In this document: positions 1 through 64,000 of the stretch, piece after piece | Layout of the letters: the number at the start of each line of letters is the position of its first letter | Numbering within the stretch: the first letter of the stretch is position 1 | Assembly: GCF_022809355.1 (NCBI RefSeq) | Contig: NZ_JAKZMM010000023.1 | Location: 1-64,000 of the forward strand | Source: Parabacteroides faecalis | Lineage (GTDB): Bacteria > Bacteroidota > Bacteroidia > Bacteroidales > Tannerellaceae | Direction of reading: 5' to 3' | Length of the DNA: 64,000 nt | Position numbers and translations under genes: made by a program | The notes under the pieces: model-generated | Told to the model about the DNA's origin: nothing | The model's input: the letters and a program-made list of their open reading frames with translations, nothing else | Databases searched by the model: none

Positions 1-705
1 TTTGCAATGCTTCTCTATCTCACTGACGATTTCCTTCGAGCAGGAACCGCAGTCTGCCCTGAAGCGATTTACACGGATGTTCTGGGATTCCAGAAGAGCG
101 AAGAATCTCTTGTGGGTCTCAGCCTGATAAAAGCGCACATTTGTGTTGCCATCGCTGTTCTCGACATAGACAATCATGTCACCGATGACATATACGCCAG
201 GTCTGTAGCCGAGGAACTTCTTGTATGTCGGTTTTGCATCATACTTCTCTGTTTCAAGGAACTGATGGTCGAAATCAACATCGTAGGTTTCCACCTCATT
301 CAGTTCACCAGTGGAAACCAAGGCTTTTATAAGCAAGGCGTTGAGCTTGTCTGCCGTATTGAAATCATAGGTCTTGCCCTTATCGGAAGTATATGAGATG
401 TTTTCCTGTGTCAGTTCCTTGATGGCTCTGAGGATGGTATCAGAGCTGCATGTGCGCAAGGTCGGATGATACGAGAGATGACGCATCAGATGCGATGTTA
501 CATCCTCCACGCATGAACCGCCACAGAAGTACACGCTCATCAGAGAACGAATAATTTCGCTGTACTGATATCCGATGATACTGCTGCATCTCTGACCAAG
601 TGTCTGGTCGATAATAGGTGAAAGCATGGAGTCAAATTGCTCCATGATTGAAAAAATTCCTCCAAAAGGTGTGAGTTTTTCAGATTTTATTTGTACCTTT
701 GCCAT
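1..705 (-). CDS. IS1380-family transposase, N-terminal part (cut by window edge)
   Basis: A minus-strand frame opens with ATG at 705-703 and stays open for 235 codons to the edge, so the C-terminal part is missing from view. The protein starts MAKVQIKSEKLTPFGG, has RSLMSVYFCGGSCVEDV at about residues 53-69, YDVDFDHQF at 141-149 (likely first catalytic Asp region) and FRADCGSCSKEIV at 215-227 (likely second Asp). This is the pattern I know from Bacteroides IS1380 transposases, DDE enzymes of roughly 430 residues that move the element by cut-and-paste. An overlapping plus-strand frame at 7-396 is its shadow. No frameshift is visible, so the transposase may be functional if the missing part is intact. 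Confidence 0.9.
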   Translation of the reverse strand, partial: MAKVQIKSEKLTPFGGIFSIMEQFDSMLSPIIDQTLGQRCSSIIGYQYSEIIRSLMSVYFCGGSCVEDVTSHLMRHLSYHPTLRTCSSDTILRAIKELTQENISYTSDKGKTYDFNTADKLNALLIKALVSTGELNEVETYDVDFDHQFLETEKYDAKPTYKKFLGYRPGVYVIGDMIVYVENSDGNTNVRFYQAETHKRFFALLESQNIRVNRFRADCGSCSKEIVSEIEKHCK

Positions 706-774
706 GTCATATTAGAGTTTTGCTTGTTTTCTTTTTGCAACACTAAGATAAGTGAAAATTCTGACATGGCAAAA

Positions 775-801
775 TCCTGAGCAACTTTTTGTTGCTCAGG
801 A
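775..801. repeat. perfect 11-bp inverted repeat inside the IS end
   Basis: TCCTGAGCAAC (775-785) and GTTGCTCAGGA (791-801) pair perfectly around a five-base TTTTT loop. It sits between the transposase start and the presumed IS terminus. It may limit read-through from the interrupted host gene into the transposase or act as a transposase recognition hairpin; the sequence alone does not decide. Confidence 0.75.
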
Positions 802-836
802 ACTTATAAATAAAGTTAAATCAAAGTGTTGCGGAA

Positions 837-2165
837 TTAAGGTCCACTATAAACAGAAAGATCATCACCCGGCGCATACCATTTATGATTCGGATCGCCT
901 TCCTTCGGAAATATATGTATCCGCTGGTAATTGAACACCTGATGCAAGATATTGACTTGTTCGTCCAATTTCATTAAATCCTTATCAAAGCGGGTCCGCT
1001 GATTCGGCATCTTTTCATAAGCCTTTTCGATATCTTCCTGAAACTTGTAAGCCCCATCCGTATTAAACACCTGCAAATAGGAACAGGCCTTTTCAGGTAA
1101 ATCAAAATGGGCGGATATCTCTTTATTCGACACACTGATTAATGGAACCCGCATCCACATATCCGGCATCGCCAATAAACTTAGCAGGAACTGGTCGGAA
1201 TTCAATTTACCAAATGTATCTTCCTTATGCAATTTTCTCAAAACTTCCGACGAGAAGGTATTCATCGGAATCATTCGTCCGTTTTCCGACTGTACAGGCA
1301 ATGCGCCAAAAGCTGCCGCATGCTTGGGACTAACCACCAATTGCTGTACAACGGAATTCAAATCCATCGTCTTTTCGTCAGCCTTCATACCAGCTGAAAA
1401 ACTCAACATACCGATCATGATCAGCGTAGAAACACCCACCGAACGCATCTTCTTCAACTGACGGCTTAAATGCATAAAACGGGAATTACGTCCCAAAATA
1501 CAAATGACCAATCCCAAAGCCAGCAGGAAATATCCTGTATAAGTAATGTTCCGGCCGATCACATCCCGGTTGACAGACAAGATCGTCCCATGCTCATCCT
1601 TATCATAAGAAGCCTGGAAGAATCTATATCCTTTAACATCCAGAACATTATTCATAAAAATCAGTTCGCGACGCGTTTCGCCATCTACATGAACCAGTAC
1701 CTCACTCTCGAAAGAAGAAGGACTTGCTGAACCCGGATACCGGGTTAAAGTAAACTTGACCAATTCTACATCAAAAGGCAGTGTATGAAAATAAGTCTTA
1801 TCTCCTGCACGGACGGCAATCTGATTGCTTGACTCGCCTTCACGCAAATGTAACAGTCCTTCTTCGCTGAATACATGCGAGCACATAGCTCCGCCCAAAA
1901 TAACGATGAAAGCCAGGTGTGTCAACAACGCGCCCCATCTCTTCCGGCTTATCAATTGATATTTCCAAGTCATGGCTACGAAATTAACAACCATCAGGAA
2001 TTGCCAGAAAATAAATATCGGGGAATAATACACCCAAACCTTTGCCGTTTCAGTTCCAAGCTGTTTTTCGATAAAAGTCGCAGCGGCCAATCCGCAAGCA
2101 TAAACAATCATCAGCAACAAACAAGTAACCGGAGAAGATAAAAACTTTAGAATATTCGATTTCAT
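837..2165 (-). pseudogene. Cytochrome c assembly protein, ResB/CcsB half of a CcsBA-type gene truncated by IS1380
   Basis: The ResB (CcsB) family works with CcsA in System II cytochrome c maturation, moving haem across the membrane for attachment to CxxCH motifs. The product has TM segments near residues 6-25, 46-65, 79-100 and 206-225, with a His in the third (LLTHLAF), a periplasmic ResB region between TM3 and TM4, another hydrophobic stretch near 243-257, then a soluble linker. It stops after DDLSVYSG with a codon supplied by the IS, before any CcsA WWD domain. In Bacteroidetes the fused protein is normally about twice this length, so I call it broken. MKSNILKF at 2165 is preferred over the upstream ATG at 2192, since TM1 follows directly. 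It is the last visible gene of the cytochrome operon, 183-210 bp after its neighbour. Confidence 0.85.
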
Positions 2166-2192
2166 ATACATCATTAACATAGAACCTGTCAT

Positions 2193-2307
2193 CCCTTAAG
2201 GGAAAACATCTGACACACTAACTTTCCTTCGGCCGAAGGAAAGGTTTCCTCCGTACGGAGGAAGAGTATCCTCCGACCGGAGGAAAGTGTTCCTGCGGTC
2301 GGAGGAA
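2193..2307. repeat. four tandem palindromes at exact 22-bp spacing (array A)
   Basis: Four palindromes have centres at 2232.5, 2254.5, 2276.5 and 2298.5. The first (2222-2243) is a perfect 22-bp palindrome with arm CTTTCCTTCGG. The second (2246-2263) is perfect with arm TTCCTCCGT. The third (2269-2284) and fourth (2290-2307) are imperfect alone, but TCCTCCGACC (2269-2278) pairs perfectly with GGTCGGAGGA (2297-2306). A separate CCCTTAAGGG palindrome lies at 2193-2202. The array fills the gap between two genes of one minus-strand operon. It could be RNA hairpins that separate expression of the two genes, or a phased protein-binding array. Confidence 0.85.
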
Positions 2308-2375
2308 AGACAATTCCCAATAAGGAACGTCTTAGATATTCATTAGGGAAACATCAAAAGTTCCCCAATTTTACC

Positions 2376-5300
2376 TTAATCTTCAATAATTACACGGAAA
2401 CCAACATTGAATATCGGCTGCCAAGGATAGAATGCCTTACGACTATGAGCGGTTGAATACTTCGGACGTTCAACCCAAGAACCACCACGAACAACTTTAT
2501 ATTCGGATGTTTCTTTCGAATTCTCTTTGTAAGGATAAGAAACGTAATCAGAACGAGTCCACTCACCAACATTACCGTGCATGTTATACAAGCCGAATGG
2601 ATTTGCTTCATATTTCTTACCACCTACCTGAATCAGACTACCGTCATTTACGCTTTCTTCTTTCGGCAAGAAAGTATAATACTTATACCAGAAGCTAGTC
2701 TTCGGCATCGGCTGCGGGTCGATACCACTTACAGCCAACAAGTTGGTTGTTTCGTCAGCCATATTCTCCTTCTTTCCGAAATCAGCATTCATATCACCGT
2801 ACCAGAAGTCCTGATCGCTACCAGCACGACAAGCCCATTCCCATTGAGCTTCGGTCGGTAATGTAATATTCAAGCCAGTCTTTTCGCTCAACTGCTTACA
2901 GAATGCCATTGCATCATTATAGCTTACGCGAATTACCGGTTGATCCGGATCATTAGCCACATATCCCGGATAAACGTGGTCTTTCCACTGCTGATCCATA
3001 TGACGGCTGTCATGATCTGGGAAGAATACATTATACTGCTGGTTGGTTACTTCCAATTCACCCATCCAGAATGATTTAGCGATCTTCACTTTTGCAGTAG
3101 GACGAGCATCTGGTTCACCATGATAACTACCCATAACAAACTGACCGGCAGGGATACGAACAAAGGCCATCTTAATACCCGGCGCCAATTCGATTTCCAT
3201 ACGAGTTTGTTTCTCGTCTGCCAACATTTCCTTAATAGCATCGGCATTGAACGGCCAACCTTTAGCCTTCAGTGTCTTTTCCTTTACAGGAGCTTCCTTT
3301 TCAGGCATAACCGGAGTGATCGGGCCTTTAGCCTTCAGATAGGCAGCATAGTCGGCAATTTCCTTTTTCCAATCTACGCCTGAGCCACCGGCATACTTGT
3401 TGTTCAATTCAATACGACGTTCAATCTGGTCAAATCCCTGATAAGGAATAATATTCTTACCAAGCACGTTGGCATTGAAATAACCCTTATCCGGAGCATT
3501 ATAATCAATCCAGTTATACAAAGTTTTCCATTCAGCATCCGTCAGTTTCACATTATGGTGACCTTTCTTCAACAAGCGAACCAATTCACTTGTATTCTGA
3601 TAATATTCGTACGGGAACAATACCAGCATATCACCTTCACCACCCTGACGATGTACATACGGATGTAAGTTCAGATAAGACGGACCATAACCTAACTTAT
3701 CCTTTTCGCCGGCACGCAAGTCGAAGGCCTTACCCTGGCCATTATGGCAAGCGATACAAGCACGATCCAAGATAGGCTGGATTTCCAAATCGAATGTAAA
3801 CGAACGAACACCACCTTCCGGAGCTTTCAGTTTAGCAGCTGCTTTCTGAGAAGCGATCACACGTTTCGGAATAGCGATTTCATTCTGATCCTCATGACAA
3901 CCAACGCAAGAAACGACTTCACCCGGCTGACCAGTCAACCAACTACGCATCCACTGGATAGCGGCACCATCTTTATCAAGAGGCTGGATAGAAATAGGTG
4001 TATTGGCCGGAATCTTAAAGATAACAGAACCATCTTCTTCAACCGGAACTGTACCTAACAGACGTTTAATATCCCAACCACTCTGGATACCATGCCAGTT
4101 ATGGTCAGATTGAGTCTTCACGTATGCATATTCATAAGCATGGATACGAAGTTCCTTCACTGTACCACGCGGAACATTCTTCAAACCTTCACCTGCATAA
4201 ATATCCTGAATGAAGACAGTAGCTTCTTTATCATTCAATTTCACACGGTCCGGGATACTTGGCGGTGTAACAGACTTACGAACTGGAATCGGACTGATGA
4301 AACCTTCACCTTCTGCCTGATATACACAAGTAACGTTATCATAAATATCCACCAGATAAAGTCCCCACAAATCATTAGAAGACAACTTAGCAGATACCAA
4401 GAAATACTTATCGTTCAACGGCATCGGCTTTACAAACTGCGGCCAAACACCATTTACCAATTCATCTTTGATCAACTCCTGAACAGGACGGTTACGATGA
4501 GGTATTTCCTGAGTCATACCGGCTGCTCCTTTACGAGCTTTTGACGGATCAAATAAGATCAAACGACCAGAACGGGCAATACCATGGTGACCTGAGATAA
4601 TACCGACAAATGCAGAAGGATGACCAGGCAATGGCTGAACATCAAATGTACTGTTCGGGAACATAGAACCACTACCGAACAATGCCTTCTGTTCTGTACC
4701 ATCCGGATTCATATGCATCACAATACGAGAATAATAGTGTGTCAAGTCTGTATATTCCCAACGAGTGTACATAACTTTACCGTTAGCCATAATGGTCGGA
4801 TTCCAGTTAGCATCCTGATCGAATGTGATACGACGCATACTCTTATCCTTCGGATTATATAAAACCATATTACCAACTGGGTCATCTCCACTTACACAAG
4901 GCACACCTTGATAACCAATGTTTGAAATACCGATGATTCGTCCATCTGGCAAATAAGTACCATCATAGAATTCCAAATCAGGTTCTTTCATTTCAATCAT
5001 CGGATGATAACCGGTTCCGTCTAATTTGACTTCATGGATATTCCAACGCTTATCCGGCATTGTCTGCGTAAACATTACGCGATCTCCGTCCCAATGAAGT
5101 TTCAAGTCAGCAATAGAAGATGAATGATCCGGTTTATAAACCTGACGCATCTGAACGTCACCACGCAAATTGGTCAATTCAACAATTTCAGAATCGAAAC
5201 CTTCACGACGGGCTGATTCCTGATTACTCCAGTTATTAGCCTGTGTTCCCAAATCCGGAGCCATAGCCTGACGAGCTTTCGCTCCTAATTTGAAACGAGT

Positions 5301-6386
5301 AGCAACAATCTTATCGCCATCAAGCAAGGTATTTCCTAACAAAATAGCACGCTTGTTAGCCAATGCTTTTTTCGCATCAGCCATCACCTGCGCATCTCCT
5401 TTATAAATACCAGAAAAGCCTTTCTTGTTTAATTCAATCAATTCATTAAGCAGAGGTTCATACTTAGCGACATCATAACCTTTCTGTCTCTTCATGTCGG
5501 CAAATGCCAGCTTAACAGCCTCAACATTCAACCATTCCAATTCGTCTTGAAGAGCAGCTACCGCCTGTATCTGTTCCAGCAAAGACAGATATTTATGAAT
5601 CTGAGTATTCACATCCGATTCATTTGCAATCTGCTTAGCGGCTTCTGTAAAGTATGCCTTATCTTTCAAATGAGAAAGAGCTTTCTCAACAGCTTGTTTC
5701 TCTACTGAAGCGTCGGCTGTGATCAACCAAGTATCCAAACCGTCCAATACTGAACCCAACATGGCTATTTCTTTCGGATACTGAGCGTTCAATTCCTCTC
5801 CTACCTTGCTCGGCATAACATTCAACGCCTGGAAAAAAACGCTTCCGCCCTGAGATGTATCATCAATTCCGACTTCTGCTTCAAAACGGACATATTCGCC
5901 ATTCAGAGGATAAACCAATGTTCCATTAGCATGACAGAAAACTCCATGCTTATATTCTTTCCCAGCAATAAAGATTTCGTGATCATATGCATTGGTATTC
6001 ATTTTGGGTTTTGCCCAACCAGCAACACCATATTCATAAGGAATCTGATCCAACCAAACGGCTGTTCCATCAGCTTTGATCAAACGAGCATTTGCCCATA
6101 CAGCCTGATCATAGTCTGTTCCATCAGGACCACCCGCCGTAACCAATACAAGTTTATCTAAGCCTTTCACATCCACAGTAAATGGCTGAGCCTTCTGCTT
6201 ATGCTTCATCCACTGCGAAATAACAGGCATGCCTGCCTTCTTCAGCTTCTCTTGTAATTCGGTTTTTGCCTTAACGGATGCATCTATCCAATTATCAACT
6301 TTCTTTTGCTTCGGGCCAGCCCAAGCCAGTGTAGATGTTGATAAAAGAACAGATACTATTAGTTGATATTTGTTCATGTTATTCAA
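2376..6386 (-). CDS. HzsA-like di-haem beta-propeller protein with NPCBM and SUMF1-type domains
   Basis: A large exported protein (1336 residues, signal peptide ending near AWA, about residue 23). Domains in order: NPCBM-like carbohydrate-binding region (about 65-195), a helical region (205-365), a PD40/six-bladed propeller-like region (about 395-720), a cytochrome part with CVGCH at 827-831 and CIACH at 877-881, and a C-terminal SUMF1/FGE-sulfatase fold from about 1060 (RIPAGQFVMGS, LPTEAQWEWACRAG, MHGNVGEWT, VRGGSW). Propeller followed by two c-haems is the plan of the hydrazine synthase alpha subunit and its non-anammox relatives; that link is by architecture and memory. The Tyr I recall four residues after the first CxxCH His in true HzsA is Asn835 here, so the same chemistry should not be assumed. 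Haem attachment should need the assembly gene downstream, which is broken. The alternative start MNKYQLIV is three codons in. Confidence 0.75.
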   Translation of the reverse strand: MNNMNKYQLIVSVLLSTSTLAWAGPKQKKVDNWIDASVKAKTELQEKLKKAGMPVISQWMKHKQKAQPFTVDVKGLDKLVLVTAGGPDGTDYDQAVWANARLIKADGTAVWLDQIPYEYGVAGWAKPKMNTNAYDHEIFIAGKEYKHGVFCHANGTLVYPLNGEYVRFEAEVGIDDTSQGGSVFFQALNVMPSKVGEELNAQYPKEIAMLGSVLDGLDTWLITADASVEKQAVEKALSHLKDKAYFTEAAKQIANESDVNTQIHKYLSLLEQIQAVAALQDELEWLNVEAVKLAFADMKRQKGYDVAKYEPLLNELIELNKKGFSGIYKGDAQVMADAKKALANKRAILLGNTLLDGDKIVATRFKLGAKARQAMAPDLGTQANNWSNQESARREGFDSEIVELTNLRGDVQMRQVYKPDHSSSIADLKLHWDGDRVMFTQTMPDKRWNIHEVKLDGTGYHPMIEMKEPDLEFYDGTYLPDGRIIGISNIGYQGVPCVSGDDPVGNMVLYNPKDKSMRRITFDQDANWNPTIMANGKVMYTRWEYTDLTHYYSRIVMHMNPDGTEQKALFGSGSMFPNSTFDVQPLPGHPSAFVGIISGHHGIARSGRLILFDPSKARKGAAGMTQEIPHRNRPVQELIKDELVNGVWPQFVKPMPLNDKYFLVSAKLSSNDLWGLYLVDIYDNVTCVYQAEGEGFISPIPVRKSVTPPSIPDRVKLNDKEATVFIQDIYAGEGLKNVPRGTVKELRIHAYEYAYVKTQSDHNWHGIQSGWDIKRLLGTVPVEEDGSVIFKIPANTPISIQPLDKDGAAIQWMRSWLTGQPGEVVSCVGCHEDQNEIAIPKRVIASQKAAAKLKAPEGGVRSFTFDLEIQPILDRACIACHNGQGKAFDLRAGEKDKLGYGPSYLNLHPYVHRQGGEGDMLVLFPYEYYQNTSELVRLLKKGHHNVKLTDAEWKTLYNWIDYNAPDKGYFNANVLGKNIIPYQGFDQIERRIELNNKYAGGSGVDWKKEIADYAAYLKAKGPITPVMPEKEAPVKEKTLKAKGWPFNADAIKEMLADEKQTRMEIELAPGIKMAFVRIPAGQFVMGSYHGEPDARPTAKVKIAKSFWMGELEVTNQQYNVFFPDHDSRHMDQQWKDHVYPGYVANDPDQPVIRVSYNDAMAFCKQLSEKTGLNITLPTEAQWEWACRAGSDQDFWYGDMNADFGKKENMADETTNLLAVSGIDPQPMPKTSFWYKYYTFLPKEESVNDGSLIQVGGKKYEANPFGLYNMHGNVGEWTRSDYVSYPYKENSKETSEYKVVRGGSWVERPKYSTAHSRKAFYPWQPIFNVGFRVIIED

Positions 6387-6428
6387 TTATTCAGGTATGC
6401 AATTAATCTTACTAGAGACTAGCATAGT

Positions 6429-6470
6429 ATTTTGTTCTATACAACCACACCAGGCTGTATAGAACAAAAT
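6429..6470 (-). terminator. intercistronic hairpin, 15-bp perfect stem
   Basis: ATTTTGTTCTATACA (6429-6443) pairs with TGTATAGAACAAAAT (6456-6470) around a 12-base loop. It sits 9 bp after the cupin gene stop and 42 bp before the large haem protein start on the minus strand. There is no strong U-tract after the stem, so it may be an attenuator or an mRNA-end stabiliser within the operon rather than a full terminator. Confidence 0.6.
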
Positions 6471-6479
6471 CAAGAGAGA

Positions 6480-7196
6480 TTATAATGCGGCTTTCGTATT
6501 TGTGAAACGCAAACCATCATTATCATGGTAACAAGCCCATTCATCAACAATAGCACCTTCCGGTCCAGCCATCATGAAATGGAATGTTCCCAATTCTTTC
6601 AGACGCAATACATCACCCACTTTCTGAACAACAAAATTCTTACTCTTAATCGGACCATGAGTAGCAGGAATAGCAGGAGCATTAGGAGTTTCATCTCCAA
6701 CCTCAGAGAAATTATAAACCCAACCTTTTTCTACCATCCATGACTCATGCTTTGCAGGGAATTTTGTTTTAACGTGAGCATGTTCAGGAATCATCTGGCC
6801 TGGCAATAAATAAATGGCATGTGCAAAATAGCCATATTCCGGATCATTAACCCAGAAAATACCACCCATACCAACATTTTCGAAATCACCCAAACCAAAG
6901 TCAGTTACCCACATGTCTTTTGCCATAAGTTCTGTGAAAGGAACTCCATAAAATGCAAACATGTCTTTCATTGCTTCCATAGCAACATCTTGCTGGAATT
7001 TGCCGTCTTTATAGAAATCGGCATTTGTGTACTTCTTAGAATAAGTCATAGCTTTATTATTTTTAATATCAACTTGATTGTTCTCAGTCGTAGCATCTTG
7101 TGTCTTAGATGCGGTGTTTGCTGATTGATTAGAACATGCAACCATAGAAGATAAACCTATAGCTGTCACCATTAATTTAAAATCCATCTTTTTCAT
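6480..7196 (-). CDS. Cupin-fold lipoprotein, D-lyxose isomerase-like
   Basis: A 238-residue protein with a lipoprotein signal (SSMVAC, Cys21), so it should be membrane-anchored in the envelope. After a polar linker (22-50) the body resembles the D-lyxose isomerase cupin family: IPEHAHVKTKFPAKHESW supplies the HxH and Glu that in that family bind a divalent metal, followed by MVEKGWVYNF and a later His in LGTFHFMMAGPEGA. Known D-lyxose isomerases are cytoplasmic sugar ketol-isomerases, so an exported version in a cytochrome operon is odd; it may bind or modify a sugar substrate outside the inner membrane. The gene is 30 bp after the RidA-like gene and should share its transcript. The family is likely; the substrate is unknown. 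Confidence 0.65.
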   Translation of the reverse strand: MKKMDFKLMVTAIGLSSMVACSNQSANTASKTQDATTENNQVDIKNNKAMTYSKKYTNADFYKDGKFQQDVAMEAMKDMFAFYGVPFTELMAKDMWVTDFGLGDFENVGMGGIFWVNDPEYGYFAHAIYLLPGQMIPEHAHVKTKFPAKHESWMVEKGWVYNFSEVGDETPNAPAIPATHGPIKSKNFVVQKVGDVLRLKELGTFHFMMAGPEGAIVDEWACYHDNDGLRFTNTKAAL

Positions 7197-7226
7197 TGTA
7201 CTTATTAATTATTTGTGTTAATAATA

Positions 7227-8321
7227 TCATTTCATTGCTATTCCTTCAATCTCAATCAACAATTCTTCCCGACACACATCCGTACACATATAAGAAATAG
7301 GAATATTCAAATTATAAGCGTCCAAAAGTTGCTTTGCTTCTTCATAGAAAGAACGATCTTTCAAATAAACCCGCAACATCTTTATTTTTGCATCACCTAT
7401 TAATTCTGCAATATTTTCCATTGTAATATGCAGTTGCCGTTCCAAGCCCACGCCTATAAGCGTTTCTTCTCCACGAATAGCAGCCGTACCAGAAATATAA
7501 ATCATATTGTTATTTCCCGAAGTAAGCCGTTTGGCTCTTTCAAACTTCGGAGTAGTCTTTTGCGTACCAGCTTTTTCCAAAACTTTTTCAGAATATGCAT
7601 GGGCTGCTATTTGAAGTTTGTTGTCAATTGGTGTTGCAAAACAATCTTTTTGTTTGAAGACAACAGCATCAACATCAACAACCAAACCTCCTAAATCTGC
7701 TCCGATACCCGTCGCTGCCGGATATCCATTACTCCAGTCTGCTGGTCCGTAAAATTCACTACGGGCATTATTAAACATCTGATAACGCTGGTCTGATCCA
7801 TCGAAATCGGTTATTCTTTCGATATAATTCCACTGTCGTATTATACTATTGACCGGGAAACCTTCCTTGCGCAGCAGTTCACCCAAACATCTGAAAACAC
7901 CAGATGCTTGCTGTCGAATACCAAACATCAAAATATCTTCTTGGAAGCCACCCGCATACAAACATCTCATTTCTTTATTCTCCAAAAGAACATACGGTGT
8001 ACCTTCATAATGACGAAAGACAATAGAATCATCAGCTTCAGGCACATAACTATGTACTTCCATAATCAATGTTGCTCCTAATGGAGGTTGGGCCACATAC
8101 GTCAATGCTGGTTCCATTTGCTGATAACGATGACGGATCTTTTCACGGATCAACAGTCTCCGCTCCAAATATTGAGAATTAGACAAGGGCATTCCAAAAA
8201 ATACCAAACGCAGAACAACTTCGTTTTGAGGAATACAAGCGAGTAGTTCATCAACCGCACTATTAAAATCAGTTTGGCTTGTCTGAAATATATTATAATG
8301 TATCTTTTGACAATAATTCAT
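7227..8321 (-). CDS. RidA/YjgF-superfamily protein with FkbO/Hyg5-like architecture
   Basis: A 364-residue protein without signal peptide or TM segment, so cytoplasmic. The C-terminal part (about 235-364) reads as a RidA/YjgF fold (MIYISGTAAIRGEETLIGVG, ITMENIAELIGDAKI, MLRVYLKD), with an N-terminal domain of similar size. Two tandem RidA-like halves are the layout of chorismatases such as FkbO and Hyg5, which hydrolyse chorismate; simple RidA proteins hydrolyse reactive enamines and imines. YGPADWSNGYPAATGIGA (near residues 190-208) resembles the chorismatase core, but I cannot assign the reaction. It lies only 10 bp after the propeller/di-haem gene, implying one transcript. Confidence 0.6.
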   Translation of the reverse strand: MNYCQKIHYNIFQTSQTDFNSAVDELLACIPQNEVVLRLVFFGMPLSNSQYLERRLLIREKIRHRYQQMEPALTYVAQPPLGATLIMEVHSYVPEADDSIVFRHYEGTPYVLLENKEMRCLYAGGFQEDILMFGIRQQASGVFRCLGELLRKEGFPVNSIIRQWNYIERITDFDGSDQRYQMFNNARSEFYGPADWSNGYPAATGIGADLGGLVVDVDAVVFKQKDCFATPIDNKLQIAAHAYSEKVLEKAGTQKTTPKFERAKRLTSGNNNMIYISGTAAIRGEETLIGVGLERQLHITMENIAELIGDAKIKMLRVYLKDRSFYEEAKQLLDAYNLNIPISYMCTDVCREELLIEIEGIAMK

Positions 8322-8331
8322 AGTCCTAACT

Positions 8332-10107
8332 TTATAATGAATTCACATACTCAGTCAGTTCCTCAATCTCCTTATCAGAAACTTTCTTATCAATACCATG
8401 CTTATAAACACGGAACACATCTTCCATGGTTGCCGCTGCTCCATTAAATAAATAAGGAGCTGTTCGCCAAACTTCACGTAATGTAGGTGTATCCCAACCT
8501 TGTTCAAATTCCACATTCTCTCCTATGATATGATATTTCATATCTGTAAAGTTTGGACCACTATGGCATTCTCCACATTTCAACTTTTCAAATACCTTAC
8601 GGCCAGCTTCAGCCTTCTCACTTAACTTACCATCTACCAAATATGGACTAGGAACAGGTTGTAGAGATTTCAAATATGCATCTACGCAAACTGCCATATC
8701 TTCTTCTGGTTCGTAAAACTGAATATAACGAAAGCCTGCTCGAACAGCAAGTTCTGCACTTTCACGAATACCAGATATCATACATGGTGGTGTTACATGA
8801 CTAAACAAAAGGCTCTTGCAATTCTTCGAATTACCGATACCATCATTCATTAAATCCCAATTCATACCATCTGTTCTTGCATCTCCAGGATGACAACCAT
8901 TACAACTCTGCCAATTCTGGAAGCAATGAGCAGCATCGTTAAAATATCTCTCCCCCTTCTGTTCAACCGTTTCTGTCCGATCCGGATTTAAAGGCACAGA
9001 AGTCAAATCTAAAGATTCCTTGTCTAGCACATTCAGTACGTCTGCGAAATAAGTTGGAATGACAACTTTATTTTCATTTGTGACCATACAACGAGGGCCA
9101 TTGCCTTGTAAAGGAATTCTTGTTCGCAAACCGTATAAGAACGTCAGATCATAGTCCAAACGGGATTTATCAGGATATGCCTCAAATTTTTCACGCATAG
9201 CTTCATGATCAATTACACTGACTTCATGCGTTCCACTATGTGTTATATAAATTTGTTTTTCATCACAAGCAATACTCCAAATACCTGCAGCTCCACGATC
9301 AGGCTCATCTACGATAACAACACCTGCATAACTTAAATTCTCCGCATCAATAATACTAAATGCACTTGTATTCATCCAACCTTGTTGAAGCTGTGAGGTA
9401 GGAACAGTAAAACGACCTAAATTATGAGATACATATACATATTTCCCATCAGGCGTAATACATAAACCTCGCAAAGCATTACTTCCATTTGCCAATTGGA
9501 TATCTTTTACTTTTTCAAAAGTATTTACATCAATCACAGACACACAAGCTGCCACATAATCAAGATCAGCCCGCTGTGCCGGCAAAAAGTTTGTAACAAA
9601 CAAATATTTTCCATCTTTACTGAAAACAGCAGACCGAGGCTCACGCAGTACATTCACTGTACGAACAATCTTTCCACTAGCTAAATCAATTTCTACAACA
9701 TTATTAGAAAACTGATTACATATATAAATATGCTTTCCATCAGGTCCTAATAAAGGATAACAAGCCCCAGAACCAGTAGGAATTATTTTCTCTACTTTTC
9801 CCGTCTCCATTTGCATGATCTGCAAATGACCCATAGTTTCAAAAGTTGTCACATAGGCTTTTCCTTCATGTAACAAAATACCTGTGGGCGTTTCATCGAC
9901 AGGATAAGAATGTAAAAGTTTTTTACCATCAGCTGAAAAAATATCCACACACTTCTTTCCTTTTTCAGCCAGCCACATTTCTCCGTTTTGACTTATATCT
10001 ATCCCTGTTGTAAAAAAAGGTTTCGTGTCAGCTTTAACCCACGAAAAACAACAACAAGCTAAGCCAGTCAATAATAATTTCCCAAATAAACTTTCCAGTA
10101 TCTTCAT
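8332..10107 (-). CDS. YncE-like beta-propeller fused to a MauG/cytochrome c peroxidase-like di-haem domain
   Basis: An exported protein of 591 residues with a hydrophobic signal (LFGKLLLTGLACCCFSW; VKAD could precede cleavage). Residues about 30-375 are a seven-bladed YncE/WD40-type propeller with repeated blades such as SPDGKYVYVSHN-like turns. The rest is a di-haem domain with CNGCH at 402-406 and CGECH at 511-515, and the TPTLREVWRTAPYLFNG stretch typical of MauG and bacterial cytochrome c peroxidases. In hydrazine synthase the beta subunit is such a propeller and the gamma subunit such a di-haem protein; I recall that some anammox lineages fuse them. Here it is co-transcribed with the HzsA-like protein. 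Electron transfer in the periplasm is the safe part of the call. Confidence 0.75.
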   Translation of the reverse strand: MKILESLFGKLLLTGLACCCFSWVKADTKPFFTTGIDISQNGEMWLAEKGKKCVDIFSADGKKLLHSYPVDETPTGILLHEGKAYVTTFETMGHLQIMQMETGKVEKIIPTGSGACYPLLGPDGKHIYICNQFSNNVVEIDLASGKIVRTVNVLREPRSAVFSKDGKYLFVTNFLPAQRADLDYVAACVSVIDVNTFEKVKDIQLANGSNALRGLCITPDGKYVYVSHNLGRFTVPTSQLQQGWMNTSAFSIIDAENLSYAGVVIVDEPDRGAAGIWSIACDEKQIYITHSGTHEVSVIDHEAMREKFEAYPDKSRLDYDLTFLYGLRTRIPLQGNGPRCMVTNENKVVIPTYFADVLNVLDKESLDLTSVPLNPDRTETVEQKGERYFNDAAHCFQNWQSCNGCHPGDARTDGMNWDLMNDGIGNSKNCKSLLFSHVTPPCMISGIRESAELAVRAGFRYIQFYEPEEDMAVCVDAYLKSLQPVPSPYLVDGKLSEKAEAGRKVFEKLKCGECHSGPNFTDMKYHIIGENVEFEQGWDTPTLREVWRTAPYLFNGAAATMEDVFRVYKHGIDKKVSDKEIEELTEYVNSL

Positions 10108-10138
10108 GGTTCGCTATTTTTATGGTAACATACATTTA

Positions 10139-10948
10139 TCAATCTTTCAACATCGGGCTATATCCTAGTTCCGCAGATATTATTTTCGCATACTTTCGGA
10201 TCATCTGAGCAGATTCTTCGACTACTGAATCCGATAATCGATCTTTAGGTCCAGAAATCCAAATAGCCCCACATGGATAACCAGTATAATTTAAAATAAC
10301 TGAGCCGATACATATAACACCACTCATTTCTTCTTCATTATCCAAAGCATATCCATTTTCTCTTACTTTTTCCAGCTCTTTCAAATATGTGTCACGATCC
10401 GTTATCGTATTTGCATTAAAACGCTGGAACTGCATATACGATAAATATCTATCACGAACGGTATTAGGCAAATAAGCCATAATAGCTTTCCCTGGAGCTG
10501 AGCAATGGAGTTCAAAAGGTTTACCCGGAGCTAATACAAAATGAAAAGCATGAAGTCCCTGAGCTTGCTCAATAAAAATACCTTTTTCATTTCCCAAAAC
10601 TCCAAAACAAACAGTTTCTTTTAATATATCACGCAAATCACGTAACTTCGGCAATACGATTTCCAATAAATTATGTTCCTTCAAAGAACAAAACCCCAAT
10701 GTTAATAACTTTCGTGTAATCTGATACCGTTTCGTTTTATCTTCGAAATATAAATATTCCAATCGGACCAACGTATTTAGTATACGATATGCTGTCGTCT
10801 GGGAAATATCCAACGCCTGTTTAATTTCTTGCAAAGTTCGTCCTTCTGAATTATAGGAAAGATATTCTAAAACAGCTATTCCCTTTTCCAAGTTAGGAAC
10901 TTTATAATTCTCATCCGTTTTTTCCACATTTGACATCTGTGTTTCCAT
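10139..10948 (-). CDS. IclR-family transcriptional regulator
   Basis: A 269-residue regulator with an N-terminal winged helix-turn-helix (about 18-80; RTLQEIKQALDISQTTAYRI) and a C-terminal IclR effector domain (about 95-255; CSAPGKAIMAYLP, GYALDNEEEMSGVICIG, GPKDRLS). The family usually senses a small organic acid or aromatic and controls an adjacent catabolic operon. It leads the cytochrome operon on the same strand, with 31 bp before the propeller/di-haem gene, so it probably regulates itself and the whole set. Candidate operators overlap its own promoter. Start METQMSNVEK is placed by the promoter just upstream. Confidence 0.9.
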   Translation of the reverse strand: METQMSNVEKTDENYKVPNLEKGIAVLEYLSYNSEGRTLQEIKQALDISQTTAYRILNTLVRLEYLYFEDKTKRYQITRKLLTLGFCSLKEHNLLEIVLPKLRDLRDILKETVCFGVLGNEKGIFIEQAQGLHAFHFVLAPGKPFELHCSAPGKAIMAYLPNTVRDRYLSYMQFQRFNANTITDRDTYLKELEKVRENGYALDNEEEMSGVICIGSVILNYTGYPCGAIWISGPKDRLSDSVVEESAQMIRKYAKIISAELGYSPMLKD

Positions 10949-10951
10949 ATT

Positions 10952-10983
10952 TGAAATATTGTTTCAGATTTGAATCAAATGTA
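10952..10983 (-). promoter_or_regulatory. iclR-operon promoter (-7 box) with two overlapping palindromes
   Basis: On the minus strand TACATTTG (10983-10976) matches the Bacteroides -7 consensus TAnnTTTG. A perfect palindrome ATTTGA-A-TCAAAT (10968-10980) covers that box, and a second semi-palindrome TGAAAcaatATTTCA (10966-10952, minus reading) lies between it and the start codon; its shape recalls IclR operators. This suggests autorepression. The rest of the gap, 10984-11253, is AT-rich promoter DNA for the divergent speA gene; the nearest -7 match there is CACCTTTG near 11139-11146, and I see nothing else in it. Confidence 0.6.
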
Positions 10984-11253
10984 CATCTCTATACCTACAA
11001 ACCACGAATTATTCTGCAAAAATGAGTTAATTCTGTTCTATAACATAAAACACACATAAAATTAATCACAAATACTTTTACATCTCCAAATTTAATAAAA
11101 AAACTCAAGATATATGATTTTTTTTTCGCACCTTTGAGGCTGTTTTAGAATCGCCTGGCAGACGAATATTTATAATAAAGTATTCTTCGAAAAAAAATAG
11201 ATTCTATACATGTTTATTCTTTATTATCATCTAAACGTATTAACAGGAAGTAA

Positions 11254-13146
11254 ATGAGAAAATGGAAAATTGAAGATTCAGCCGAACTGTACAATATTAA
11301 TGGTTGGGGACTGAATTATTTTTCGATTAATGAAAAAGGGCATGTCGCGGTACAACCCAAAGCTGGTGGACCAACTATCGACTTGGAGAATCTAATGGAA
11401 GAATTACAAATTCAAGATGTAGCGGCACCTGTTTTACTCCGTTTCCCGGACATTCTCAATAACCGTATTGAGAAAATATCTAGTTGCTTTGAAAAGGCAG
11501 CAAAAGAATACGGGTTTACGGCCAAAAATTACATCATTTATCCTATTAAGGTAAATCAAATGCGCCCCGTTGTTGAAGAAATTGTCAGCCATGGCAATAA
11601 ATTCAATATCGGACTGGAAGCTGGTTCAAAGCCGGAGTTACATGCCGTTCTGTCTATTGATATTGACAGCGATGCCATGATCATTTGTAATGGTTATAAA
11701 GATGAAAGCTATATAGAATTAGCTTTATTAGCACAAAAGATGGGTAGACAGATCTTCTTAGTCGTTGAAAAAATGATGGAATTGAAGACCATTGCAGCAT
11801 TGGCTAAGCGTATGAATGTAATGCCCAATATTGGTATTCGCATAAAATTAGCTAGTTCAGGTAGTGGAAAATGGGAAGAATCTGGTGGCGATGTTAGTAA
11901 ATTCGGATTAAATTCCAGTGAACTTTTGGAAGCTCTAGAATTATTAGAGCAAAATGGATTGAAAGATTGCTTAAAACTAATCCACTTCCACATAGGAAGT
12001 CAGGTAACTAATATCCGAAGAATTAAAACAGCTCTTCGGGAAGCTACCCAATTTTATGTACAATTAAAGCAACTAGGTTTCAATATCCAATTTGTAGATA
12101 TAGGCGGAGGATTAGGCGTTGATTACGATGGTACTCGTTCAGCCTTAAGCGGGAACAGTATGAATTACTCTATTCAAGAATATGTTAATGATGCAGTTTC
12201 TGCCTTAGCCGATGTATGTAAAAAATTCGGATTGGAACAACCTAATATCATTACTGAATCCGGACGTTCACTAACAGCTCATCATTCGGTTTTAATCATC
12301 GAGGCTTTAGCTAGTACAAGTTTACCTGCTTGCGATGAAAATGAAGAATTACAGCCAGATGCACATGAATTAGTTCGTGAACTCTATAACTTATGGGACA
12401 CATTAAACCAACCCCGCTTGATTGAAACTTGGCACGACACACTTCAGTGTAGAGAAGAAGCTCTTGAATTATTTAATTTGGGATTAATTGATCTGAAAAC
12501 TCGTGCGCACGTGGAACGATTATTCTGGTCTATCGCTCGTGATGTTTTTGAAATGGCAGAAAGCGTTAAACATGCTCCAGACGAATTGAAGAAAATATCA
12601 AAATTATTACCAGATAAATATTTCTGTAACTTTTCTTTGTTCCAGTCTTTGCCTGATTCGTGGGCTATTGATCAGATTTTCCCGGTCATGCCTATCAGCA
12701 GGTTAGAAGAACAGCCAACCAAGTCCGCCACATTACAAGACATAACTTGCGACTCAGATGGTAAGATTGATAATTTTATTTCTACACGAAATTTCTCTTA
12801 TCATTTGCCAGTTCATAAGTTAAGAGATGGCGAACACTATTATTTAGGAGTATTCTTGGTGGGAGCTTATCAGGAAATTCTAGGAGATTTACATAATCTT
12901 TTCGGAGATACCAATGCGGTACACATCAAAGTAAAAGGAGATAAATATGTCATAGACCGCGTCATTGAAGGAGAGACCGTCGCTGATGTTTTAGAATATG
13001 TACAATTCAACCCGAAACGGATGGCGCGAGCCATTGAAGTTTGGGTCGCATCTTCTGTAAAAAAAGGAACAATTTCTGCAGAAGAAGGTCGTGAATTCTT
13101 ATCCAACTATCGTTCCGGTCTATATGGATATACTTATTTAGAATAA
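11254..13146 (+). CDS. speA: Biosynthetic arginine decarboxylase
   Basis: A PLP enzyme that turns arginine into agmatine, the first step of the agmatine route to putrescine and spermidine. The 630-residue length matches the SpeA family. PLP lysine lies in YPIKVNQ (Lys99); the alanine-racemase-like barrel continues through LIHFHIGSQ and VDIGGGLGVDYDG, and the C-terminal sheet domain carries SLFQSLPDSWAIDQIFPVMP and the active-site CDSDGKID motif. No signal peptide, so cytoplasmic. The gene stands alone, divergent from the IclR operon, and ends at a strong terminator. The downstream steps (agmatine to putrescine) are not in the window. Confidence 0.95.
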   Translation: MRKWKIEDSAELYNINGWGLNYFSINEKGHVAVQPKAGGPTIDLENLMEELQIQDVAAPVLLRFPDILNNRIEKISSCFEKAAKEYGFTAKNYIIYPIKVNQMRPVVEEIVSHGNKFNIGLEAGSKPELHAVLSIDIDSDAMIICNGYKDESYIELALLAQKMGRQIFLVVEKMMELKTIAALAKRMNVMPNIGIRIKLASSGSGKWEESGGDVSKFGLNSSELLEALELLEQNGLKDCLKLIHFHIGSQVTNIRRIKTALREATQFYVQLKQLGFNIQFVDIGGGLGVDYDGTRSALSGNSMNYSIQEYVNDAVSALADVCKKFGLEQPNIITESGRSLTAHHSVLIIEALASTSLPACDENEELQPDAHELVRELYNLWDTLNQPRLIETWHDTLQCREEALELFNLGLIDLKTRAHVERLFWSIARDVFEMAESVKHAPDELKKISKLLPDKYFCNFSLFQSLPDSWAIDQIFPVMPISRLEEQPTKSATLQDITCDSDGKIDNFISTRNFSYHLPVHKLRDGEHYYLGVFLVGAYQEILGDLHNLFGDTNAVHIKVKGDKYVIDRVIEGETVADVLEYVQFNPKRMARAIEVWVASSVKKGTISAEEGREFLSNYRSGLYGYTYLE

Positions 13147-13170
13147 TTTTCCTTACGTGCAATATATATA

Positions 13171-13197
13171 AAAGCCCTTTTGATAAGGGCTTTTTTT
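13171..13197 (+). terminator. Rho-independent terminator after speA
   Basis: AAAGCCCTT (13171-13179) and AAGGGCTTT (13185-13193) form a 9-bp stem with a five-base loop, followed by a run of T to 13197. It lies 24 bp after the speA stop. Confidence 0.9.
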
Positions 13198-13199
13198 CT

Positions 13200-13248
13200 T
13201 TTCAGCGGACTCTTTTTCTGTTTCAGTCTCATGATACGCCGTTTCAGT
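13200..13248 (+). promoter_or_regulatory. three TTTCAG direct repeats at exact 21-bp spacing, candidate LytTR-regulator sites
   Basis: TTTCAG begins at 13200, 13221 and 13242. The last two copies extend to GTTTCAGT. The last copy ends 33 bp before the -7 box at 13282, a normal activator position. LytTR-domain regulators usually bind two short direct repeats about two helical turns apart, and one is encoded at the end of this efflux locus (20016-20792). Binding is an inference. Confidence 0.5.
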
Positions 13249-13281
13249 AACGATAGACTGGTAAGACCACTTCCTCTACAT

Positions 13282-13289
13282 TACTTTTG
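13282..13289 (+). promoter_or_regulatory. -7 promoter box of the efflux operon
   Basis: TACTTTTG matches TAnnTTTG. Transcription should begin about 7-10 bp later, which rules out the upstream ATG at 13287 and fixes translation at 13317. No clear -33 TTTG is present, as expected for an activator-dependent promoter. Confidence 0.65.
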
Positions 13290-13316
13290 CTTCTCGATAA
13301 ATCAATTCATAGACAA

Positions 13317-14351
13317 ATGAAGAAGCAAATCATGTATGTTTTATTATTGGGATGGCTCACTGCTTGCAGTAAGCCTAAGGATCAACAAACAGAGGAATTT
13401 ATGGCAATTAAAGCCAGTCAAGTAGTTACCGAACAGATTTCCTCCGAACGTTGTTATTCATTCATATCTCAACCTTATAAGGAAGCTGTTCTTTCGTTCC
13501 GTGTAGGTGGTATTGTTGATGAATTCAATGTACAGTCGGGACAATTCTTCAAACAAGGAAGTAGAATTGCATCTATAGATGAACGAGATTTCATCATTCA
13601 AAAAGATCATGCACAAGCATTATACGAACAGGCAACATCGGAATACAATCGTGTAAAGATATTATATACCCAAAATAACATCTCCGGAAGCACTTATGAA
13701 AAAGCAAAAGCTGATTATCAAATTACAAAGGCTAATTTGGAAACAGCGACAAATCAATGGAAAGATACCCAGCTAACGGCACCTTTCGATGGCTATGTAC
13801 AGCAAGTATATATTGAAAAGTATCAGGATGTACGTCCATCACAAGCAATCGTTTCATTGATGGATTTATCGAAGATTAAAGTCGAAGTTTATATTCCGGA
13901 AGAGATAGCGGTACAACTTCGAACGAAAAAGGATTTACCCATACAAATTACTTTTGATGGCTTACCTGGAGAAATATTCACACCTACAGAAATCTTTGTT
14001 TCACAAAATATCACAACAAACAATATCTCATTTCTGCTAACAGCTATTATCATGAATCCCGGAAACCGCCTTTTCGGCGGAATGTCCGGAACAGTTTCTC
14101 TGTCTCTTGGGAAAGAGGCAGAGAAACACTCTACTTTTGTTCCTCAGTCGGCTGTATACCATCGAAAAGAAATTGGATCTTTTGTTTGGGTTGTTTCTCC
14201 TGACCAACGCGTACAACAACGTTGGGTAAAGACTGGTATGCTAAAAGAGAACCATTTGATAGAGATTAAAGAAGGTATTAATCCCAATGAAAAGGTAGCA
14301 GTAACAGGTTTATCCTTTTTATCGGACGAGCAACAGGTAACAATCTTATAA
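13317..14351 (+). CDS. RND efflux periplasmic adaptor (membrane fusion lipoprotein)
   Basis: The adaptor links the inner-membrane RND pump to a TolC-type channel. Starting at MKKQIMYVLL the product is 344 residues with a lipobox ending LTAC (Cys17). It shows the usual order: N-terminal barrel-sandwich half (SFRVGGIVDEFNVQSGQFFKQG, near 60-85), alpha-hairpin (about 95-145), second lipoyl half (APFDGYVQQVYIEKYQDV), then beta-barrel and membrane-proximal domains. It is the first gene of the locus and is followed 12 bp later by the pump. An in-frame ATG ten codons upstream overlaps the promoter and is rejected. Substrate is not evident. Confidence 0.9.
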   Translation: MKKQIMYVLLLGWLTACSKPKDQQTEEFMAIKASQVVTEQISSERCYSFISQPYKEAVLSFRVGGIVDEFNVQSGQFFKQGSRIASIDERDFIIQKDHAQALYEQATSEYNRVKILYTQNNISGSTYEKAKADYQITKANLETATNQWKDTQLTAPFDGYVQQVYIEKYQDVRPSQAIVSLMDLSKIKVEVYIPEEIAVQLRTKKDLPIQITFDGLPGEIFTPTEIFVSQNITTNNISFLLTAIIMNPGNRLFGGMSGTVSLSLGKEAEKHSTFVPQSAVYHRKEIGSFVWVVSPDQRVQQRWVKTGMLKENHLIEIKEGINPNEKVAVTGLSFLSDEQQVTIL

Positions 14352-14363
14352 TCTGGCAGACAT

Positions 14364-17300
14364 ATGATTCTCAAAATAGCAAGATTCTTTTTACAGAACC
14401 GCGCTTTTAGTTGGTTTCTGTTAGTATTGATATTGGGAGGAGGACTCTTTTCATATGTAAAAATGGGGAAATTGGAAGATGCTCCATTTACGATCAAACA
14501 AGCAGTAGTCTTGACTTCTTATCCTGGAGCTTCACCTGAAGAAGTCAGAGAACAAGTAACAGATGTATTGGAAGAATCTATCCAATCATTAGGTGAATTA
14601 TACTATTTAAAGAGTGACAACCGGGCTGGTTTATCAAAAATTACGGTGTACGTCAAAAAAGAAATACGTGCCGATGCCATGCAACAATTATGGGATAAGT
14701 TACGTAGAAAAGTGAACGACGTACAAAATAAATTACCAATTGGTGCTGGTCCTTCGATAGTAAACGACGACTTCGGTGATGTTTTAGGGGTATTTTATGG
14801 ATTGAGTAGCGAAAGTCATTCATACCGAGACTTGGAAGATCAAGCGCAACAAATAAAAAAGGAAATCTTAAAAGTAAAAGATGTAGCCAAAGTCGAATTG
14901 TCAGGAATACAAAATCGAACCATTGAGGTGAACGTTGATCCTACACTATTGACACAACGAGGTGTGAGTGTAGCAGCAATTGCTCAAGCTTTCGAAAAAC
15001 AGAACAAGATAGTAGATGCCGGAGCGATCGAAACTGAAGAAAGTCGATTACGAGTAGATGCAACTGGAAGTTTTACAAGTTTAGAGGAAATAGAAAACCT
15101 GACAGTAGTTTCCCATCATGGAGATTACTTCCGGTTAGGTGAGATTGCAAAAATCACCGAATCGTATGTTCATCCAGCCCGTAGCTTCATGTTCGTGGAT
15201 CAAAGGCCAACTATCGGCATTGCCATATCAACCGTTGCGGATGGAAATGTTGTCAATATGGCAGCTGGTGTTAAGCAACGAATGGATGAACTCCAAAAAG
15301 AGATGCCAACAGGTTTCTCCCTGACAACGATTTACGATCAAGGGCATGAGTCGGCAGTTGCGAATGAAGGTTTCGTAATGAATCTGATAATTTCCGTCTT
15401 GACAGTGATAGCTGTACTACTTTTCTTCATCGGTTTCAAAAACGGTATATTAATAGGTAGCGGACTGATATTCTCCATCTTCGGAACATTAATCTATATG
15501 ATGGCAAACGGGATTGCCCTACAACGCATGTCGCTCGCAGCAATTATCATCGCTATGGGTATGTTGGTGGATAATGCCATCGTTGTATATGATCTCGCTT
15601 TGATCAATATGCAACGGGGGATGCGCAAACGTGTTGCTATCTTACGAGCGGTATCAAGTACAGCTCTTCCATTATTGGCAGCCACGCTGATTGCCGTACT
15701 TACATTTATGCCAGTTTATCTTTCTCCTCACATTACAGGAGAATTGTTGTCGAGCTTATTCATCGTCATTGCAGTTTCACTTCTGCTGAGCTGGATCTTG
15801 GCTATCTCTCAGAACGTATTCTTCATTCAAGAATTTGTTCGTCGACCTCGTCCGGATGAACTTTCTGGAGAATTGTATCAAGGAAAGATATACGATGGAT
15901 TCAGACGGCTATTGGCTTTTACTGTACAGAAAAAATATACGGTAGTTGTGGCTATGATCGGTTTACTGCTCCTATCGGCTTGGGGATTCCGATTTATTCC
16001 GAATGTCTTCATGCCTCAACTCAACAAACAGTATTTTACGATCGATCTACGCCTCCCGGAAGGAGTTCGGATTGAAGAAACGGAACAGAAAATGACAGAG
16101 ATTGCACATTTCTTGCAACAACACGAAGACGTTGTGCATGTCTCGTCTTTCATCGGACAAACTCCTCCGCGTTTTTATCTGGCCAATTCTTCCTATGGGC
16201 CTCAACCGAATTATGCCCAATGCTTAGTAGAAGCAAAAGATCCCGAAAAGGCAAGGGCTTTACAAATTGGATTGCAAGAAAAACTCGCAACGATGTTTCC
16301 GGGGATATTCATCAAAGTGAATCGGTTTGAGTTGAATTCAATACCTGAAGCATTGATCGAGGCTCGCTTCTGTGGAGAAGACCCGGCAGTACTTGATTCC
16401 TTGACCCAGCGGGCCATCGAGATTATGCGGAAAAATCCGAAGGTATTATATGCCCGCAACGAATGGAGCAATATGGCCATGAAGGTTCGCGCGGAATATG
16501 ATCCTTACAAAGCTGGAAGATTAAATATCGGTAAGGCCGACATGATGCAGGCAGTTAAAGCTATCCAAGACGGAGTCGCAGTGGGAGTTTATCGCGAAGA
16601 AAATAAGCAAGTACCTGTCTTGCTATGCTCAGAACGACCTCAGGAAATGAATGTTGAGCAACTGGGAGACTTACCTATCTGGAACGGAATGAATACAGCT
16701 CCGCTGGCACAAGTATCTGGTCCGATCTCGCTTGATTGGGAGTATCCGCTGGTTCGTACCTACGACCGCAAACTATCAATGGCAGCACAATGCGATGTCA
16801 AGCCGGGTTATACCATGAAGGAAGCATATGACGAGGTCAGGGAAGAGATCGAGCAAATCCACTTGCCCAAAGGGTATAGTTTCTTTTGGGATTCGCAGAT
16901 CAAAGACCAAAAAGAGGCGATGGAAGCCCTGACCAAGTATTTCCCGCTGGCAATTTTGCTACTCGCAATGATCCTCATCGCGCTGTTCCGCAACTTCAAG
17001 CAACCGGTCATTATCTTCCTCATCTTGCCGCTTTCATTGATCGGCGTGGTGTTTGGGCTACTGGTTTCCGGCTTTGACTTCGGCTTTTTCTGCATGGCTG
17101 GTTGGCTGGGCTTGCTGGGGATGATCATCAAGAATGTGATCGTCTTGCTCGACGAGATGAATACTCAGCGGAAAAATGGAGTGGATGCCTATCAGGCCAT
17201 CATCGAATCGACCGTTTCACGCGTCCGACCGGTCTTAATGGCTGCCATTACAACGATTTTAGGCATGATTCCGTTGCTCTTCGACGTAGTTTTTGGAGGT

Positions 17301-17408
17301 ATGGCAGCCACCATCGTCTTCGGATTGAGCTTCGCCACGCTTCTGACCCTCTTCGTCACCCCAGCTTTGTATGCTATTTTTTACCGGGTGAAGAAAATTG
17401 AGATGTAA
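14364..17408 (+). CDS. RND (AcrB/HAE-type) efflux pump, inner-membrane subunit
   Basis: A proton-driven exporter of 1014 residues with the RND layout: TM1 near residues 10-32, a large periplasmic loop, a block of TM helices near 335-545, a second loop and the final TM block (about 850-1010). The proton-relay motif in TM4 reads GMLVDNAIVV with Asp403 and Asn404; the second position is Asp in AcrB, but Asn is common in this subgroup. Base composition shifts within the gene: 38% G+C in 14461-14520 against 55% in 17041-17100 by direct count. It lies between adaptor and TolC genes and probably exports hydrophobic toxic compounds. Confidence 0.92.
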   Translation: MILKIARFFLQNRAFSWFLLVLILGGGLFSYVKMGKLEDAPFTIKQAVVLTSYPGASPEEVREQVTDVLEESIQSLGELYYLKSDNRAGLSKITVYVKKEIRADAMQQLWDKLRRKVNDVQNKLPIGAGPSIVNDDFGDVLGVFYGLSSESHSYRDLEDQAQQIKKEILKVKDVAKVELSGIQNRTIEVNVDPTLLTQRGVSVAAIAQAFEKQNKIVDAGAIETEESRLRVDATGSFTSLEEIENLTVVSHHGDYFRLGEIAKITESYVHPARSFMFVDQRPTIGIAISTVADGNVVNMAAGVKQRMDELQKEMPTGFSLTTIYDQGHESAVANEGFVMNLIISVLTVIAVLLFFIGFKNGILIGSGLIFSIFGTLIYMMANGIALQRMSLAAIIIAMGMLVDNAIVVYDLALINMQRGMRKRVAILRAVSSTALPLLAATLIAVLTFMPVYLSPHITGELLSSLFIVIAVSLLLSWILAISQNVFFIQEFVRRPRPDELSGELYQGKIYDGFRRLLAFTVQKKYTVVVAMIGLLLLSAWGFRFIPNVFMPQLNKQYFTIDLRLPEGVRIEETEQKMTEIAHFLQQHEDVVHVSSFIGQTPPRFYLANSSYGPQPNYAQCLVEAKDPEKARALQIGLQEKLATMFPGIFIKVNRFELNSIPEALIEARFCGEDPAVLDSLTQRAIEIMRKNPKVLYARNEWSNMAMKVRAEYDPYKAGRLNIGKADMMQAVKAIQDGVAVGVYREENKQVPVLLCSERPQEMNVEQLGDLPIWNGMNTAPLAQVSGPISLDWEYPLVRTYDRKLSMAAQCDVKPGYTMKEAYDEVREEIEQIHLPKGYSFFWDSQIKDQKEAMEALTKYFPLAILLLAMILIALFRNFKQPVIIFLILPLSLIGVVFGLLVSGFDFGFFCMAGWLGLLGMIIKNVIVLLDEMNTQRKNGVDAYQAIIESTVSRVRPVLMAAITTILGMIPLLFDVVFGGMAATIVFGLSFATLLTLFVTPALYAIFYRVKKIEM

Positions 17409-17436
17409 GGACTTATGGAACGAAAAAAGATAATTA

Positions 17437-17600
17437 TTTCTGCGATATAATACAAATTATTATTTTATCATGCTGCAAAATAGAAACAAATATAAATATT
17501 TGAATCTATTCTGCGGCAGAATAAAGCCTCATATTAATAATAGATACTATTCTGCAGCAAAATGATAATTTATTTAGAAATAAAGTACCATCATGCAAAA
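17437..17600. repeat. spaced ATTCTGC-type imperfect repeats in an AT-rich gap (array B)
   Basis: The 249-bp gap between pump and tolC genes is very AT-rich and carries related motifs with TGC at 17441, 17474, 17512, 17553 and 17594 (steps 33, 38, 41, 41). The best copy, TATTCTGCGGCAGAATA (17507-17523), is a palindrome with a single central base. TATTCTGCAGCAAAAT (17548-17563) is a decayed copy; the other three are half-sites. Possibly regulator binding sites for tolC or RNA hairpins. Confidence 0.6.
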
Positions 17601-17657
17601 TAATAAGGAGCCATTAACAGAGTAATTCTTATTAGGCGCACAGAAAGATAGTTTTAT

Positions 17658-18953
17658 ATGAAAAAGGTAGTTTTATATATCGGACTTATCCTGGCTTTGC
17701 CATTGGAAGCCCAAGAAGATAGTTTTTATCAGCTTCAATACCGCGAAAAGGTGTTGCATTACAACCAAGACATCAAAGCGGCTGATTTTCAGGTGTCCAT
17801 ACATACTGAAATGGCACAATCAGCACGGGCGGATTTCCTGCCCAAGCTATCGGCCGATGCCGATTTCAAATACACGGGTAATCCCTTACAACTGACACGC
17901 ACTGTTGGCGACATACCCATTTCATTCGAAGGAAGAAATATCCACTACGGAGGATCTCTCACCTTGGCACAACCTATCTACATGGGTGGAAGCCTCCAGG
18001 CTGCCTACCGAAAAGCTCTACAAGAAAAATCTTTGGCGGAGCAGGAACGGCGACGTATTCTGAACAACATCGCCTACGATGCTGACGTACATTATTGGAA
18101 TGCTGTTGCCCAACGCGAAATGGTTGGCGTGGCTGCTGAGTATAAAAAAGCTGTCTCTCGTCTGGTGACAGTAGTTAAACATCGGGTAGAAGTTGAATAT
18201 ATCGACAAAAATGATCTGTTGATGGCAGAAGTTAAACTCAACGAAGCAGATTACCAGTGGTTACAAGCTACTAATCAGGCTGAAGTGTCAAATCTGGCCT
18301 TATATTCGTTCGCCGGCCTTGAAACTAACGAAGATCTCTCTACCGATTCCATCGTGGTCGCACTAAAACAAGGCATGACAGAAATACCCGATGTAATGGC
18401 GACTTTAGAACAAAGACCGGAAATGCAAATTGCCCGTAGCCAAGTCGATATCCAAGAATCGACAGGAAAGATAGCCAACGCACAATATCTTCCCAAAATT
18501 TCGGTAGGTATCAATAGTAGTTATTCTTCACCGGGCTATGACTTCACGTCCGATCTTGATCCGAATTATGCCGTTTATGCCAAAGTCAGTATTCCTCTTT
18601 ACGAATGGGGTAAACGAAAAAATACCCGGCATGCCAGCCGTTATCAAATACAAACAGCCCAAGAAAACCAACAGAAAATAGAGGACCAGGTTCGTTTGGA
18701 AATTGAGACGGCTTATTATACCTTTACACAGTCAATCGACCAGGTACGGCTGACGGAAAGCTCGTTGCAAAAAGCCGCCGAAAGTGAGCGGATGGCGATG
18801 GACAAATATCGCGAAGGGCGTATCTCGATTGTCGAAGTAATCAATGCCCAGCTCTATCATCAGCAGGCAAAAGTTAATTACATACAATCAAAATTAAATG
18901 CACAAGTGGCAAGAAGCAGTTATCATCGGGTAACATGTAGCTTCACTCTATAA
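17658..18953 (+). CDS. TolC-family outer-membrane efflux channel
   Basis: The outer-membrane exit duct for the RND pump upstream. The product is 431 residues with a signal peptide (MKKVVLYIGLILALPLEAQ) and two repeats of the outer-membrane efflux protein fold: long coiled helices around 95-215 and 300-420, with RADFLPKLSADADF and NAQYLPKISVGINSSYSSPG as the matching strands of each half. It is separated from the pump by 249 bp of repeat-bearing DNA, so it may also have its own promoter. The kinase gene begins 20 bp after its stop, which puts the sensory pair on the same transcript. Confidence 0.92.
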   Translation: MKKVVLYIGLILALPLEAQEDSFYQLQYREKVLHYNQDIKAADFQVSIHTEMAQSARADFLPKLSADADFKYTGNPLQLTRTVGDIPISFEGRNIHYGGSLTLAQPIYMGGSLQAAYRKALQEKSLAEQERRRILNNIAYDADVHYWNAVAQREMVGVAAEYKKAVSRLVTVVKHRVEVEYIDKNDLLMAEVKLNEADYQWLQATNQAEVSNLALYSFAGLETNEDLSTDSIVVALKQGMTEIPDVMATLEQRPEMQIARSQVDIQESTGKIANAQYLPKISVGINSSYSSPGYDFTSDLDPNYAVYAKVSIPLYEWGKRKNTRHASRYQIQTAQENQQKIEDQVRLEIETAYYTFTQSIDQVRLTESSLQKAAESERMAMDKYREGRISIVEVINAQLYHQQAKVNYIQSKLNAQVARSSYHRVTCSFTL

Positions 18954-18973
18954 TAAAATAAGGAAAGAAGAAA

Positions 18974-20023
18974 ATGATGAAATACAGGAATCAAATAAGT
19001 AACGGCTTTTTCAATGTACTTTTATTCTCAGGTTTGGGATGCTTTTCGCTTTTCTTCCTGGTACGCTATACCGATATTCCATTAAATTCTCAGGATATAT
19101 TGATGACTCCCAAAGTATATCTGGCAGTCAGCATTATTTTTACCGGTGTAGGACTAAGCCTGCTCTATCTGAGCCGGAAGATTCGGAATGCGCATCCCAG
19201 CCTGTTCCGAAACCGAAAGAAACTAATTCTGTCCTCGGTCATAACAGCTGTAATTTTATTTGCTTCCAATTATTTGTTATTAGTTACTGTAAAATGGATT
19301 GTCGGAACGGAACATCCATTCGGACTCCAATGGCATGGTGTACGAATGCTGGTCATCACCTGGATGATCGAACTGCTCGTGAGTGGTCTGTTGATGATCA
19401 ATAATTTCTACAGACAGATCATTCTGCTCTACGAACGGAATGCCAATCTGGAAGAGAGTTCCCTAAAAGCCCAATATCAGGCATTGCAAAGCCAGTTGAA
19501 TCCACATTTTCTATTCAACAGTTTAAATGCTTTGATTGCAGAGATAGAATATAGTCCGGAGAAGGCCATCGAGTTTACACGCTATCTGTCGGATGTCTAT
19601 CGATATATCTTGCAAAGTCAAGAAAGGCAAATGGTTCCATTACGAGAAGAGTTAGAGTTTCTTCATTCATTTATATTTCTGCACAAAGTAAGGTTAGGCG
19701 AATGCATCACAGTCGAAAACCGGATCAAACCATCGTTGCTCGATTCGTGCATTCCGCCCCTTACTTTACAATTATTGGTTGAAAATATTATCAAGCATAA
19801 CATCATCAGTCTTTCCAAACCCATGAATATCCTTTTGGATACGGAAGAAAGTCCGCTACGACTTGTGGTAAAAAATCAAATCCGGAGCAAACAAGGAATT
19901 GTACCTTCGGGTAAAGGTCTGATGAATCTAGCCAAGCGATACCGGCTTTTATGTAACCAGGAAATCCAAATTACAAAAGATAGTACATGTTTCATCGTTA
20001 AAGTACCATTGTTAGATGAATAA
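18974..20023 (+). CDS. LytS/YehU-type sensor histidine kinase
   Basis: A 349-residue membrane kinase. The N-terminal 150 residues hold about four TM segments with no large external domain. A short coiled coil follows, then the His_kinase domain with phospho-acceptor His in QLNPHFLFNSLNAL and an N box LVENIIKHN; the C-terminal ATPase lid is short (SGKGLMNLAKRY). This class pairs with LytTR response regulators, and such a gene overlaps the 3' end by 8 bp. Its place right after tolC suggests it senses envelope stress or a pump substrate. The start could be the second Met. Confidence 0.9.
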   Translation: MMKYRNQISNGFFNVLLFSGLGCFSLFFLVRYTDIPLNSQDILMTPKVYLAVSIIFTGVGLSLLYLSRKIRNAHPSLFRNRKKLILSSVITAVILFASNYLLLVTVKWIVGTEHPFGLQWHGVRMLVITWMIELLVSGLLMINNFYRQIILLYERNANLEESSLKAQYQALQSQLNPHFLFNSLNALIAEIEYSPEKAIEFTRYLSDVYRYILQSQERQMVPLREELEFLHSFIFLHKVRLGECITVENRIKPSLLDSCIPPLTLQLLVENIIKHNIISLSKPMNILLDTEESPLRLVVKNQIRSKQGIVPSGKGLMNLAKRYRLLCNQEIQITKDSTCFIVKVPLLDE

Positions 20024-20792
20024 GATAAAAGCAGTCGTTATAGAAGACGAATTACCAGCATCACGCTTATTATGCAGCAACCTATCCCGCCTTCGTCCGG
20101 ACTGGGAAATCGAATCTTTACCAGGAACCATCGAAGATTCTGTCGCATGGTTTGCTTCGCATCCGCATCCCGATATTTTGTTTCTGGACATACAGCTAAC
20201 TGACGGTAATTCTTTTATGTTCATAGAACAAGCGCATCCGAAAAGTTTCATAGTTTTTACAACAGCCTATGATACCTATGCAGTGAAAGCATTCGAAGTA
20301 AATAGTATTGACTACCTATTAAAACCTATTCATCAGGAACGATTGTTAGAATCTATCCTGCGTTTTGAAAAACTAAATCAGCAACACGTCATGAAAAACG
20401 AAACAAGCGACTTATTGGATGTATTGTTGAGTTTGTCAAGTCCGGAAAAGAAATATAGGACTCGTTTCCTCATCTCCGGAACAAACCGTTTGTTTACGCT
20501 TCAGGTAACAGATATCGCCTATTTCCTATCGGAAAACAAAACGACATTGGCTGTAACCAAAAACAATCAGATGCATATCATCGATATTTCTTTAGATAAA
20601 CTAAACAATCAGTTAAATCCGGATCATTTTTTCCGAGCAAACAGACAATTCATTTTGGGAATAGATGCTATCAAACGGGTAGAACCTTATTTTAACAGCA
20701 AAATGCTGGTTAGTGTTGTTCCAGCCTATAACGGACAAATCATTGTCAGCAAAGAAAAAGCTACCCAGCTCAAAATGTGGTTGAACTATTAA
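20016..20792 (+). CDS. LytTR-family response regulator
   Basis: A 258-residue cytoplasmic DNA-binding regulator. The receiver (1-120) has the acidic pair Glu10/Asp11, phospho-acceptor Asp58 in LFLDIQL, a Thr in FTTAYD and Lys103 in DYLLKP. The LytTR DNA-binding domain occupies about 148-256 (FLISGTNRLFTLQVTDIAYF, FFRANRQFILGIDAIKRVEPY). The start codon overlaps the kinase stop (ATGAATAA), so translation is coupled. The likely target is the 21-bp-spaced repeat set upstream of the adaptor gene. Confidence 0.93.
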   Translation: MNKIKAVVIEDELPASRLLCSNLSRLRPDWEIESLPGTIEDSVAWFASHPHPDILFLDIQLTDGNSFMFIEQAHPKSFIVFTTAYDTYAVKAFEVNSIDYLLKPIHQERLLESILRFEKLNQQHVMKNETSDLLDVLLSLSSPEKKYRTRFLISGTNRLFTLQVTDIAYFLSENKTTLAVTKNNQMHIIDISLDKLNNQLNPDHFFRANRQFILGIDAIKRVEPYFNSKMLVSVVPAYNGQIIVSKEKATQLKMWLNY

Positions 20793-20794
20793 TA

Positions 20795-20827
20795 TCAGTA
20801 TCGCATGTATAACACATGCGATACTGA
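20795..20827. terminator. bidirectional hairpin between convergent genes
   Basis: TCAGTATCGCATGT (20795-20808) and ACATGCGATACTGA (20814-20827) form a perfect 14-bp stem with a five-base loop between the response regulator (plus) and lutC (minus). There is no long T-run on either side, so termination strength is uncertain. Confidence 0.75.
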
Positions 20828-20857
20828 CAATTATATGGAGAATGGGATGAATCAAAA

Positions 20858-21436
20858 CTATATCAGAATAACCGTTACACGAATCGGACCATGAGCGCCA
20901 AAAACCAAAGCTTGTTCAATATCTGCTGTCTTTGATGGGCCAGACATGAATACTCCAAAAGAGTAATCAGCATTTGTGATCCGGCGATAAGCTTCATTCA
21001 TGTTATTAACCAATTCCTGCCGGTCCAATAAGATAACCAGAGCATTGGAAATAAAATATACAGCCTTATACCGATATTGGCACGGCAACCAAACAGCTGC
21101 ATTCTCAGCCACACCAAATTCTCCTTTTACAACAGAAACATCTGTTCCGTTCAATTCCCGGGGATCTTCCAGTTCATCCGGATTAAACGTAGCACACGTA
21201 ATCTCATTTAAGTTAGAACCGATTCGCTGTGCTTCCGGATAGAAGCGCCGGATAACGGCATTCAGATCATCATCGGGTTGCATCACATAAGCTTCCCCTC
21301 CTGCTGCTTTCAGTACTTCTATAAAAGTCTTTAGTTTATCTTCGTAAACGATCGCATTCAATGACAGATCCGGCATGTCATACTGTTGCCGGGTATTGGC
21401 ATGAATCCGTTTTAATATGTCTTCTTTACTGCTCAT
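20858..21436 (-). CDS. lutC: Lactate utilisation protein C (LUD domain)
   Basis: The third subunit of the LutABC L-lactate oxidation complex. From MSSKEDILKRI the product is 192 residues with a single LUD domain (LNEITCATFNPDEL, VSVVKGEFGVAENAAVWLP, SGPSKTADIEQALVFGAHGP). The start at 21436 is chosen because ATGA overlaps the lutB stop (21433-21436), giving coupled translation; an ATG seven codons earlier would lie inside lutB. Last gene of the lut transcript, ending before a convergent hairpin. Confidence 0.92.
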   Translation of the reverse strand: MSSKEDILKRIHANTRQQYDMPDLSLNAIVYEDKLKTFIEVLKAAGGEAYVMQPDDDLNAVIRRFYPEAQRIGSNLNEITCATFNPDELEDPRELNGTDVSVVKGEFGVAENAAVWLPCQYRYKAVYFISNALVILLDRQELVNNMNEAYRRITNADYSFGVFMSGPSKTADIEQALVFGAHGPIRVTVILI

Positions 21437-22800
21437 TTTACTTTGTTCTTTTTCCACAATTCATTAAACGACTCTTTTGCAAACGTAGGAAGTTCCCGAC
21501 CTTTTCCCCAGGCATTAACAGCATTATATACCATAAAACGAGGCAGATGATTAACTAACGGAGCAAACTTCAACGCTGTATTAAACAAGGCAGGACGTTC
21601 CATTAAATATTGCATACCGGCAGACATCAGTTTCTTCTGTTTATTGGCCCGTCCAATCCGATCCAAATCCTGCCGCCATTTATATATCTGTTCACCTAAA
21701 TCTACCTTAGCAGGACATACATTCGAACAAGAAAGACATAATGAACAAGCCGAAACATTATCGGCATATTTCTCAGGATTACGCAACATGCCCAAATTGA
21801 TACCAATAGGACCCGGAATAAAATATGTATATGAATAACCACCACTACGACGATATACCGGACAGGTATTCATACATTCTCCACAACGGATACAATTCAA
21901 TGTCTTCACATGATCAGGTTGGGCCAAAATCTCACTTCGTCCGTTATCCACAATGATGATATGGAATTCACAACCCTTAGGAGGCTTTCTGTAATGAGAG
22001 GTATAAGATGTGATTGGTTGCCCTGTACCGGAACGGGCCAACAAACGCGTGAAAACGCCCAAAGCTTCCCGGTTGGGAACAATCTTTTCCATACCAAAAG
22101 TAGCAATATGAACCTTGGCAAACGAAGTTCCCATATCAGCGTTCCCTTCATTCGTACAAACCACTATCTCTCCTGTAGAAGCAACTGCAAAATTAGCTCC
22201 TGTCATTGACACATCTGCATGTAAGAACTTTTCCCGTAAATGTTTTCGTGCCGCATGCGTCAGATAAGTCGGATCAAAATTACCTTTTTCCGTACCTAAT
22301 TTTTCTTCCATCATTTCTCCTACTTGTTGACGTTTGATATGAATAGCAGGAAGAACAATATGGCTTGGCTTTAAATCCATCAATTGAAGAATGCGTTCAC
22401 CAAGATCACTTTCCACGACATCTATTCCTTTTGAAAATAGAAATGGATTCATTTCACATTCTTCAGTTAACATCGATTTACTCTTCACCAGATTCTTTGC
22501 CTGATGTTCTTTTAATATATCATACACGATCTGGTTGTGCTCTTCAGCGTCTTTCGCCCAATGGACAATAGCTCCGTTTGCTATCGCATTCTTTTCAAAT
22601 TCCTGTAACAAAGTTTCCAGATGACTATTTGAATACATCTTAATAGCACTGGCCAAATCCCGTAACCTTTCCCATTCAGGCAATGATTTACTTTGTTTAT
22701 CTCGTTTGGCACGAACCATCCATAATGTCTCATCATGCCATTTTTCTTGCGGGCGATTCTCTATGAATCGTGCTGCCGCTATTGAATGTTTCGTACTCAT
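21433..22800 (-). CDS. lutB: Lactate utilisation iron-sulfur protein B
   Basis: The central subunit of LutABC, which carries electrons from lactate. The 455-residue product has an N-terminal LUD region (about 65-295) and a C-terminal part with two 4Fe-4S motifs, CIRCGECMNTCPVYRRSGG and CSLCLSCSNVCPAKVDL (about residues 312-375), followed by the LutB tail. Both ends overlap neighbours by ATGA (22797-22800 with lutA, 21433-21436 with lutC), a tight three-gene unit. Cytoplasmic or peripheral on the membrane. Confidence 0.94.
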   Translation of the reverse strand: MSTKHSIAAARFIENRPQEKWHDETLWMVRAKRDKQSKSLPEWERLRDLASAIKMYSNSHLETLLQEFEKNAIANGAIVHWAKDAEEHNQIVYDILKEHQAKNLVKSKSMLTEECEMNPFLFSKGIDVVESDLGERILQLMDLKPSHIVLPAIHIKRQQVGEMMEEKLGTEKGNFDPTYLTHAARKHLREKFLHADVSMTGANFAVASTGEIVVCTNEGNADMGTSFAKVHIATFGMEKIVPNREALGVFTRLLARSGTGQPITSYTSHYRKPPKGCEFHIIIVDNGRSEILAQPDHVKTLNCIRCGECMNTCPVYRRSGGYSYTYFIPGPIGINLGMLRNPEKYADNVSACSLCLSCSNVCPAKVDLGEQIYKWRQDLDRIGRANKQKKLMSAGMQYLMERPALFNTALKFAPLVNHLPRFMVYNAVNAWGKGRELPTFAKESFNELWKKNKVK

Positions 22801-23537
22801 AATCCGGCTGCTAATATCTGAACAATATGAATAGTTTGTATAGGAAGATGTTCTCGCTTAATCACACCTTGCATGTGCATCAGACAGGAACTATCTGCTC
22901 CTGTAATATATTCTGCTCCCGTACTGATATGATCCATCACTTTGTCATGCCCCATACAGACGGAAACTTCCGGTTCTTCTACCGAAAACATTCCTCCAAA
23001 ACCACAGCATTCATCTACACGCTTTGGTTCAAAGACCTCAATACCTTTCACCAAAGAAAGTAAATTTCGTAACTTAGAATAATAAGGGATGTTCATCTCA
23101 CTCGGCGAAGAGAGGTGCAATTCTCGTACTCCATGACAACTATTATGCAAACTTACCTTATGAGGAAAAACAGCCGGTAGACTTTCTGGTTTAACCACAT
23201 CATGCAGGAACTCACAGATATCGTAGATTTTCTTGCTATTTGCACAAACATGGCCCGCTTTCTCCAATATATGCGGATGATTTTCTTTGACAAATGCAAC
23301 ACAACTGGCCGATGGACCCACTACATAATCGTACGATTGAAAAAGATCTTCCATTCGAACAGCCAATCGGGTTGCTTCATTCTCAAATCCGGCATTAGCC
23401 ATAGGCTGACCACAACAAGTCTGATCAAGCGGATAATCTACATCAACCCCTACTTGCTTCAACAACTTGAAAGCAGCCACTCCAACTTCCGGATATACCG
23501 CATTGATATAACACGGAATAAATAATCCAACTTTCAT
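22797..23537 (-). CDS. lutA: Lactate utilisation protein A (CCG-domain Fe-S oxidoreductase)
   Basis: The first subunit of LutABC. MKVGLFIPCYIN at 23537 is the expected family start (246 residues); a Met ten codons upstream would overlap the Crp-like gene. Two CCG domains are present, ending in TCCGQPMANAGF (near 40-50) and ECCGFGGMFSVEEPEVS (near 180-200). CCG domains bind Fe-S clusters in heterodisulfide reductase-like enzymes. The gene is 22 bp after the Crp/Fnr gene, so the regulator is probably on the same transcript. Confidence 0.93.
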   Translation of the reverse strand: MKVGLFIPCYINAVYPEVGVAAFKLLKQVGVDVDYPLDQTCCGQPMANAGFENEATRLAVRMEDLFQSYDYVVGPSASCVAFVKENHPHILEKAGHVCANSKKIYDICEFLHDVVKPESLPAVFPHKVSLHNSCHGVRELHLSSPSEMNIPYYSKLRNLLSLVKGIEVFEPKRVDECCGFGGMFSVEEPEVSVCMGHDKVMDHISTGAEYITGADSSCLMHMQGVIKREHLPIQTIHIVQILAAGL

Positions 23538-23559
23538 ATATATGTTTCTAATTACGTAA

Positions 23560-24138
23560 TCAAACAATGTTTGCCCGTACCCGGCTTAAGGTTTCCGGAG
23601 TCATTAATAAATAGGAAGCAATATGCGACAATGGAGCTCGCTTCACTATCTCAGGTTGCTCACGCAACAAACGATTATAACGCTCATTGGCTGTTTCCAT
23701 CCGAAACATATCCATCTTTACTTGGGATAATATCAATGAATTTTCCAATAACCCGCGATATAACACTTCAATCTCGTAGCATTCGGCTCCTAATGCCAGT
23801 ACTTCATCATGCGGAAGACCATAAATAACCGTATTCTCCAAGGCCTCAACAATCAAGCGGCTTGGTACCTGACGTAAAAAACTTTCTATACAAATAAAAA
23901 CGTCTCCTTCACAAGAAAAGTGTTCTGTAAACTCCTTCTTGTTCTTATAATAATATTGTCTGACAAGCCCTTTCTGAACGAAACCGATTTGTTTACAGAC
24001 ATCACCCTCATTCAAGAAATTCTGTCCTTTTTTTATCTCTGTCCTAACCAAAATGGAAGCCAGCTTTTCTAAAGCCTCCTTACTGATGGACACTGTCTGC
24101 CTTGACAATTCCAGAGCTACATTTAATGAATCTTCCAT
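23560..24138 (-). CDS. Crp/Fnr-family transcriptional regulator
   Basis: A 192-residue regulator with a cyclic-nucleotide-binding-like beta-roll (about 25-120; KKGQNFLNEGDVCKQIGFVQKG, EGDVFICIESFL) and a short C-terminal helix-turn-helix (APLSHIASYLLMTPETLSRVR). It lacks an N-terminal Cys cluster, so it is not an oxygen-sensing FNR. As first gene of the lut unit it likely controls lactate use, but the ligand is unknown. Confidence 0.88.
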   Translation of the reverse strand: MEDSLNVALELSRQTVSISKEALEKLASILVRTEIKKGQNFLNEGDVCKQIGFVQKGLVRQYYYKNKKEFTEHFSCEGDVFICIESFLRQVPSRLIVEALENTVIYGLPHDEVLALGAECYEIEVLYRGLLENSLILSQVKMDMFRMETANERYNRLLREQPEIVKRAPLSHIASYLLMTPETLSRVRANIV

Positions 24139-24164
24139 CCCACTACTTTTAACTAATCCAAACG

Positions 24165-24172
24165 CAAAGATA
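24165..24172 (-). promoter_or_regulatory. -7 promoter box of the crp-lutABC unit
   Basis: Minus-strand TATCTTTG (24172-24165) fits TAnnTTTG and lies 26 bp before the regulator start codon. Confidence 0.65.
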
Positions 24173-24257
24173 CATAATCATCACGATGAATGTATAGTGA
24201 GTAACCCAGATTCTTTTTAACGATTAAATTAATTTTTCTTCAATCGTTTTTTATTGG

Positions 24258-24295
24258 TTGAAGCAGATTCCTAATCAGTAAATATGTTAACTTTG
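24258..24295 (+). promoter_or_regulatory. promoter of the tricorn-like protease gene
   Basis: TTG at 24258-24260 (-33 region) and TAACTTTG at 24288-24295 (-7 box) form a Bacteroides-type promoter. It overlaps the first codons of the longest frame, so translation must begin later, at 24344. Confidence 0.65.
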
Positions 24296-24343
24296 TTGTT
24301 ATGTTTAAAACGTAATATATCAATTCAAAAATTGAGTTTTTCC

Positions 24344-27300
24344 ATGAAAAAAGAACTGTTAACGACTCTTTGTTTAGCATTTGCTACACAAAGTCCGCTT
24401 TTTGCCCAAGAAGACGCTCCCAAGTGGATGCGTTGGAGTGCGATTTCACCCGACGGAAAAAACATTGCCTTTTCGGCCTATGGAGATATCTATCTTGTTC
24501 CTGTATCTGGAGGAAAAGCACAAGCAATCACTTCCAATACCGCATATGATTATGCTCCTGTCTGGAGTCCTGACAGCAAACATATCGCATTTGCCAGTGC
24601 ACGCGAAGGTAGCCTGGATGTATATATCTCATCGCTGGAAGGCGGATCGCCCAAACGATTAACAACCCATTCCGGAAAAGAAGTACCGGTAGCTTTTTTA
24701 GATAACGAACATGTTTTATTCTCAACATTCCAGACTCCTACAACCGAGAATATTCAATTCCCCAGTAGTCTCTTTTCTCAACTATACCAAGTCAGTATTA
24801 CAGGAGGACGACCCAAACGTTTCTCTGACTGGACGTTGTCGAATCCTAGCATCGGACAAAAAGGAATTCTTTTCGATGATATCAAGGGATATGAAGACAA
24901 TTGGCGCAAGCATCATACATCAAGTATGGCACGCGACATCTGGTGGTTTGATGGATCTACTTACAAGAAGATGACCGATTTTAAAGGCGAAGACCGTAAT
25001 GCTGTCTGGAATTCGGATGAATCCGGTTATTATTATCTGAGCGAACAAGATGGTACATTCAATGTCTATTACCGTTCGTTGGATAATCAGGAAAACAAAC
25101 AGCTGACTTTCTATAAAGATAATCCGGTCCGCTTCCTATCGGCTTCTGATAACGGCAAATTATGTTATAGTTATGGTGGAGAACTTTATACACTCACTCC
25201 CGGACAAGAGCCAACTAAAGTAAAAGTGGAAATCATACGGGATGACATGCAACGGGAAATCATACGGAATCTGCGGACTTCAGGAGCGTCGGAAGTATCC
25301 GTTTCTCCTGAAAATAAAGAAATAGCCTTTATCATGGGAGGTGACGTCTATGTTACTTCTATTGATTATAAGACAACCCGACAGATCACAGATACACCGG
25401 AACGTGAACAGACTGTCGATTTTGCGCCTGACGGCAGATCTTTGGTATATGCCTCTGAACGTAATGGAAAATGGCAAATCTATCAAACGTCTTTAACCAA
25501 TAAAGATGACAAGAACTTTACTTACGCTAAAGAATGGAAGGAAGAACGCCTTACTGACGGTACTTATACAGCCTTTCAACCGCAATATAATCCGCAAGGT
25601 AAAGAAGTAGCTTTCTTGAAGAACCGGACCGAGATTTGTGTTCTTAATCTGAAATCTAAGAAAGTCCATACAGCGATGGATGGCAAATATCAGTATTCGT
25701 ATGTCGATGGCGACCAGGATTATTCATGGAGTCCCGACGGGAATTGGATCTTGACGGAATATATTGGCGTTGGTGGATGGAACAATAAGGACATCGCATT
25801 GGTAAAAGCCGATGGTTCGGGAGAAATCCATAACCTGACCAACAGTGGTTACAGCGAAGGTTCTCCCCAATGGGTACTCGATGGAAAGGCTATGATTTTC
25901 CAGAGCGACAGGGCCGGCTATCGGAGTCATGGTTCTTGGGGAGCCGAAAGCGATGCTTACATCATGTTCTTCGATCAGGAAGCTTACGACCGTTTCCGTA
26001 TGAGTAAAGAAGAAATTGCTTTAGCCGACGAAGACGGCAAGAAGAAAAAGAAAGAAGATGATTCCGATAAGAAAGACAAAGAAAAAGAGAAGGAAAAGAA
26101 GATCAAAGACCTGAAATTCGATCTGTCTGATCTGGAATACCGGACCATACGTCTGACACCCTATTCTACAAATTTAGGTAGTACGGTGTTGAGCAAAGAC
26201 GGTACCAAACTGTATTATATTGCTCCTCATGCAGGAAGTCCGGCTCTTTGGATGCAAGATCTGAAAGAATACCGCAACGAACTTAAAATGCCGGGAATCG
26301 GATGGGGCAGTTTGGATGTGGATGATGATATTAAATATGCTTATCTGGCCTCCGGAGGTGCGATCCAGAAATTAGACATTGAAAACGGACGTCTTAGCGA
26401 CATTGCTTTTGAAGCCTTTTACACAGATCGCCCACAAGAACTGAGAGCTTATCTGTTTGACCATATTTGGAATCAGACAAAAGAGAAGCTATACGATCCA
26501 AACATGAATGGCGCAGATTGGGACAAGCTTTATACGACCTATTCTGCTTATCTGCCTTACATCAATAATAATTATGATTTTGCAGAGATGGCCAGTGAAA
26601 TGCTGGGCGAACTGAACGTTTCACATACCGGATGCCGCTTCGGTGGAACAGGAAGTACGTTGGCTACGGCCTCACTGGGCGTTTTCTTCGATGAAACGTA
26701 TGAAGGAGACGGACTCAAAATCAAGGAAATCATGAAAGGAAGTCCGCTTGAGACCAGTAAAAAAGAAATCGAACCCGGTTATATCATCAAGGCAATTGAC
26801 GGACAGGAAATCAAAGCAGGACAGGATTATTATCCATTGCTCGACGGAAAGGCCGGACGTTACACCCGACTGACCATCAGCAAAAAGGGAAAAGAATTTG
26901 ACATAACAATCAAACCGATCTCGCAAGGGACGGAAAATGGATTGCTATACAAGCGCTGGATTGAAAGGAACCGTCAAATTGTCGATAAGTTATCCAACAA
27001 CAGAATAGCTTACGTCCATATCAAGGCGATGGATGCGGCTTCTTTCCAAACACTGTATAAAGAATTGATGAGTGATGAAAACCGTAACAAAGAAGCGGTT
27101 ATAGTAGATACCCGTCATAACGGCGGCGGATGGCTGCACGGCGACATTTGTGTCTTGTTAAGCGGAAAACGGGTTATGCAGTTCAAGCCCCGCGGACAGT
27201 TCATCGGTAACGATCCATTCGACCGGTGGGTTAAACCGTCGTGTATGCTCGTTTGCGAAGACAACTATTCCAATGCGCACGGAACGCCTTGGTATTATAA

Positions 27301-27559
27301 AGAGTTAGGATTAGGTCAACTGATCGGTGCGCCTGTGCCGGGAACGATGACAGCAGTTTGGTGGGAAGGCTTGGAAGGCGGTATGGTATTCGGTATTCCT
27401 CAGGTCGGAGCGTACGACAATAACGGTGAAGTACTGGAAAACCAAGAGTTAAAACCGAATATTGAAATATACAACAACCCAGCCGATGTCCTGACAGGTA
27501 AGGACAGTCAGTTGGAACGTGCCGTTCAGGAAATCCTGAAAACAGTTAGCCAACAATAA
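24344..27559 (+). CDS. Tricorn-like S41-family protease with PD40 propeller
   Basis: From MKKELLTTL the product is 1071 residues with a signal peptide ending near LFAQ. Residues about 25-540 form tricorn-type propellers (WMRWSAISPDGKNIAFSAYG, YAPVWSPDSKHIAFASAREG). A Lys/Glu/Asp-rich stretch near 565-595 splits the protein. The C-terminal half has the tricorn core domain, a PDZ-like segment (GYIIKAIDGQEIKAG) and the S41 catalytic fold, with a likely catalytic His in VSHTG (about 761) and nucleophile Ser in NYSNAHG (about 976). The family trims peptides. Bacteroidetes homologues carrying export signals probably work in the periplasm. It stands alone between two promoters. Confidence 0.88.
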   Translation: MKKELLTTLCLAFATQSPLFAQEDAPKWMRWSAISPDGKNIAFSAYGDIYLVPVSGGKAQAITSNTAYDYAPVWSPDSKHIAFASAREGSLDVYISSLEGGSPKRLTTHSGKEVPVAFLDNEHVLFSTFQTPTTENIQFPSSLFSQLYQVSITGGRPKRFSDWTLSNPSIGQKGILFDDIKGYEDNWRKHHTSSMARDIWWFDGSTYKKMTDFKGEDRNAVWNSDESGYYYLSEQDGTFNVYYRSLDNQENKQLTFYKDNPVRFLSASDNGKLCYSYGGELYTLTPGQEPTKVKVEIIRDDMQREIIRNLRTSGASEVSVSPENKEIAFIMGGDVYVTSIDYKTTRQITDTPEREQTVDFAPDGRSLVYASERNGKWQIYQTSLTNKDDKNFTYAKEWKEERLTDGTYTAFQPQYNPQGKEVAFLKNRTEICVLNLKSKKVHTAMDGKYQYSYVDGDQDYSWSPDGNWILTEYIGVGGWNNKDIALVKADGSGEIHNLTNSGYSEGSPQWVLDGKAMIFQSDRAGYRSHGSWGAESDAYIMFFDQEAYDRFRMSKEEIALADEDGKKKKKEDDSDKKDKEKEKEKKIKDLKFDLSDLEYRTIRLTPYSTNLGSTVLSKDGTKLYYIAPHAGSPALWMQDLKEYRNELKMPGIGWGSLDVDDDIKYAYLASGGAIQKLDIENGRLSDIAFEAFYTDRPQELRAYLFDHIWNQTKEKLYDPNMNGADWDKLYTTYSAYLPYINNNYDFAEMASEMLGELNVSHTGCRFGGTGSTLATASLGVFFDETYEGDGLKIKEIMKGSPLETSKKEIEPGYIIKAIDGQEIKAGQDYYPLLDGKAGRYTRLTISKKGKEFDITIKPISQGTENGLLYKRWIERNRQIVDKLSNNRIAYVHIKAMDAASFQTLYKELMSDENRNKEAVIVDTRHNGGGWLHGDICVLLSGKRVMQFKPRGQFIGNDPFDRWVKPSCMLVCEDNYSNAHGTPWYYKELGLGQLIGAPVPGTMTAVWWEGLEGGMVFGIPQVGAYDNNGEVLENQELKPNIEIYNNPADVLTGKDSQLERAVQEILKTVSQQ

Positions 27560-27594
27560 AGTTTCTGTTTAACAAATACTTAATAAAGGCAAGA

Positions 27595-27713
27595 AAATAC
27601 GCCGGCTTTTGATGAAAAGCTGGCGTATTTTGATCAAAAGCCGGCGTATTTCAAAGCAAAAGTAACGAGAAATAAATTCAATCCTCACGAGAATCATTTT
27701 CAATTCTCGTGAG
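27595..27713. repeat. triple-arm hairpin plus second hairpin after the tricorn-like gene (array C)
   Basis: AAATACGCCGGCTTTTGAT (27596-27614) and ATCAAAAGCCGGCGTATTT (27633-27651) are perfect 19-bp inverted arms. Between them lies a third, slightly altered arm AAAAGCTGGCGTATTTT, which could pair with the first instead, allowing two exclusive folds. A second hairpin follows: CTCACGAGAAT (27684-27694) with ATTCTCGTGAG (27703-27713). Probably termination, with an array-like structure. The rest of the gap up to 27876 is AT-rich and holds the next promoter. Confidence 0.75.
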
Positions 27714-27772
27714 TTTCATTTTTGGTAACCTTCTGCTATTGATCAAACAGACAGATGAAAAATTGAATAGGC

Positions 27773-27808
27773 TTGAATTTTTTATTATCAAAAGAAAAAG
27801 TATCTTTG
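27773..27808 (+). promoter_or_regulatory. promoter of the small membrane protein gene
   Basis: TTG at 27773-27775 and TATCTTTG at 27801-27808 give a -33/-7 pair 69 bp upstream of the ATG at 27877. Confidence 0.6.
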
Positions 27809-27876
27809 TCTTAACTTGAAAAACGATTAGCGACCTATTATCAGATTCATCTGATAAACTGTATTTTACTAACATC

Positions 27877-28374
27877 ATGAAAAATATATTCTGGCTTATA
27901 TTAATATTAATACTCATTTGTTGCTACATTGGCTTTATCTATCTTTCGATAAGAAATGCCTGGAAAGCCAAGCAAGAGAGTTATCGCTTCCTGCGAGAAG
28001 CATGGTTAAATCTGGTCAATCTACAACCATATTTGGAAGCAGCCATCATCCGATATGATTTATCCAAACAAATTTCACTTCCTAAAATCGAGCCATGTTT
28101 CCAAACTCCTATGGATGAAACCTTGATGGAACAAAAATTAACGGAGTATTTAACCCTACAAAAAACTATTCAAAAGCTACAACAAACCATCACCCAACAT
28201 CCGGTTCTACAGCAAGCCCAGTCGCTTAAAGATCTGCAAGGCGATCTGGAAAAATCTTTCAATGAATTGGATAAAAACTGGTATATCTACCGATGTGCCG
28301 CAGATAGATACACACAAATAACGTCTTGCCGTTTGGGTAGAATCTTACAACAAATTATGGAAAAACCGGAATAA
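27877..28374 (+). CDS. Small single-TM protein of unknown function, LemA-like in shape
   Basis: I do not recognise the family with certainty. The 165-residue product has one N-terminal TM segment (residues 4-25, ILILICCYIGFIYL) followed by helical, Gln- and Leu-rich sequence (about 90-145) with coiled-coil character. N-terminal anchor plus helical bundle is reminiscent of LemA, but LemA's signature motifs are not evident. It has its own promoter and is 104 bp ahead of the acyl-CoA ligase gene, which also has one. Confidence 0.75.
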   Translation: MKNIFWLILILILICCYIGFIYLSIRNAWKAKQESYRFLREAWLNLVNLQPYLEAAIIRYDLSKQISLPKIEPCFQTPMDETLMEQKLTEYLTLQKTIQKLQQTITQHPVLQQAQSLKDLQGDLEKSFNELDKNWYIYRCAADRYTQITSCRLGRILQQIMEKPE

Positions 28375-28387
28375 TTTATATAAATCT

Positions 28388-28418
28388 TTTGCATATATTC
28401 ATAAAAAACTTATTTTTG
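28388..28418 (+). promoter_or_regulatory. promoter of the acyl-CoA ligase gene
   Basis: TTTG at 28388-28391 and TATTTTTG at 28411-28418 are separated by 19 bp, one of the best -33/-7 matches in the window. The start codon is at 28479. Confidence 0.7.
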
Positions 28419-28478
28419 TAAAGAATCTGTTAATTAAACAGGCATAGACCTGATAATAAAAAAAGGAAAGGAGAATAT

Positions 28479-30134
28479 ATGGAAAACCGTTTTTTAGGAT
28501 TGATCGAGAAAAGTGTTAAAGTCCATTGGGACCTGCCCGCCTTTACTGATATGGAAGGTTCAACCCTTTTATACAAAGATGTGGCCCGTCGCATGGAAGA
28601 ACTTCATATATTATTCCGCTGTGCTGAAATACAACCGGGTGATAAAATAGCGATTTTAGGAAGAAACTCTTCCAATTGGGCCCTCAGTTTCTTTGGCACT
28701 CTGACCTACGGAGCCGTGGCTGTGCCCATTCTCCATGAATTCAAAGCAGACAATATTCATTTGATTCTAAATCATTCCGAATCCAAAGTCCTTTTTGTCT
28801 CTGCCTCAAACTGGGCCCAACTCGATGAGAAAGAGTTTCCTCAGATTCGTTTAATTATTCAATTAGATGACTTCAGTTTGATAAAATCGGATAAACCGGC
28901 AGTAAAAGAAGCAATCAACCAATTGCCACAGTTATTCGAACAGAAATATCCATCGTTTACTCCCGAGTCGATTCATTATTATGAAGAGAATCCGGAAGAT
29001 TTATGCTTACTGAATTATACTTCGGGTACAACCAGTTCTTCCAAAGGAGTCATGCTCCCCTATCGCAGCTTGTGGAGTAATACCCAGTTTGCTGCCGATA
29101 ATCTTCCGTTTATCCATGCAGGAGATAATATCGTGTGTATCCTCCCGATGGCACATATGTACGGGCTGGCCTTCGAAGTACTGAATTCCGTCAACAAAGG
29201 CTGCCACATCCATTTCATTACACGAATGCCTAGTCCGCAAGTCATAGGAAAAGCCTTTACTTCCTGTCGGCCACGACTGATCCTGGCAGTACCGATCATC
29301 ATCGAAAAGATTGTGCGAACACGTATCTTTCCAATCATTGAGAAACCTCTGATGAAAGTCTTGCTCAACCTACCGGTGATAAATACAATCATGCGAAAGA
29401 AAATAGCCAATCAGCTGAACGAGGCATTCGGAGGTAATTTTGAAGAGATCGTGATAGGCGGTGCCCCGCTCAACAAAGAAGTAGAACAGTTTCTCCGTTC
29501 CATCCGTTTCCGTTACACCGTGGGATATGGTATGACCGAATGTGGACCACTTGTTGCGTACGCTCAATGGGATATATTCAAGCCTACCTCGGTAGGCAAG
29601 ATTGTTGACCGTATGGATGTACGTATCGACTCGCCCGATCCTCAACATAAAGTGGGTGAAATCCTCGTTCGAGGAACCAATAATATGTTAGGATACTATA
29701 AGAATCCCCAAATCACCGCGGCCGTGATGATGCCCGACGGTTGGATGAGGACAGGCGACTTGGGTACAATTGATGCGGATGGTTATCTTTATATCCGCGG
29801 ACGAAGTAAAACCATGTTGCTCGGTCCGAACGGACAAAACATTTATCCCGAAGAAATCGAGGCAAAACTCAACAACATGCCTCTCGTCGTAGAATCTCTG
29901 ATTATTTCAGACAATAAAAAGCTGACGGCTTTGATTTATCCGGACTGGGACCAGATAAAGAAATCAGGTTTAACAACCAAAGCGCTGAACGAGCAAATGG
30001 CACAAAACCTGAAGCAATTGAACCGAAGCATCCCGGGTTATTGCAAAGTTGCACTTTACGAGCTGAGAGAACAGGAATTCGAGAAAACGCCCAAGAAAAG
30101 CATCAAACGGTTCCTCTATCAGCCGGAACTATAA
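28479..30134 (+). CDS. AMP-forming acyl-CoA ligase (long-chain fatty acid type)
   Basis: An ANL-superfamily enzyme, 551 residues, that activates a carboxylic acid to an acyl-adenylate and then a thioester. Motifs: ATP-binding loop LNYTSGTTSSSKGVML (near 183-198), GYGMTECGPL (near 349-358), DGWMRTGDLGTIDADGYLYIRGRSK (near 417-441) and a C-terminal catalytic Lys in FEKTPKKSIKRF. No signal peptide. Membrane fatty acids are the likely substrate by family; the aliphatic chain length is not visible from sequence. Its 3' end is 92 bp before the next gene, which has its own -7 box. Confidence 0.88.
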   Translation: MENRFLGLIEKSVKVHWDLPAFTDMEGSTLLYKDVARRMEELHILFRCAEIQPGDKIAILGRNSSNWALSFFGTLTYGAVAVPILHEFKADNIHLILNHSESKVLFVSASNWAQLDEKEFPQIRLIIQLDDFSLIKSDKPAVKEAINQLPQLFEQKYPSFTPESIHYYEENPEDLCLLNYTSGTTSSSKGVMLPYRSLWSNTQFAADNLPFIHAGDNIVCILPMAHMYGLAFEVLNSVNKGCHIHFITRMPSPQVIGKAFTSCRPRLILAVPIIIEKIVRTRIFPIIEKPLMKVLLNLPVINTIMRKKIANQLNEAFGGNFEEIVIGGAPLNKEVEQFLRSIRFRYTVGYGMTECGPLVAYAQWDIFKPTSVGKIVDRMDVRIDSPDPQHKVGEILVRGTNNMLGYYKNPQITAAVMMPDGWMRTGDLGTIDADGYLYIRGRSKTMLLGPNGQNIYPEEIEAKLNNMPLVVESLIISDNKKLTALIYPDWDQIKKSGLTTKALNEQMAQNLKQLNRSIPGYCKVALYELREQEFEKTPKKSIKRFLYQPEL

Positions 30135-30195
30135 ATCTTGTTCTTCTTCCAAAAAGAAATCGACAGACAAAAGAACAATCGCCCGACAAATACGT

Positions 30196-30203
30196 TACTT
30201 TTG
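30196..30203 (+). promoter_or_regulatory. -7 promoter box of the FAD/Fe-S dehydrogenase gene
   Basis: TACTTTTG matches TAnnTTTG and lies 23 bp before the ATG at 30227, implying a very short leader. Confidence 0.6.
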
Positions 30204-30226
30204 CGGACAAAATCTGACGATTTTCT

Positions 30227-33052
30227 ATGGAACAAGAAAAAAAATATACTTCATTTTTACACGATATCGCCCGATTCATCCCGGGCGATCGTATTTATAC
30301 AGACGAATTACGCCGTCTGGCATGGGGAACGGATGCCGGTTTCTATCGGCTCATTCCACAAATTGTTATTCGTTCTAACTCTGAAGAAGAAGTCTCCATG
30401 CTGTTGAAAGCTGCAGACAAATATCAATTGCCTGTTACATTCCGGGCAGCCGGGACAAGCCTTTCCGGACAAGCAATCAGTGACTCCATCCTGATCGTTG
30501 CAGGAAAACATTGGGAACAATATGAAGTTTTAGAGGAAGGAAAGGCCATCCGTCTCCAGCCTGGAATCATCGGACAACGAGTCAATGAAATTCTAAAGCC
30601 TTACGGACAAAAATTTGCTCCTGATCCGGCTTCCGTAAAAAGTGCTATGGTAGGCGGTATTGTAATGAACAATGCTTCTGGAATGAATTGTGGAACTCAT
30701 GCCAATAGTGACAAAGTCTTGCGTTCTGTCCGAATGGTTTTGGCAGATGGTACCCGTCTTGACACAGGAAATCCAGAAAGCCGTCGTGCCTTCCAGGAAA
30801 AAAGACCAGACTTTATCCGCCGAATAGAAGAACTTCGTGACCAAGTAAGAGCAAATAAGTCGCTAGCAGAACGAATCCGTTATAAATATGCTATTAAGAA
30901 TGTAACGGGATTAAATATTCTGCCATTTATCCGCTTTGATGATCCATTTGACATCATTGCCCATCTATTGGTAGGTTCAGAAGGAACACTTGCATTCCTT
31001 TCAGAAGTAACCATGACAACCGAATATGATTATCCTTGCAAAGCCAGTGCCATGCTTTATTTCAGTGATATCAAGGAAGCATGCCGGGCTGTCGTTGCCA
31101 TGAAAAAGCTTACCAACGAACAAGGTATGTGGATCGTAAAGGGAGCAGAACTACTCGACAAAAAATCACTTGCGTCTGTTAATGATACAACGGGTGAAAA
31201 CTTGACTGCAGTCCTCACCGAAACAAAGGCGCATACACCAGAAGAACTTCAACAATATATCCGGCAAATTGAGACTTGTCTCCAGGAATTTAATACATAT
31301 ACACCCGTTCACTTTACAGATAAGCCTGAAGAATATTCTCGCTATTGGGCTATCCGTTCCGGCATTTTCCCGTCGGTTGGAGGAACACGTAAATTAGGAA
31401 CAACCTGTCTGATCGAAGATGTAGCCTTCCATATTGAAGACTTGCCTGAAGCAACTGCTGAACTTCAAGCCCTACTGGCTCGTCACGGATACGAAGACGC
31501 CTGCATCTATGGCCATGCACTTGAAGGAAACTATCATTTTATTCTGAACCAGTCTTTTCATACCGACGAAGAAGTAAAACGGTACGAAGATCTGATGAAT
31601 GATGTCAAAACGCTGGTAGTAGATAAATATGACGGCTCGCTGAAAGCAGAACATGGAACAGGACGAAACATGGCACCTTTCGTCCGTTATGAATGGGGCA
31701 ATGACGCCTTTGAATTGATGAAATCTGTCAAACAATTATTCGACCCCAAGAATCTGTTGAATCCGGGAGTCATCTTTAACGATGACCCCAAATGCCATAT
31801 CAAGCATTTCAAGCCTCTGCCATTGACAAATCCCAAAGTAGATCGTTGTATTGAATGCGGTTTCTGCGAAGTAAACTGTCTTACCTGTGGATTTACCTTA
31901 TCCAGTCGTCAGCGTATCGTCATTCAACGAGAAATATCCCGTTTACGCCAAAACGGAGACGACCCACAGCGCCTTGCCACGCTGCTCAAAGAATATAAAT
32001 ATTGGGGAAACCAGACCTGTGCCGGAGACGGATTATGCTCGATGTCATGCCCGATGCATATCAATACCGGAGAGTTGACACACGATATTCGCCAGACTGA
32101 ATTACCTAAAGGAAGTACAGGTTATCAAATGGGTGATTTTGCCGCCCGTCACTTTGCGGGAATCAAGAATTCACTTCGGCCAGTACTGACTCTTGCCGAT
32201 ACGGCTCACGCAGTTATGGGAACAACGCTTATGACAAGCTTGACTCGTGGCATGCATCAGACATTAGGTATTCCTTTATGGACACCAGCCATGCCCAAAG
32301 CCTATCGCATTCGCAAGCAGCTCCGAAATCATATAACAGCCAAACCGGATAAAGTGGTTTACTTCCCCAGCTGCATTAACCAGACAATGGGATTAGCCCG
32401 TAAATCACCTGAAGAGATGGCGCTTGTCGACAAAATGGTTTCTCTTCTCCAAAAAGGTGGATTCGAAGTCATCTTCCCCGAGAATATGGATAAACTATGC
32501 TGCGGCACGATTTGGGAAAGTAAAGGAATGATGGATATAGCCGACCGTAAATCCAAAGAGTTGGAAGAGGCTCTTTGGAAAGCCAGTGAGGAAGGACGTT
32601 ATCCTGTTCTCTGTGATCAAAGTCCATGCCTGCATCGTATGCGAGAAACCATCAAGAAAATGAAACTCTATGAACCTGCAGAATTCATTTATACATTCTT
32701 GCGTGACCGGCTCGTATTTACACCAACGGATGAACCAGTCGCTATACACATTACCTGTTCCATGAGACGTATGGGATTAGCAGATACCATCATCAACGTG
32801 GCTAAATTGTGTTCCAAAAATGTATTCGTTCCCGAAGAAATAGGTTGCTGCGGTTTTGCCGGTGATCGTGGTTTCACACATCCCGAAGTCAATGCCTATG
32901 CTCTCCGCAAACTACGTCCTCAACTCGAAGAAAAAGGTATTCAACGTGGGTATTCCAACAGTCGGACCTGTGAAATTGGACTGACAACCAACTCTGGTGT
33001 GCCTTATGTTTCGATAGCTTATTTGGTAGATCGTTGTACACGTCCGAAATAA
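30227..33052 (+). CDS. FAD-binding and Fe-S oxidoreductase, D-lactate/glycolate dehydrogenase-like
   Basis: A 941-residue fusion. Residues about 30-260 are a PCMH/FAD-binding domain of the GlcD type (VTFRAAGTSLSGQAI, APDPASVKSAMVGGIVMNNASG), followed by the FAD-linked oxidase C-terminal domain (GHALEGNYHFIL, HGTGRNMAPF). A ferredoxin-like part has CIECGFCEVNCLTCG (near 545) and CAGDGLCSMSCPM (near 600), and two CCG domains follow (MDKLCCGTIWES near 755, EIGCCGFAGDRGFTHPE near 875). This joins in one chain what GlcD and GlcF or LutA do separately. D-lactate oxidation to pyruvate is the likely role, complementing lutABC for L-lactate. Confidence 0.85.
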   Translation: MEQEKKYTSFLHDIARFIPGDRIYTDELRRLAWGTDAGFYRLIPQIVIRSNSEEEVSMLLKAADKYQLPVTFRAAGTSLSGQAISDSILIVAGKHWEQYEVLEEGKAIRLQPGIIGQRVNEILKPYGQKFAPDPASVKSAMVGGIVMNNASGMNCGTHANSDKVLRSVRMVLADGTRLDTGNPESRRAFQEKRPDFIRRIEELRDQVRANKSLAERIRYKYAIKNVTGLNILPFIRFDDPFDIIAHLLVGSEGTLAFLSEVTMTTEYDYPCKASAMLYFSDIKEACRAVVAMKKLTNEQGMWIVKGAELLDKKSLASVNDTTGENLTAVLTETKAHTPEELQQYIRQIETCLQEFNTYTPVHFTDKPEEYSRYWAIRSGIFPSVGGTRKLGTTCLIEDVAFHIEDLPEATAELQALLARHGYEDACIYGHALEGNYHFILNQSFHTDEEVKRYEDLMNDVKTLVVDKYDGSLKAEHGTGRNMAPFVRYEWGNDAFELMKSVKQLFDPKNLLNPGVIFNDDPKCHIKHFKPLPLTNPKVDRCIECGFCEVNCLTCGFTLSSRQRIVIQREISRLRQNGDDPQRLATLLKEYKYWGNQTCAGDGLCSMSCPMHINTGELTHDIRQTELPKGSTGYQMGDFAARHFAGIKNSLRPVLTLADTAHAVMGTTLMTSLTRGMHQTLGIPLWTPAMPKAYRIRKQLRNHITAKPDKVVYFPSCINQTMGLARKSPEEMALVDKMVSLLQKGGFEVIFPENMDKLCCGTIWESKGMMDIADRKSKELEEALWKASEEGRYPVLCDQSPCLHRMRETIKKMKLYEPAEFIYTFLRDRLVFTPTDEPVAIHITCSMRRMGLADTIINVAKLCSKNVFVPEEIGCCGFAGDRGFTHPEVNAYALRKLRPQLEEKGIQRGYSNSRTCEIGLTTNSGVPYVSIAYLVDRCTRPK

Positions 33053-33087
33053 TAAAATAAGTAAGACATTAAAAATAGAATTTTCCG

Positions 33088-33137
33088 AAAGACGTCTCTC
33101 TATTGGATCTTTTTTAGATGATAACAGAGACGTCTTT
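33088..33137. terminator. 12-bp perfect hairpin after the dehydrogenase gene
   Basis: AAAGACGTCTCT (33088-33099) pairs with AGAGACGTCTTT (33126-33137), followed by ATTTTTA. Loop of 26 bases. The rest of the 328-bp gap (33138-33380) is AT-rich leader DNA. Confidence 0.75.
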
Positions 33138-33315
33138 ATTTTTACTTATCTCTTCCTCATTTGGTTGTAATTAACCACTAAAGAATTTCTCCAATTTAAT
33201 AAAATTTATTTTTGGTTCTTATTTTTATATGGATAAATTGAAAACATAAGGACAATAATCACTCGTTTTCAGTAAATCGAGTAAAACCACTAAAGACTTT
33301 CATTAAAAAAATGCA

Positions 33316-33323
33316 TATCTTTG
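33316..33323 (+). promoter_or_regulatory. -7 promoter box of the MATE-GH20-GH92 unit
   Basis: TATCTTTG matches TAnnTTTG and lies 57 bp before the ATG at 33381. Confidence 0.6.
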
Positions 33324-33380
33324 TATGTTAAATTCCGAATAGGCAGATGATTTAGGTTACACGATTTAAGATTTTAATAT

Positions 33381-34745
33381 ATGTCTGACAAAAATTCACC
33401 GTTGATATTAGGAACAGAGCCGATTGGCAAGCTATTGACACAATATGCCATTCCGGCAATCATTGCTATGACGGCATCTTCATTGTATAACATGGCTGAT
33501 AGTATTTTCATTGGCCACGGAGTAGGTGCGATGGGTATCGCCGGTCTCGCCTTAACTTTCCCATTAATGAATTTGGCTGCGGCCTTCGGTTCGCTGGTCG
33601 GGGTGGGAGCTTCCACGTTAGTATCTGTCAAACTGGGACAAAAAGACTACGAAGGAGCCAACAACGTGTTGGGAAATGTCTTCATGCTGAATCTGATTAT
33701 GGGTGTGGCCTTCTCGGTAGTATTCCTGTTATTCCTCGATCCGGTTCTCTACTTCTTCGGGGCAAGCGAACAAACTATCTCTTATGCCCGTGACTATATG
33801 CGGATCATCTTATATGGTAACGTGATCACCCATATGTATTTGGGGTTAAACTCTGTTTTGCGCTCGTCTGGTTATCCCAAGATGGCAATGTTTGCCACAC
33901 TACTATCGGTAGTAGTCAATTGCTTGCTCAATCCGTTATTCATCTTTGTGCTCGACTGGGGTATCAAAGGGGCAGCATGGGCAACGGTCTTCTCGCAGTT
34001 GATTTCCTTGATCGGACAATTCATTCACTTCTCGCGCCCTACGCAACTCTTGCATTTCCACAAAGGAATTTATAAGCTACATAAAGAACTGGTAGATGCA
34101 ATTATCTCCATTGGGATGTCTCCATTCCTGATGAATCTCTGTTCATGCCTCATCGTCCTATTAATTAACTGGGGACTGAAAGAACATGGCGGCGATATGG
34201 CAATCGGAGCCTATGGTATCGTGAATCGTATTGTCTTTCTCTTCGTCATGATTATTATGGGATTCAATCAGGGAATGCAGCCGATCGCAGGATATAACTT
34301 CGGCGCCCGACAATTCCACCGTGTAATCGACGTGACGAAACTGACGACGAAATGGGGTATCGGTGTTGCGACCTTCGGCTTCCTGATCTGTCAGCTCTTC
34401 CCGGAATTTATCGTAGGTTTCTTCACGACCGATGAAGAGTTGACCAGTGCTGCCGTCTATGGATTGCATATTGTTTTCGCCGTCTTCCCGATCGTTGGAT
34501 TCCAAATGGTATCGACCAACTTCTTCCTGTCAGTTGGCTTATCTAAAATGGCCATTTTCCTTTCACTGACACGACAGATGTTATTTTTAGTGCCTTGTCT
34601 GATTGTTTTACCAAGAATTTGGGGTACATTTGGGGTGTGGGTAAGTATCCCTATCGCCGACCTGACGGCAACGATTGTAACAGCCATTGTTTTAATCCGT
34701 CAGTTCCGGAAATTCCGGCAACAACAAGCTGAGGCAATTAGATAG
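33381..34745 (+). CDS. MATE-family efflux transporter
   Basis: An inner-membrane antiporter of 454 residues with about 12 TM helices in two homologous halves. Family features: LLTQYAIPAIIAMTASSLYNMADSIFIGHGVG at the start, GVGASTLVSVKLGQ (near 75-88) and GFNQGMQPIAGYNFGARQF in the second half. It resembles the MepA-like branch that expels cationic compounds by sodium or proton exchange. The glycosidase genes follow by 42 and 44 bp, so they may share a transcript, though a functional link is not evident. Confidence 0.92.
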   Translation: MSDKNSPLILGTEPIGKLLTQYAIPAIIAMTASSLYNMADSIFIGHGVGAMGIAGLALTFPLMNLAAAFGSLVGVGASTLVSVKLGQKDYEGANNVLGNVFMLNLIMGVAFSVVFLLFLDPVLYFFGASEQTISYARDYMRIILYGNVITHMYLGLNSVLRSSGYPKMAMFATLLSVVVNCLLNPLFIFVLDWGIKGAAWATVFSQLISLIGQFIHFSRPTQLLHFHKGIYKLHKELVDAIISIGMSPFLMNLCSCLIVLLINWGLKEHGGDMAIGAYGIVNRIVFLFVMIIMGFNQGMQPIAGYNFGARQFHRVIDVTKLTTKWGIGVATFGFLICQLFPEFIVGFFTTDEELTSAAVYGLHIVFAVFPIVGFQMVSTNFFLSVGLSKMAIFLSLTRQMLFLVPCLIVLPRIWGTFGVWVSIPIADLTATIVTAIVLIRQFRKFRQQQAEAIR

Positions 34746-34787
34746 AGATGCTTTCTGATAGATATTCGTTTAATCATTTAATATTTC

Positions 34788-36974
34788 ATGCTCATGCTAA
34801 TACCAAAACGTGTGAGTAAAGTGCTTGGTGGGACATTGCTGGTTGGTTCCGTGCTCTTTACATCCTGTAATCAAACAGTCGAAACACAAATTCAATTGAT
34901 ACCAGAGCCGTTCGAAATGACACAGTCGGATGGTATGTTTAAAGTTAGTCAAGCCATGCTAGTTGGAGCCGGTTCGGCTTCCAATAAAGTAAACTTCCGT
35001 GTCGATCCGAATGCAACGGATATCCCGGACGAAGGATACCAATTGGAAATCGATAAAGCTGGTGTCCGTCTGGTAGCGAAAACAGAAACCGGTTTGTTTT
35101 ACGGTAAACAAACGCTCTTGCAGCTGTTAACTCCCAACGGACTGCCGTATGTAAAGATCAACGACCATCCTCGTTTTCCCTATCGAGGCTTGCATCTTGA
35201 CGTATCCCGTCACTTCTTCGACAAAGAAGAAGTCAAGAAGCTGATGAATGTCATGTCGTATTACAAGCTGAACACATTGCATCTTCATTTGACCGATGCC
35301 GGTGGCTGGCGTCTGCAGATCGATAAATATCCGAAACTGACACAAGAAGGCGCTTTCCGTACCCAATCCGACTGGCGTGAATGGTGGGATAACGGTAAAG
35401 ACCGTCAGTACCTGAAAGAAGGAACGGAAGGAGCGTATGGCGGTTACTACACCAAAGACGATATACGAGACATGCTCGCATACGCAGCCGAGAAACATAT
35501 CACCATCATTCCAGAAATTGAATTCCCGGCTCATTCGGATGAAGTCTTTGTGGCTTATCCTGAATTATGTTGTGCAGGAAAGTCTCATACCAGTGGAGAT
35601 TTCTGTATCGGCAATCCGAAAACATTCGAGTTTATGGAAAATGTCCTGACAGAAGTAATCGAACTTTTCCCTTCCGAATATATTCACATCGGTGGTGATG
35701 AGGCAGGTAAAAACACATGGAAAACCTGTCCGAAATGCCAGGCGCTGATGAAGAAAGAAAAACTCGCCAATGTTGATGAGTTGCAAAGCTACATGATCCG
35801 GAAAGCGGAAGAGTTCCTGAATTCCAAAGGTCGCCGCCTGATCGGTTGGGATGAAATTCTGGAAGGTGGATTAGCACCCGAAGCAACTGTCATGTCATGG
35901 CGTGGTGAAGCAGCCGGATTTAAATCAGCCCGCATGGGACATGATGTGATCATGACTCCGGGTAGCTACATGTATTTTGACTTCTATCAGGCTGATCCCC
36001 GGCATCAACCGGTAGCCATTGGCGGATATACACCGATCCGGAAAGTATATAGTTATAATCCGATCCCTCAGGATTCGTTGACAGCCGAAGAAGCCAAGCA
36101 TTTCCTGGGTGTACAAGCGAATACGTGGACTGAATACATTCCTACTCCCGAGTATTTGGAATACATGATGTTCCCGCGTGCTCTTGCCGTAGCAGAAATC
36201 GGCTGGACGCCGCAGGAGAAACGGGATTGGCAAGACTTCAAGCCACGTGTCAACGCACACATCCCTGTCTTACAACGAATGGGATTGAATCCTTTCCCGC
36301 TTTCCAACGAACTGGAATTTGATATGGTAGTAGATACCATTCAAAAAGAAATCCGCGTAACCATGGATGCCGAGAAATATCCGGCAGAAATCCACTATAC
36401 AACAGATGGATCTACTCCGACAGCGTCCTCTCCTATCTATCAGGAACCGATTGTTGTCAAAGATTCTGCTAAAATCGTGGCTGGTATCTTCGTAAATGGT
36501 CAGTTGCAGGATCGAGTTTCCGAACAACGTGTTGACTACCATAAAGGCATCGGAAAAAGTATCCGCTTCAACAGCCGTCTGTATCCGGGTTATATGGCAG
36601 GAGGTATAAATGCCATCATTAACGGATACCGAGGAGGATTAACGTATCTCGACCAACGTTGGCAAGGTTACACAGACAATCTGGATTGTGTCATCGACCT
36701 AGGGGAAGTCATGGATCTGCATCAAGTTTCTTCGAAATGGATGCAACTAACAGGCCCTGGAGTTTATCAACCGGAAAAAGTAGAAGTATTGACATCTGAA
36801 GATGGAAAGAATTTCACATCACAAGGTGTTATCCCGACTACGATTCCTCAGGATAAATCAGATCTCACATTTCAAGAATATACATTCCAGGGGAATTGGA
36901 AGGCCCGTTATGTACAACTTAAGGCCCAGAATCCTAAAGGATTCATTTTCGTAGATGAAATCGTCATCTGGTAA
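34788..36974 (+). CDS. GH20 beta-N-acetylhexosaminidase lipoprotein
   Basis: An exo-hydrolase that removes terminal GlcNAc or GalNAc from glycans. The product is 728 residues with a lipobox (LFTSC, Cys27), so it is likely surface- or periplasm-anchored. A GH20 N-terminal domain (about 35-125) precedes the barrel (RFPYRGLHLDVSRHFF, LHLHLTDAGGWRLQ); the catalytic pair Asp304-Glu305 is in HIGGDEAG. After about 515 come a chitobiase-type C-terminal beta domain (IHYTTDGSTPTASSP) and an F5/8 (discoidin)-like domain from about 595. A second ATG lies two codons in. It is paired with the mannosidase downstream. Confidence 0.94.
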   Translation: MLMLIPKRVSKVLGGTLLVGSVLFTSCNQTVETQIQLIPEPFEMTQSDGMFKVSQAMLVGAGSASNKVNFRVDPNATDIPDEGYQLEIDKAGVRLVAKTETGLFYGKQTLLQLLTPNGLPYVKINDHPRFPYRGLHLDVSRHFFDKEEVKKLMNVMSYYKLNTLHLHLTDAGGWRLQIDKYPKLTQEGAFRTQSDWREWWDNGKDRQYLKEGTEGAYGGYYTKDDIRDMLAYAAEKHITIIPEIEFPAHSDEVFVAYPELCCAGKSHTSGDFCIGNPKTFEFMENVLTEVIELFPSEYIHIGGDEAGKNTWKTCPKCQALMKKEKLANVDELQSYMIRKAEEFLNSKGRRLIGWDEILEGGLAPEATVMSWRGEAAGFKSARMGHDVIMTPGSYMYFDFYQADPRHQPVAIGGYTPIRKVYSYNPIPQDSLTAEEAKHFLGVQANTWTEYIPTPEYLEYMMFPRALAVAEIGWTPQEKRDWQDFKPRVNAHIPVLQRMGLNPFPLSNELEFDMVVDTIQKEIRVTMDAEKYPAEIHYTTDGSTPTASSPIYQEPIVVKDSAKIVAGIFVNGQLQDRVSEQRVDYHKGIGKSIRFNSRLYPGYMAGGINAIINGYRGGLTYLDQRWQGYTDNLDCVIDLGEVMDLHQVSSKWMQLTGPGVYQPEKVEVLTSEDGKNFTSQGVIPTTIPQDKSDLTFQEYTFQGNWKARYVQLKAQNPKGFIFVDEIVIW

Positions 36975-37018
36975 TAAACAAGTATTTATTTTATCTAAAC
37001 ACAAATAAACTGACAAAC

Positions 37019-39265
37019 ATGAAAAAACAATTATTGACGCTCTTGTTGTGTGGCGGAAGTTTCGCCTTTGCACAGCAGCCTGTCGATTATGTCAATCCTT
37101 TTATCGGGACCAGCAATTTCGGAACAACTAATCCCGGAGCTGTCTGTCCCCAAGGAATGATGAGTGTGACACCTTTCAATGTCATGGGATCTGAAACCAA
37201 CGAATTTGATAAAGACAGTAGGTGGTGGTCAACGCCCTATACATCCGACAATGATTTCTTCACCGGTTATGCCCATGTCAATCTGAGCGGTGTTGGTTGC
37301 CCTGAATTAGGAGGCTTATTACTGATGCCGACTTCCGGAGATCTGAAAGTAGATTTCCATGAATATGGTAGTCATTATGAAAAAGAAGTGGCTCATCCGG
37401 GATATTACAGTAATATGCTGACTAAATATAATATCAAGACGGAAGTCACGGCCACACCTCGTACCGGATTAAGCCGTTTCACCTTCCCGAAAGGACAAGG
37501 AAATATCTTGCTAAACTTAGGAGAAGGTCTGACTAACGAAACCGGTGCAACCGTCCGCTTTGTGAGCGATACAGAAATCGAAGGAAGCAAGCTGATGGGA
37601 ACATTCTGTTATAATCCGCAAGCTGTCTTTCCGATTTATTTCGTGATGCAAGTAAACAAGGCTCCGAAGGAAAAAGGATACTGGAAAAAGCAACGCGAGA
37701 TGAAAGGCGTAGAGGCTCAGTGGGACGCTGATGCAGGTAAATACAAACTATACACGAAATATACCCGCGAAATCAGTGGCGACGACGTAGGTGTCTGGTT
37801 TAAATACGATGTAGCCGAACAGGAACAGATCGAAGTAAAGATCGGTGTTTCATTCGTCAGTATCGAGAATGCCCGTGAGAATCTGAAAGCCGAACAACCC
37901 GGTTTCGAGTTCGATAAAATTGCTTCTGCTGCCCGCGACAAGTGGAATGATGATTTATCACGTATTACGGTAGAAGGCGGTACAAAGGATGAAAAGACAA
38001 TCTTCTACACGGGCCTGTATCATTTGCTGATCCATCCGAATATTTTACAGGATGTCAACGGTGAATATCCCAAGATGGAAAGCCTGGAAGTGGGTAAGAC
38101 TAGTGGTAACCGTTACACGGTATTCTCGTTATGGGATACTTACCGCAATGTTAGTTCGTTGATGACGTTGCTTTACCCCGATCGCCAGTTGGATATTATC
38201 CAGACCATGATTGATATGTATAAGGAAAACGGATGGTTACCGAAATGGGAACTTTACGGTCGGGAAACATTCACCATGGAAGGTGACCCTTCTATCCCTT
38301 ATATCGTAGATGCCTGGATGAAAGGCTTACGTGATTTCGACACCACAACAGCCTACGAGGCTATGCGTAAGGGAGCTACAACTCCAGGCGAATTTAATTT
38401 GCTTCGTCCGGATGCCAATGATTATTTCTCATTAGGTTATGTTCCTTTGCGTGAACAATATGATAATTCCGTTTCCCATGCTTTGGAATATTATCTGGCC
38501 GACTGGAACCTCAGCCAGTTTGCAGAAGCTTTGGGGAAGAAAGAAGATGCGAAATTGTTCTATGATCGCTCAATGGGTTACAAACATTACTATTGCAAAG
38601 ATTTCGGAACATTACGTCCGATTTTGCCGGATGGTAAATTCTATGAGCCTTTTGATCCGAAACAAGGTGAAAACTTTGAGCCAAGTCCGGGATTCCACGA
38701 AGGAAATGCTTGGAATTATACCTTCTATGTACCGCACGACATCAAAGGACTGGCCAAACTGATGGGAGGAAACAAGAAGTTTGTCAACAAATTACAAGGC
38801 GTATTCGACGATGGTAATTATGATCCGGCCAACGAACCCGATATCGCTTATCCGTATTTGTTCAGTTATTTCAAAGGGGAAGAATGGCGTACCCAGAAAG
38901 AAGTACATAAGATCCTGAAGAGTGGCTATCACAATGCTCCGAACGGTGTACCTGGAAACGAAGATGCCGGAACCATGTCAACATGGGCCATCTTCTCGAT
39001 GATGGGATTTTATCCAGCCTGTCCGGGTGATGCTGATTATGTACTGACATCGCCGGTGTTCGATAAAATCACGATTCATCTCGACAAGAAATATTATCCG
39101 GCAGGAGATTTGGTAATCGAAGCTTCACACGCTACACCTGAATCCATCTACATCCAGTCGATTCAGGCAGGAGACAAGAAGTTAAAAGGTTATACTATCT
39201 CTCATCAAGATCTGGTAAAAGCCGGAACTCTGAAGTTCACATTAGGCGATCAACCTAAGAAATAA
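37019..39265 (+). CDS. GH92 exo-alpha-mannosidase
   Basis: A calcium-dependent exo-alpha-mannosidase family enzyme of 748 residues. Signal peptide ends near FAFAQ. N-terminal beta-sandwich from about 20 (VDYVNPFIGTSNFGTTNPGA, FTGYAHVNLSGVGCPELG) and a six-hairpin barrel from about 300 (YTVFSLWDTYRNVSSLMTLL, EGNAWNYTFYVPHD, GNEDAGTMSTWAIFSMMGFYP) carry the family motifs; the acidic catalytic residues lie in those segments. GH92 with GH20 44 bp upstream fits stepwise trimming of host or yeast N-glycans. No SusCD pair is near, so this is not a full utilisation locus. Confidence 0.94.
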   Translation: MKKQLLTLLLCGGSFAFAQQPVDYVNPFIGTSNFGTTNPGAVCPQGMMSVTPFNVMGSETNEFDKDSRWWSTPYTSDNDFFTGYAHVNLSGVGCPELGGLLLMPTSGDLKVDFHEYGSHYEKEVAHPGYYSNMLTKYNIKTEVTATPRTGLSRFTFPKGQGNILLNLGEGLTNETGATVRFVSDTEIEGSKLMGTFCYNPQAVFPIYFVMQVNKAPKEKGYWKKQREMKGVEAQWDADAGKYKLYTKYTREISGDDVGVWFKYDVAEQEQIEVKIGVSFVSIENARENLKAEQPGFEFDKIASAARDKWNDDLSRITVEGGTKDEKTIFYTGLYHLLIHPNILQDVNGEYPKMESLEVGKTSGNRYTVFSLWDTYRNVSSLMTLLYPDRQLDIIQTMIDMYKENGWLPKWELYGRETFTMEGDPSIPYIVDAWMKGLRDFDTTTAYEAMRKGATTPGEFNLLRPDANDYFSLGYVPLREQYDNSVSHALEYYLADWNLSQFAEALGKKEDAKLFYDRSMGYKHYYCKDFGTLRPILPDGKFYEPFDPKQGENFEPSPGFHEGNAWNYTFYVPHDIKGLAKLMGGNKKFVNKLQGVFDDGNYDPANEPDIAYPYLFSYFKGEEWRTQKEVHKILKSGYHNAPNGVPGNEDAGTMSTWAIFSMMGFYPACPGDADYVLTSPVFDKITIHLDKKYYPAGDLVIEASHATPESIYIQSIQAGDKKLKGYTISHQDLVKAGTLKFTLGDQPKK

Positions 39266-39269
39266 AAAA

Positions 39270-39376
39270 AGAATCATTTCCATTCATACTTGTTTTCTTG
39301 CATGAATACGAGCATGAGTGGAAATGATTCTCGTTTATTTTCATCTTGATTCCCGTTGGTTTCAAAAATGATTCTC
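39270..39376. terminator. convergent-gene hairpin with extra half-copies (array D)
   Basis: AGAATCATTTCCA (39270-39282) pairs with TGGAAATGATTCT (39319-39331) as a perfect 13-bp stem between the GH92 gene (plus) and the DUF6249 gene (minus). A further AAAAATGATTCTCGGGAG lies near 39364-39381 and could replace the second arm. T-runs flank both sides. The core GAATCATTT is also present in the hairpin at 27684-27713. Confidence 0.7.
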
Positions 39377-39431
39377 GGGAGTTTTTTATTGCTAAGTTTT
39401 AAACCTGTTTTTACTCTTCTATCTGAGAAAA

Positions 39432-39830
39432 CTATTCATCATCCTTTTTTCCCATTTTGTTCTCGATAATAAATGCCAAGATCAATCCTAAACCACCGCA
39501 CAACAAAACCGAAGCTCCATACGCCATAGAAATCATTTGCCAGTCGCCTTCGAAATTCACACGCACAAACGTATGGAAAATAAAGCCGATCAGCAATCCT
39601 AAGCCTAAACCAGCCATCAGACATCCGATTTTCAAAGCGCTGAAGGATATCCGTTTTTGAGCAAAACTTGGTAACTGAAGTTTCCCGTCCAACACAGCCC
39701 AATCTACTTTCTCCGATAATTTCTCAATAATCATCAAACGTTCTTTCTTGTGAACGAACAATTCAAACAAACTGTAAATTCCGTAACAAATAATTCCGAC
39801 AACCAGCGGAATAGAAATAAAATCCATCAT
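39432..39830 (-). CDS. DUF6249-like membrane protein
   Basis: A 132-residue inner-membrane protein with three TM segments (about 5-22, 66-92 and 98-122) and a short cytoplasmic segment between the first two (KKERLMIIEKLSEKVDW). Bacteroidales genomes often carry such proteins beside an ECF sigma factor; here the sigma gene is divergent, 414 bp away. A role in sigma control or membrane stress sensing is an inference. The start may be the second Met (39827). The sequence ends in a charged tail KMGKKDDE. Confidence 0.75.
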   Translation of the reverse strand: MMDFISIPLVVGIICYGIYSLFELFVHKKERLMIIEKLSEKVDWAVLDGKLQLPSFAQKRISFSALKIGCLMAGLGLGLLIGFIFHTFVRVNFEGDWQMISMAYGASVLLCGGLGLILAFIIENKMGKKDDE

Positions 39831-39859
39831 AATCGTTTCTGTTATTTTTATGTTATTAA

Positions 39860-39867
39860 TACCTTTG
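39860..39867 (+). promoter_or_regulatory. candidate -7 box in the DUF6249/sigma divergent region
   Basis: TACCTTTG fits TAnnTTTG on the plus strand. A transcript from here would pass through the repeat-bearing hairpin (39998-40135) before reaching the sigma factor gene at 40245, giving a leader of about 370 bases. It also lies 21 bp before a small open frame at 39888. Confidence 0.4.
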
Positions 39868-39887
39868 TTTTCCGAAGCTTCTGTAAT

Positions 39888-40121
39888 ATGGACGCAAGAG
39901 AAACGGAATGGTTACAACTTTCAGGCGATTTTTTTTGGGCAGCCGCCCTTTGCAAACTTGTTTTTGCCTGTCAGAAACTTTCCACCCTGCCGAGGGAAAA
40001 CTTCTTTCCCTATTATATATTCTTTAGTTCACGCCGTAGATTACTTAGTTCACGCCGTGGTTTAAGTAGTTCACGGCGTGGTTTACTTAGTTCACGTCGT
40101 GAACTAAAGAATTACATATAG
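39888..40121 (+). CDS. Doubtful small open frame (77 codons) reading through the repeat array
   Basis: ATG at 39888 sits just downstream of a -7 match and opens a 77-codon frame. Because the array period is 21 bp, the repeats translate as Ser-Arg-rich heptads (SSRRRLL, SSRRGLS, SSRRGLL). The composition looks like translated repeat DNA rather than a conserved protein, so I list it only as a possible leader peptide for the sigma operon. Confidence 0.15.
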   Translation: MDARETEWLQLSGDFFWAAALCKLVFACQKLSTLPRENFFPYYIFFSSRRRLLSSRRGLSSSRRGLLSSRRELKNYI

Positions 40122-40147
40122 GGTTAGGAAGTTTGAATCTAGGGTTA
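39998..40147. repeat. four 21-bp tandem repeats enclosed in a long imperfect inverted repeat (array E)
   Basis: Units begin at 40024, 40045, 40066 and 40087, each starting TTAGTTCACG or GTAGTTCACG; the last is a palindrome (TTAGTTCACG-T-CGTGAACTAA). The array is bounded by inverted arms 40008-40033 and 40098-40123 (21 of 26 positions match, 14 contiguous at the inner side), and weaker pairing extends to about 39998 and 40135. A second direct repeat, TAGGGTTA at 40119 and 40140, is also 21 bp apart. The 414-bp gap holds no clear gene; CCCCGAAGGGG lies near 40157-40167. Confidence 0.85.
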
Positions 40148-40244
40148 CAGACTTTACCCCCGAAGGGGAAAATGTGATGTCCCGTTCAAATTATTTGATA
40201 AAGTCATGTAACCTTTCCGGCAAGCCTGCGTCAATCATTATGAA

Positions 40245-40823
40245 ATGGAAGGATTATCGGATACATATTATATCAACCGGATTCTGGCAGGCGACACCAG
40301 TTGTTTCGCCTGTCTGTTGGATAAATACAGCCAACCGTTGTTTGCTTTGATCTTTCGGATTGTGCAAAACCGGGAAGATGCAGAGGAACTGACGGAAGAT
40401 GTATTTATCAAGGCATTCCGTCAATTGGAATCTTTCCGCGGAGAAGGCAATTTTGCCAATTGGCTGTACCGGATTGCTTACAACATGGCCATATCGGCTG
40501 TCCGAAAAAAGAAGATGGAATATTTATCAATAGAAGATTCGCAGCTGACGAATGTATCCGAAGAGGAAGTGCAGGAAGCATTAGGTTCATACGGAACAGC
40601 CCAACAGCTGGAATGGTTGGACCGGGCTTTGGCCCAACTTCCCCCAGACGACCGGGCATTAATCCTCTTATTCTATATCGAAGAGAAAAGTCTGGATGAC
40701 TTGACAGGTATTACAGGCTTGTCGTTGTCTAATCTGAAAGTGAAGTTACACCGCATACGGAAGAAACTGTATGTGCTGCTAACTGAAGAAGAAAAGAATC
40801 AGGATGTTGTTCACAAGAAGTAA
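40245..40823 (+). CDS. ECF-type RNA polymerase sigma factor
   Basis: A 192-residue sigma-70 family protein with region 2 at about 25-95 (FALIFRIVQNREDAEELTEDVFIKAFRQL, NWLYRIAYNMAISAVRK) and region 4 at about 130-180 (LPPDDRALILLFYIEEKSLDDLTGITGLSLSNLKVKLHRIRKKL). It is followed after 6 bp by a small membrane protein, which could be its anti-sigma partner, and faces the DUF6249 gene. Target promoters are unknown; autoregulation from the upstream 414-bp region is likely. Confidence 0.92.
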   Translation: MEGLSDTYYINRILAGDTSCFACLLDKYSQPLFALIFRIVQNREDAEELTEDVFIKAFRQLESFRGEGNFANWLYRIAYNMAISAVRKKKMEYLSIEDSQLTNVSEEEVQEALGSYGTAQQLEWLDRALAQLPPDDRALILLFYIEEKSLDDLTGITGLSLSNLKVKLHRIRKKLYVLLTEEEKNQDVVHKK

Positions 40824-40829
40824 AGAATC

Positions 40830-41198
40830 ATGGAAAAAGAAACAAATAGAGTACAAGAAGACCGTTTGAAAGCATTGTTCAAACAAATGCCGGCAGTATC
40901 ACTCTCGGAAGGATTCCGGTCGCAAATGATGCAACGTATCGAAAAAGAAGCGGTACGTAAGCGTAAGCAACAGGCTTGGCTGGAATGGAGTATGCTGATT
41001 CTCTCTTCGACAATCATGATTGTTGCAGCCGTTTTAGGGCTGAAAGAATTGGAAATACCCGTTATCCGATGGCCACAAATAGATACTTCTTTGCTCTTTA
41101 TTTATACCTATATAGGAAGTATCGCTCTTTTCCTGTTGTGGCTCGACTATCGATTTAGACGCTGGTATGATAAAAAGCATGGGACGAAAGAGAAATAA
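40830..41198 (+). CDS. Small two-TM protein, candidate anti-sigma partner
   Basis: 122 residues: a charged N-terminal cytoplasmic part (1-48; helical, SLSEGFRSQMMQRIEKEA) and two TM segments near 50-70 and 85-104, ending in basic residues (YRFRRWYDKKHG). It starts 6 bp after the sigma factor stop, so it is co-translated. Position and topology resemble membrane anti-sigma factors, but there is no zinc-binding HxxxCxxC motif and no family that I recognise. Confidence 0.8.
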   Translation: MEKETNRVQEDRLKALFKQMPAVSLSEGFRSQMMQRIEKEAVRKRKQQAWLEWSMLILSSTIMIVAAVLGLKELEIPVIRWPQIDTSLLFIYTYIGSIALFLLWLDYRFRRWYDKKHGTKEK

Positions 41199-41243
41199 CC
41201 GGACAAAAATCCCTATTTTTGGACCATAAATCCCAATAAGCTT

Positions 41244-42593
41244 ATGAACAAGAAACTGATAAAAAATGTCCGTATCATCAATGAAGGGCGGAATTATCAA
41301 GGTGCAGTACTGATCAACGGTGAAATGATTGAAGCCGTGTATGAAGGAGAAGTTCCTTCTGAAATCATAGCTGAAGCCAAAGAGGTCGTGGATGGCCAGG
41401 GTAAATGGTTACTGCCAGGTTGTATCGATGATCAGGTTCATTTCCGTGAACCAGGGCTAACACACAAAGCTGATATTTATTCTGAAAGTCGGGCTGCCGT
41501 GGCTGGTGGTGTCACCTCGTTTATGGATATGCCAAACACCAAACCGCAGACAACAACACTCGAAAACCTGGAATGGAAGTTCAACCGGGCAGCCGAAACA
41601 TCCGTAGCCAATTATTCTTTCTTCTTTGGAGGAACAAACGATAATATGGAAGATATTCGTCGTCTGGATCGTTCCCGTGTTCCGGGATTAAAGTTATTCT
41701 TAGGCTCATCGACAGGAAATATGTTGGTAGATAAGAAAGATGCGCTCGAAAGAATCTTTAGTGAAAGTGATCTGTTGATTGCTGTCCATGCCGAAAAAGA
41801 AGAAATTATCAAAAGGAACATTGCTTACTACACCCAACAATATGGTGAAGATCTGGATATTTCCTTCCACAGTAAAATTCGTAGTGAAGAAGCTTGTTAT
41901 GCCTCCTCTTCGGAAGCTGTCGAACTGGCTACCCGGTTAGGAACGCGTTTGCATATTCTTCATCTGTCAACAGCCAAGGAAACTACTTTACTGGATAATA
42001 AACTTCCTTTGAAGGATAAGAAAATTACCGGAGAAGTTTGTGTACATCATCTGTGGTTCCATGACGGAGATTATGCTTTGTTCGGTAACCGGATCAAATG
42101 GAATCCTTCTATCAAAACGCTGGCCGATCGGACAACCTTGCGTGAAGCCGTTAATAATGACAAAATAGATATCATTGCCACCGACCACGCTCCTCATCTG
42201 CTTTCCGAGAAAGAAGGCTCTTGTCTGAAAGCAGCCTCAGGCGGACCGTTAGTACAACATTCTTTAATCGTGATGCTGGAATTAGCCATGGAAGGCCGAT
42301 TCACATACGAAAAGGTCGTGGATAAAATGGCTCACAAGCCCGCCGAACTTTTCCACATTGACCGAAGAGGCTACATACGTCCGGGTTATTATGCAGACCT
42401 GGTCTTAATTGATCCGAACAAGACATGGACTGTAAGCAAAGAAAATATCCTGACCAAATGTGGTTGGTCTCCATTTGAAGGATACACCTTCCATCATGCC
42501 GTTGATACAACATGGGTAAATGGCGAAGTCGTTTGGAAAGAAGGTCAGATCCGGAATGAAGTCCATGGAAAAGAATTAAAATACATCTATTAA
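41244..42593 (+). CDS. pyrC: Dihydroorotase (class I, PyrC/amidohydrolase fold)
   Basis: Catalyses reversible cyclisation of carbamoyl aspartate to dihydroorotate in pyrimidine synthesis. The 449-residue protein has [23 protein letters not shown] (Lys of the metal site), [31 protein letters not shown] and KCGWSPFEG. The first metal motif, normally HxH, reads [10 protein letters not shown] with Gln64 and His66, so one usual ligand is changed; I recall the same Gln in related Porphyromonas proteins. The gene is 45 bp after the sigma pair and ends at a strong hairpin. carA and carB of the same pathway are at the right end of the window. Confidence 0.9.
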
Positions 42594-42620
42594 TATTATC
42601 AGCAATCTATTGTTGTATGG

Positions 42621-42659
42621 CGAATGATGCAGAAGGAATAACCGATTCTGCATCATTCG
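42621..42659 (+). terminator. 14-bp perfect hairpin after pyrC
   Basis: CGAATGATGCAGAA (42621-42634) pairs with TTCTGCATCATTCG (42646-42659), followed by TTCTTATAT. The rest of the gap to 42897 is AT-rich; a near-match to the -7 box, CACTTTTG, lies at 42845-42852 ahead of the glycyl radical enzyme gene. Confidence 0.85.
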
Positions 42660-42897
42660 TTCTTATATAAATATCAGTAAAACGATATGTCATAAAAGTA
42701 ACAGGACAACTTATAAAAATCCTAGCCTAACCTTTCATATAGAATATTTTCCACACAAAATAGTTACACTTTTATCTATTAATATTTTTTATACTGTTAA
42801 ACTTTCATTCTCATACAAAATATTTATAAGAAGTAGTATCTTTACACTTTTGAAAAAAGAATATAAAAATATAACCGATTCTAATATTAAAGTCAAT

Positions 42898-45339
42898 ATG
42901 TCAACACAAAAAGTAGCACAACGCGCGCCTAAAAGCGCCTGCAACTTCGCTCCTTCCAATGAAGCGAATATGATGGGCATGAACGACCGAATCAAACGGT
43001 TACGTAAAGAATCGTTCGAAGCTCAACCTTCTTTGTCTATTGAAAGAGCTTTGATCGAAACAAAGTTCTATAAAGAAAACGAAGGGAAATATCCTATTCC
43101 TATCCTACGTGCTCTTAATTTCTATGAGATATGTAAACAGAAAACCATCTATATTGGTAACGACGAGCTAATCGTTGGTGAACGTGGTCCACGTCCTAAG
43201 TCTGTTCCTACGTTTCCCGAATTGACTTGCCACAGTGTTGAAGATTTGCATATTCTGAACACACGCGAATTACAACGCTACACCATCAGCCAAGAAGACA
43301 TTGACACTTACGAACGCGAAGTTATCCCTTACTGGAAAGGTCGTACACAACGCGAACGTATCTTCAATCATGTCCCGAAAGAATGGAAGGAAGCTTACGA
43401 AGTAGGTATGTTCACCGAGTTTATGGAACAAAGAGCTCCTGGCCATACGGCTCTCGACGGAAAAGTATATCGTTACGGATTATTAGACTTAAAAGACAGA
43501 ATCCAAAAGCATATCGAATCACTCGACTTTATGAATGATCCGGAAGCTACCGATAAACAAGAAGAGTTGCAGGCAATGGCCATCTCGTGTGATGCAGCTA
43601 TCTTGTTCGCCAACCGGCATGCAGACCTGGCAGATGAAATGAGTATGACGGAAAAAGATCCGAAACGTGCAGCAGAACTTCGTCGGATTGCGGAAGTATG
43701 CCGTTGGGTTCCGGCTCATGCGCCTCGTGATTTCTGGGAAGCTATCCAAATGTATTGGTTTGTTCACTTGGGAACCATCACAGAACTGAACGGTTGGGAT
43801 GCTATGAATCCAGGACATTTCGATCAGCATCTGGCTCCTTTCTATGAGAAAGGTATTGCTGACGGTACGTTGACCCGCGACCAAGCCAAAGAATTGATGT
43901 CTTGCTTCTTCATCAAAGTCAACAATCATACAGCTCCTCCTAAAGTAGGTATCACAGCCAAGGAAAGTGGAACCTACAACGATTTCACGAATCTGAATAT
44001 CGGAGGTGTAAAATCGGACGGCAGCGATGGCGTCAGTGAAGTATCATATATCATGCTCGAAACTATCGAAGAGCTACATATCCTGCAACCCGGTAGTGCC
44101 ATCCATATCAGTGCCTGCACTCCTGAACGTTTCCTGCGTGCCGGTTGTAAAGTCATTCGTCAAGGACATGGTTATCCTTCGGTATTTAATCCGGATGTAT
44201 ATATTCAGGAATTGATGCGCCAAGGTAAGAGCCTGACCGATGCTCGTGAAGGTGGATGTAGCGGTTGTATCGAAGTTGGTGCCTTCGGAAAAGAAGCATA
44301 CGTCCTGACAGGTTACCTGAATGTTCCGAAGATTCTGGAAGTAACACTGCACAACGGTATCGATCCGGTTTCCGGCAGAAAGGTCGGATTGGAAACGGGT
44401 GAAGCTGATTCATTCCAGACATTCGAAGATTTATATGCAGCCTTCCTGAAACAAATCCATTATTTCGTGGATATGAAAGTGCGCGTCAGCAATTATATCG
44501 ACCGGATGTTTGCCAAATATGCTCCGGCAACATTCCTCTCTCTTTTCATCGACGACTGCATCGCGAAGGGAAAAGACTACTACAATTGCGGACCACGATA
44601 TAATACTACTTATATCCAATGCACCGGCTTAGGTACTATTACGGATAGTTTATGTTCATTGAAGAAGCATGTCTTTGAAGACAAACGGTACACCATGGAT
44701 GAAATGCTTCAGGCAATGAATGACAACTTCGTCGGTCATGAAGTAATGCGTCAGTATATCTTGAATCATACTCCATTCTTCGGAAATGATGATGATAAAG
44801 CGGATTCCGTAGCAGTCCGTGTATTCAATGATCTGTATGATGCCATCGAAGGCAAACCGAATACGAAAGGTGAATGTTTCCACCTGAATATGCTTTCTAC
44901 TACTTGCCACGTTTATTTCGGTAAGGTAATGGGAGCAACACCGAATGGCCGTCTGGCAGGCAGAGCTATCTCTGACGGTACTTCTCCTTCTCACGGAGCA
45001 GACACTCACGGGCCATCTGCCGTTATCAAGTCTTTAGGTAAATTGGATCAGGTAAAGAGTGGCGGTACTTTATTGAATCAACGTTTTATGCCTAGCTTGC
45101 TGAAGCGTGAAGAAGACGTTGCCAAACTGGCTTCTCTGATCCGTACTTACTTTGCTTTGGGCGGACACCATATCCAGTTCAACATCGTAGATACAGAAAC
45201 TTTGTATGCTGCCCAGAAATGTCCGGAAGATTATAGGGATTTGCTGGTGCGCGTAGCCGGTTACAGCGATTATTTCAATGACATGAATGCCGACCTGCAG
45301 GCCGACGTGATTGCACGTACTGAACAGGAATCATTCTAA
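42898..45339 (+). CDS. Glycyl radical enzyme, HypD-like (putative trans-4-hydroxyproline dehydratase)
   Basis: An oxygen-sensitive radical enzyme. Starting at ATG 42898 (MSTQKVAQRAPK) it has 813 residues; the longer frame opens with a TTG that belongs to the promoter region. Active-site Cys457 lies in GCSGCIEVG, followed after two residues by Glu459 and at +16 by Tyr473 (LTGYLN); the glycyl radical loop RVAGYSDYF holds Gly788. The Cys-to-Gly spacing of 331 equals what I recall for HypD (Cys434-Gly765), and the CxE plus Tyr pattern agrees. HypD dehydrates 4-hydroxyproline to pyrroline-5-carboxylate. Other C-C or C-O lyases of the PFL2 group remain possible, and no proC gene is nearby to support the assignment. 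Its activase follows 3 bp later. Confidence 0.82.
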   Translation: MSTQKVAQRAPKSACNFAPSNEANMMGMNDRIKRLRKESFEAQPSLSIERALIETKFYKENEGKYPIPILRALNFYEICKQKTIYIGNDELIVGERGPRPKSVPTFPELTCHSVEDLHILNTRELQRYTISQEDIDTYEREVIPYWKGRTQRERIFNHVPKEWKEAYEVGMFTEFMEQRAPGHTALDGKVYRYGLLDLKDRIQKHIESLDFMNDPEATDKQEELQAMAISCDAAILFANRHADLADEMSMTEKDPKRAAELRRIAEVCRWVPAHAPRDFWEAIQMYWFVHLGTITELNGWDAMNPGHFDQHLAPFYEKGIADGTLTRDQAKELMSCFFIKVNNHTAPPKVGITAKESGTYNDFTNLNIGGVKSDGSDGVSEVSYIMLETIEELHILQPGSAIHISACTPERFLRAGCKVIRQGHGYPSVFNPDVYIQELMRQGKSLTDAREGGCSGCIEVGAFGKEAYVLTGYLNVPKILEVTLHNGIDPVSGRKVGLETGEADSFQTFEDLYAAFLKQIHYFVDMKVRVSNYIDRMFAKYAPATFLSLFIDDCIAKGKDYYNCGPRYNTTYIQCTGLGTITDSLCSLKKHVFEDKRYTMDEMLQAMNDNFVGHEVMRQYILNHTPFFGNDDDKADSVAVRVFNDLYDAIEGKPNTKGECFHLNMLSTTCHVYFGKVMGATPNGRLAGRAISDGTSPSHGADTHGPSAVIKSLGKLDQVKSGGTLLNQRFMPSLLKREEDVAKLASLIRTYFALGGHHIQFNIVDTETLYAAQKCPEDYRDLLVRVAGYSDYFNDMNADLQADVIARTEQESF

Positions 45340-45342
45340 CGT

Positions 45343-46251
45343 ATGGGACTGCTGTTTGATATCAAACGATATGCGATTAATGATGGTCCGGGTATCCGGA
45401 TCACCTTATTCTTGAAAGGTTGCCCGATGTCTTGTGTGTGGTGTCATAATCCGGAAGGCATCGGGAAGAAACCAGTCAAACTTTATACACGGAAGAAATG
45501 TATCGGCTGCCAGACATGCGTGCATGCGTGTCCTGAAGGAGCTTTGGAACTGACACGCTCTGGCATCGTCACGGATAAAACCAAATGCAAGATGTGCGGA
45601 ACCTGTGTAGAAGTTTGTCCGGCTTGTGCCTTGGAGATTTCAGGACGGGAATGGACGGTAAACGAAGCCATGCGCGAGATTGAAAAGGAAACTGCCGTCA
45701 TGGATCGATCGGAAGGCGGAGTTACCTTCTGTGGTGGTGAACCGTTGATGCAACCCGACTTCTTACTGGAACTCTTAACCCGATGTGGACAGGAAGATAT
45801 TCACCGGGCAGTCGATACCACATTGTATGCCTCAGAAGAAGTCGTTCGGCGAGTCATCCCGCTATGTGATTTATTCCTAGTCGATCTGAAACTAATGGAT
45901 TCAGAGAAACACCGGCATTATTGTGGTGTACCCAACGAACGGGTCTTAGAGAATCTCCGGCTGGTAGCCGCTTCGGATGTTCCTTATTGGATTCGTATTC
46001 CACTTATCGATGGCGTCAATGCTGATGAAGAGAATATTCGAAAATCGGCTGAATTTCTTGCCAGTCTGCCCAAACCGCCCGAGATGATCAACCTGCTGGT
46101 GTATCACGACATTGGGAAAAACAAGCATGATAAACTAGGAACGACTTACAATCCGCATCAATACGCAATGCGTGCTCCTGATGAAGCAACCCAACAACGG
46201 TGTTTAGACATCTTTGCCGAACATCAGTTAACGGCTAAAATCGGGGGATAA
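45343..46251 (+). CDS. Glycyl radical enzyme activase (radical SAM, HypE-like)
   Basis: Generates the glycyl radical of the upstream enzyme using S-adenosylmethionine. The 302-residue protein has the radical-SAM CxxxCxxC (Cys27, Cys31, Cys34 in KGCPMSCVWCHNPEG) and an inserted two-cluster ferredoxin domain (CIGCQTCVHACPEGAL and CKMCGTCVEVCPACAL, about 50-100), typical of activases for GREs other than pyruvate formate-lyase. It starts 3 bp after the partner gene's stop, so the pair is translationally linked. Both should work only under anaerobic conditions. Confidence 0.93.
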   Translation: MGLLFDIKRYAINDGPGIRITLFLKGCPMSCVWCHNPEGIGKKPVKLYTRKKCIGCQTCVHACPEGALELTRSGIVTDKTKCKMCGTCVEVCPACALEISGREWTVNEAMREIEKETAVMDRSEGGVTFCGGEPLMQPDFLLELLTRCGQEDIHRAVDTTLYASEEVVRRVIPLCDLFLVDLKLMDSEKHRHYCGVPNERVLENLRLVAASDVPYWIRIPLIDGVNADEENIRKSAEFLASLPKPPEMINLLVYHDIGKNKHDKLGTTYNPHQYAMRAPDEATQQRCLDIFAEHQLTAKIGG

Positions 46252-46259
46252 AAACAATC

Positions 46260-46311
46260 GGGCTTCCTGAAAGTCCTTCTTTTCTCAAGAAGAATGCTTT
46301 CCAGGAAGCCC
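46260..46311 (+). terminator. hairpin after the activase gene
   Basis: GGGCTTCCTGAAAG (46260-46273) pairs with CTTTCCAGGAAGCCC (46297-46311) with one bulged base, followed by AATTTATTT. Its GCTTCC/GGAAGC core is shared with the neighbouring array F. Confidence 0.75.
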
Positions 46312-46350
46312 AATTTATTTGCTTTTATTCATATGAATAATATCCAAAAC

Positions 46351-46595
46351 GCTCGACAGGGTTTCCCCCGCAAAAAATGCTTCGTCGAGCGGCTCGACAG
46401 GGCTTCCTTTACTCAGGAAGCTCCGTCGGAGCGTCGGACAGGGCTTCCTTTTCTCGGGAAGCATCGTCAGAGCGTCGGACAAGGCTTCCTTTTCTCGGGA
46501 AGCATCGTCGGAGCGTCGGACAGGGCTTCCGCTTCTCAGGAAGCTCCGTCAGAGCGTCGGACAGGGCTTCCTTTTTCCAGGAAGCTCCGTCAGAG
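46351..46595. repeat. six tandem units of about 41 bp that reach into the purT stop codon (array F)
   Basis: The consensus unit begins CGTCGGACAGGGCTTCC and ends GGAAGC-TCCGTCGGAG. Five clean copies plus a decayed first one fill 46351-46595. Each unit has two small inverted repeats, GCTTCC/GGAAGC with a short loop and CTCCG-T-CGGAG, about 20 bp apart. The last palindrome (46584-46595) contains the stop codon of purT (46590-46592) and its final Leu codon. The gap is between two convergent genes (activase and purT). Confidence 0.9.
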
Positions 46596-47771
46596 CTTTA
46601 TTTCTAATTGATCCATCATCACACCAGTCTTACGACGAGCTTCTTCCACATTCTCGGCACGGGCCAACAGCACTGCCATACGACGATGACCATTAACCGA
46701 AGGCTTACCAAACAAACGCAACTGCGTGTCGGGCTGATCCAAGACATGCTCCAGATTACCAAAGCTCAACTGCGAACTTTCGCCCTCAACTACAACGGCA
46801 CGCGAAGCTCCTGCTCCCAAGAAACGGATATTTGGTATCGGCAAACCCAATACAGCACGGGCATGAAGGGCGAACTGAGACAAATCCTGGGTAATCATCG
46901 TCACCATACCGGTATCATGCGGACGCGGAGAAACCTCACTGAAGATCACGTCATCACCCTTCACAAACAATTCAACACCAAAGATTCCCCGGCCACCTAA
47001 AGCATCTGTAATCTGCTTGGCTATCTGGCGTGCCTTTTCTTTTGCTACCGGGCTCATCACCTGAGGCTGCCAAGATTCGCGGTAATCACCGTCTTTCTGT
47101 ACATGACCAACCGGCTCCAGGAAAGAAGTTCCGTTGATATGACGAACGGTCAACTGTGTGATTTCATAATCGAAATCCACAAATCCTTCAACAATCACCT
47201 TACCGGCACCAGCACGACCGCCTTCCTGCGCATAATGCCAAGCAGGATCAATATCTTCTTCCTTACGGACAACACTCTGGCCGTGTCCGCTTGAACTCAT
47301 AATCGGTTTTACCACACATGGCATTCCAATCTCTTTTACAGCTGCCTTAAACTCTTCTTCAGTTGCAGCAAAACGATACGGAGAAGTAGGCAAGCCCAAT
47401 TCTTCAGCAGCCAAACGACGGATACCTTCACGATTCATCGTCAACCAAGTAGCCTTAGCCGTAGGAATGACATGGAAACCTTCCTGTTCCAATTCCATCA
47501 ACGTAGTTGTTGCGATGGCTTCTACTTCCGGCACAATATAATCCGGCTTTTCCTTTTCAATGATTTCACGCAGTGCTTTTCCATCCAACATTGAAACCAC
47601 ATACGAACGATCGGCCACTTGCATGGCTGGCGCATTCGCATATTTATCCAGCGCAATGACTTCTACTCCATAACGCTGTAACTCGATTACAAACTCTTTT
47701 CCTAATTCGCCACTACCGCAAAGAACTACTTTCGTAGCAGTAGGTGACATCGGTGTTCCTATTGTTGCCAT
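46590..47771 (-). CDS. purT: Formate-dependent phosphoribosylglycinamide formyltransferase
   Basis: ATP-grasp enzyme that uses formate and ATP to formylate GAR in purine synthesis. The 393-residue protein has the family N-terminus ([42 protein letters not shown]), central ATP-grasp motifs ([35 protein letters not shown]) and [30 protein letters not shown]. Its last two codons and stop (CTC TGA region) lie in a repeat array, so the C-terminal residue may be set by array DNA. It follows nhaC by 11 bp. A pairing with formate released by anaerobic metabolism is plausible but not shown here. Confidence 0.94.
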
Positions 47772-47782
47772 AGTATATTATT

Positions 47783-49096
47783 TTAAGTATATTGTCGAGG
47801 ATATTTGAAGATAATTGCCAACAATGCGCCTACACCCAACAAATACGGATAATACAAATACTGCATGATCTCCAACGGAGAAACATTTCCTAAACCGGAA
47901 GCCATGAGCATTTGCGCACCATACGGGATAATACCTTGTACGAAGCAAGAGAATATATCCAATAAACTGGCACTTCGCCGCGGATCTATATGGAAACGTG
48001 TGGCAATATCTTTCGCTATCGGACCTGCCATAATCAGGGCAATTGTATTGTTGGCCGTACACAAATTGGCAAAACTGACTAGTCCGGCAATACTGGCTTC
48101 TGCTCCACGGGCCGAATCAATACGGGCCGTCAGCTTCTGGATGATCCATTCGATTCCACCATTATATCGGATCATTTCCAACATACCACCTGCCAAAAGC
48201 GTCACGATAATCAATTCGCCCATCCCGGTAATACCATTTCCCATCGCAGCATTCCAGGCCCAAATATCAAATGCGCCCGTCAGCAAACCGGTGATACCTG
48301 ACAAAAGAATGCCTAAGAACAAGACCAGCATCACATTCATACCGGCAATGGCAGCAACCAAAACAACCAAATAAGGCAAAACCTTCACCCATTCGATATG
48401 TTCCGGCTGATAACTCTCGTGAACTCCCAAGCCCAACCAGACATATAAAACGGCCGTAAGTATAGCCACCGGCAATGCAATCCGGAAATTCACCTTAAAC
48501 TTATCAGACATCTCACAACCTTGTGTCCGGGTAGCCACGATGGTTGTATCGGAAATAAAAGAAAGGTTATCACCAAACATGGCACCACTCACCACCACGC
48601 CTAGCATCAACGCATCCGGCATTCCGGCTTTTTCAGCAATTCCTACAGCCACCGGTGCCAAGGCGACAATGGTTCCAACGGATGTTCCCACCGAAATCGA
48701 AATAAAGCAGGCGGCAATGAAAATACCGGCAGCCAGCAAATTGCCCGGAAGAAGAGACATCGTCAGATTAACCGTAGCATCTACCGCTCCCATTTCCTTG
48801 GCAGTCTGAGCAAATGCTCCTGCCAAGATAAAAATGACTACCATCAACATAATGTTGCTGTTGGCAGCTCCTTTGCAGAACTGCTCGATCCGGCTATTCA
48901 GTTTTCCACCTTTTGAGATAGCAATTGCCACAACCGATGAAAGGACAAACGAGACCGTAATCGGCATCTTGTAGAAATCTCCGGCAATACAAGAAACCGC
49001 CAGATAAGAAAGCAGAAATACTCCTAACGGGAGCAAAGCCCACACGTTAGGAGTATGTTGAAATGTTTTATTTGTATGCTGAGTGTTTTGTGTCAT
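47783..49096 (-). CDS. nhaC: NhaC-family sodium/proton antiporter
   Basis: An inner-membrane antiporter of 437 residues with about 11-12 hydrophobic segments. Conserved segments include SISVGTSVGTIVALAPVAVGIAEKAG, SGAMFGDNLSFISDTTIVATRTQGCEM and CTANNTIALIMAGPIAKDIA. Family members exchange Na+ (sometimes a metabolite such as malate for lactate) for protons; the ion here is not determinable. It is 12 bp after the DUF5686 gene and 11 bp before purT, so all three are probably one transcript. Confidence 0.88.
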   Translation of the reverse strand: MTQNTQHTNKTFQHTPNVWALLPLGVFLLSYLAVSCIAGDFYKMPITVSFVLSSVVAIAISKGGKLNSRIEQFCKGAANSNIMLMVVIFILAGAFAQTAKEMGAVDATVNLTMSLLPGNLLAAGIFIAACFISISVGTSVGTIVALAPVAVGIAEKAGMPDALMLGVVVSGAMFGDNLSFISDTTIVATRTQGCEMSDKFKVNFRIALPVAILTAVLYVWLGLGVHESYQPEHIEWVKVLPYLVVLVAAIAGMNVMLVLFLGILLSGITGLLTGAFDIWAWNAAMGNGITGMGELIIVTLLAGGMLEMIRYNGGIEWIIQKLTARIDSARGAEASIAGLVSFANLCTANNTIALIMAGPIAKDIATRFHIDPRRSASLLDIFSCFVQGIIPYGAQMLMASGLGNVSPLEIMQYLYYPYLLGVGALLAIIFKYPRQYT

Positions 49097-49108
49097 TCTT
49101 TGTCTGTT

Positions 49109-51688
49109 TTAGAACGAGAAGCGCAACGCTATACGAACGCCTCCTTTCTTGATTCCCGGATTATCCAAATACGTTAATCGGCGATAATAATCTATACGTA
49201 AAATCTTCAGGATATTTTCCAAACCGATACTGGCTTCCATATATGGCTGATTTCCCATTGGCATAGTTCCTTCTGGCAGCTGGAACAAACCTGGTGTCAG
49301 TGTCGGATTGTTCTTATCAGTTAAGTTTCCGTAAATACCACTGAAAGAAACAACTTCACGCAACTTCAACCATTTAATACCAGGAATACGGTTCAAAATC
49401 CAACCCTTCAAATAATAAGTCACATACCAGGAAACATACTGGTCGGTTACAAATTCCATGGCATTCATCATATTGAAGGCTTCCGGCTGAATCGTCAATG
49501 ACTGGTTGGTATTCGGCAGAATCAACAAGGGGAAAGGAACTTTATCCCATACCTTACCGGCTTTTACCTTCGCATCAATATGACCGAACGAAGACAACCA
49601 AATACGCTTTTCTGCACTTACCTCTGTATGATTGTATTGGTAATCACCACCCAATCCCTTAAAGCCAAACTGATGAGAGACTTTGAATACCGGAGCATCT
49701 TTCGAAAGGTTGAAGACAGATTCCCGACCAGCACGTCCGTTATAAGCACGCTCGCCTGGAGCAAAACGGAGTTGTAAGCCCAATTCGGTCTTGTTGAAGT
49801 CTGAAATATGTGTCAACGAACCATCCGTATTCATCAAATCATAACTCAATGTTCCGGCAGCCTCGTTGTTCTCATGTCGAACCCAACCTAAAATACCCAC
49901 GTTGTTCAACCACTCTTTTTCGTATTGCAACATTGTCTTCCGGATATATTGCATGTGCGTTACCGGAGTTCCGACCTTAATAGCAACGAACATGTTATCC
50001 TTGCTCGTAAACAAGAAGTCCTGACCCGGCGTATAAACATCATATTCATGAATCAACGAAAGATTATTGCGCGGATATTCTCCCGGATGGTATTCTTTCT
50101 TATTGAAACTATGCGTTAAGGTCGCATTGTATTTCAATTTACGGTCGTCTACACCATAAGCCAGATAGCCATCGGCGAACCAACGATCGCTCAAATTAGC
50201 AGTTGTCATACCACCAACACGGAAACGAATACCTTCCAAGTTATTCGCACTGATCGTCGTATTCATCGGACCAAAGTCAAATTTACTGCTATTCCGGTCT
50301 TTTCCAGTTTGTATATATCCCGAGATCAGGATTTCGGCTGTCTTGATAATCACATTGAAAACAGGTACTTTTCGCATCTGTGCCAACAATTCATCCAAGG
50401 CACTCTCCTTCTCTTTCAACGGTATATGACGATGATTCACCCAAAACGAATCTGGTTGCGCATTAGCCTGCGGGGCAAAATGATTTTCTCCCAACAGACC
50501 AAAGACAGAATCCCTATTGGCCACTTCAAACGAATACTTGTCATAACTCCTCAACTGATGGGCATAGAACTGTTGCGTTCCTTCCACGATATAGAAATTA
50601 ATAAAGGTATTCTCCGTATCCAATACCCATGTGCTATCCGGCATCTGTTTAAATTCCTGGTCGATTCGAAGCCGGTCTACGAAGTTCAAATTGATATGCG
50701 AAGGGACGTTTAACGTGAATTTCTTTAACGCATAGTTACCATCAAGGGTTACGTATAAACGACCTGTAAATCCGTAGCTTTCACTATTAACAGGGACAAA
50801 TGCCAAGTCCACACATTTCGTTCCGCTCACATCGAGCGTATCCATGATGTAATACTTATAATAAGAAACAGCTAACGCAGATGACAACGGACTGACAAAG
50901 CGGTTCAACAGGATATTGATATTATTGTCGAAGATATTGATACCCTGAAAGATTTCCTCCAAATTTGCACTAATACCACCTTCGTCCAAGGTTTTATCCA
51001 CACCTTGCATGTGCTTACCCTTGATAATAATCTTTTCTGCTTTAGGCTTCTTCCGGTAATAACGGTCGGCCAAGGTCTCACGCACAGAAAGTGTCAGGAT
51101 CGGTTTTCCGTTAAACTCCGATGTATCCAGATAATTCTTGATGAAGCTGAATTTCTTTCCCAGCTTACTGTCCAGATTCGGACTGAAATTATCCAAAGCC
51201 AGACTCAATTTCTCGTAACTCTCTACCTGATATTCATCCTTAGCTTCAATCCGGTTATCATCTTTGTGCTCGATCACCTTTTTGATCAACTCAACAGCCG
51301 GATTATTCTTTCGCGAATATTTCTCGCGCTTCGGTTTTACCACTACTTCCGTCAGCTCATACGAAGTAGGACGCAACATAATAGCTAAAGCGGCATTGTT
51401 CTTTCCGGCTTTCAGCTGAATTTCCTTTTCTGTATATCCCATGGATGAAACCACCAACGTTGTATAGCCTTTATCGTTCTGCAACGAAAAAGCACCGTTA
51501 TCATCTGTCATGGCTCCTATCGTCGAATTCTTAAACAATACCGAGACATACGACAAAGGTTCTCCTGTAATCGAATCTTTCACAATACCCGACACCGAAG
51601 TTACCGTCTGACTTGATAACGTATTATACAAGCTGCCCATCATCCAGAAGAATAGCAGCAAGCTAGTCAATCGTACTATTTTAACCAT
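49109..51688 (-). CDS. DUF5686 outer-membrane protein with carboxypeptidase-regulatory-like domain
   Basis: An outer-membrane beta-barrel-type protein of unknown role, common in Bacteroidetes. From MVKIVRLTSLLLFF the product is 859 residues with a signal peptide ending near LSSQ. A CarboxypepD_reg-like fold (about 28-105; GIVKDSITGEPLSYVSVLFKNSTIGAMTDDNGAF) precedes the large DUF5686 region, rich in alternating strands and ending in FSF, a typical outer-membrane C-terminus (Phe last). The in-frame ATG at 51742 lies upstream of the promoter box and is rejected. It leads the nhaC-purT transcript. Confidence 0.85.
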   Translation of the reverse strand: MVKIVRLTSLLLFFWMMGSLYNTLSSQTVTSVSGIVKDSITGEPLSYVSVLFKNSTIGAMTDDNGAFSLQNDKGYTTLVVSSMGYTEKEIQLKAGKNNAALAIMLRPTSYELTEVVVKPKREKYSRKNNPAVELIKKVIEHKDDNRIEAKDEYQVESYEKLSLALDNFSPNLDSKLGKKFSFIKNYLDTSEFNGKPILTLSVRETLADRYYRKKPKAEKIIIKGKHMQGVDKTLDEGGISANLEEIFQGINIFDNNINILLNRFVSPLSSALAVSYYKYYIMDTLDVSGTKCVDLAFVPVNSESYGFTGRLYVTLDGNYALKKFTLNVPSHINLNFVDRLRIDQEFKQMPDSTWVLDTENTFINFYIVEGTQQFYAHQLRSYDKYSFEVANRDSVFGLLGENHFAPQANAQPDSFWVNHRHIPLKEKESALDELLAQMRKVPVFNVIIKTAEILISGYIQTGKDRNSSKFDFGPMNTTISANNLEGIRFRVGGMTTANLSDRWFADGYLAYGVDDRKLKYNATLTHSFNKKEYHPGEYPRNNLSLIHEYDVYTPGQDFLFTSKDNMFVAIKVGTPVTHMQYIRKTMLQYEKEWLNNVGILGWVRHENNEAAGTLSYDLMNTDGSLTHISDFNKTELGLQLRFAPGERAYNGRAGRESVFNLSKDAPVFKVSHQFGFKGLGGDYQYNHTEVSAEKRIWLSSFGHIDAKVKAGKVWDKVPFPLLILPNTNQSLTIQPEAFNMMNAMEFVTDQYVSWYVTYYLKGWILNRIPGIKWLKLREVVSFSGIYGNLTDKNNPTLTPGLFQLPEGTMPMGNQPYMEASIGLENILKILRIDYYRRLTYLDNPGIKKGGVRIALRFSF

Positions 51689-51723
51689 CGTATTTATATT
51701 CCTACACGAATTAGAATTGTGCG

Positions 51724-51731
51724 CAAAAGTA
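51724..51731 (-). promoter_or_regulatory. -7 promoter box of the DUF5686-nhaC-purT unit
   Basis: Minus-strand TACTTTTG (51731-51724) fits TAnnTTTG and lies 36 bp before the chosen ATG at 51688, so the upstream ATG at 51742 cannot be used from this promoter. Confidence 0.65.
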
Positions 51732-51819
51732 GATCTTTTCACGTATAGAACAGGAACATCTCTTATTAATAAAATATAACCGCCCTACCCGGATCTGACT
51801 TTTATACCATTAATTCTGT

Positions 51820-52299
51820 CTAATTGAACAAAAACGAAACCACTCTCTCCAAATATAGAACATCTGTCTTGTCAAAACTATCCAACTGATCACTATCAAT
51901 GTCTAATACAGCCATGATTTCGCCCGCTTGATTCCGGACAGGCACTACAATCTCTGAACGAGAAGCCGAATTACAGGCAATATGTCCCGGAAATTGATCG
52001 ACATCCGGCACTACGAGCGTCTTACCTTCTTTCCAGGCAGAACCACAAACACCCCGTCCACGCCGGATCCGCGTACAAGCAATCGGACCTTGGAAAGGTC
52101 CTAAAACCAACTCCTCATCCACTACACGATAAAAACCAACCCAAAAGAAATGAAAAGTCTGCCATAAAGCCGCCGAAATATTAGCCATATTGGCTATCAC
52201 ATCTTTTTCATTTTTTACAAGAGCTTCCAATTGAGGCATCAACTCTTGATATTTTTCAGCCTTCCCAGCTTCTTTATCTATAACAAGTTCTTCAGCCAT
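51820..52299 (-). CDS. msrC: Free methionine-(R)-sulfoxide reductase (GAF domain)
   Basis: Reduces free methionine R-sulfoxide. From MAEELVIDKEAG the product is 159 residues, one GAF domain, with the family cysteines in CTRIRRGRGVCGSAW and HIACNSASRSEIVVPV. It has its own promoter 27 bp upstream. The longer upstream frame begins with MFFYLESL, upstream of the promoter, and is rejected. Cytoplasmic oxidant defence fits the gene's isolation between unrelated neighbours. Confidence 0.9.
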   Translation of the reverse strand: MAEELVIDKEAGKAEKYQELMPQLEALVKNEKDVIANMANISAALWQTFHFFWVGFYRVVDEELVLGPFQGPIACTRIRRGRGVCGSAWKEGKTLVVPDVDQFPGHIACNSASRSEIVVPVRNQAGEIMAVLDIDSDQLDSFDKTDVLYLERVVSFLFN

Positions 52300-52325
52300 A
52301 GTCGATCGATATAGATTGTAAGTCG

Positions 52326-52333
52326 CAAAGTTA
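52326..52333 (-). promoter_or_regulatory. -7 promoter box of the fRMsr gene
   Basis: Minus-strand TAACTTTG (52333-52326) fits TAnnTTTG. It fixes translation at 52299. Confidence 0.65.
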
Positions 52334-52979
52334 CAAAAATCCCCGGAATAATAAATGAGAAATAAAGACTCAAGGTAAAAAAACATACCGGTCCATACGA
52401 AGAAACGGATTATTTAATTGTCAACAAAAACAGCTTTGATATTAACAAAAAGGAAGAATATAGCCTTTATTCGTAACACACACATTCTTTCTTCATGAAG
52501 TTTTTTCGGTTCCCAGCAGGGAATTTCCGCAAAAAACAAGGGTTTTGTGAACGATTTTCACGAGTTTTCGGAGTAAAAGTAGGCAGAAACGGATAAAAAG
52601 ATAGGCATGAATGAATAAAAATACGTTGCAAAAATGAACATTCATAGGCAGGAAATGAAGAAAAGCCAAGGTATTTTCCTCTTTTCGCCTCCTTTTCGGG
52701 TATCAGGAAGGTAAAAAACCGGACAAAAGAGCCTATAATTGACAGCAAAAACATTCTATTTTCATTTGACATTCTGCCACAACAGATTGCTTTTCCCTTA
52801 CAACCACCTGAATAAAAACCCCTTTTTCAGAATAACATCCGCAACAATTTACTCCAAAAGCCTATTTACTTACTTTTTATCAAACCTCAACTCGCTATAT
52901 CTCGCATATTTGCAACCCAAGTTGCACCCAGCTCCAAATAGCGAAGTTTTGAAGGAGTTGATTTGACATTTTGACAAAT
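52334..52979. other. long non-coding gap between lipB and fRMsr genes
   Basis: About 650 bp of AT-rich sequence without a credible gene. A minus-strand frame at 52467-52772 has unlikely composition and no family resemblance. Weak inverted elements are present: TGCAAC-CCAA-GTTGCA near 52911-52926, and CTCGCTAT with ATAGCGA flanking it. It is unusually long for this compact region, so an unrecognised small RNA could be here. Confidence 0.5.
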
Positions 52980-53651
52980 TTATCTTTCGCCGAATACTTC
53001 CCGGAACAAAGCAACCAACTGGCGTTTGGCTTCCTCAAAATCCTGTTCTTTCCCCAATTCCTTTGCCAAGGATGTAACGCCTTTATCAGTAAAACCACAA
53101 GGATTAATCAATGAAAAGTAATTCAGATCGGTATTGATGTTCAGGGCAAAACCATGCATCGTAACAAAACGGCTACTCTTTACGCCGATAGCACAGATCT
53201 TACGCGCCTTTCCTGCCACAAAAGGATCCAGCCATACACCGGTTGCTCCTTCCAAACGCTCTCCTTTTAATCCATATAAAGCCAGAAAACGGATGATGGT
53301 TTCCTCCAATCGATAAATATATTGCTTCAATCCGATATGCCAAGTCTCCAAATCAAAAATCGGATATCCTGTAATTTGCCCCGGACCATGATAAGTAATG
53401 TCTCCGCCACGATTAATGTGATAGTAAGAAACACCCAGAGCCTGAAGGCGAGCTTCAGGTATCAGCAGATTAGAATCCTTCCCGCTTTTCCCAATGGTCA
53501 ATACCGGATTATGCTCACAAAATAACAATTCATTCCGGCCTTTTTCCCCTTTCGCCTTGGCAGCCAGTAAAGCGTTAAACTTTTCGGTCTGAATATCCAG
53601 TGCCTTTGCATACACTATTCTTCCGAGATCCTGATAACTGAAGCTCTCCAT
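52980..53651 (-). CDS. lipB: Octanoyl-[acyl carrier protein]:protein N-octanoyltransferase
   Basis: Moves octanoate from acyl carrier protein to lipoate-dependent proteins, the first step of lipoate synthesis. The 223-residue product has [35 protein letters not shown], the catalytic Lys region [15 protein letters not shown] and the acyl-Cys motif [14 protein letters not shown]. Its first 37 bp overlap the 3' end of mtgA, a strong sign of coupling. The lipA partner is not in the window. Confidence 0.94.
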
Positions 53652-54385
53652 TTCTTTCTATTTTTAGTTTTACCTGTACTCTTCGACTTTTGTTGTGTTT
53701 TATATCCCATATCCACCGGCAGAATCTTATCCATCAACGACATAATCTTGGCTTGTCGGCGACGCATATAAGGCGAAGGTTTCCCTGAATTAAAACGCCG
53801 CGGGTTCGGCAATGAAGCGGCAATCAAAGCCGACTCGCCTTTGGTCAGCTGATAGGCTTCTTTCTTGAAATGCGCCTTAGCCACGGCCTGTGCTCCATAA
53901 ATACCATCGCCCATCTCGATCGAATTGAGATAAACTTCCATGATCCGTTCTTTGCCCCATATCCATTCGATCAACAAGGTGAAATAAGCTTCCAATCCTT
54001 TCCGGAAATAGGTTTTTCCTTGCCAAAGGAAGACATTCTTGGCCGTCTGCTGACTGATAGTACTGGCTCCGCGAACCCGTTTTCCCTGTCGTGCCTCTTC
54101 TCTTGCTTTCTGTATTTGCTTGAAATCAAATCCCGGATGCTCCATAAACAAATTATCCTCAGAAGCCACTACGGCCTGAGGCAAGGTCTGGGCAATCTTC
54201 TCGATCGGCACCCATTCATGTTCCAGCTTTAATGTTTTACCAGCCTTGGCTTGTTCGGCCAAACGAATCACCATCAACGGCGTCAGATACACCGGTACGA
54301 AACGATAAAGCACGACAGCCAGCAAAGAAGAGATAAAGAAGAAAAGTATCAGATTCCGCAAGAATATCAGCACACGTTTTACCAT
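53615..54385 (-). CDS. mtgA: Monofunctional peptidoglycan glycosyltransferase
   Basis: A GT51 enzyme that polymerises lipid II into glycan strands. The 256-residue product has one N-terminal TM (about 7-28) and the family motifs [14 protein letters not shown] (with the catalytic Glu), [39 protein letters not shown] and [22 protein letters not shown]. No transpeptidase domain follows, which separates it from class A PBPs; the tail (220-256) is basic. It overlaps lipB by 37 bp and lies 59 bp after the cobalamin ABC genes, so it may be partly under their riboswitch. Confidence 0.93.
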
Positions 54386-54444
54386 TCGTATTTTCTCTAT
54401 TTGGTTTGTCTTGCAAACTTATGCAATTTTCCTGAAATAAGGAA

Positions 54445-55458
54445 TCAGATTTCGGGCAAACTTATCTGGCGCAAGGCTTGCAATAACGACTCAATTGTTT
54501 CATAAGCCGACGGCTCTCCGGCATGAAGGATAAATGTATCAGGAGTCACTTCAATAAATGGCAAAGCTGCCGATGCCTGATCTGTTACCCGGATACCACA
54601 GCGTTGCAATGCCTTCTTCAGCATCGAGCATCGAGCACCTTCGCCCCGGATTCCGATTTGATATTTATATTGCACCTGTATCCGGTAAAGACCACTGTCC
54701 TCGTCAAATACAACACCTCTTCCGGAGAAGAATGATTTCAGTCGGCCCGATAAAGCCAGATCTTCAGGTGTACCGGTGATGATTCCCTGTTTCCGGTCCA
54801 TCAGCCAGATCTTATCGGCAATCTCCAAAGCCAGATCCAAGTCGTGTGTAGAAAGAAAGATCGTCTTTTCAGTCGTTTGTATCAGGCGATACAACAGTTG
54901 CATGATTTCCACTTTACTGGGATAATCCAGAAAAGCTGTCGGTTCATCCAGGAAAATAATCGGAGTCTCCTGAGCAAGCGCCTTTGCAATCATCACTTTC
55001 TGCCGTTCTCCGTCCGACAACGTATGCACCATCCGCATAGCCAGCGCTTCGATTCCGACCAAACGAATAGACTGATCCACGATCTCCCAGTCTTCTGCTG
55101 CCAGTCGTCCCCAAAAACCTGTATAAGGACTTCGGCCCATTCCAACTAAATCCCGAACTGTCATATTCCGGATCTCACACCGTTCGGTTAATACCACACT
55201 GATGATTCGGCTTAACTGGCGGTCGGTATAAGATTCCACTTCCTGTCCGAGCAGCCAGATATGTCCGCCCAGCTTCGGCTGAAAAGCAGAAAGCGTCCGA
55301 AGTAAGGTCGATTTTCCTACCCCATTTTCACCCAACAAACAGGTCAGTTCGCCACTCCGGATAGTAGCCTGTATGTGCGAAGCCACTTCTTTGGCATGAT
55401 GCTTCTTAATAGAATAACCTATTGAGAGTTCCTCCAGTCGTATCGTTTCCTTATTCAT
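54445..55458 (-). CDS. FecE/BtuD-type ABC transporter ATPase with C-terminal extension
   Basis: The ATPase of a cobalamin or siderophore importer. From MNKETIRLEEL (overlapping the permease stop by 8 bp) it has 337 residues. Walker A GENGVGKST, Q-loop region VLTERCEIRNMTV, signature LSDGERQKVMIAKAL and Walker B IIFLDEPTAFLD all fall in the first 200 residues. Family members are usually about 255 residues; the extra 80 at the end (GIRGEGARCSMLKKALQRCG onward) form a small separate domain of unknown role. Downstream of BtuF and BtuC homologues. Confidence 0.9.
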   Translation of the reverse strand: MNKETIRLEELSIGYSIKKHHAKEVASHIQATIRSGELTCLLGENGVGKSTLLRTLSAFQPKLGGHIWLLGQEVESYTDRQLSRIISVVLTERCEIRNMTVRDLVGMGRSPYTGFWGRLAAEDWEIVDQSIRLVGIEALAMRMVHTLSDGERQKVMIAKALAQETPIIFLDEPTAFLDYPSKVEIMQLLYRLIQTTEKTIFLSTHDLDLALEIADKIWLMDRKQGIITGTPEDLALSGRLKSFFSGRGVVFDEDSGLYRIQVQYKYQIGIRGEGARCSMLKKALQRCGIRVTDQASAALPFIEVTPDTFILHAGEPSAYETIESLLQALRQISLPEI

Positions 55459-56488
55459 TCCAATCATTTTTACGTTTGTTGAACAAAACAGAAGCGACTA
55501 CCGGAGCACCCACCAGTGCCGTGACCGAATTAACCGGCAAAGCTCCTTCAAAACCAGGCATACGGGCCAGCAGATTACAAATTAATGCCAAGGCAGCACC
55601 TAATAATAAAGTAGCAGGCATCAAAGTCCAATGATCGGACGTCTGAAACATAGCTCTTGCCAAATGAGGAACTGCCAGTCCCAAGAAGATAATCGGACCA
55701 CAATAAGCCGTTACAATAGCCGTCAATACGCCCGCCGATACAATCACCAGCAAACGAGCCCGCTTGATATTCAGTCCTAAGTTACGGGCATAACCATCAC
55801 CCAGCAACATCAGGTTTAATGTCTTGATAAGCAAGAAAGACAAAGGAAGCAAAATAGCCATCAACGTCACAAACAGCATCATCTGATTACCGGAAACGCG
55901 CGAGAAACTGCCTAATCCCCAAATCACATACGCCCGGATATCTTCTTCTACACTGAAGAATTTCAAGACACCAATCACCGCATTCGATACATAACCGATC
56001 ATAACGCCGATAATCAGCAAGGTGACATTTCCTTTCACTTTTTGCGATACATAAACAATCAGTGCCATCACCGACAAAGAACCGATAATAGCGGCAACCG
56101 ACAAAGCTATTTCTCCCATCACTCCCAGTCGGCTTAAGGCAACACCGCCCAAACTACCACTCAACAGAATGACAAAAGCAACGCCCATGCTGGCACCTGA
56201 ACTGATTCCCAATACCGAAGGTCCTGCCAACGGATTACGAAACACCGTCTGCATTTGTAATCCACTTACCGCCAGACCAGCACCGGCAGCCAGTGCCGTC
56301 AAAGCCTGAGGCAAACGGGATTTCCAGACAATGTTCTGCCAAGATACAGGTTCATTTCCTGTACCCGTCAGAATATTCCAAATGGATTGTGCCGGAATGG
56401 AGACTGAACCCAGCAATAAATTCAGAAGCAACAGAACAACGATCAGCAACAGGATCAATAACATCCGGTAAGTATGAGTATAACGCAT
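55451..56488 (-). CDS. FecCD/BtuC-type ABC transporter permease
   Basis: The membrane part of the importer, 345 residues with about ten TM helices. Family motifs include GLAVSGLQMQTVFRNPLAGPSVLGISSGASMG, the cytoplasmic-loop region LGDGYARNLGLNIKRAR (contact with the ATPase) and GPIIFLGLAVPHLAR. It starts 4 bp before the stop of... its upstream neighbour, the binding protein (gap of 4 bp on the minus strand), and overlaps the ATPase gene at its end. Vitamin B12 is the most likely substrate because of the riboswitch ahead of the operon. Confidence 0.92.
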   Translation of the reverse strand: MRYTHTYRMLLILLLIVVLLLLNLLLGSVSIPAQSIWNILTGTGNEPVSWQNIVWKSRLPQALTALAAGAGLAVSGLQMQTVFRNPLAGPSVLGISSGASMGVAFVILLSGSLGGVALSRLGVMGEIALSVAAIIGSLSVMALIVYVSQKVKGNVTLLIIGVMIGYVSNAVIGVLKFFSVEEDIRAYVIWGLGSFSRVSGNQMMLFVTLMAILLPLSFLLIKTLNLMLLGDGYARNLGLNIKRARLLVIVSAGVLTAIVTAYCGPIIFLGLAVPHLARAMFQTSDHWTLMPATLLLGAALALICNLLARMPGFEGALPVNSVTALVGAPVVASVLFNKRKNDWNE

Positions 56489-56492
56489 GATC

Positions 56493-57668
56493 TTATTTCT
56501 TTAGCAGTTTATAGAAAACAGGCTGATGATCCGGCAACAGTTCCGGATGAAAGATATGCAACAAGTCTGCCAGAATTACCTCCGGAGCAGTCGGCATTTC
56601 TTCATAGAACGGCGTCGTCTTCATGTTACAGTAAATAATCCCATGTTCACGGAAAGCCTTGAAGTCGGCATAACGTGCATCCTGATCTTTCAGGGCTTCG
56701 TAAGAGAAATCGCCCGGATAACTATTGACAATGCGCCAATAATCCGCGTTGTCTGCCTGATTGTAAACCGTCTCGAAGTCGAGCGTTACACCACCCGAAC
56801 GCTCATCGTCTTTCAAGAAATAATCGGCTCCGGCATCTTTGAACAATTGAGCCAGAAAACTCTTTCCGCCTACGGCATACCAGTTTCCGCCTCTCAGCTC
56901 TCCGCTAAAGACAACCGGCCGGCGTTTCACCTTACCATCGGCAGTCAACGCCTTCAATTCCTGATATCGCTGTTCAATCGCCTCGAAACAAGCATTGGCT
57001 TCCTTTTCCATACCGCAAAGCAAGCCTACGAATTTAATCCACTCAGCTTGTCCCAACGGAGTCATTTCTTTATATCCCAAATGCGGAACCAATGGAATCC
57101 CGACATCCTTCAAAGCTTCATAGCCACCCCGTTTAAACGGAGAGATCAGAATCAAGTCAGGATTCATACTCATAACCGCTTCATTGTCGAAGTTCCCTTC
57201 AATACCAATCTTTACGGTTTTTCCACTTTCCAACTGGCGATTCATCGTTTCGTTGAACAAGTGGCGCGTACTCGTGATACCTGTTACCCGTTCCGTTATT
57301 CCCAACTTAATAAAATTAGAAAGCTGCAAGGAAGTCATGCAAATCACACTCCGTACCGGTATTTCCAATTTCTCATATCCTTCAGGAACAACCTTTGATG
57401 CATCGCCCCGACGCACCAAAGCATAATGATATTCGGCAACATTCTCCGACTGCGGATCATGAATATCTACCAAAGCCATATCACCTTCGTAACGGATCTC
57501 AAATCCTTCCGCATATTCCGGTTTGATCTTCTCAGTAAATACGGTTTCCGTTACCGCTTTTCCGGTCGATATCGTATCCTGATCATTTGCCGGGCGTGAC
57601 GAGCAGCCCGTTATTCCTGCAAGAAGCAACACGGCTCCTGCCATTCGGATTACATTCATCATTGTCAT
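56493..57668 (-). CDS. BtuF-like periplasmic binding lipoprotein
   Basis: The substrate-binding component. From MTMMNVIRMAGAVLLLAG the product is 391 residues with a lipobox (LAGITGC, about Cys22). The PF01497-type two-lobed fold runs from about 85 to the end (RVTGITSTRHLF, PDLILISPFKRGGYEALKDVGIPLVP, GGKSFLAQLFKDAGADYF). The frame also opens 19 codons earlier at 57725, but that would put a polar stretch before the signal. The gene is first in the operon, about 70 bp after the cobalamin riboswitch. Confidence 0.88.
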   Translation of the reverse strand: MTMMNVIRMAGAVLLLAGITGCSSRPANDQDTISTGKAVTETVFTEKIKPEYAEGFEIRYEGDMALVDIHDPQSENVAEYHYALVRRGDASKVVPEGYEKLEIPVRSVICMTSLQLSNFIKLGITERVTGITSTRHLFNETMNRQLESGKTVKIGIEGNFDNEAVMSMNPDLILISPFKRGGYEALKDVGIPLVPHLGYKEMTPLGQAEWIKFVGLLCGMEKEANACFEAIEQRYQELKALTADGKVKRRPVVFSGELRGGNWYAVGGKSFLAQLFKDAGADYFLKDDERSGGVTLDFETVYNQADNADYWRIVNSYPGDFSYEALKDQDARYADFKAFREHGIIYCNMKTTPFYEEMPTAPEVILADLLHIFHPELLPDHQPVFYKLLKK

Positions 57669-57734
57669 TCTGTCTAAATATTTTCCTTCACTTCCCATTA
57701 CCACGCAGAAAGCGAAGTCATCCAAGTTATTATC

Positions 57735-57920
57735 AGTAACCAGGCAGGTCTTCTGACTTTGTCTCGTTCGAAGTTCCTTCCCGAATAGACGACTATTCAG
57801 TGGAACAGAGGTTACTTCGAATCCTATAAAGACTTACAGCAGCGTGGACTGTCCGGGACTTTCACCCGATTCCCTTTTCATCTGTTCCTTGCTTCACGAA
57901 GGAAACAGACACCTGTTACT
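57735..57920 (-). ncRNA. Cobalamin (AdoCbl-type) riboswitch
   Basis: Read on the minus strand, the element begins AGTAACAGGTGTCTG and ends ACCTGCCTGGTTACT, giving the P1 stem (AGTAAC with GTTACT). Inside are the core GTGAAAGTCCCGGACAGTCC (near 57855-57875), GCTGCTGTAAGT, and the B12-box-like AGTCAGAAGACCTGCC near the end. These are the usual landmarks of cobalamin riboswitches. It lies directly ahead of the btuF-btuC-ATPase operon and should switch it off when the vitamin is abundant. Confidence 0.93.
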
Positions 57921-57925
57921 TGGCA

Positions 57926-57933
57926 CAAAAGTA
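57926..57933 (-). promoter_or_regulatory. -7 promoter box of the cobalamin transport operon
   Basis: Minus-strand TACTTTTG (57933-57926) fits TAnnTTTG and places the transcription start at about 57920, the first base of the riboswitch. Confidence 0.75.
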
Positions 57934-58009
57934 ATAAAAAACTCAACCGATACTTGCGAATCAACCGTAAAATAAAGATTTTTGCACTTGCATTCAACTC
58001 GAATAAATT

Positions 58010-58720
58010 ATGAATCGAACTATTACATTCGTCTCTTTGGGTCCGGGTGAACCCGAATTAATCACCTTAAAAGGCTTAAAGACTTTACAACAGGCAGACC
58101 GGATCTTCTGTCCGGCAACTTTGACTACCTCAGGGAAACAGGTTTCCAGAGCTGCCCATATTCTACGAGCTTTAGAGATCAAAGAAGAAAAGATCCATAC
58201 GTTTGTATTACCCATGAGTAAAGACCGGCAAAAAGCCATCGAAGCTTACGATCAGCTTTTGTCTGATGCTATCCGGGCACTTCAAGAAGATAAAAAGGTG
58301 GTTATCGTGGCAGAAGGTGATGCCGGATTCTATACTTCCATTCAGTACATTTACCATCAGCTGGAAAAGCAACAAATCCGTGTGCAGCGAGTTCCGGGCA
58401 TACCGGCTTTCATCGCAGCCGGAGCAACAGGCGGATTACATATCGTCAAGCAGGAAGAACGACTGATGGTGATTCCGGGAACAGCAACATCCGACGAGTT
58501 GGATCAGTTAATCCGCCAGGGATACAATCTGGTTATTATGAAACTATCGGCTTGCATCGAAGCTGTCCATACATGCATTCGCCAACATCCGGAGGCCCAG
58601 TTTCATTACTTCGAGAACGTAGGTACGGAAAAAGAGAAATATATATCCGACCCAGCAATAATAGCCCAAACGGATTTCCCTTATTTCTCCCTATTGATCA
58701 TCCAATCCATCCAATCATAA
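58010..58720 (+). CDS. cobI: Precorrin-2 C20-methyltransferase
   Basis: Adds a SAM-derived methyl group at C20 in corrin-ring synthesis (CobI/CbiL). The 236-residue product has the tetrapyrrole methylase features VSLGPGEPELITLKGLKTLQQAD at the start, AEGDAGFYTS near 103, RVPGIPAFIAAGA near 130 and LVIMKLS near 178. It is divergent from the riboswitch-controlled importer and is the only corrin-synthesis gene in the window. Whether it has its own B12 control is not visible; no second riboswitch is seen in its short leader. Confidence 0.9.
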   Translation: MNRTITFVSLGPGEPELITLKGLKTLQQADRIFCPATLTTSGKQVSRAAHILRALEIKEEKIHTFVLPMSKDRQKAIEAYDQLLSDAIRALQEDKKVVIVAEGDAGFYTSIQYIYHQLEKQQIRVQRVPGIPAFIAAGATGGLHIVKQEERLMVIPGTATSDELDQLIRQGYNLVIMKLSACIEAVHTCIRQHPEAQFHYFENVGTEKEKYISDPAIIAQTDFPYFSLLIIQSIQS

Positions 58721-58730
58721 TCAAATAAAA

Positions 58731-58770
58731 AGCCGCTAAAAGTCAGGCGAACCTGAAACTTTCAGCGGCT
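58731..58770. terminator. bidirectional terminator between cobI and carB
   Basis: AGCCGCTAAAAGT (58731-58743) pairs with AAACTTTCAGCGGCT (58756-58770) with small bulges, around an inner CAGG/CCTG pair. T-rich flank on the plus side and A-rich on the other fit use in both directions for convergent genes. Confidence 0.8.
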
Positions 58771-58797
58771 TATCTATCTGATACTATATACTAAGCA

Positions 58798-61700
58798 TTA
58801 ATATTCTTGCCAGCTCTTGATCTGAATATCATCCATACTCAACGTACAGAAAGCATTGATAAAGGCACTTGCCAAACGTGCATTTGTAATCAACGGAATA
58901 TTCAAGTCGATGGCAGCACGACGGATCTTATATCCATTATCCAATTCGCCTGCAGAAAGGTCTCTTGGAATATTCACCACCATATCTATCTTCTTCTCAT
59001 GCAATAACGTCAAGGCCTGCGGTTCCTTTCCTGTTTCACTCGGCCAATAAACCAAGGTGCTCGGAATGCCGTTCTCAGCGAAGAAACGATGGGTTCCGCC
59101 AGTAGCATAAAGATTATATCCTTTCTTGGCTAACAGACGAGCAGCATCCAGCATAGCCACCTTTTGTTTAGCCGTACCGGTTGATAACAGGATATTCTTC
59201 TCCGGAATCCGTTGTCCGACAGACAGCATACTCTTTAGAATTGCCTCAGACACATCATCACCGATACAACCAACTTCACCCGTAGAAGCCATGTCTACAC
59301 CTAAAACCGGATCGGCTTTCTGTAAACGATTGAAGGAGAATTGAGAGGCTTTGATACCGACATAATCCAAATCAAACTCATTCTTGTTCGGCTTCTCAAC
59401 CGGCAAACCTAACATAACCCGCGTAGCCAGTTCGATGAAGTTAATCTTCAATACCTTGCTCACGAACGGGAAACTACGGGAGGCACGCAGGTTACATTCG
59501 ATTACCTTGATTTCATTTCCTTTCGCCAGGTATTGGATATTGAATGGACCTGAAATATTTAATTCTTTCGCAATCTGCTTACTGATCTTCTTGATACGAC
59601 GAACAGTTTCAACATACAGTTTCTGCGCCGGGAACTGAATAGTAGCATCACCTGAATGGACACCGGCAAATTCGATATGTTCGCTGATGGCATACATGAT
59701 GATCTCTCCATTCTGAGCTACGGCATCCATTTCCACCTCCTTGCATTGTTCGATAAACTGACTGACTACAACCGGATGCTTCTTGGATACATTTGCTGCC
59801 AGTTCCAAGAAACGAACCAACTCTTCCTGGTTGGAGCAGACATTCATAGCCGCACCACTCAACACATAACTCGGACGAACCAGAACCGGGAAACCGACTT
59901 CCTCAACAAACTGATTAATATCATCCATCGATGAAAGTTCTTTCCAACGTGGCTGATCTACTCCAATCCGATCAAGCATAGCCGAGAACTTCTCACGGTC
60001 TTCCGCATTATCAATACTTTTAGCAGATGTTCCCAAGATATGAATATGCTGAGCATCCAAACGCATAGCCAAGTTATTCGGAATCTGTCCACCTGTTGAC
60101 ACAATTACTCCGTGCGGATTCTCCAATTCGAGGATATCCATCACTCGTTCGAATGTCAATTCATCAAAATACAGGCGGTCGCACATATCATAATCGGTAG
60201 AAACCGTCTCCGGATTGTAATTGATCATCACCGAACGCCAGCCTTCTTTTCGAATCGTATTCAAAGCCTGAACACCACACCAGTCGAATTCAACCGAACT
60301 GCCGATTCGATAAGCACCCGAACCTAATACAACAATCGAACGGCCATCGCCCAAATAATCGACATCATTTTCCGTTCCGCTATATGTCAGATACAGATAG
60401 TTCGTCTGAGCCGGATATTCGGCAGCCAATGTATCAATCTGCTTGACAACCGGGACGATACCACGATACTTTCGGTCTTGACGTACCTGCAAAGTAGCCT
60501 TATCCGTATCTTCCATTTTATCCTTCAACAAGGCACGGGCAATCTGGAAGTCGGAAAATCCCTGAATCTTTGCTTTACGCAACAACTCATCCGAAACTTC
60601 CTGAATCTTGCTGCAAGCCTCCAGTTCGTTGGCCGTTTCAATAATCCGATACAGTTTCTGCAAGAACCACTTGTCGATTTTAGTCAACTCATGTATTTGG
60701 TCAATGGTATAACCCGCCCGGAAAGCCTTACTGATAACGAAGATGCGACGATCGGTCGGTTCTCTCAAAGCCTTATCAATATCCGGAAGAACCAGTTCCT
60801 TATTTTCTACAAAGCCATGCATGCCTTGTCCGATCATACGAAGTCCTTTCTGAATGGCTTCTTCAAAAGTACGTCCAATAGCCATGACTTCACCAACCGA
60901 CTTCATACTAGAACCCAATTCACGTGCTACTCCATGGAACTTACCCAAGTCCCAGCGCGGAATCTTACAAACTACATAGTCAAGTGCCGGTTCGAAGAAA
61001 GCACTAGTTGTCTTTGTCACCGAGTTCTTCAAATCAAACAAGCCATAGCCTAATCCTAATTTAGCAGCCACGAAAGCCAACGGATAACCAGTTGCCTTGG
61101 AAGCCAAAGCAGATGAACGACTTAAACGAGCATTCACTTCAATGACACGGTAGTCTTCACTATCCGGATCATAAGCATATTGTACATTACATTCACCCAC
61201 AATACCGATATGGCGAATAATACGGATGGCCAGCTCGCGTAGTTTATGATAATCTGTATTGGATAAAGTCTGTGAAGGAGCAATGACGATACTTTCACCC
61301 GTATGGATTCCCAGCGGATCGAAGTTCTCCATGTTACAAACCGTGATACAGTTATCATAACGGTCGCGCACTACTTCATATTCTACTTCTTTCCATCCTT
61401 TCAAGCTCTTTTCCACCAAGACCTGAGGAGAGAAAGAGAAGGCTTTCTCTGCCAATACATTCAGTTCTTCCTCATTATCACAGAAACCAGAACCCAGACC
61501 TCCTAATGCGTATGCAGCACGAATAATCACCGGATAACCTAGTTCGGCAGCGGCACGACGTGCATCTTCGATTGTTTCTACGGCTTCACTCTTGATAGTC
61601 TTGACCCCAATCTCATCCAAACGACGGACAAACAGTTCGCGGTCTTCCGTATCCATGATGGCCTGTACCGGCGTTCCCAATACACGTACGGCATATTTCT

Positions 61701-62019
61701 CCAATACACCACTCTGATACAATGCGACACCACAATTCAATGCCGTCTGACCACCGAAAGCCAACAGAATACCATCCGGACGTTCTTTCTCAATAACCTT
61801 CTCTACAAAATATGGAGTGACAGGCAAGAAATAAACCGTGTCGGCTACACCTTCAGATGTCTGTACCGTAGCAATATTCGGATTGATCAAAACCGTCTGG
61901 ATTCCTTCTTCCTTAATGGCTTTCAATGCCTGGCTTCCGGAATAATCAAATTCTCCCGCTTCACCAATCTTCAGTGCTCCCGAACCTAAAATAAGGACTT
62001 TATTGATATTATCTTTCAT
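58798..62019 (-). CDS. carB: Carbamoyl-phosphate synthase large subunit
   Basis: Makes carbamoyl phosphate for pyrimidines and arginine from bicarbonate, ammonia and two ATP. The 1073-residue length and two homologous ATP-grasp halves fit the family: first half KVLILGSGALKIGEAGEFDYSGSQALKA, second half SIVVLGSGAYRIGSSVEFDWCGVQALNT (near 555). A C-terminal MGS-like allosteric domain starts near 935 (NLYATGGTHRFFAENG). The gene is 37 bp after carA. Confidence 0.97.
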   Translation of the reverse strand: MKDNINKVLILGSGALKIGEAGEFDYSGSQALKAIKEEGIQTVLINPNIATVQTSEGVADTVYFLPVTPYFVEKVIEKERPDGILLAFGGQTALNCGVALYQSGVLEKYAVRVLGTPVQAIMDTEDRELFVRRLDEIGVKTIKSEAVETIEDARRAAAELGYPVIIRAAYALGGLGSGFCDNEEELNVLAEKAFSFSPQVLVEKSLKGWKEVEYEVVRDRYDNCITVCNMENFDPLGIHTGESIVIAPSQTLSNTDYHKLRELAIRIIRHIGIVGECNVQYAYDPDSEDYRVIEVNARLSRSSALASKATGYPLAFVAAKLGLGYGLFDLKNSVTKTTSAFFEPALDYVVCKIPRWDLGKFHGVARELGSSMKSVGEVMAIGRTFEEAIQKGLRMIGQGMHGFVENKELVLPDIDKALREPTDRRIFVISKAFRAGYTIDQIHELTKIDKWFLQKLYRIIETANELEACSKIQEVSDELLRKAKIQGFSDFQIARALLKDKMEDTDKATLQVRQDRKYRGIVPVVKQIDTLAAEYPAQTNYLYLTYSGTENDVDYLGDGRSIVVLGSGAYRIGSSVEFDWCGVQALNTIRKEGWRSVMINYNPETVSTDYDMCDRLYFDELTFERVMDILELENPHGVIVSTGGQIPNNLAMRLDAQHIHILGTSAKSIDNAEDREKFSAMLDRIGVDQPRWKELSSMDDINQFVEEVGFPVLVRPSYVLSGAAMNVCSNQEELVRFLELAANVSKKHPVVVSQFIEQCKEVEMDAVAQNGEIIMYAISEHIEFAGVHSGDATIQFPAQKLYVETVRRIKKISKQIAKELNISGPFNIQYLAKGNEIKVIECNLRASRSFPFVSKVLKINFIELATRVMLGLPVEKPNKNEFDLDYVGIKASQFSFNRLQKADPVLGVDMASTGEVGCIGDDVSEAILKSMLSVGQRIPEKNILLSTGTAKQKVAMLDAARLLAKKGYNLYATGGTHRFFAENGIPSTLVYWPSETGKEPQALTLLHEKKIDMVVNIPRDLSAGELDNGYKIRRAAIDLNIPLITNARLASAFINAFCTLSMDDIQIKSWQEY

Positions 62020-62056
62020 AAACGACTCTCATGCAAAAATTAGTACTGATTATTCT

Positions 62057-63154
62057 TTATAACATACCGACAAATTTATCAAAGATCAACGCTTCTGTAT
62101 CTGTCGGTCCACTGCAAGCTTCCGGGTGGAATTGAGAAGAGAAGAAAGGTTTCGTCTTATGGCGGATTCCTTCATTCGTTCCGTCATTCATATTGATGAA
62201 CAAGGGTTCCCAATCTTTACCCAAGGTATTATTGTCAACAGCATATCCATGGTTCTGTGAAGTAATAAAGCATTGGTTAGTTCCAACCATCCGTACCGGT
62301 TGGTTATGGCTTCGATGTCCGTACTTCAACTTATAGATAGAAGCTCCACCAGCTTTTGCCAACAGCTGATTCCCCATACAGATACCACAGACAGGTTTAT
62401 CGCCGCCTATCGCCTTCCTGATATTCTGTACGGCAGCATCACACGTATCAGGATCGCCCGGGCCATTGCTGATAAACACTCCATCATATTCCAACTGGGT
62501 AAAATCATAATTCCAAGGAACACGAACAACAGTCACACCACGCTTCAACAAACAACGGATAATGTTATGCTTTACGCCGCAATCCACCAGAATAACCCGC
62601 TTCTTGCCAGCTCCCTCTCCGTAAGTAATCACTTCCTTGCATGAAACCTCATCTACATAATTGACAGCTCCGTAATTTCCGAAATCATGCAAATAGGTCG
62701 CTACATCTTTTACATCTTCCATCACGATACGTCCCATCATGACACCATGTTCGCGCAACTTCTTTGTCAATGCCCGTGTATCTATTCCATAAATTCCAGG
62801 AATATTTTCCTGCTTCAACCAGTCGCCCAAACTACAAGTTGCATTCCAGTGGCAATACTCATGACTGTAATCACTTACAATGATTGCATCTGCATGAATA
62901 CGTTCACTCTCCATAAATTCAGACAAACCATCGGGACGGAAGGTCCGAGGCGGAACACCATAATTTCCTACCAACGGATAAGTCAGTACCATCAATTGAC
63001 CGGCATACGAAGGATCGGTCAAACTTTCAGGATAACCTGTCATGGCTGTGTTAAACACGACCTCACCGCTCACTGGCTTTTCAGCACCAAAAGAAAAACC
63101 ATGAAATACAGTCCCGTCATCCAGGATTAAAGTTGCAGTTCTATCTTTTTGCAT
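62057..63154 (-). CDS. carA: Carbamoyl-phosphate synthase small subunit
   Basis: Glutamine amidotransferase subunit that feeds ammonia to CarB. 365 residues: N-terminal CPSase small-chain domain (about 1-140; LILDDGTVFHGFSFGAEKPVSGEVVFNTAMTGYPESLTDPSYAGQ) and a class I amidotransferase domain with nucleophile Cys in VCGICMGNQLL and His/Glu in SSQFHPEACSGPTD. It is 16 bp after the purF-like gene, a typical Bacteroidales order of purF-like, carA, carB. Confidence 0.97.
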   Translation of the reverse strand: MQKDRTATLILDDGTVFHGFSFGAEKPVSGEVVFNTAMTGYPESLTDPSYAGQLMVLTYPLVGNYGVPPRTFRPDGLSEFMESERIHADAIIVSDYSHEYCHWNATCSLGDWLKQENIPGIYGIDTRALTKKLREHGVMMGRIVMEDVKDVATYLHDFGNYGAVNYVDEVSCKEVITYGEGAGKKRVILVDCGVKHNIIRCLLKRGVTVVRVPWNYDFTQLEYDGVFISNGPGDPDTCDAAVQNIRKAIGGDKPVCGICMGNQLLAKAGGASIYKLKYGHRSHNQPVRMVGTNQCFITSQNHGYAVDNNTLGKDWEPLFINMNDGTNEGIRHKTKPFFSSQFHPEACSGPTDTEALIFDKFVGML

Positions 63155-63170
63155 ATAACATTAAGTATGT

Positions 63171-64000
63171 TTATTTGACTAAATATTCTTCTTCCATATA
63201 ATGAATAAAGGCCCGGTTTACCATCCGTACACCACCCGGCGTCGGATAATCTCCCGAAAAGTACCAGTCGCCCGGATGATTCGGACAAGAAGCGTGCAAA
63301 CCTTCTATTGTTTGATAAACAATTTGCACCTGGGCTTTTGTTCCGACTGGAGTCAACAAATCTACCATCTTCGAGGAAATTTCTTCATCTGTAAACGGAG
63401 CATAGATTTCTTTTACGTAGTTGACTTCTGCCAATGATTCCCGTTCCTGCTTTTTGGCTTTCTGATAAGCATCCATCAAAACGTTCTCCATTCCCCGCTC
63501 TTCCAACAATGCTACTGCCGCCTTAAAGGCAATAAACTCATTCATGCGAGACATGTCGATACCGTAATAATCCGGATAACGGACTTGCGGAGATGAAGAG
63601 ACAATCACAATCTTCTTCGGATGCAGGCGATCCAGAATACTGATAATACTTTGCTTCAACGTTGTCCCGCGCACAATACTATCATCTATAACCACCAGAT
63701 TATCTTCAAACGGAACAATACTTCCGTAGGTTATATCATATACGTGGGCAGCCAAATCATTCCGGCTGTTTCCTTCAGCAATAAAAGTACGCAGCTTAAT
63801 ATCCTTGATAGCAACTTTTTCTGTACGGACACGCATAGAAAGAATCTGTTCCAGTTCTTCTTCCTGGAAGAGATGACGCTTGTCGGCAATCCATTTCTTC
63901 TTGATACCGTTCAGATAATTATTCAATTCTTCCAACATGCCATAATAAGCTACTTCAGCTGTATTTGGAATGAAAGAGAATACGGTATGATCCAAATCAT
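63171..64000 (-). CDS. Amidophosphoribosyltransferase-type protein, C-terminal part (cut by window edge)
   Basis: The start of the gene is beyond base 64000. About 276 residues are visible. VVIDDSIVRGTTLKQSI is the PRPP-binding motif of PurF-type phosphoribosyltransferases and follows SMRVRTEKVAIKDIKLRTF and EGNSRNDLAAHVYDITYG; PQVRYPDYYGIDMSRMNEFIAF is also PurF-like. The reaction by family is glutamine plus PRPP to phosphoribosylamine. The amino-terminal glutaminase domain cannot be checked here. Bacteroidales can carry more than one such gene, so I do not assign purF itself. Confidence 0.85.
   Translation of the reverse strand, partial: DLDHTVFSFIPNTAEVAYYGMLEELNNYLNGIKKKWIADKRHLFQEEELEQILSMRVRTEKVAIKDIKLRTFIAEGNSRNDLAAHVYDITYGSIVPFEDNLVVIDDSIVRGTTLKQSIISILDRLHPKKIVIVSSSPQVRYPDYYGIDMSRMNEFIAFKAAVALLEERGMENVLMDAYQKAKKQERESLAEVNYVKEIYAPFTDEEISSKMVDLLTPVGTKAQVQIVYQTIEGLHASCPNHPGDWYFSGDYPTPGGVRMVNRAFIHYMEEEYLVK

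What the first reader, a model, noticed from the sequence alone, without database searches (positions are those of the whole stretch)
1..2165. IS1380 insertion cuts the cytochrome c assembly gene of the same operon
The ResB/CcsB half ends in a stop codon supplied by the IS, before any CcsA domain. The four CxxCH motifs upstream need a haem-attachment system, so this strain may make apo-cytochromes unless a second System II exists. It suggests recent loss of the pathway or selection against it.
Basis: partly seen in the sequence, partly recalled or inferred. Interest (0 to 1): 0.7.

Follow-up and report, generated by a model that had tools for sequence, protein, structure and literature searches.

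The report
Insertion sequence splits only cytochrome-c synthase
In this gut bacterium (genus Parabacteroides) a jumping DNA element has landed, apparently recently, inside the only gene found for attaching haem to c-type cytochromes, so five haem-protein genes found here probably yield no finished product, or at best a trickle made by the two separated halves of the enzyme.

Summary
An IS612-like element (IS1380 family) ends at window base 842 inside a fused ccsBA gene; its terminal CCTTAA supplies the stop after 450 native residues. The opposite IS end, a matching 5-bp target duplication (GTGGA) and the intact CcsA remainder lie at the end of contig C26 of the same genome. Removing the IS and one duplication restores an 828-aa frame, like the ccsBA found uninterrupted in 36 of 39 congeneric genomes. 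No second System II or CcmF/CcmC-type gene was found: the only ResB and only CcsA matches are these two halves. Besides the two di-haem proteins of the operon, the genome carries three more CxxCH proteins that would depend on it. Most likely a recent, IS-burst-driven loss of cytochrome c maturation. "Selection against the pathway" has no support: six other of about 20 IS insertions also appear to fall in open frames. The main rival is residual function: the cut leaves all ResB and all CcsA membrane segments, and engineered split CcsBA from Helicobacter keeps 15–60% activity (PMC6299221). Expression of the CcsA half is unproven. An ordinary kind of event with a clear testable consequence.

The parts
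1..842 (-). 5' half (842 of about 1597 bp) of an IS612-like IS1380-family element; the contig ends inside it
   Evidence: 91% identity over 842 bp to IS612/IS612B copies on Bacteroides plasmids; same terminal sequence at 19 other sites in the genome
1..705 (-). N-terminal 235 codons of the IS1380-family transposase, same orientation as the operon
   Evidence: NF033539 transpos_IS1380, 167 bits (below its whole-protein cut-off of 180 because truncated)
826..842 (-). terminal inverted repeat CCTTAATTCCGCAACAC; supplies Pro-stop (CCT TAA) to the ccsB frame
   Evidence: partner repeat CCTAAAATCCGCAAC on contig C26
775..801 (-). perfect 11-bp hairpin between IS end and transposase start, a likely barrier to read-in from the operon
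   Evidence: fold z = -6.5, no shuffle as stable; function inferred
843..847 (-). target-site duplication GTGGA (operon strand); second copy at C26:59720-59724
   Evidence: unique 5-bp match among 24 opposite-end flanks; all but one of the other right ends also find a 5-bp partner
837..2165 (-). ccsB half of fused ccsBA: 441 native residues from the relatives' start codon (450 from the upstream ATG at 2192), then Pro-stop from the IS
   Evidence: Pfam ResB 80 bits; frame and homology run to residue 450 in relatives; rest of the gene (CcsA) at C26:58583-59710
2376..6386 (-). HZS-alpha-like protein (NPCBM, HZS_alpha middle domain, FGE-sulfatase), CVGCH and CIACH haem motifs
6480..7196 (-). conserved 238-aa putative lipoprotein of the operon
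   Evidence: conserved in relatives at 63-80% identity; lipoprotein call from the N-terminal sequence only
7227..8321 (-). FkbO/Hyg5-chorismatase-like protein with RidA-like C-terminal domain
   Evidence: below the NCBIfam cut-off
8332..10107 (-). beta-propeller plus di-haem protein resembling a fused HZS beta-gamma subunit, CNGCH and CGECH motifs
   Evidence: 94.7 bits versus cut-off 1250: relative, not an HZS
10139..10948 (-). IclR-type regulator at the head of the operon
   Evidence: conserved position in relatives; IclR assignment from sequence reading, not tested against a family library

Best explanation
An IS612-like element (IS1380 family) transposed recently into codon 450/451 of the single fused ccsBA gene (System II cytochrome c synthase) of a Parabacteroides genome, duplicating GTGGA. 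SHOWN: the insertion, target duplication, IS-supplied stop, intact remainder on C26, absence of another ResB/CcsA/CcmF/CcmC-type gene, and at least five CxxCH proteins in the genome. INFERRED: the ccsB half ends in periplasmic domain 2. The CcsA half, which carries P-His1, WWD, TM-His2 and P-His2, is cut off from operon transcription and translation by 1.6 kb of IS, with a hairpin at the entry and an in-frame stop at the exit. Covalent haem attachment is therefore lost or strongly reduced, and the cytochromes stay as apo-proteins and are probably degraded. The cause is most simply a burst of this IS rather than selection on the pathway.
For: Matching IS ends and unique TSD. Empty-site join gives an uninterrupted 828-aa frame, 61-72% identical over its length to Tannerellaceae relatives. 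ccsBA is one near-full-length match in 36 of 39 genus genomes; the exceptions are this one, one fragment and one incomplete genome without it. Only one ResB match and one Cytochrom_C_asm match, the two halves; the latter family also covers CcmF/CcmC, as E. coli in the control shows. No intact junction elsewhere. IS burst: 20 ends of one kind and 24 of the other, nearly all at contig ends, the latter 98-100% identical; six other insertions also appear to interrupt open frames of 88 or more codons on both sides. Recent: no frameshift in either half, and only 3 departures from 276 otherwise invariant residues, as in intact relatives (0-8). Dependent proteins: window 2376-6386 and 8332-10107, plus C54 (3 CxxCH), C47 (2) and C31 (2).
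Against: Loss of function is not measured. Both halves keep their membrane segments and catalytic residues, and split CcsBA can work (PMC6299221). The IS lies in the sense direction, so transposase read-through could transcribe the ccsA half. No terminator was recognised at the 3' end of IS612 (z = 0.8), and TTG/ATG starts exist just after the IS. About 0.64 kb of the middle of the IS is not in the assembly, and a minority intact allele in the sampled population cannot be seen.
Confidence: 0.72

Rival explanations
1. Gene fission with residual function: the IS turned a fused CcsBA into two polypeptides (CcsB ending in periplasmic domain 2, and CcsA restarted at TTG codon 5 or ATG codon 36 after the IS), co-expressed by transposase read-through, which still form a working though weaker synthase.
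For: All ResB membrane segments with TM-His1 (H92) are in the first half; P-His1 (H646), WWD, TM-His2 (H744) and P-His2 (H783) are in the second (assignment by alignment to 7s9y). The cut is in periplasmic domain 2, near a length-variable place in the alignment with 7s9y. H. hepaticus CcsBA split by a stop/start cassette at residue 368 or 659 matures cytochrome c at about 15% or 60% (PMC6299221). Unfused natural complexes have smaller periplasmic regions (PMC10663686). An AAAGGA sequence lies four bases before the TTG.
Against: No designed start, in-frame TAG at the IS exit, only non-ATG starts near the junction, and an 11-bp hairpin at IS entry. No promoter match of the Bacteroides type (TANNTTTG) near either end. 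The IS612B end next to nimE points the other way, which here is antisense to ccsB. The sequence around the cut is well conserved in the family (mean 0.82).
Confidence: 0.18
2. Adaptive loss: the pathway is selected against and the IS insertion was favoured.
For: Only one genome of 39 shows the break, so a strain-specific change is possible; the outward end of the IS faces the operon in antisense and could also lower its expression (inference).
Against: The IS is in burst and also interrupts other open frames; cytochrome genes upstream are undamaged; ccsBA is kept in nearly every congeneric genome.
Confidence: 0.05
3. Assembly or population artefact: most cells carry the intact gene and the assembler kept a minority IS-bearing variant.
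For: 104-contig draft; contigs break at copies of this IS; the read data are not available.
Against: Both junctions are assembled with a proper 5-bp duplication, and the empty junction is absent from the assembly at up to 2 mismatches; genome 99.98% complete, 0.18% contaminated.
Confidence: 0.05

Closest known systems
IS612 (IS1380 family; known upstream of cfiA and nim genes in Bacteroides)
   Same: Terminal 111 bp on C26 identical to IS612 of CP103159.1; 842 bp at 91%; length about 1597 bp in that copy; 5-bp duplications in this genome
   Different: 91% rather than near-identity in the half held by C23, so perhaps a separate isoform; here it interrupts a gene rather than activating one
Fused CcsBA of Bacteroidota and Campylobacterota (structures 7s9y/7s9z H. 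hepaticus; 25vk)
   Same: Same domain order, histidines and WWD loop; aligned over residues 14-814 with 25vk_A
   Different: Interrupted in periplasmic domain 2; the two halves are separate frames
Engineered split CcsB*A (H. hepaticus stop/start cassettes at aa 368 and aa 659; PMC6299221)
   Same: Separate CcsB and CcsA polypeptides from a formerly fused gene
   Different: The engineered version has a designed stop/ribosome site/start; here 1.6 kb of IS lies between the halves

Membership tests
IS1380 family / IS612 | IS1380-type transposase | tested here: met
   NF033539 match over 230 N-terminal positions; truncated by the contig end, so under the whole-protein cut-off
IS1380 family / IS612 | terminal inverted repeats of the IS612 type | tested here: met
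   CCTTAATTCCGCAAC / CCTAAAATCCGCAAC at the two ends, as in L085
IS1380 family / IS612 | short target duplication | tested here: met
   5 bp, GTGGA; all but one of the right ends pair at 5 bp with an opposite end, and none at 6 bp
IS1380 family / IS612 | complete transposase in this copy | tested here: inconclusive
   Middle about 0.64 kb of the element is not in the assembly
System II synthase CcsBA | ResB domain with TM-His1 | tested here: met
   Pfam ResB 80 bits; H92 in 36 of the 36 aligned rows with a residue there
System II synthase CcsBA | CcsA domain with WWD loop, P-His1, TM-His2, P-His2 | tested here: met
   On C26: Cytochrom_C_asm 130 bits; H646, H744, H783 in 37 of 37 rows
System II synthase CcsBA | one uninterrupted reading frame (fused form) | tested here: not met
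   Broken by the IS at residue 450; so this is a disrupted ccsBA, not a working fused member as it stands
System II synthase CcsBA | attaches haem to CxxCH | not testable with these tools
   needs haem stain or spectra
Hydrazine synthase (operon proteins) | equivalog-level match to HZS subunits | tested here: not met
   40 and 95 bits against cut-offs of 800 and 1250: distant relatives only

The most novel reading that the evidence does not exclude
An insertion sequence has converted a fused cytochrome c synthase into a working two-polypeptide System II in nature: a gene-fission step caught in progress, with CcsA expressed from IS-derived transcription.
Probability: 0.13. Interest if true: 0.6.

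Novelty: new member of a known kind. Interest (0 to 1): 0.33.

Why it matters
IS disruption of genes is common, but here it hits the only haem-attachment enzyme found for c-type cytochromes in the genome. The strain is therefore a natural knock-out candidate. It would allow the role of the conserved, uncharacterised HZS-like cytochrome operon of Tannerellaceae, and of c-type cytochromes in Parabacteroides generally, to be tested by comparing strains. It also offers a natural test of whether a split CcsBA can work outside engineered constructs.

Tried and rejected
NrfA and the Cytochrome_CBB3 family gave no genome-level hit; the genomic scan misses weak single CxxCH domains, so the cytochrome list is a minimum. 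A Bacteroides-type promoter (TANNTTTG) near the IS ends: none found. Terminator at the IS 3' end: no support (z = 0.8). 'Natural end of the gene' in relatives: rejected; only L028, a metagenome-derived draft, stops near the same place, by in-frame TGA codons inside an otherwise continuous match, with its neighbouring HZS-like gene also broken. Strain-level comparison within the species was not possible (one genome per species; metagenome scans not available). Kato 2003 on IS612-type promoters was not in the library. No structure prediction was run: solved CcsBA structures already place the cut, and a fold would not settle expression.

Full report
CHECK OF THE OBSERVATION. The window is contig C23:1-64000 of a 4.31-Mb, 104-contig genome, 99.98% complete. 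Its first 842 bases are one end of an IS1380-family element. The transposase frame (1-705, minus strand, open at the contig end) matches NCBIfam transpos_IS1380 over model positions 1-230, and the DNA is 91% identical to IS612 and IS612B copies on Bacteroides plasmids. The same terminal sequence, ending ...GTTGCGGAATTAAGG, is followed by different DNA at 19 other places in the genome, nearly all at contig ends, which fixes the IS boundary at base 842. The minus-strand frame 837-2192 matches only Pfam ResB. Its last codons are AGT GGA from the gene and CCT TAA from the IS.

THE MISSING HALF. The only Cytochrom_C_asm (CcsA) match in the genome is at the very end of contig C26, in a 375-aa frame at C26:58583-59710. 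The last 111 bases of C26 are identical to the opposite end of IS612 of B. fragilis plasmid CP103159.1 and recur at 23 other contig ends. Between IS and gene stands GTGGA, the same five bases that flank the IS on C23. Among 24 opposite-end flanks only C26 carries it, and all but one of the other right ends also find a 5-bp, never a 6-bp, partner. Joining the two flanks with one GTGGA gives an uninterrupted 828-aa frame. The empty junction is not present anywhere in the assembly at up to two mismatches.

RELATIVES. In the genus, 38 of 39 genomes have a match. Thirty-six hold ccsBA as one near-full-length match; the others are this genome, one fragment, and one incomplete genome without a match. 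Named loci from Parabacteroides gordonii, goldsteinii, faecis, massiliensis and others show the same operon order: IclR-type regulator, propeller/di-haem protein, chorismatase-like protein, putative lipoprotein, HZS-alpha-like di-haem protein, ccsBA. So the gene does not naturally end here. The one look-alike, L028, has in-frame TGA codons in a metagenome draft whose neighbouring gene is also broken.

IS THERE A BACKUP? ResB and Cytochrom_C_asm each hit the genome once, the two halves of this gene. Cytochrom_C_asm also covers CcmF and CcmC (E. coli rings in the control), so System I proteins of that kind are absent too. Several relatives have a second, more distant CcsA match of about 33-36% identity; this genome does not, and it has no NrfA. 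Other c-type cytochrome candidates exist: a CCP/MauG-type protein on C54 with three CxxCH, and two HZS-alpha-like proteins on C47 and C31 with two each. With the two in the operon, that makes five proteins and eleven motifs with no intact synthase.

WHY IT HAPPENED. Copies of this IS sit at about 20 or more sites; the opposite ends found are 98-100% identical. Seven of the insertions that can be paired, this one included, leave open frames of 88 or more codons on both sides in register. A burst with many coding hits explains the event without selection on the pathway. The ccsBA halves carry no other damage: 3 departures from 276 otherwise invariant positions, against 0-8 in intact relatives. 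This fits a recent event, and would also fit a gene still in use.

HOW MUCH FUNCTION IS LEFT. The cut at residue 450/451 lies between the last ResB and first CcsA membrane segments, in periplasmic domain 2 by alignment to H. hepaticus CcsBA 7s9y. The four catalytic histidines (H92; H646, H744, H783) and the WWD loop are all present, one in the first half and the rest in the second. Engineered H. hepaticus CcsBA split at residue 368 or 659 still gave about 15% or 60% of cytochrome c maturation (PMC6299221), and unfused natural complexes have smaller periplasmic regions (PMC10663686). So splitting as such need not be fatal. What makes loss more likely is expression. The operon transcript meets an 11-bp hairpin 41 bases inside the IS (z = -6.5) and a 1.6-kb element. 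The frame exits through an in-frame TAG, and only TTG codons, then ATG at codon 36, follow. The IS612B end next to nimE on pBFQ11c points antisense to ccsB here. Against this, the transposase runs in the sense direction and no terminator was recognised at its 3' end, so read-through is possible.

VERDICT. A real, recent IS612-like disruption of the sole ccsBA found, most likely abolishing or strongly reducing cytochrome c maturation. The kind of event is ordinary; the target and the absence of a backup make it worth a simple haem-stain test.

Noticed in passing
window 2376-10948: Operon conserved in Tannerellaceae: IclR-type regulator, fused HZS beta-gamma-like propeller/di-haem protein, FkbO/Hyg5-like chorismatase relative with a RidA-like domain, putative lipoprotein, HZS-alpha/NPCBM/FGE di-haem protein, then ccsBA. 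A 2025 study (PMC12758564) describes co-located HZS alpha and beta-gamma homologues outside anammox bacteria and Bacteroidota beta-gamma homologues; the passages read do not describe this operon. Function unknown.
   Followed up: partly
G000 contigs C47 (L089:1515-3890) and C31 (L090:464-3793): Two further HZS-alpha-like CxxCH proteins in the same genome; larger Parabacteroides genomes carry up to eight such genes.
   Followed up: partly
20 IS ends of one kind and 24 of the other across the assembly (L001-L020, L046-L069): Burst of an IS612-like element; nearly every right end can be paired with a left end by its 5-bp duplication, which would allow contigs to be ordered.
   Followed up: partly
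L028 3440-5848 and L041 9220-11624: ccsBA (and the HZS-like neighbour) in two metagenome drafts named BH.* carries in-frame TGA codons (L028) or a frame break (L041); decay, sequencing error or DNA damage not distinguished.
   Followed up: partly
window 2219-2312: Repeated GGAGGAAA/TTCCTCCG palindromic units between ccsBA and the HZS-alpha-like gene, seen while reading the sequence; one scores as a terminator-like hairpin (2263-2246, minus strand).
   Followed up: no

Follow-up and report, generated by a model that had tools for sequence, protein, structure and literature searches.

A hydrazine-synthase-like pair of predicted c-haem proteins encoded among putative sugar-catabolic genes in Bacteroidales

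Anammox has hydrazine synthase (HZS) as its defining enzyme, and LsrF is known from the breakdown of autoinducer-2 (AI-2). What, then, would a pair of HZS-like proteins do in an operon with an LsrF gene in Bacteroidales? The question is raised by the window, a stretch of 64,000 nucleotides (positions 1 to 64,000 of contig NZ_JAKZMM010000023.1 of Parabacteroides faecalis) in which the operon genes all lie on the minus strand, a point that the sequence-only reading did not give, with an IclR-family regulator as the 5' gene. The features are as follows.

10139..10948, minus strand: regulator of the IclR family, at the head of the operon (PF01614 5.6e-38, PF09339 1.8e-10)
8332..10107, minus strand: HZS beta-gamma-like protein, 591 aa, joining a propeller to a di-haem domain of MauG/CCP type (NF052342 3.8e-27)
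8890..8904, minus strand: first CxxCH of beta-gamma, C402-H406 (C402, C405 and H406 in 49/49 sequences)
8563..8577, minus strand: second CxxCH of beta-gamma, C511-H515 (C511, C514 and H515 in 49/49)
7227..8321, minus strand: FkbO/Hyg5-type chorismatase-like protein, 364 aa, with a RidA-like domain, accessory (TIGR04444 3.3e-27)
6480..7196, minus strand: 238-aa protein of the D-lyxose/D-mannose isomerase cupin family, lipoprotein-like (profile versus 7nzo 4.6e-12, 2y0o 4.4e-8)
2376..6386, minus strand: HZS alpha-like protein with NPCBM domain, propeller, HZS_alpha middle domain, two CxxCH and FGE-sulfatase domain (PF18582 1.1e-38, PF03781 5.3e-43, PF08305 3.8e-26)
3891..4166, minus strand: HZS_alpha middle domain (PF18582, 3.5e-39 in the genome search)
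3894..3908, minus strand: C827-H831, the first CxxCH of alpha, with EDQN after it (C827, C830 and H831 in 44/44)
3744..3758, minus strand: second CxxCH of alpha, C877-H881 (C877, C880 and H881 in 44/44)
837..2192, minus strand: ResB half of ccsBA, for cytochrome c maturation, its frame stopping early at an insertion element (PF05140 1.8e-22)
1..850, minus strand: end of the insertion element, with a transposase-like fragment at 1-705, ends that resemble inverted repeats and a GTGG on either side; no role in operon function

The alpha-like protein, whose conserved start is residue M4 (ATG at ~6377) within the longer open reading frame, belongs to the HZS_alpha family, PF18582 scoring 132 bits against a cut-off of 26.6. 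The sequence-only reading had described a propeller followed by two CxxCH motifs, and both the domain search and the motifs of the alignment (44 sequences, the window plus 43 of 76 listed loci) agree; that reading did not include the FGE-sulfatase domain at the C terminus. The NPCBM domain is presumably a carbohydrate-binding module. The top PDB fold match of model residues 340-1062 was the alpha chain of Kuenenia stuttgartiensis HZS (5c2v_A of 5c2v, 5c2w; Z 30.4, 553 residues aligned, rmsd 3.2), and in the model this match spans the propeller, middle and haem domains. As a single sequence, alpha reached 5c2v_A at 0.019, after FGE-type proteins, and scored 40 bits on the NCBIfam HZS alpha model, below its cut-off of 800; the profile search was stronger, with a summed 8.7e-24 to HZS alpha and 5.9e-7 for the best single piece.

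For the beta-gamma-like protein, the best NCBIfam match is the HZS beta-gamma fusion model NF052342, followed by the beta (2.5e-18) and gamma (5.8e-18) models, all scores being far under the model cut-offs (95 bits versus 1250 for the fusion). A profile of 23 sequences matched 5c2v_B at 1.4e-31 and 5c2v_C, the gamma chain, at 6.7e-25, in line with the earlier description of a propeller plus a MauG-like di-haem domain; the YVTN propeller 1l0q (2.3e-46) ranks above HZS beta in the sequence searches. On the structural side, 5c2v_B was the top PDB fold match (Z 40.4, 329 aligned, rmsd 2.9). No gamma-type di-haem protein was among the fold-search matches, which is no evidence against gamma since the haem half is poorly modelled, with low pLDDT.

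The two genes also travel together. Among 123 genomes of the window's family, 59 have both, 5 only alpha, 3 only beta-gamma and 56 neither, and 62 of 75 beta-gamma matches have an alpha no more than 8 kb away. These counts were built on 124 alpha-search rows and 75 beta-gamma rows, after dropping four extra beta-gamma fragments (one in genome G053, three in G122) of which the other piece of the same gene was already counted. The sequence-only reading had staked its proposal of an HZS-type layout, an alpha and a fused beta-gamma with two haem motifs each, on matches to HZS subunits by HMM or structure (found with PF18582, NF052342, 5c2v_A and 5c2v_B) and on co-occurrence elsewhere, and the sequence models, the alpha and beta folds and the genome counts all agree with it. 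Altogether, these results show that the window pair are homologues of HZS alpha and fused beta-gamma, with four CxxCH in all.

The gene order of the operon is IclR, beta-gamma, chorismatase-like, D-lyxose/mannose-isomerase-like lipoprotein, alpha, ccsBA, VOC-like, DhaK, DhaL, LsrF thiolase and a small propeller; in the window genome, the part from VOC-like to LsrF sits on another contig, its LsrF copy being on contig C26. The same arrangement was seen in records that carry the names Parabacteroides, Bacteroides, Massilibacteroides, Petrimonas, Rikenella and Carboxylicivirga and is therefore not due to chance. Neighbours were counted in the 44 of 80 named loci with more than 9 kb on both sides of alpha (alpha was not called in locus L121): beta-gamma is present in 40, the cupin isomerase in 35, DhaK, LsrF and the chorismatase in 27 each, and the VOC-like protein and small propeller in 25 each, all lower bounds because the ORF caller in places favours longer antisense frames. 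Beta-gamma accompanies LsrF in 27/27 of these loci, and among the 40 with beta-gamma a dihydroxyacetone-kinase-type gene is likewise labelled in 27. The lack of a labelled LsrF in the other 13 counts against a sugar pathway, as do an SSS symporter labelled in just 5 of the 44 and a chorismatase for which such a pathway gives no reason, and in two loci (L107 and L110) the missing LsrF label looks like an ORF-calling miss. Of the operon set, three loci (L070, L071 and L089) hold only IclR, beta-gamma, cupin and alpha, and L144 only beta-gamma and alpha.

The thiolase is identified as LsrF: its profile scores 427 bits to Escherichia coli LsrF and 138 to MJ0400, and the copy in locus L033 reaches 470 bits against an NCBIfam cut-off of 297. 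In an even class sample of 395 genomes (E 1e-40), LsrF was found in three, every one in the window's family. Elsewhere, two alphaproteobacterial plasmid records place LsrF next to a GlpD-like protein, an FGGY kinase and either an aldolase or an aldolase/SDR protein. On a Lacticaseibacillus plasmid it belongs to a standard AI-2 set with LsrK and an ABC transporter, so that the substrate cannot be read from LsrF by itself. As in the E. coli Lsr system (LsrK, LsrG, LsrF), the thiolase stands beside a kinase and a small possible isomerase, but DhaK and DhaL take the place of LsrK and a VOC-like protein that of LsrG, the scanned operon genes include no Lsr transporter, and the same gene row encodes a putative haem complex. 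The VOC label of this 104-aa protein was assigned here from its residue pattern; it had no NCBIfam or Pfam match and one chance-like PDB row (E 0.0066). When alphas were grouped into classes by length and domains (60 labelled loci, 42 detailed and the remainder repeating the operon type of the window), some members of two further length classes proved to adjoin an FGGY kinase and DeoC, FGGY, zinc ADH, DeoC, alpha, beta-gamma and small propeller standing together in 6 loci and FGGY with DeoC near alpha in 2. The operon context thus points to carbohydrate catabolism. Of the nitrogen or sugar redox reaction guessed earlier, the sugar half is the better supported, because the operon runs into VOC-like, DhaK, DhaL and LsrF genes and some paralogous alphas adjoin a kinase and DeoC.

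Three further genes complete the set. The regulator was already recognized as IclR-type, an assignment upheld by both Pfam domains, and it scores 168 bits (3.2e-49) on the BhcR model, under the cut-off of 350. The gene at 7227-8321 had been called a RidA-superfamily member; the RidA-like domain is there, and the protein is more exactly FkbO/Hyg5 chorismatase-like, its profile matching Hyg5 (5ag3) at 1.3e-35 and FkbO (4bps) at 9.3e-29. The likeness runs from residue ~153 on and includes C350, invariant in 20/20 and paired with a Cys of Hyg5, whereas the first ~150 residues are unaligned, Glu replaces the His of the Hyg5 GHE motif, and TIGR04444 gives 95.6 bits, under its cut-off of 325. A plain RidA protein was rejected since the chorismatase model scores far better. 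The gene at 6480-7196, which the earlier reading did not describe, encodes a predicted D-lyxose/D-mannose isomerase family member, related by profile to 7nzo and 2y0o and sharing their HxH, E, H pattern (H139, H141, E151 and H206 invariant in 14/14). It differs from them by a lipoprotein-like N terminus, closed by an equally invariant C21 after a hydrophobic stretch, and on this sequence feature the protein probably sits outside the cytoplasm.

We propose, tentatively and with slightly less than an even chance of being right, that a periplasmic HZS-like c-haem complex acts on a small sugar and feeds a split by DhaKL and LsrF. The isomerase-like cupin would yield a ketose, from which the complex of alpha and beta-gamma would take two electrons (or which it would rearrange) to give a dicarbonyl. 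After import by a transporter, DhaKL would phosphorylate the dihydroxyacetone-like end, the VOC-like protein would isomerise the phosphorylated compound, and LsrF with CoA would cleave the product to DHAP and acetyl-CoA, or an acyl-CoA like it. IclR would sense the compound, ccsBA would attach the haems, and in some operons the chorismatase-like gene could supply a chorismate-derived aromatic. Named protein families underlie the kinase and thiolase steps, with the LsrF chemistry taken from the accessible text of PMC8016206; the VOC step, transporter, haem chemistry, direction, substrate and electron acceptor are what we infer. An anaerobe may use c-haem enzymes for reduction, not oxidation, which weighs against the oxidation step.

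A redox-neutral reaction is an alternative: the complex could dehydrate or deoxygenate an ordinary ketose, its two haem sites serving as a reduction-oxidation pair, to give a deoxy-dicarbonyl or deoxy sugar for the deoxy-compound aldolases LsrF and DeoC downstream, HZS likewise coupling two sites. We consider this unlikely. LsrF or DeoC lies before or after some members of three alpha classes, both enzymes release a two-carbon acetyl or acetaldehyde unit, and no electron sink was seen (NrfA, of which there is none in the window genome, being the only one checked); yet we know of no haem enzyme that dehydrates or deoxygenates a ketose this way, DeoC is labelled in just 8 of the 38 loci that belong to the other alpha classes, and nine alphas of ~1,090-1,155 aa have SusC in six loci and an aldolase label in none.

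It is quite unlikely, in our view, that the pair is a periplasmic reductase using a sugar-derived or external compound as terminal electron acceptor of anaerobic respiration, even though the c-type cytochromes of gut anaerobes are mostly reductases and HZS gamma is thought to reduce NO. The kinase, thiolase and isomerase genes suit carbon use, and no operon gene scanned matched a membrane quinol-oxidising cytochrome above cut-off.

Improbable, too, is a CCP- or MauG/MbnH-like role for beta-gamma, in which it would act on peroxide or oxidise a side chain in alpha or the small propeller. The MbnH and MauG models did match below cut-off, and Pfam CCP_MauG, at 17.4 bits below its cut-off of 25.6 in the window, passes in the beta-gamma of locus L055 (32.5 bits). 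Nevertheless, the HZS models rank first in NCBIfam, of the five profile matches at 1e-10 HZS gamma alone is a di-haem protein, and peroxide defence would leave the isomerase, DhaKL and LsrF unexplained.

Key residues for hydrazine chemistry are missing. Residue 835 of alpha, four after the first-motif His and at the place reported for the haem-ligating Tyr591 of HZS, is Asn in the window, as the sequence-only reading had stated, and Asn in 42, Ser in 1 and Tyr in 1 of 44 sequences, the lone Tyr being that of Carboxylicivirga (locus L130). By alignment offset, the gamma-His144 position is Ile in 49/49 beta-gammas (window plus 48 of 55 listed loci) and gamma-Cys165 falls in an alignment gap, so that these three Kuenenia residues have no equivalents in the window. 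Alpha-His772, distal ligand of haem alphaII, pairs by offset with residue 944 (His in 22/44), one residue behind an invariant His943. Cys497 of alpha is invariant (44/44 and 32/32); it was rejected as the alpha-Cys303 zinc ligand, whose position is by offset at about residue 575, where no Cys stands. The survey supports the earlier caution that hydrazine chemistry is not implied, and true synthesis of hydrazine or of another N-N bond, for which the shared subunit plan and fold and the single Tyr could be cited, is scarcely credible with the Tyr591 and gamma-His144 positions so replaced, gamma-Cys165 in a gap and NrfA, the nitrogen-cycle gene searched for, missing from the window genome.

The haem-assembly gene announced by the earlier reading is indeed the ResB half of ccsBA; the second half lies on contig C26, past the insertion element, to which pieces on contigs C44 and C72 are related and whose fragment 1-705 had no Pfam match. 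The only ccsBA found in this strain is therefore interrupted, and its alpha and beta-gamma haem proteins may fail to mature. As an operon-specific marker ccsBA was rejected, because PF01578 occurs in 117/123 family genomes, whether the operon is there or not.

Paired HZS-like homologues outside anammox, of unknown function, were described as clades I-IV by Hagglund et al. 2025 (PMC12758564, accessible text), in agreement with the earlier reading. According to the same text, alpha and fused beta-gamma are neighbours in these clades, as in the window type, and Tyr591 is lost in clades I-III. Clade I lacks alpha-His772, whereas the window type has an invariant His within one residue of that position. 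The homologues named there belong to Planctomycetota, Desulfobacterota and some further groups, whereas the window's pair is from Bacteroidales; Bacteroidota are named in the beta-gamma tree, and the 300-1,000 GTDB hits and more than 600 Foldseek hits for alpha may include Bacteroidales proteins. In clades I-III alpha is upstream, with FG-GAP or ABC-transporter neighbours, unlike the window; in anammox HZS, by that text, beta-gamma is upstream of alpha, as in the window, which differs by the genes between the two, the sugar-catabolic neighbours and the extra NPCBM and FGE domains of alpha. Sugar-catabolic neighbours are not mentioned in the accessible text, and this setting of the HZS-like pair is what is new here. 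By titles and abstract starts, no paper on the Bacteroidales operon was found, in a search limited by leaving most subscription journals and bioRxiv preprints outside.

The origin of HZS is debated: the accessible text of PMC12758564 mentions a proposal that it was born de novo, against which it argues that periplasmic haem-binding proteins already in existence were the ancestors. As a long shot, HZS could have arisen from periplasmic sugar-converting haem complexes, still common in Bacteroidota, performing a redox-neutral ketose deoxygenation followed by LsrF- or DeoC-type cleavage; if true, pentose-type sugars would have a new route to triose phosphate and acetyl-CoA (or acetaldehyde). The operon setting hints at a role of the HZS family outside anammox, and, as the conserved gene setting suggests a substrate class, the ancestral function is therefore testable in culturable gut species. 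On the sugar reading, c-haem chemistry would take part in the sugar breakdown of many gut Bacteroidales, and the reading would place LsrF in a wider pathway than autoinducer-2 breakdown.

The hydrazine synthase (HZS)-like operon of contig C23, part of the 4.3-Mb Parabacteroides faecalis genome, runs on the minus strand from 10948 downward as follows:

10139-10948, minus strand: IclR regulator
8332-10107, minus strand: fused HZS beta-gamma-like protein (beta-gamma)
7227-8321, minus strand: chorismatase-like protein
6480-7196, minus strand: cupin lipoprotein
2376-6386, minus strand: HZS alpha-like protein (alpha)
837-2192, minus strand: ResB half of ccsBA

The HZS-like nature of alpha, proposed by the sequence-only reading, is confirmed by profile and by fold. 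The window alpha matched PF18582 at 132 bits (cut-off 26.6), and a profile of 32 alphas from four length classes had the Kuenenia stuttgartiensis alpha chain (5c2v_A) as its top PDB match, at 8.7e-24 summed over pieces and 5.9e-7 for the best single piece, the window alpha as single-sequence query giving only 0.019. The structure model (residues 340-1062, mean pLDDT 82) matched 5c2v_A with Z 30.4 over 553 residues (rmsd 3.2), covering the propeller, middle and haem domains, ahead of TolB (Z 24.6, 280 residues, model residues 1-366). The fused beta-gamma plan also stood: the beta-gamma profile found the Kuenenia beta chain 5c2v_B (1.4e-31) and gamma chain 5c2v_C (6.7e-25), both behind the YVTN propeller 1l0q (2.3e-46), and the model (mean pLDDT 77.8) matched 5c2v_B with Z 40.4 over 329 residues (rmsd 2.9), 1l0q ranking second (Z 33.6). 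Since the di-haem half was poorly modelled, its relation to gamma is assigned by sequence. The HZS models of NCBIfam ranked first on beta-gamma, with scores far under their cut-offs. Alpha and beta-gamma are HZS family relatives outside the curated HZS groups.

Both CxxCH motifs were invariant in 44 alphas and in 49 beta-gammas. Using the numbering of PMC12758564, the position of the haem-ligating alpha Tyr591, four after the His of the first motif, held Asn in 42 of the 44 alphas, as had been noticed for the window alpha, and Ser and Tyr in one each, whereas the alignment of that paper places a two-residue gap there in clades I-III. The sole Tyr belongs to a Carboxylicivirga protein, and under either alignment the other 43 alphas lack any Tyr within 15 residues after the first motif. 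The gamma-His144 equivalent, numbered by offset from the motif, was Ile in 49/49 beta-gammas, and gamma-Cys165 falls in an alignment gap. Alpha-His772 is missing in clade I (PMC12758564); an invariant His943 of alpha lies one residue off the position aligned with it. Cys497 of alpha was invariant across all four length classes. The FGE-like domain of the window alpha has no cysteines after its GGS motif, where the catalytic Cys pair of FGE lies; at another locus (L098) the alpha gene adjoins a sulfatase-like gene, by eye.

Within the family of the window genome, HZS_alpha matched in 64 of 123 genomes, beta-gamma (at E 1e-20) in 62 and both in 59, in line with the expected co-occurrence. A same-strand alpha lay within 8 kb of 62/75 beta-gamma matches, contig ends being possible among the other 13, and 63/124 alpha matches had a nearby beta-gamma, leaving about half of the alpha genes without one. 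An even phylum sample of 345 genomes, including the window genome, gave an HZS_alpha match in 15 (above cut-off in 12), which indicates clustering of the gene in certain families. A named genome collection, when scanned, returned at least 583 stretches, of which at least 559 were confirmed as relatives; the top 80 were mostly from Parabacteroides, Bacteroides and other Bacteroidales, plus Carboxylicivirga and one MAG labelled Verrucomicrobiales. Operon genes split into several frames or carrying stops (L039 / L120, L102 and contig C18 of genome G119) suggest decay in some lineages.

The window alpha shares 88% identity with its counterparts in Parabacteroides sp. An277 and an uncultured Parabacteroides. 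Contig C23 terminates within an insertion element sitting in ccsBA (window 1-2192), and a search with a relative's DhaK found the remaining operon at the end of contig C26: the second half of ccsBA, VOC-like, DhaK, DhaL, LsrF and small propeller genes. The element has inverted-repeat-like ends with GTGG on either side; its transposase, presumably IS1380-like, gave no Pfam match as a fragment. The second half of this ccsBA was the only PF01578 match in the genome, and NrfA had no match there. If ccsBA cannot function when split, c-type cytochrome maturation may be lacking in this strain; the interruption thus weakens claims of function for this strain, not for its relatives. On the opposite strand (11254-17408) lie an arginine decarboxylase gene and, by eye, an RND efflux pair.

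Across 44 loci with more than 9 kb on either side of alpha, beta-gamma was found in 40, cupin in 35, ccsBA in 28, DhaK, LsrF, chorismatase and IclR in 27 each, VOC-like, DhaL and small propeller in 25 each, and an SSS symporter in 5. Every LsrF locus had beta-gamma, and all four loci without beta-gamma had SusC. One gene order recurs among Parabacteroides loci, some of which have a transporter and a GH130-type protein after the operon; alpha is instead preceded by DhaK, DhaL and LsrF in Bacteroides cellulosilyticus and certain others. Similar sets occur on plasmid records of Parabacteroides distasonis (NZ_OY725748.1) and Aureibacter tunicatorum (NZ_AP025309.1; ccsBA and IclR absent from the stretch seen), with annotated names 'YncE family', 'c-type cytochrome' and 'SUMF1/EgtB/PvdO family', unannotated members being assigned by order and size alone.

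Several partners point to carbohydrates. The cupin lipoprotein matches D-lyxose/D-mannose isomerases, and DhaK and DhaL match Dak1 and Dak2 above Pfam cut-offs and under NCBIfam cut-offs. The chorismatase homologue has Hyg5 as best match and, at an aligned position where Hyg5 and FkbO differ, retains the Hyg5 Cys, which probably acts in making 3-hydroxybenzoate. Hyg5-type enzymes produce this compound (PMC7170507). A DAHP-synthase-like gene, under model cut-offs, lay near the operon in both loci tested (Bacteroides cellulosilyticus, L116:14093-14851; uncultured Phocaeicola, L097:20289-21035), which fits a demand for chorismate. The operon LsrF, with one copy above model cut-off, is closely related to E. 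coli LsrF, which moves the acetyl group of a phosphorylated C5 compound onto CoA, releasing DHAP (PMC8016206).

Other alphas were grouped by length and domains. A second recurring HZS-like row (FGGY kinase, zinc ADH, DeoC, ~850-aa alpha, beta-gamma, small propeller) was found in L055, L059 and L171-L174, which also include small membrane proteins; the L173 alpha is in three frames and the L174 FGGY in two, and the L055 FGGY is above the xylulokinase cut-off. The FGGY-ADH-DeoC row was not seen in L178 (a 7-kb contig) or in the pairs L061, L062, L175-L177, L187 and L188, mostly short contigs. Among ~790-aa alphas, FGGY and DeoC lie near alpha in L023 (one gene between) and L184, IclR occurs in L023, L182, L183 and L186, and all three are absent from L048, L049, L052 and L185. 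For alphas of about 1,090-1,155 aa, 6/9 loci carry a SusC label. DeoC was labelled in 8/38 loci of these other classes. Hence kinase-aldolase or kinase-thiolase combinations were seen beside alpha in three classes, though not universally. L023 (contig C47) is a paralogue in the window genome, its locus also holding Fe-ADH, SusC, SusD and, by eye, a GH2-like gene; a further paralogue (L024, contig C31) adjoins a small propeller gene.

We propose a pathway in which a sugar would be isomerised outside the cytoplasm, altered at the haem centres and then imported; its dihydroxyacetone-like end would be phosphorylated, and the product isomerised and finally cleaved to acetyl-CoA and DHAP. In our proposed chemistry, the LsrF precursor could derive from an oxidised 5-deoxy-ketopentose or, alternatively, a dehydrated pentulose. 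Two alphaproteobacterial plasmid records place LsrF with an FGGY kinase, a GlpD-like protein and an aldolase or aldolase/SDR protein, in accordance with an oxidoreductase able to feed LsrF; against this idea, a Lacticaseibacillus plasmid carries LsrF inside an ordinary AI-2 set.

Hagglund et al. 2025 (PMC12758564) have described alpha and beta-gamma homologues that occur as pairs outside anammox bacteria, with 300-1,000 GTDB hits and over 600 Foldseek hits for alpha and Bacteroidota mentioned in the beta-gamma tree; the abstract, sections 7 and 8 and the first part of section 12 make no mention of DhaK, LsrF, isomerase or sugar genes. A literature search of a limited collection found no further account. 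What is added here is a tally for gut Bacteroidales, the complete operon and its carbohydrate reading.
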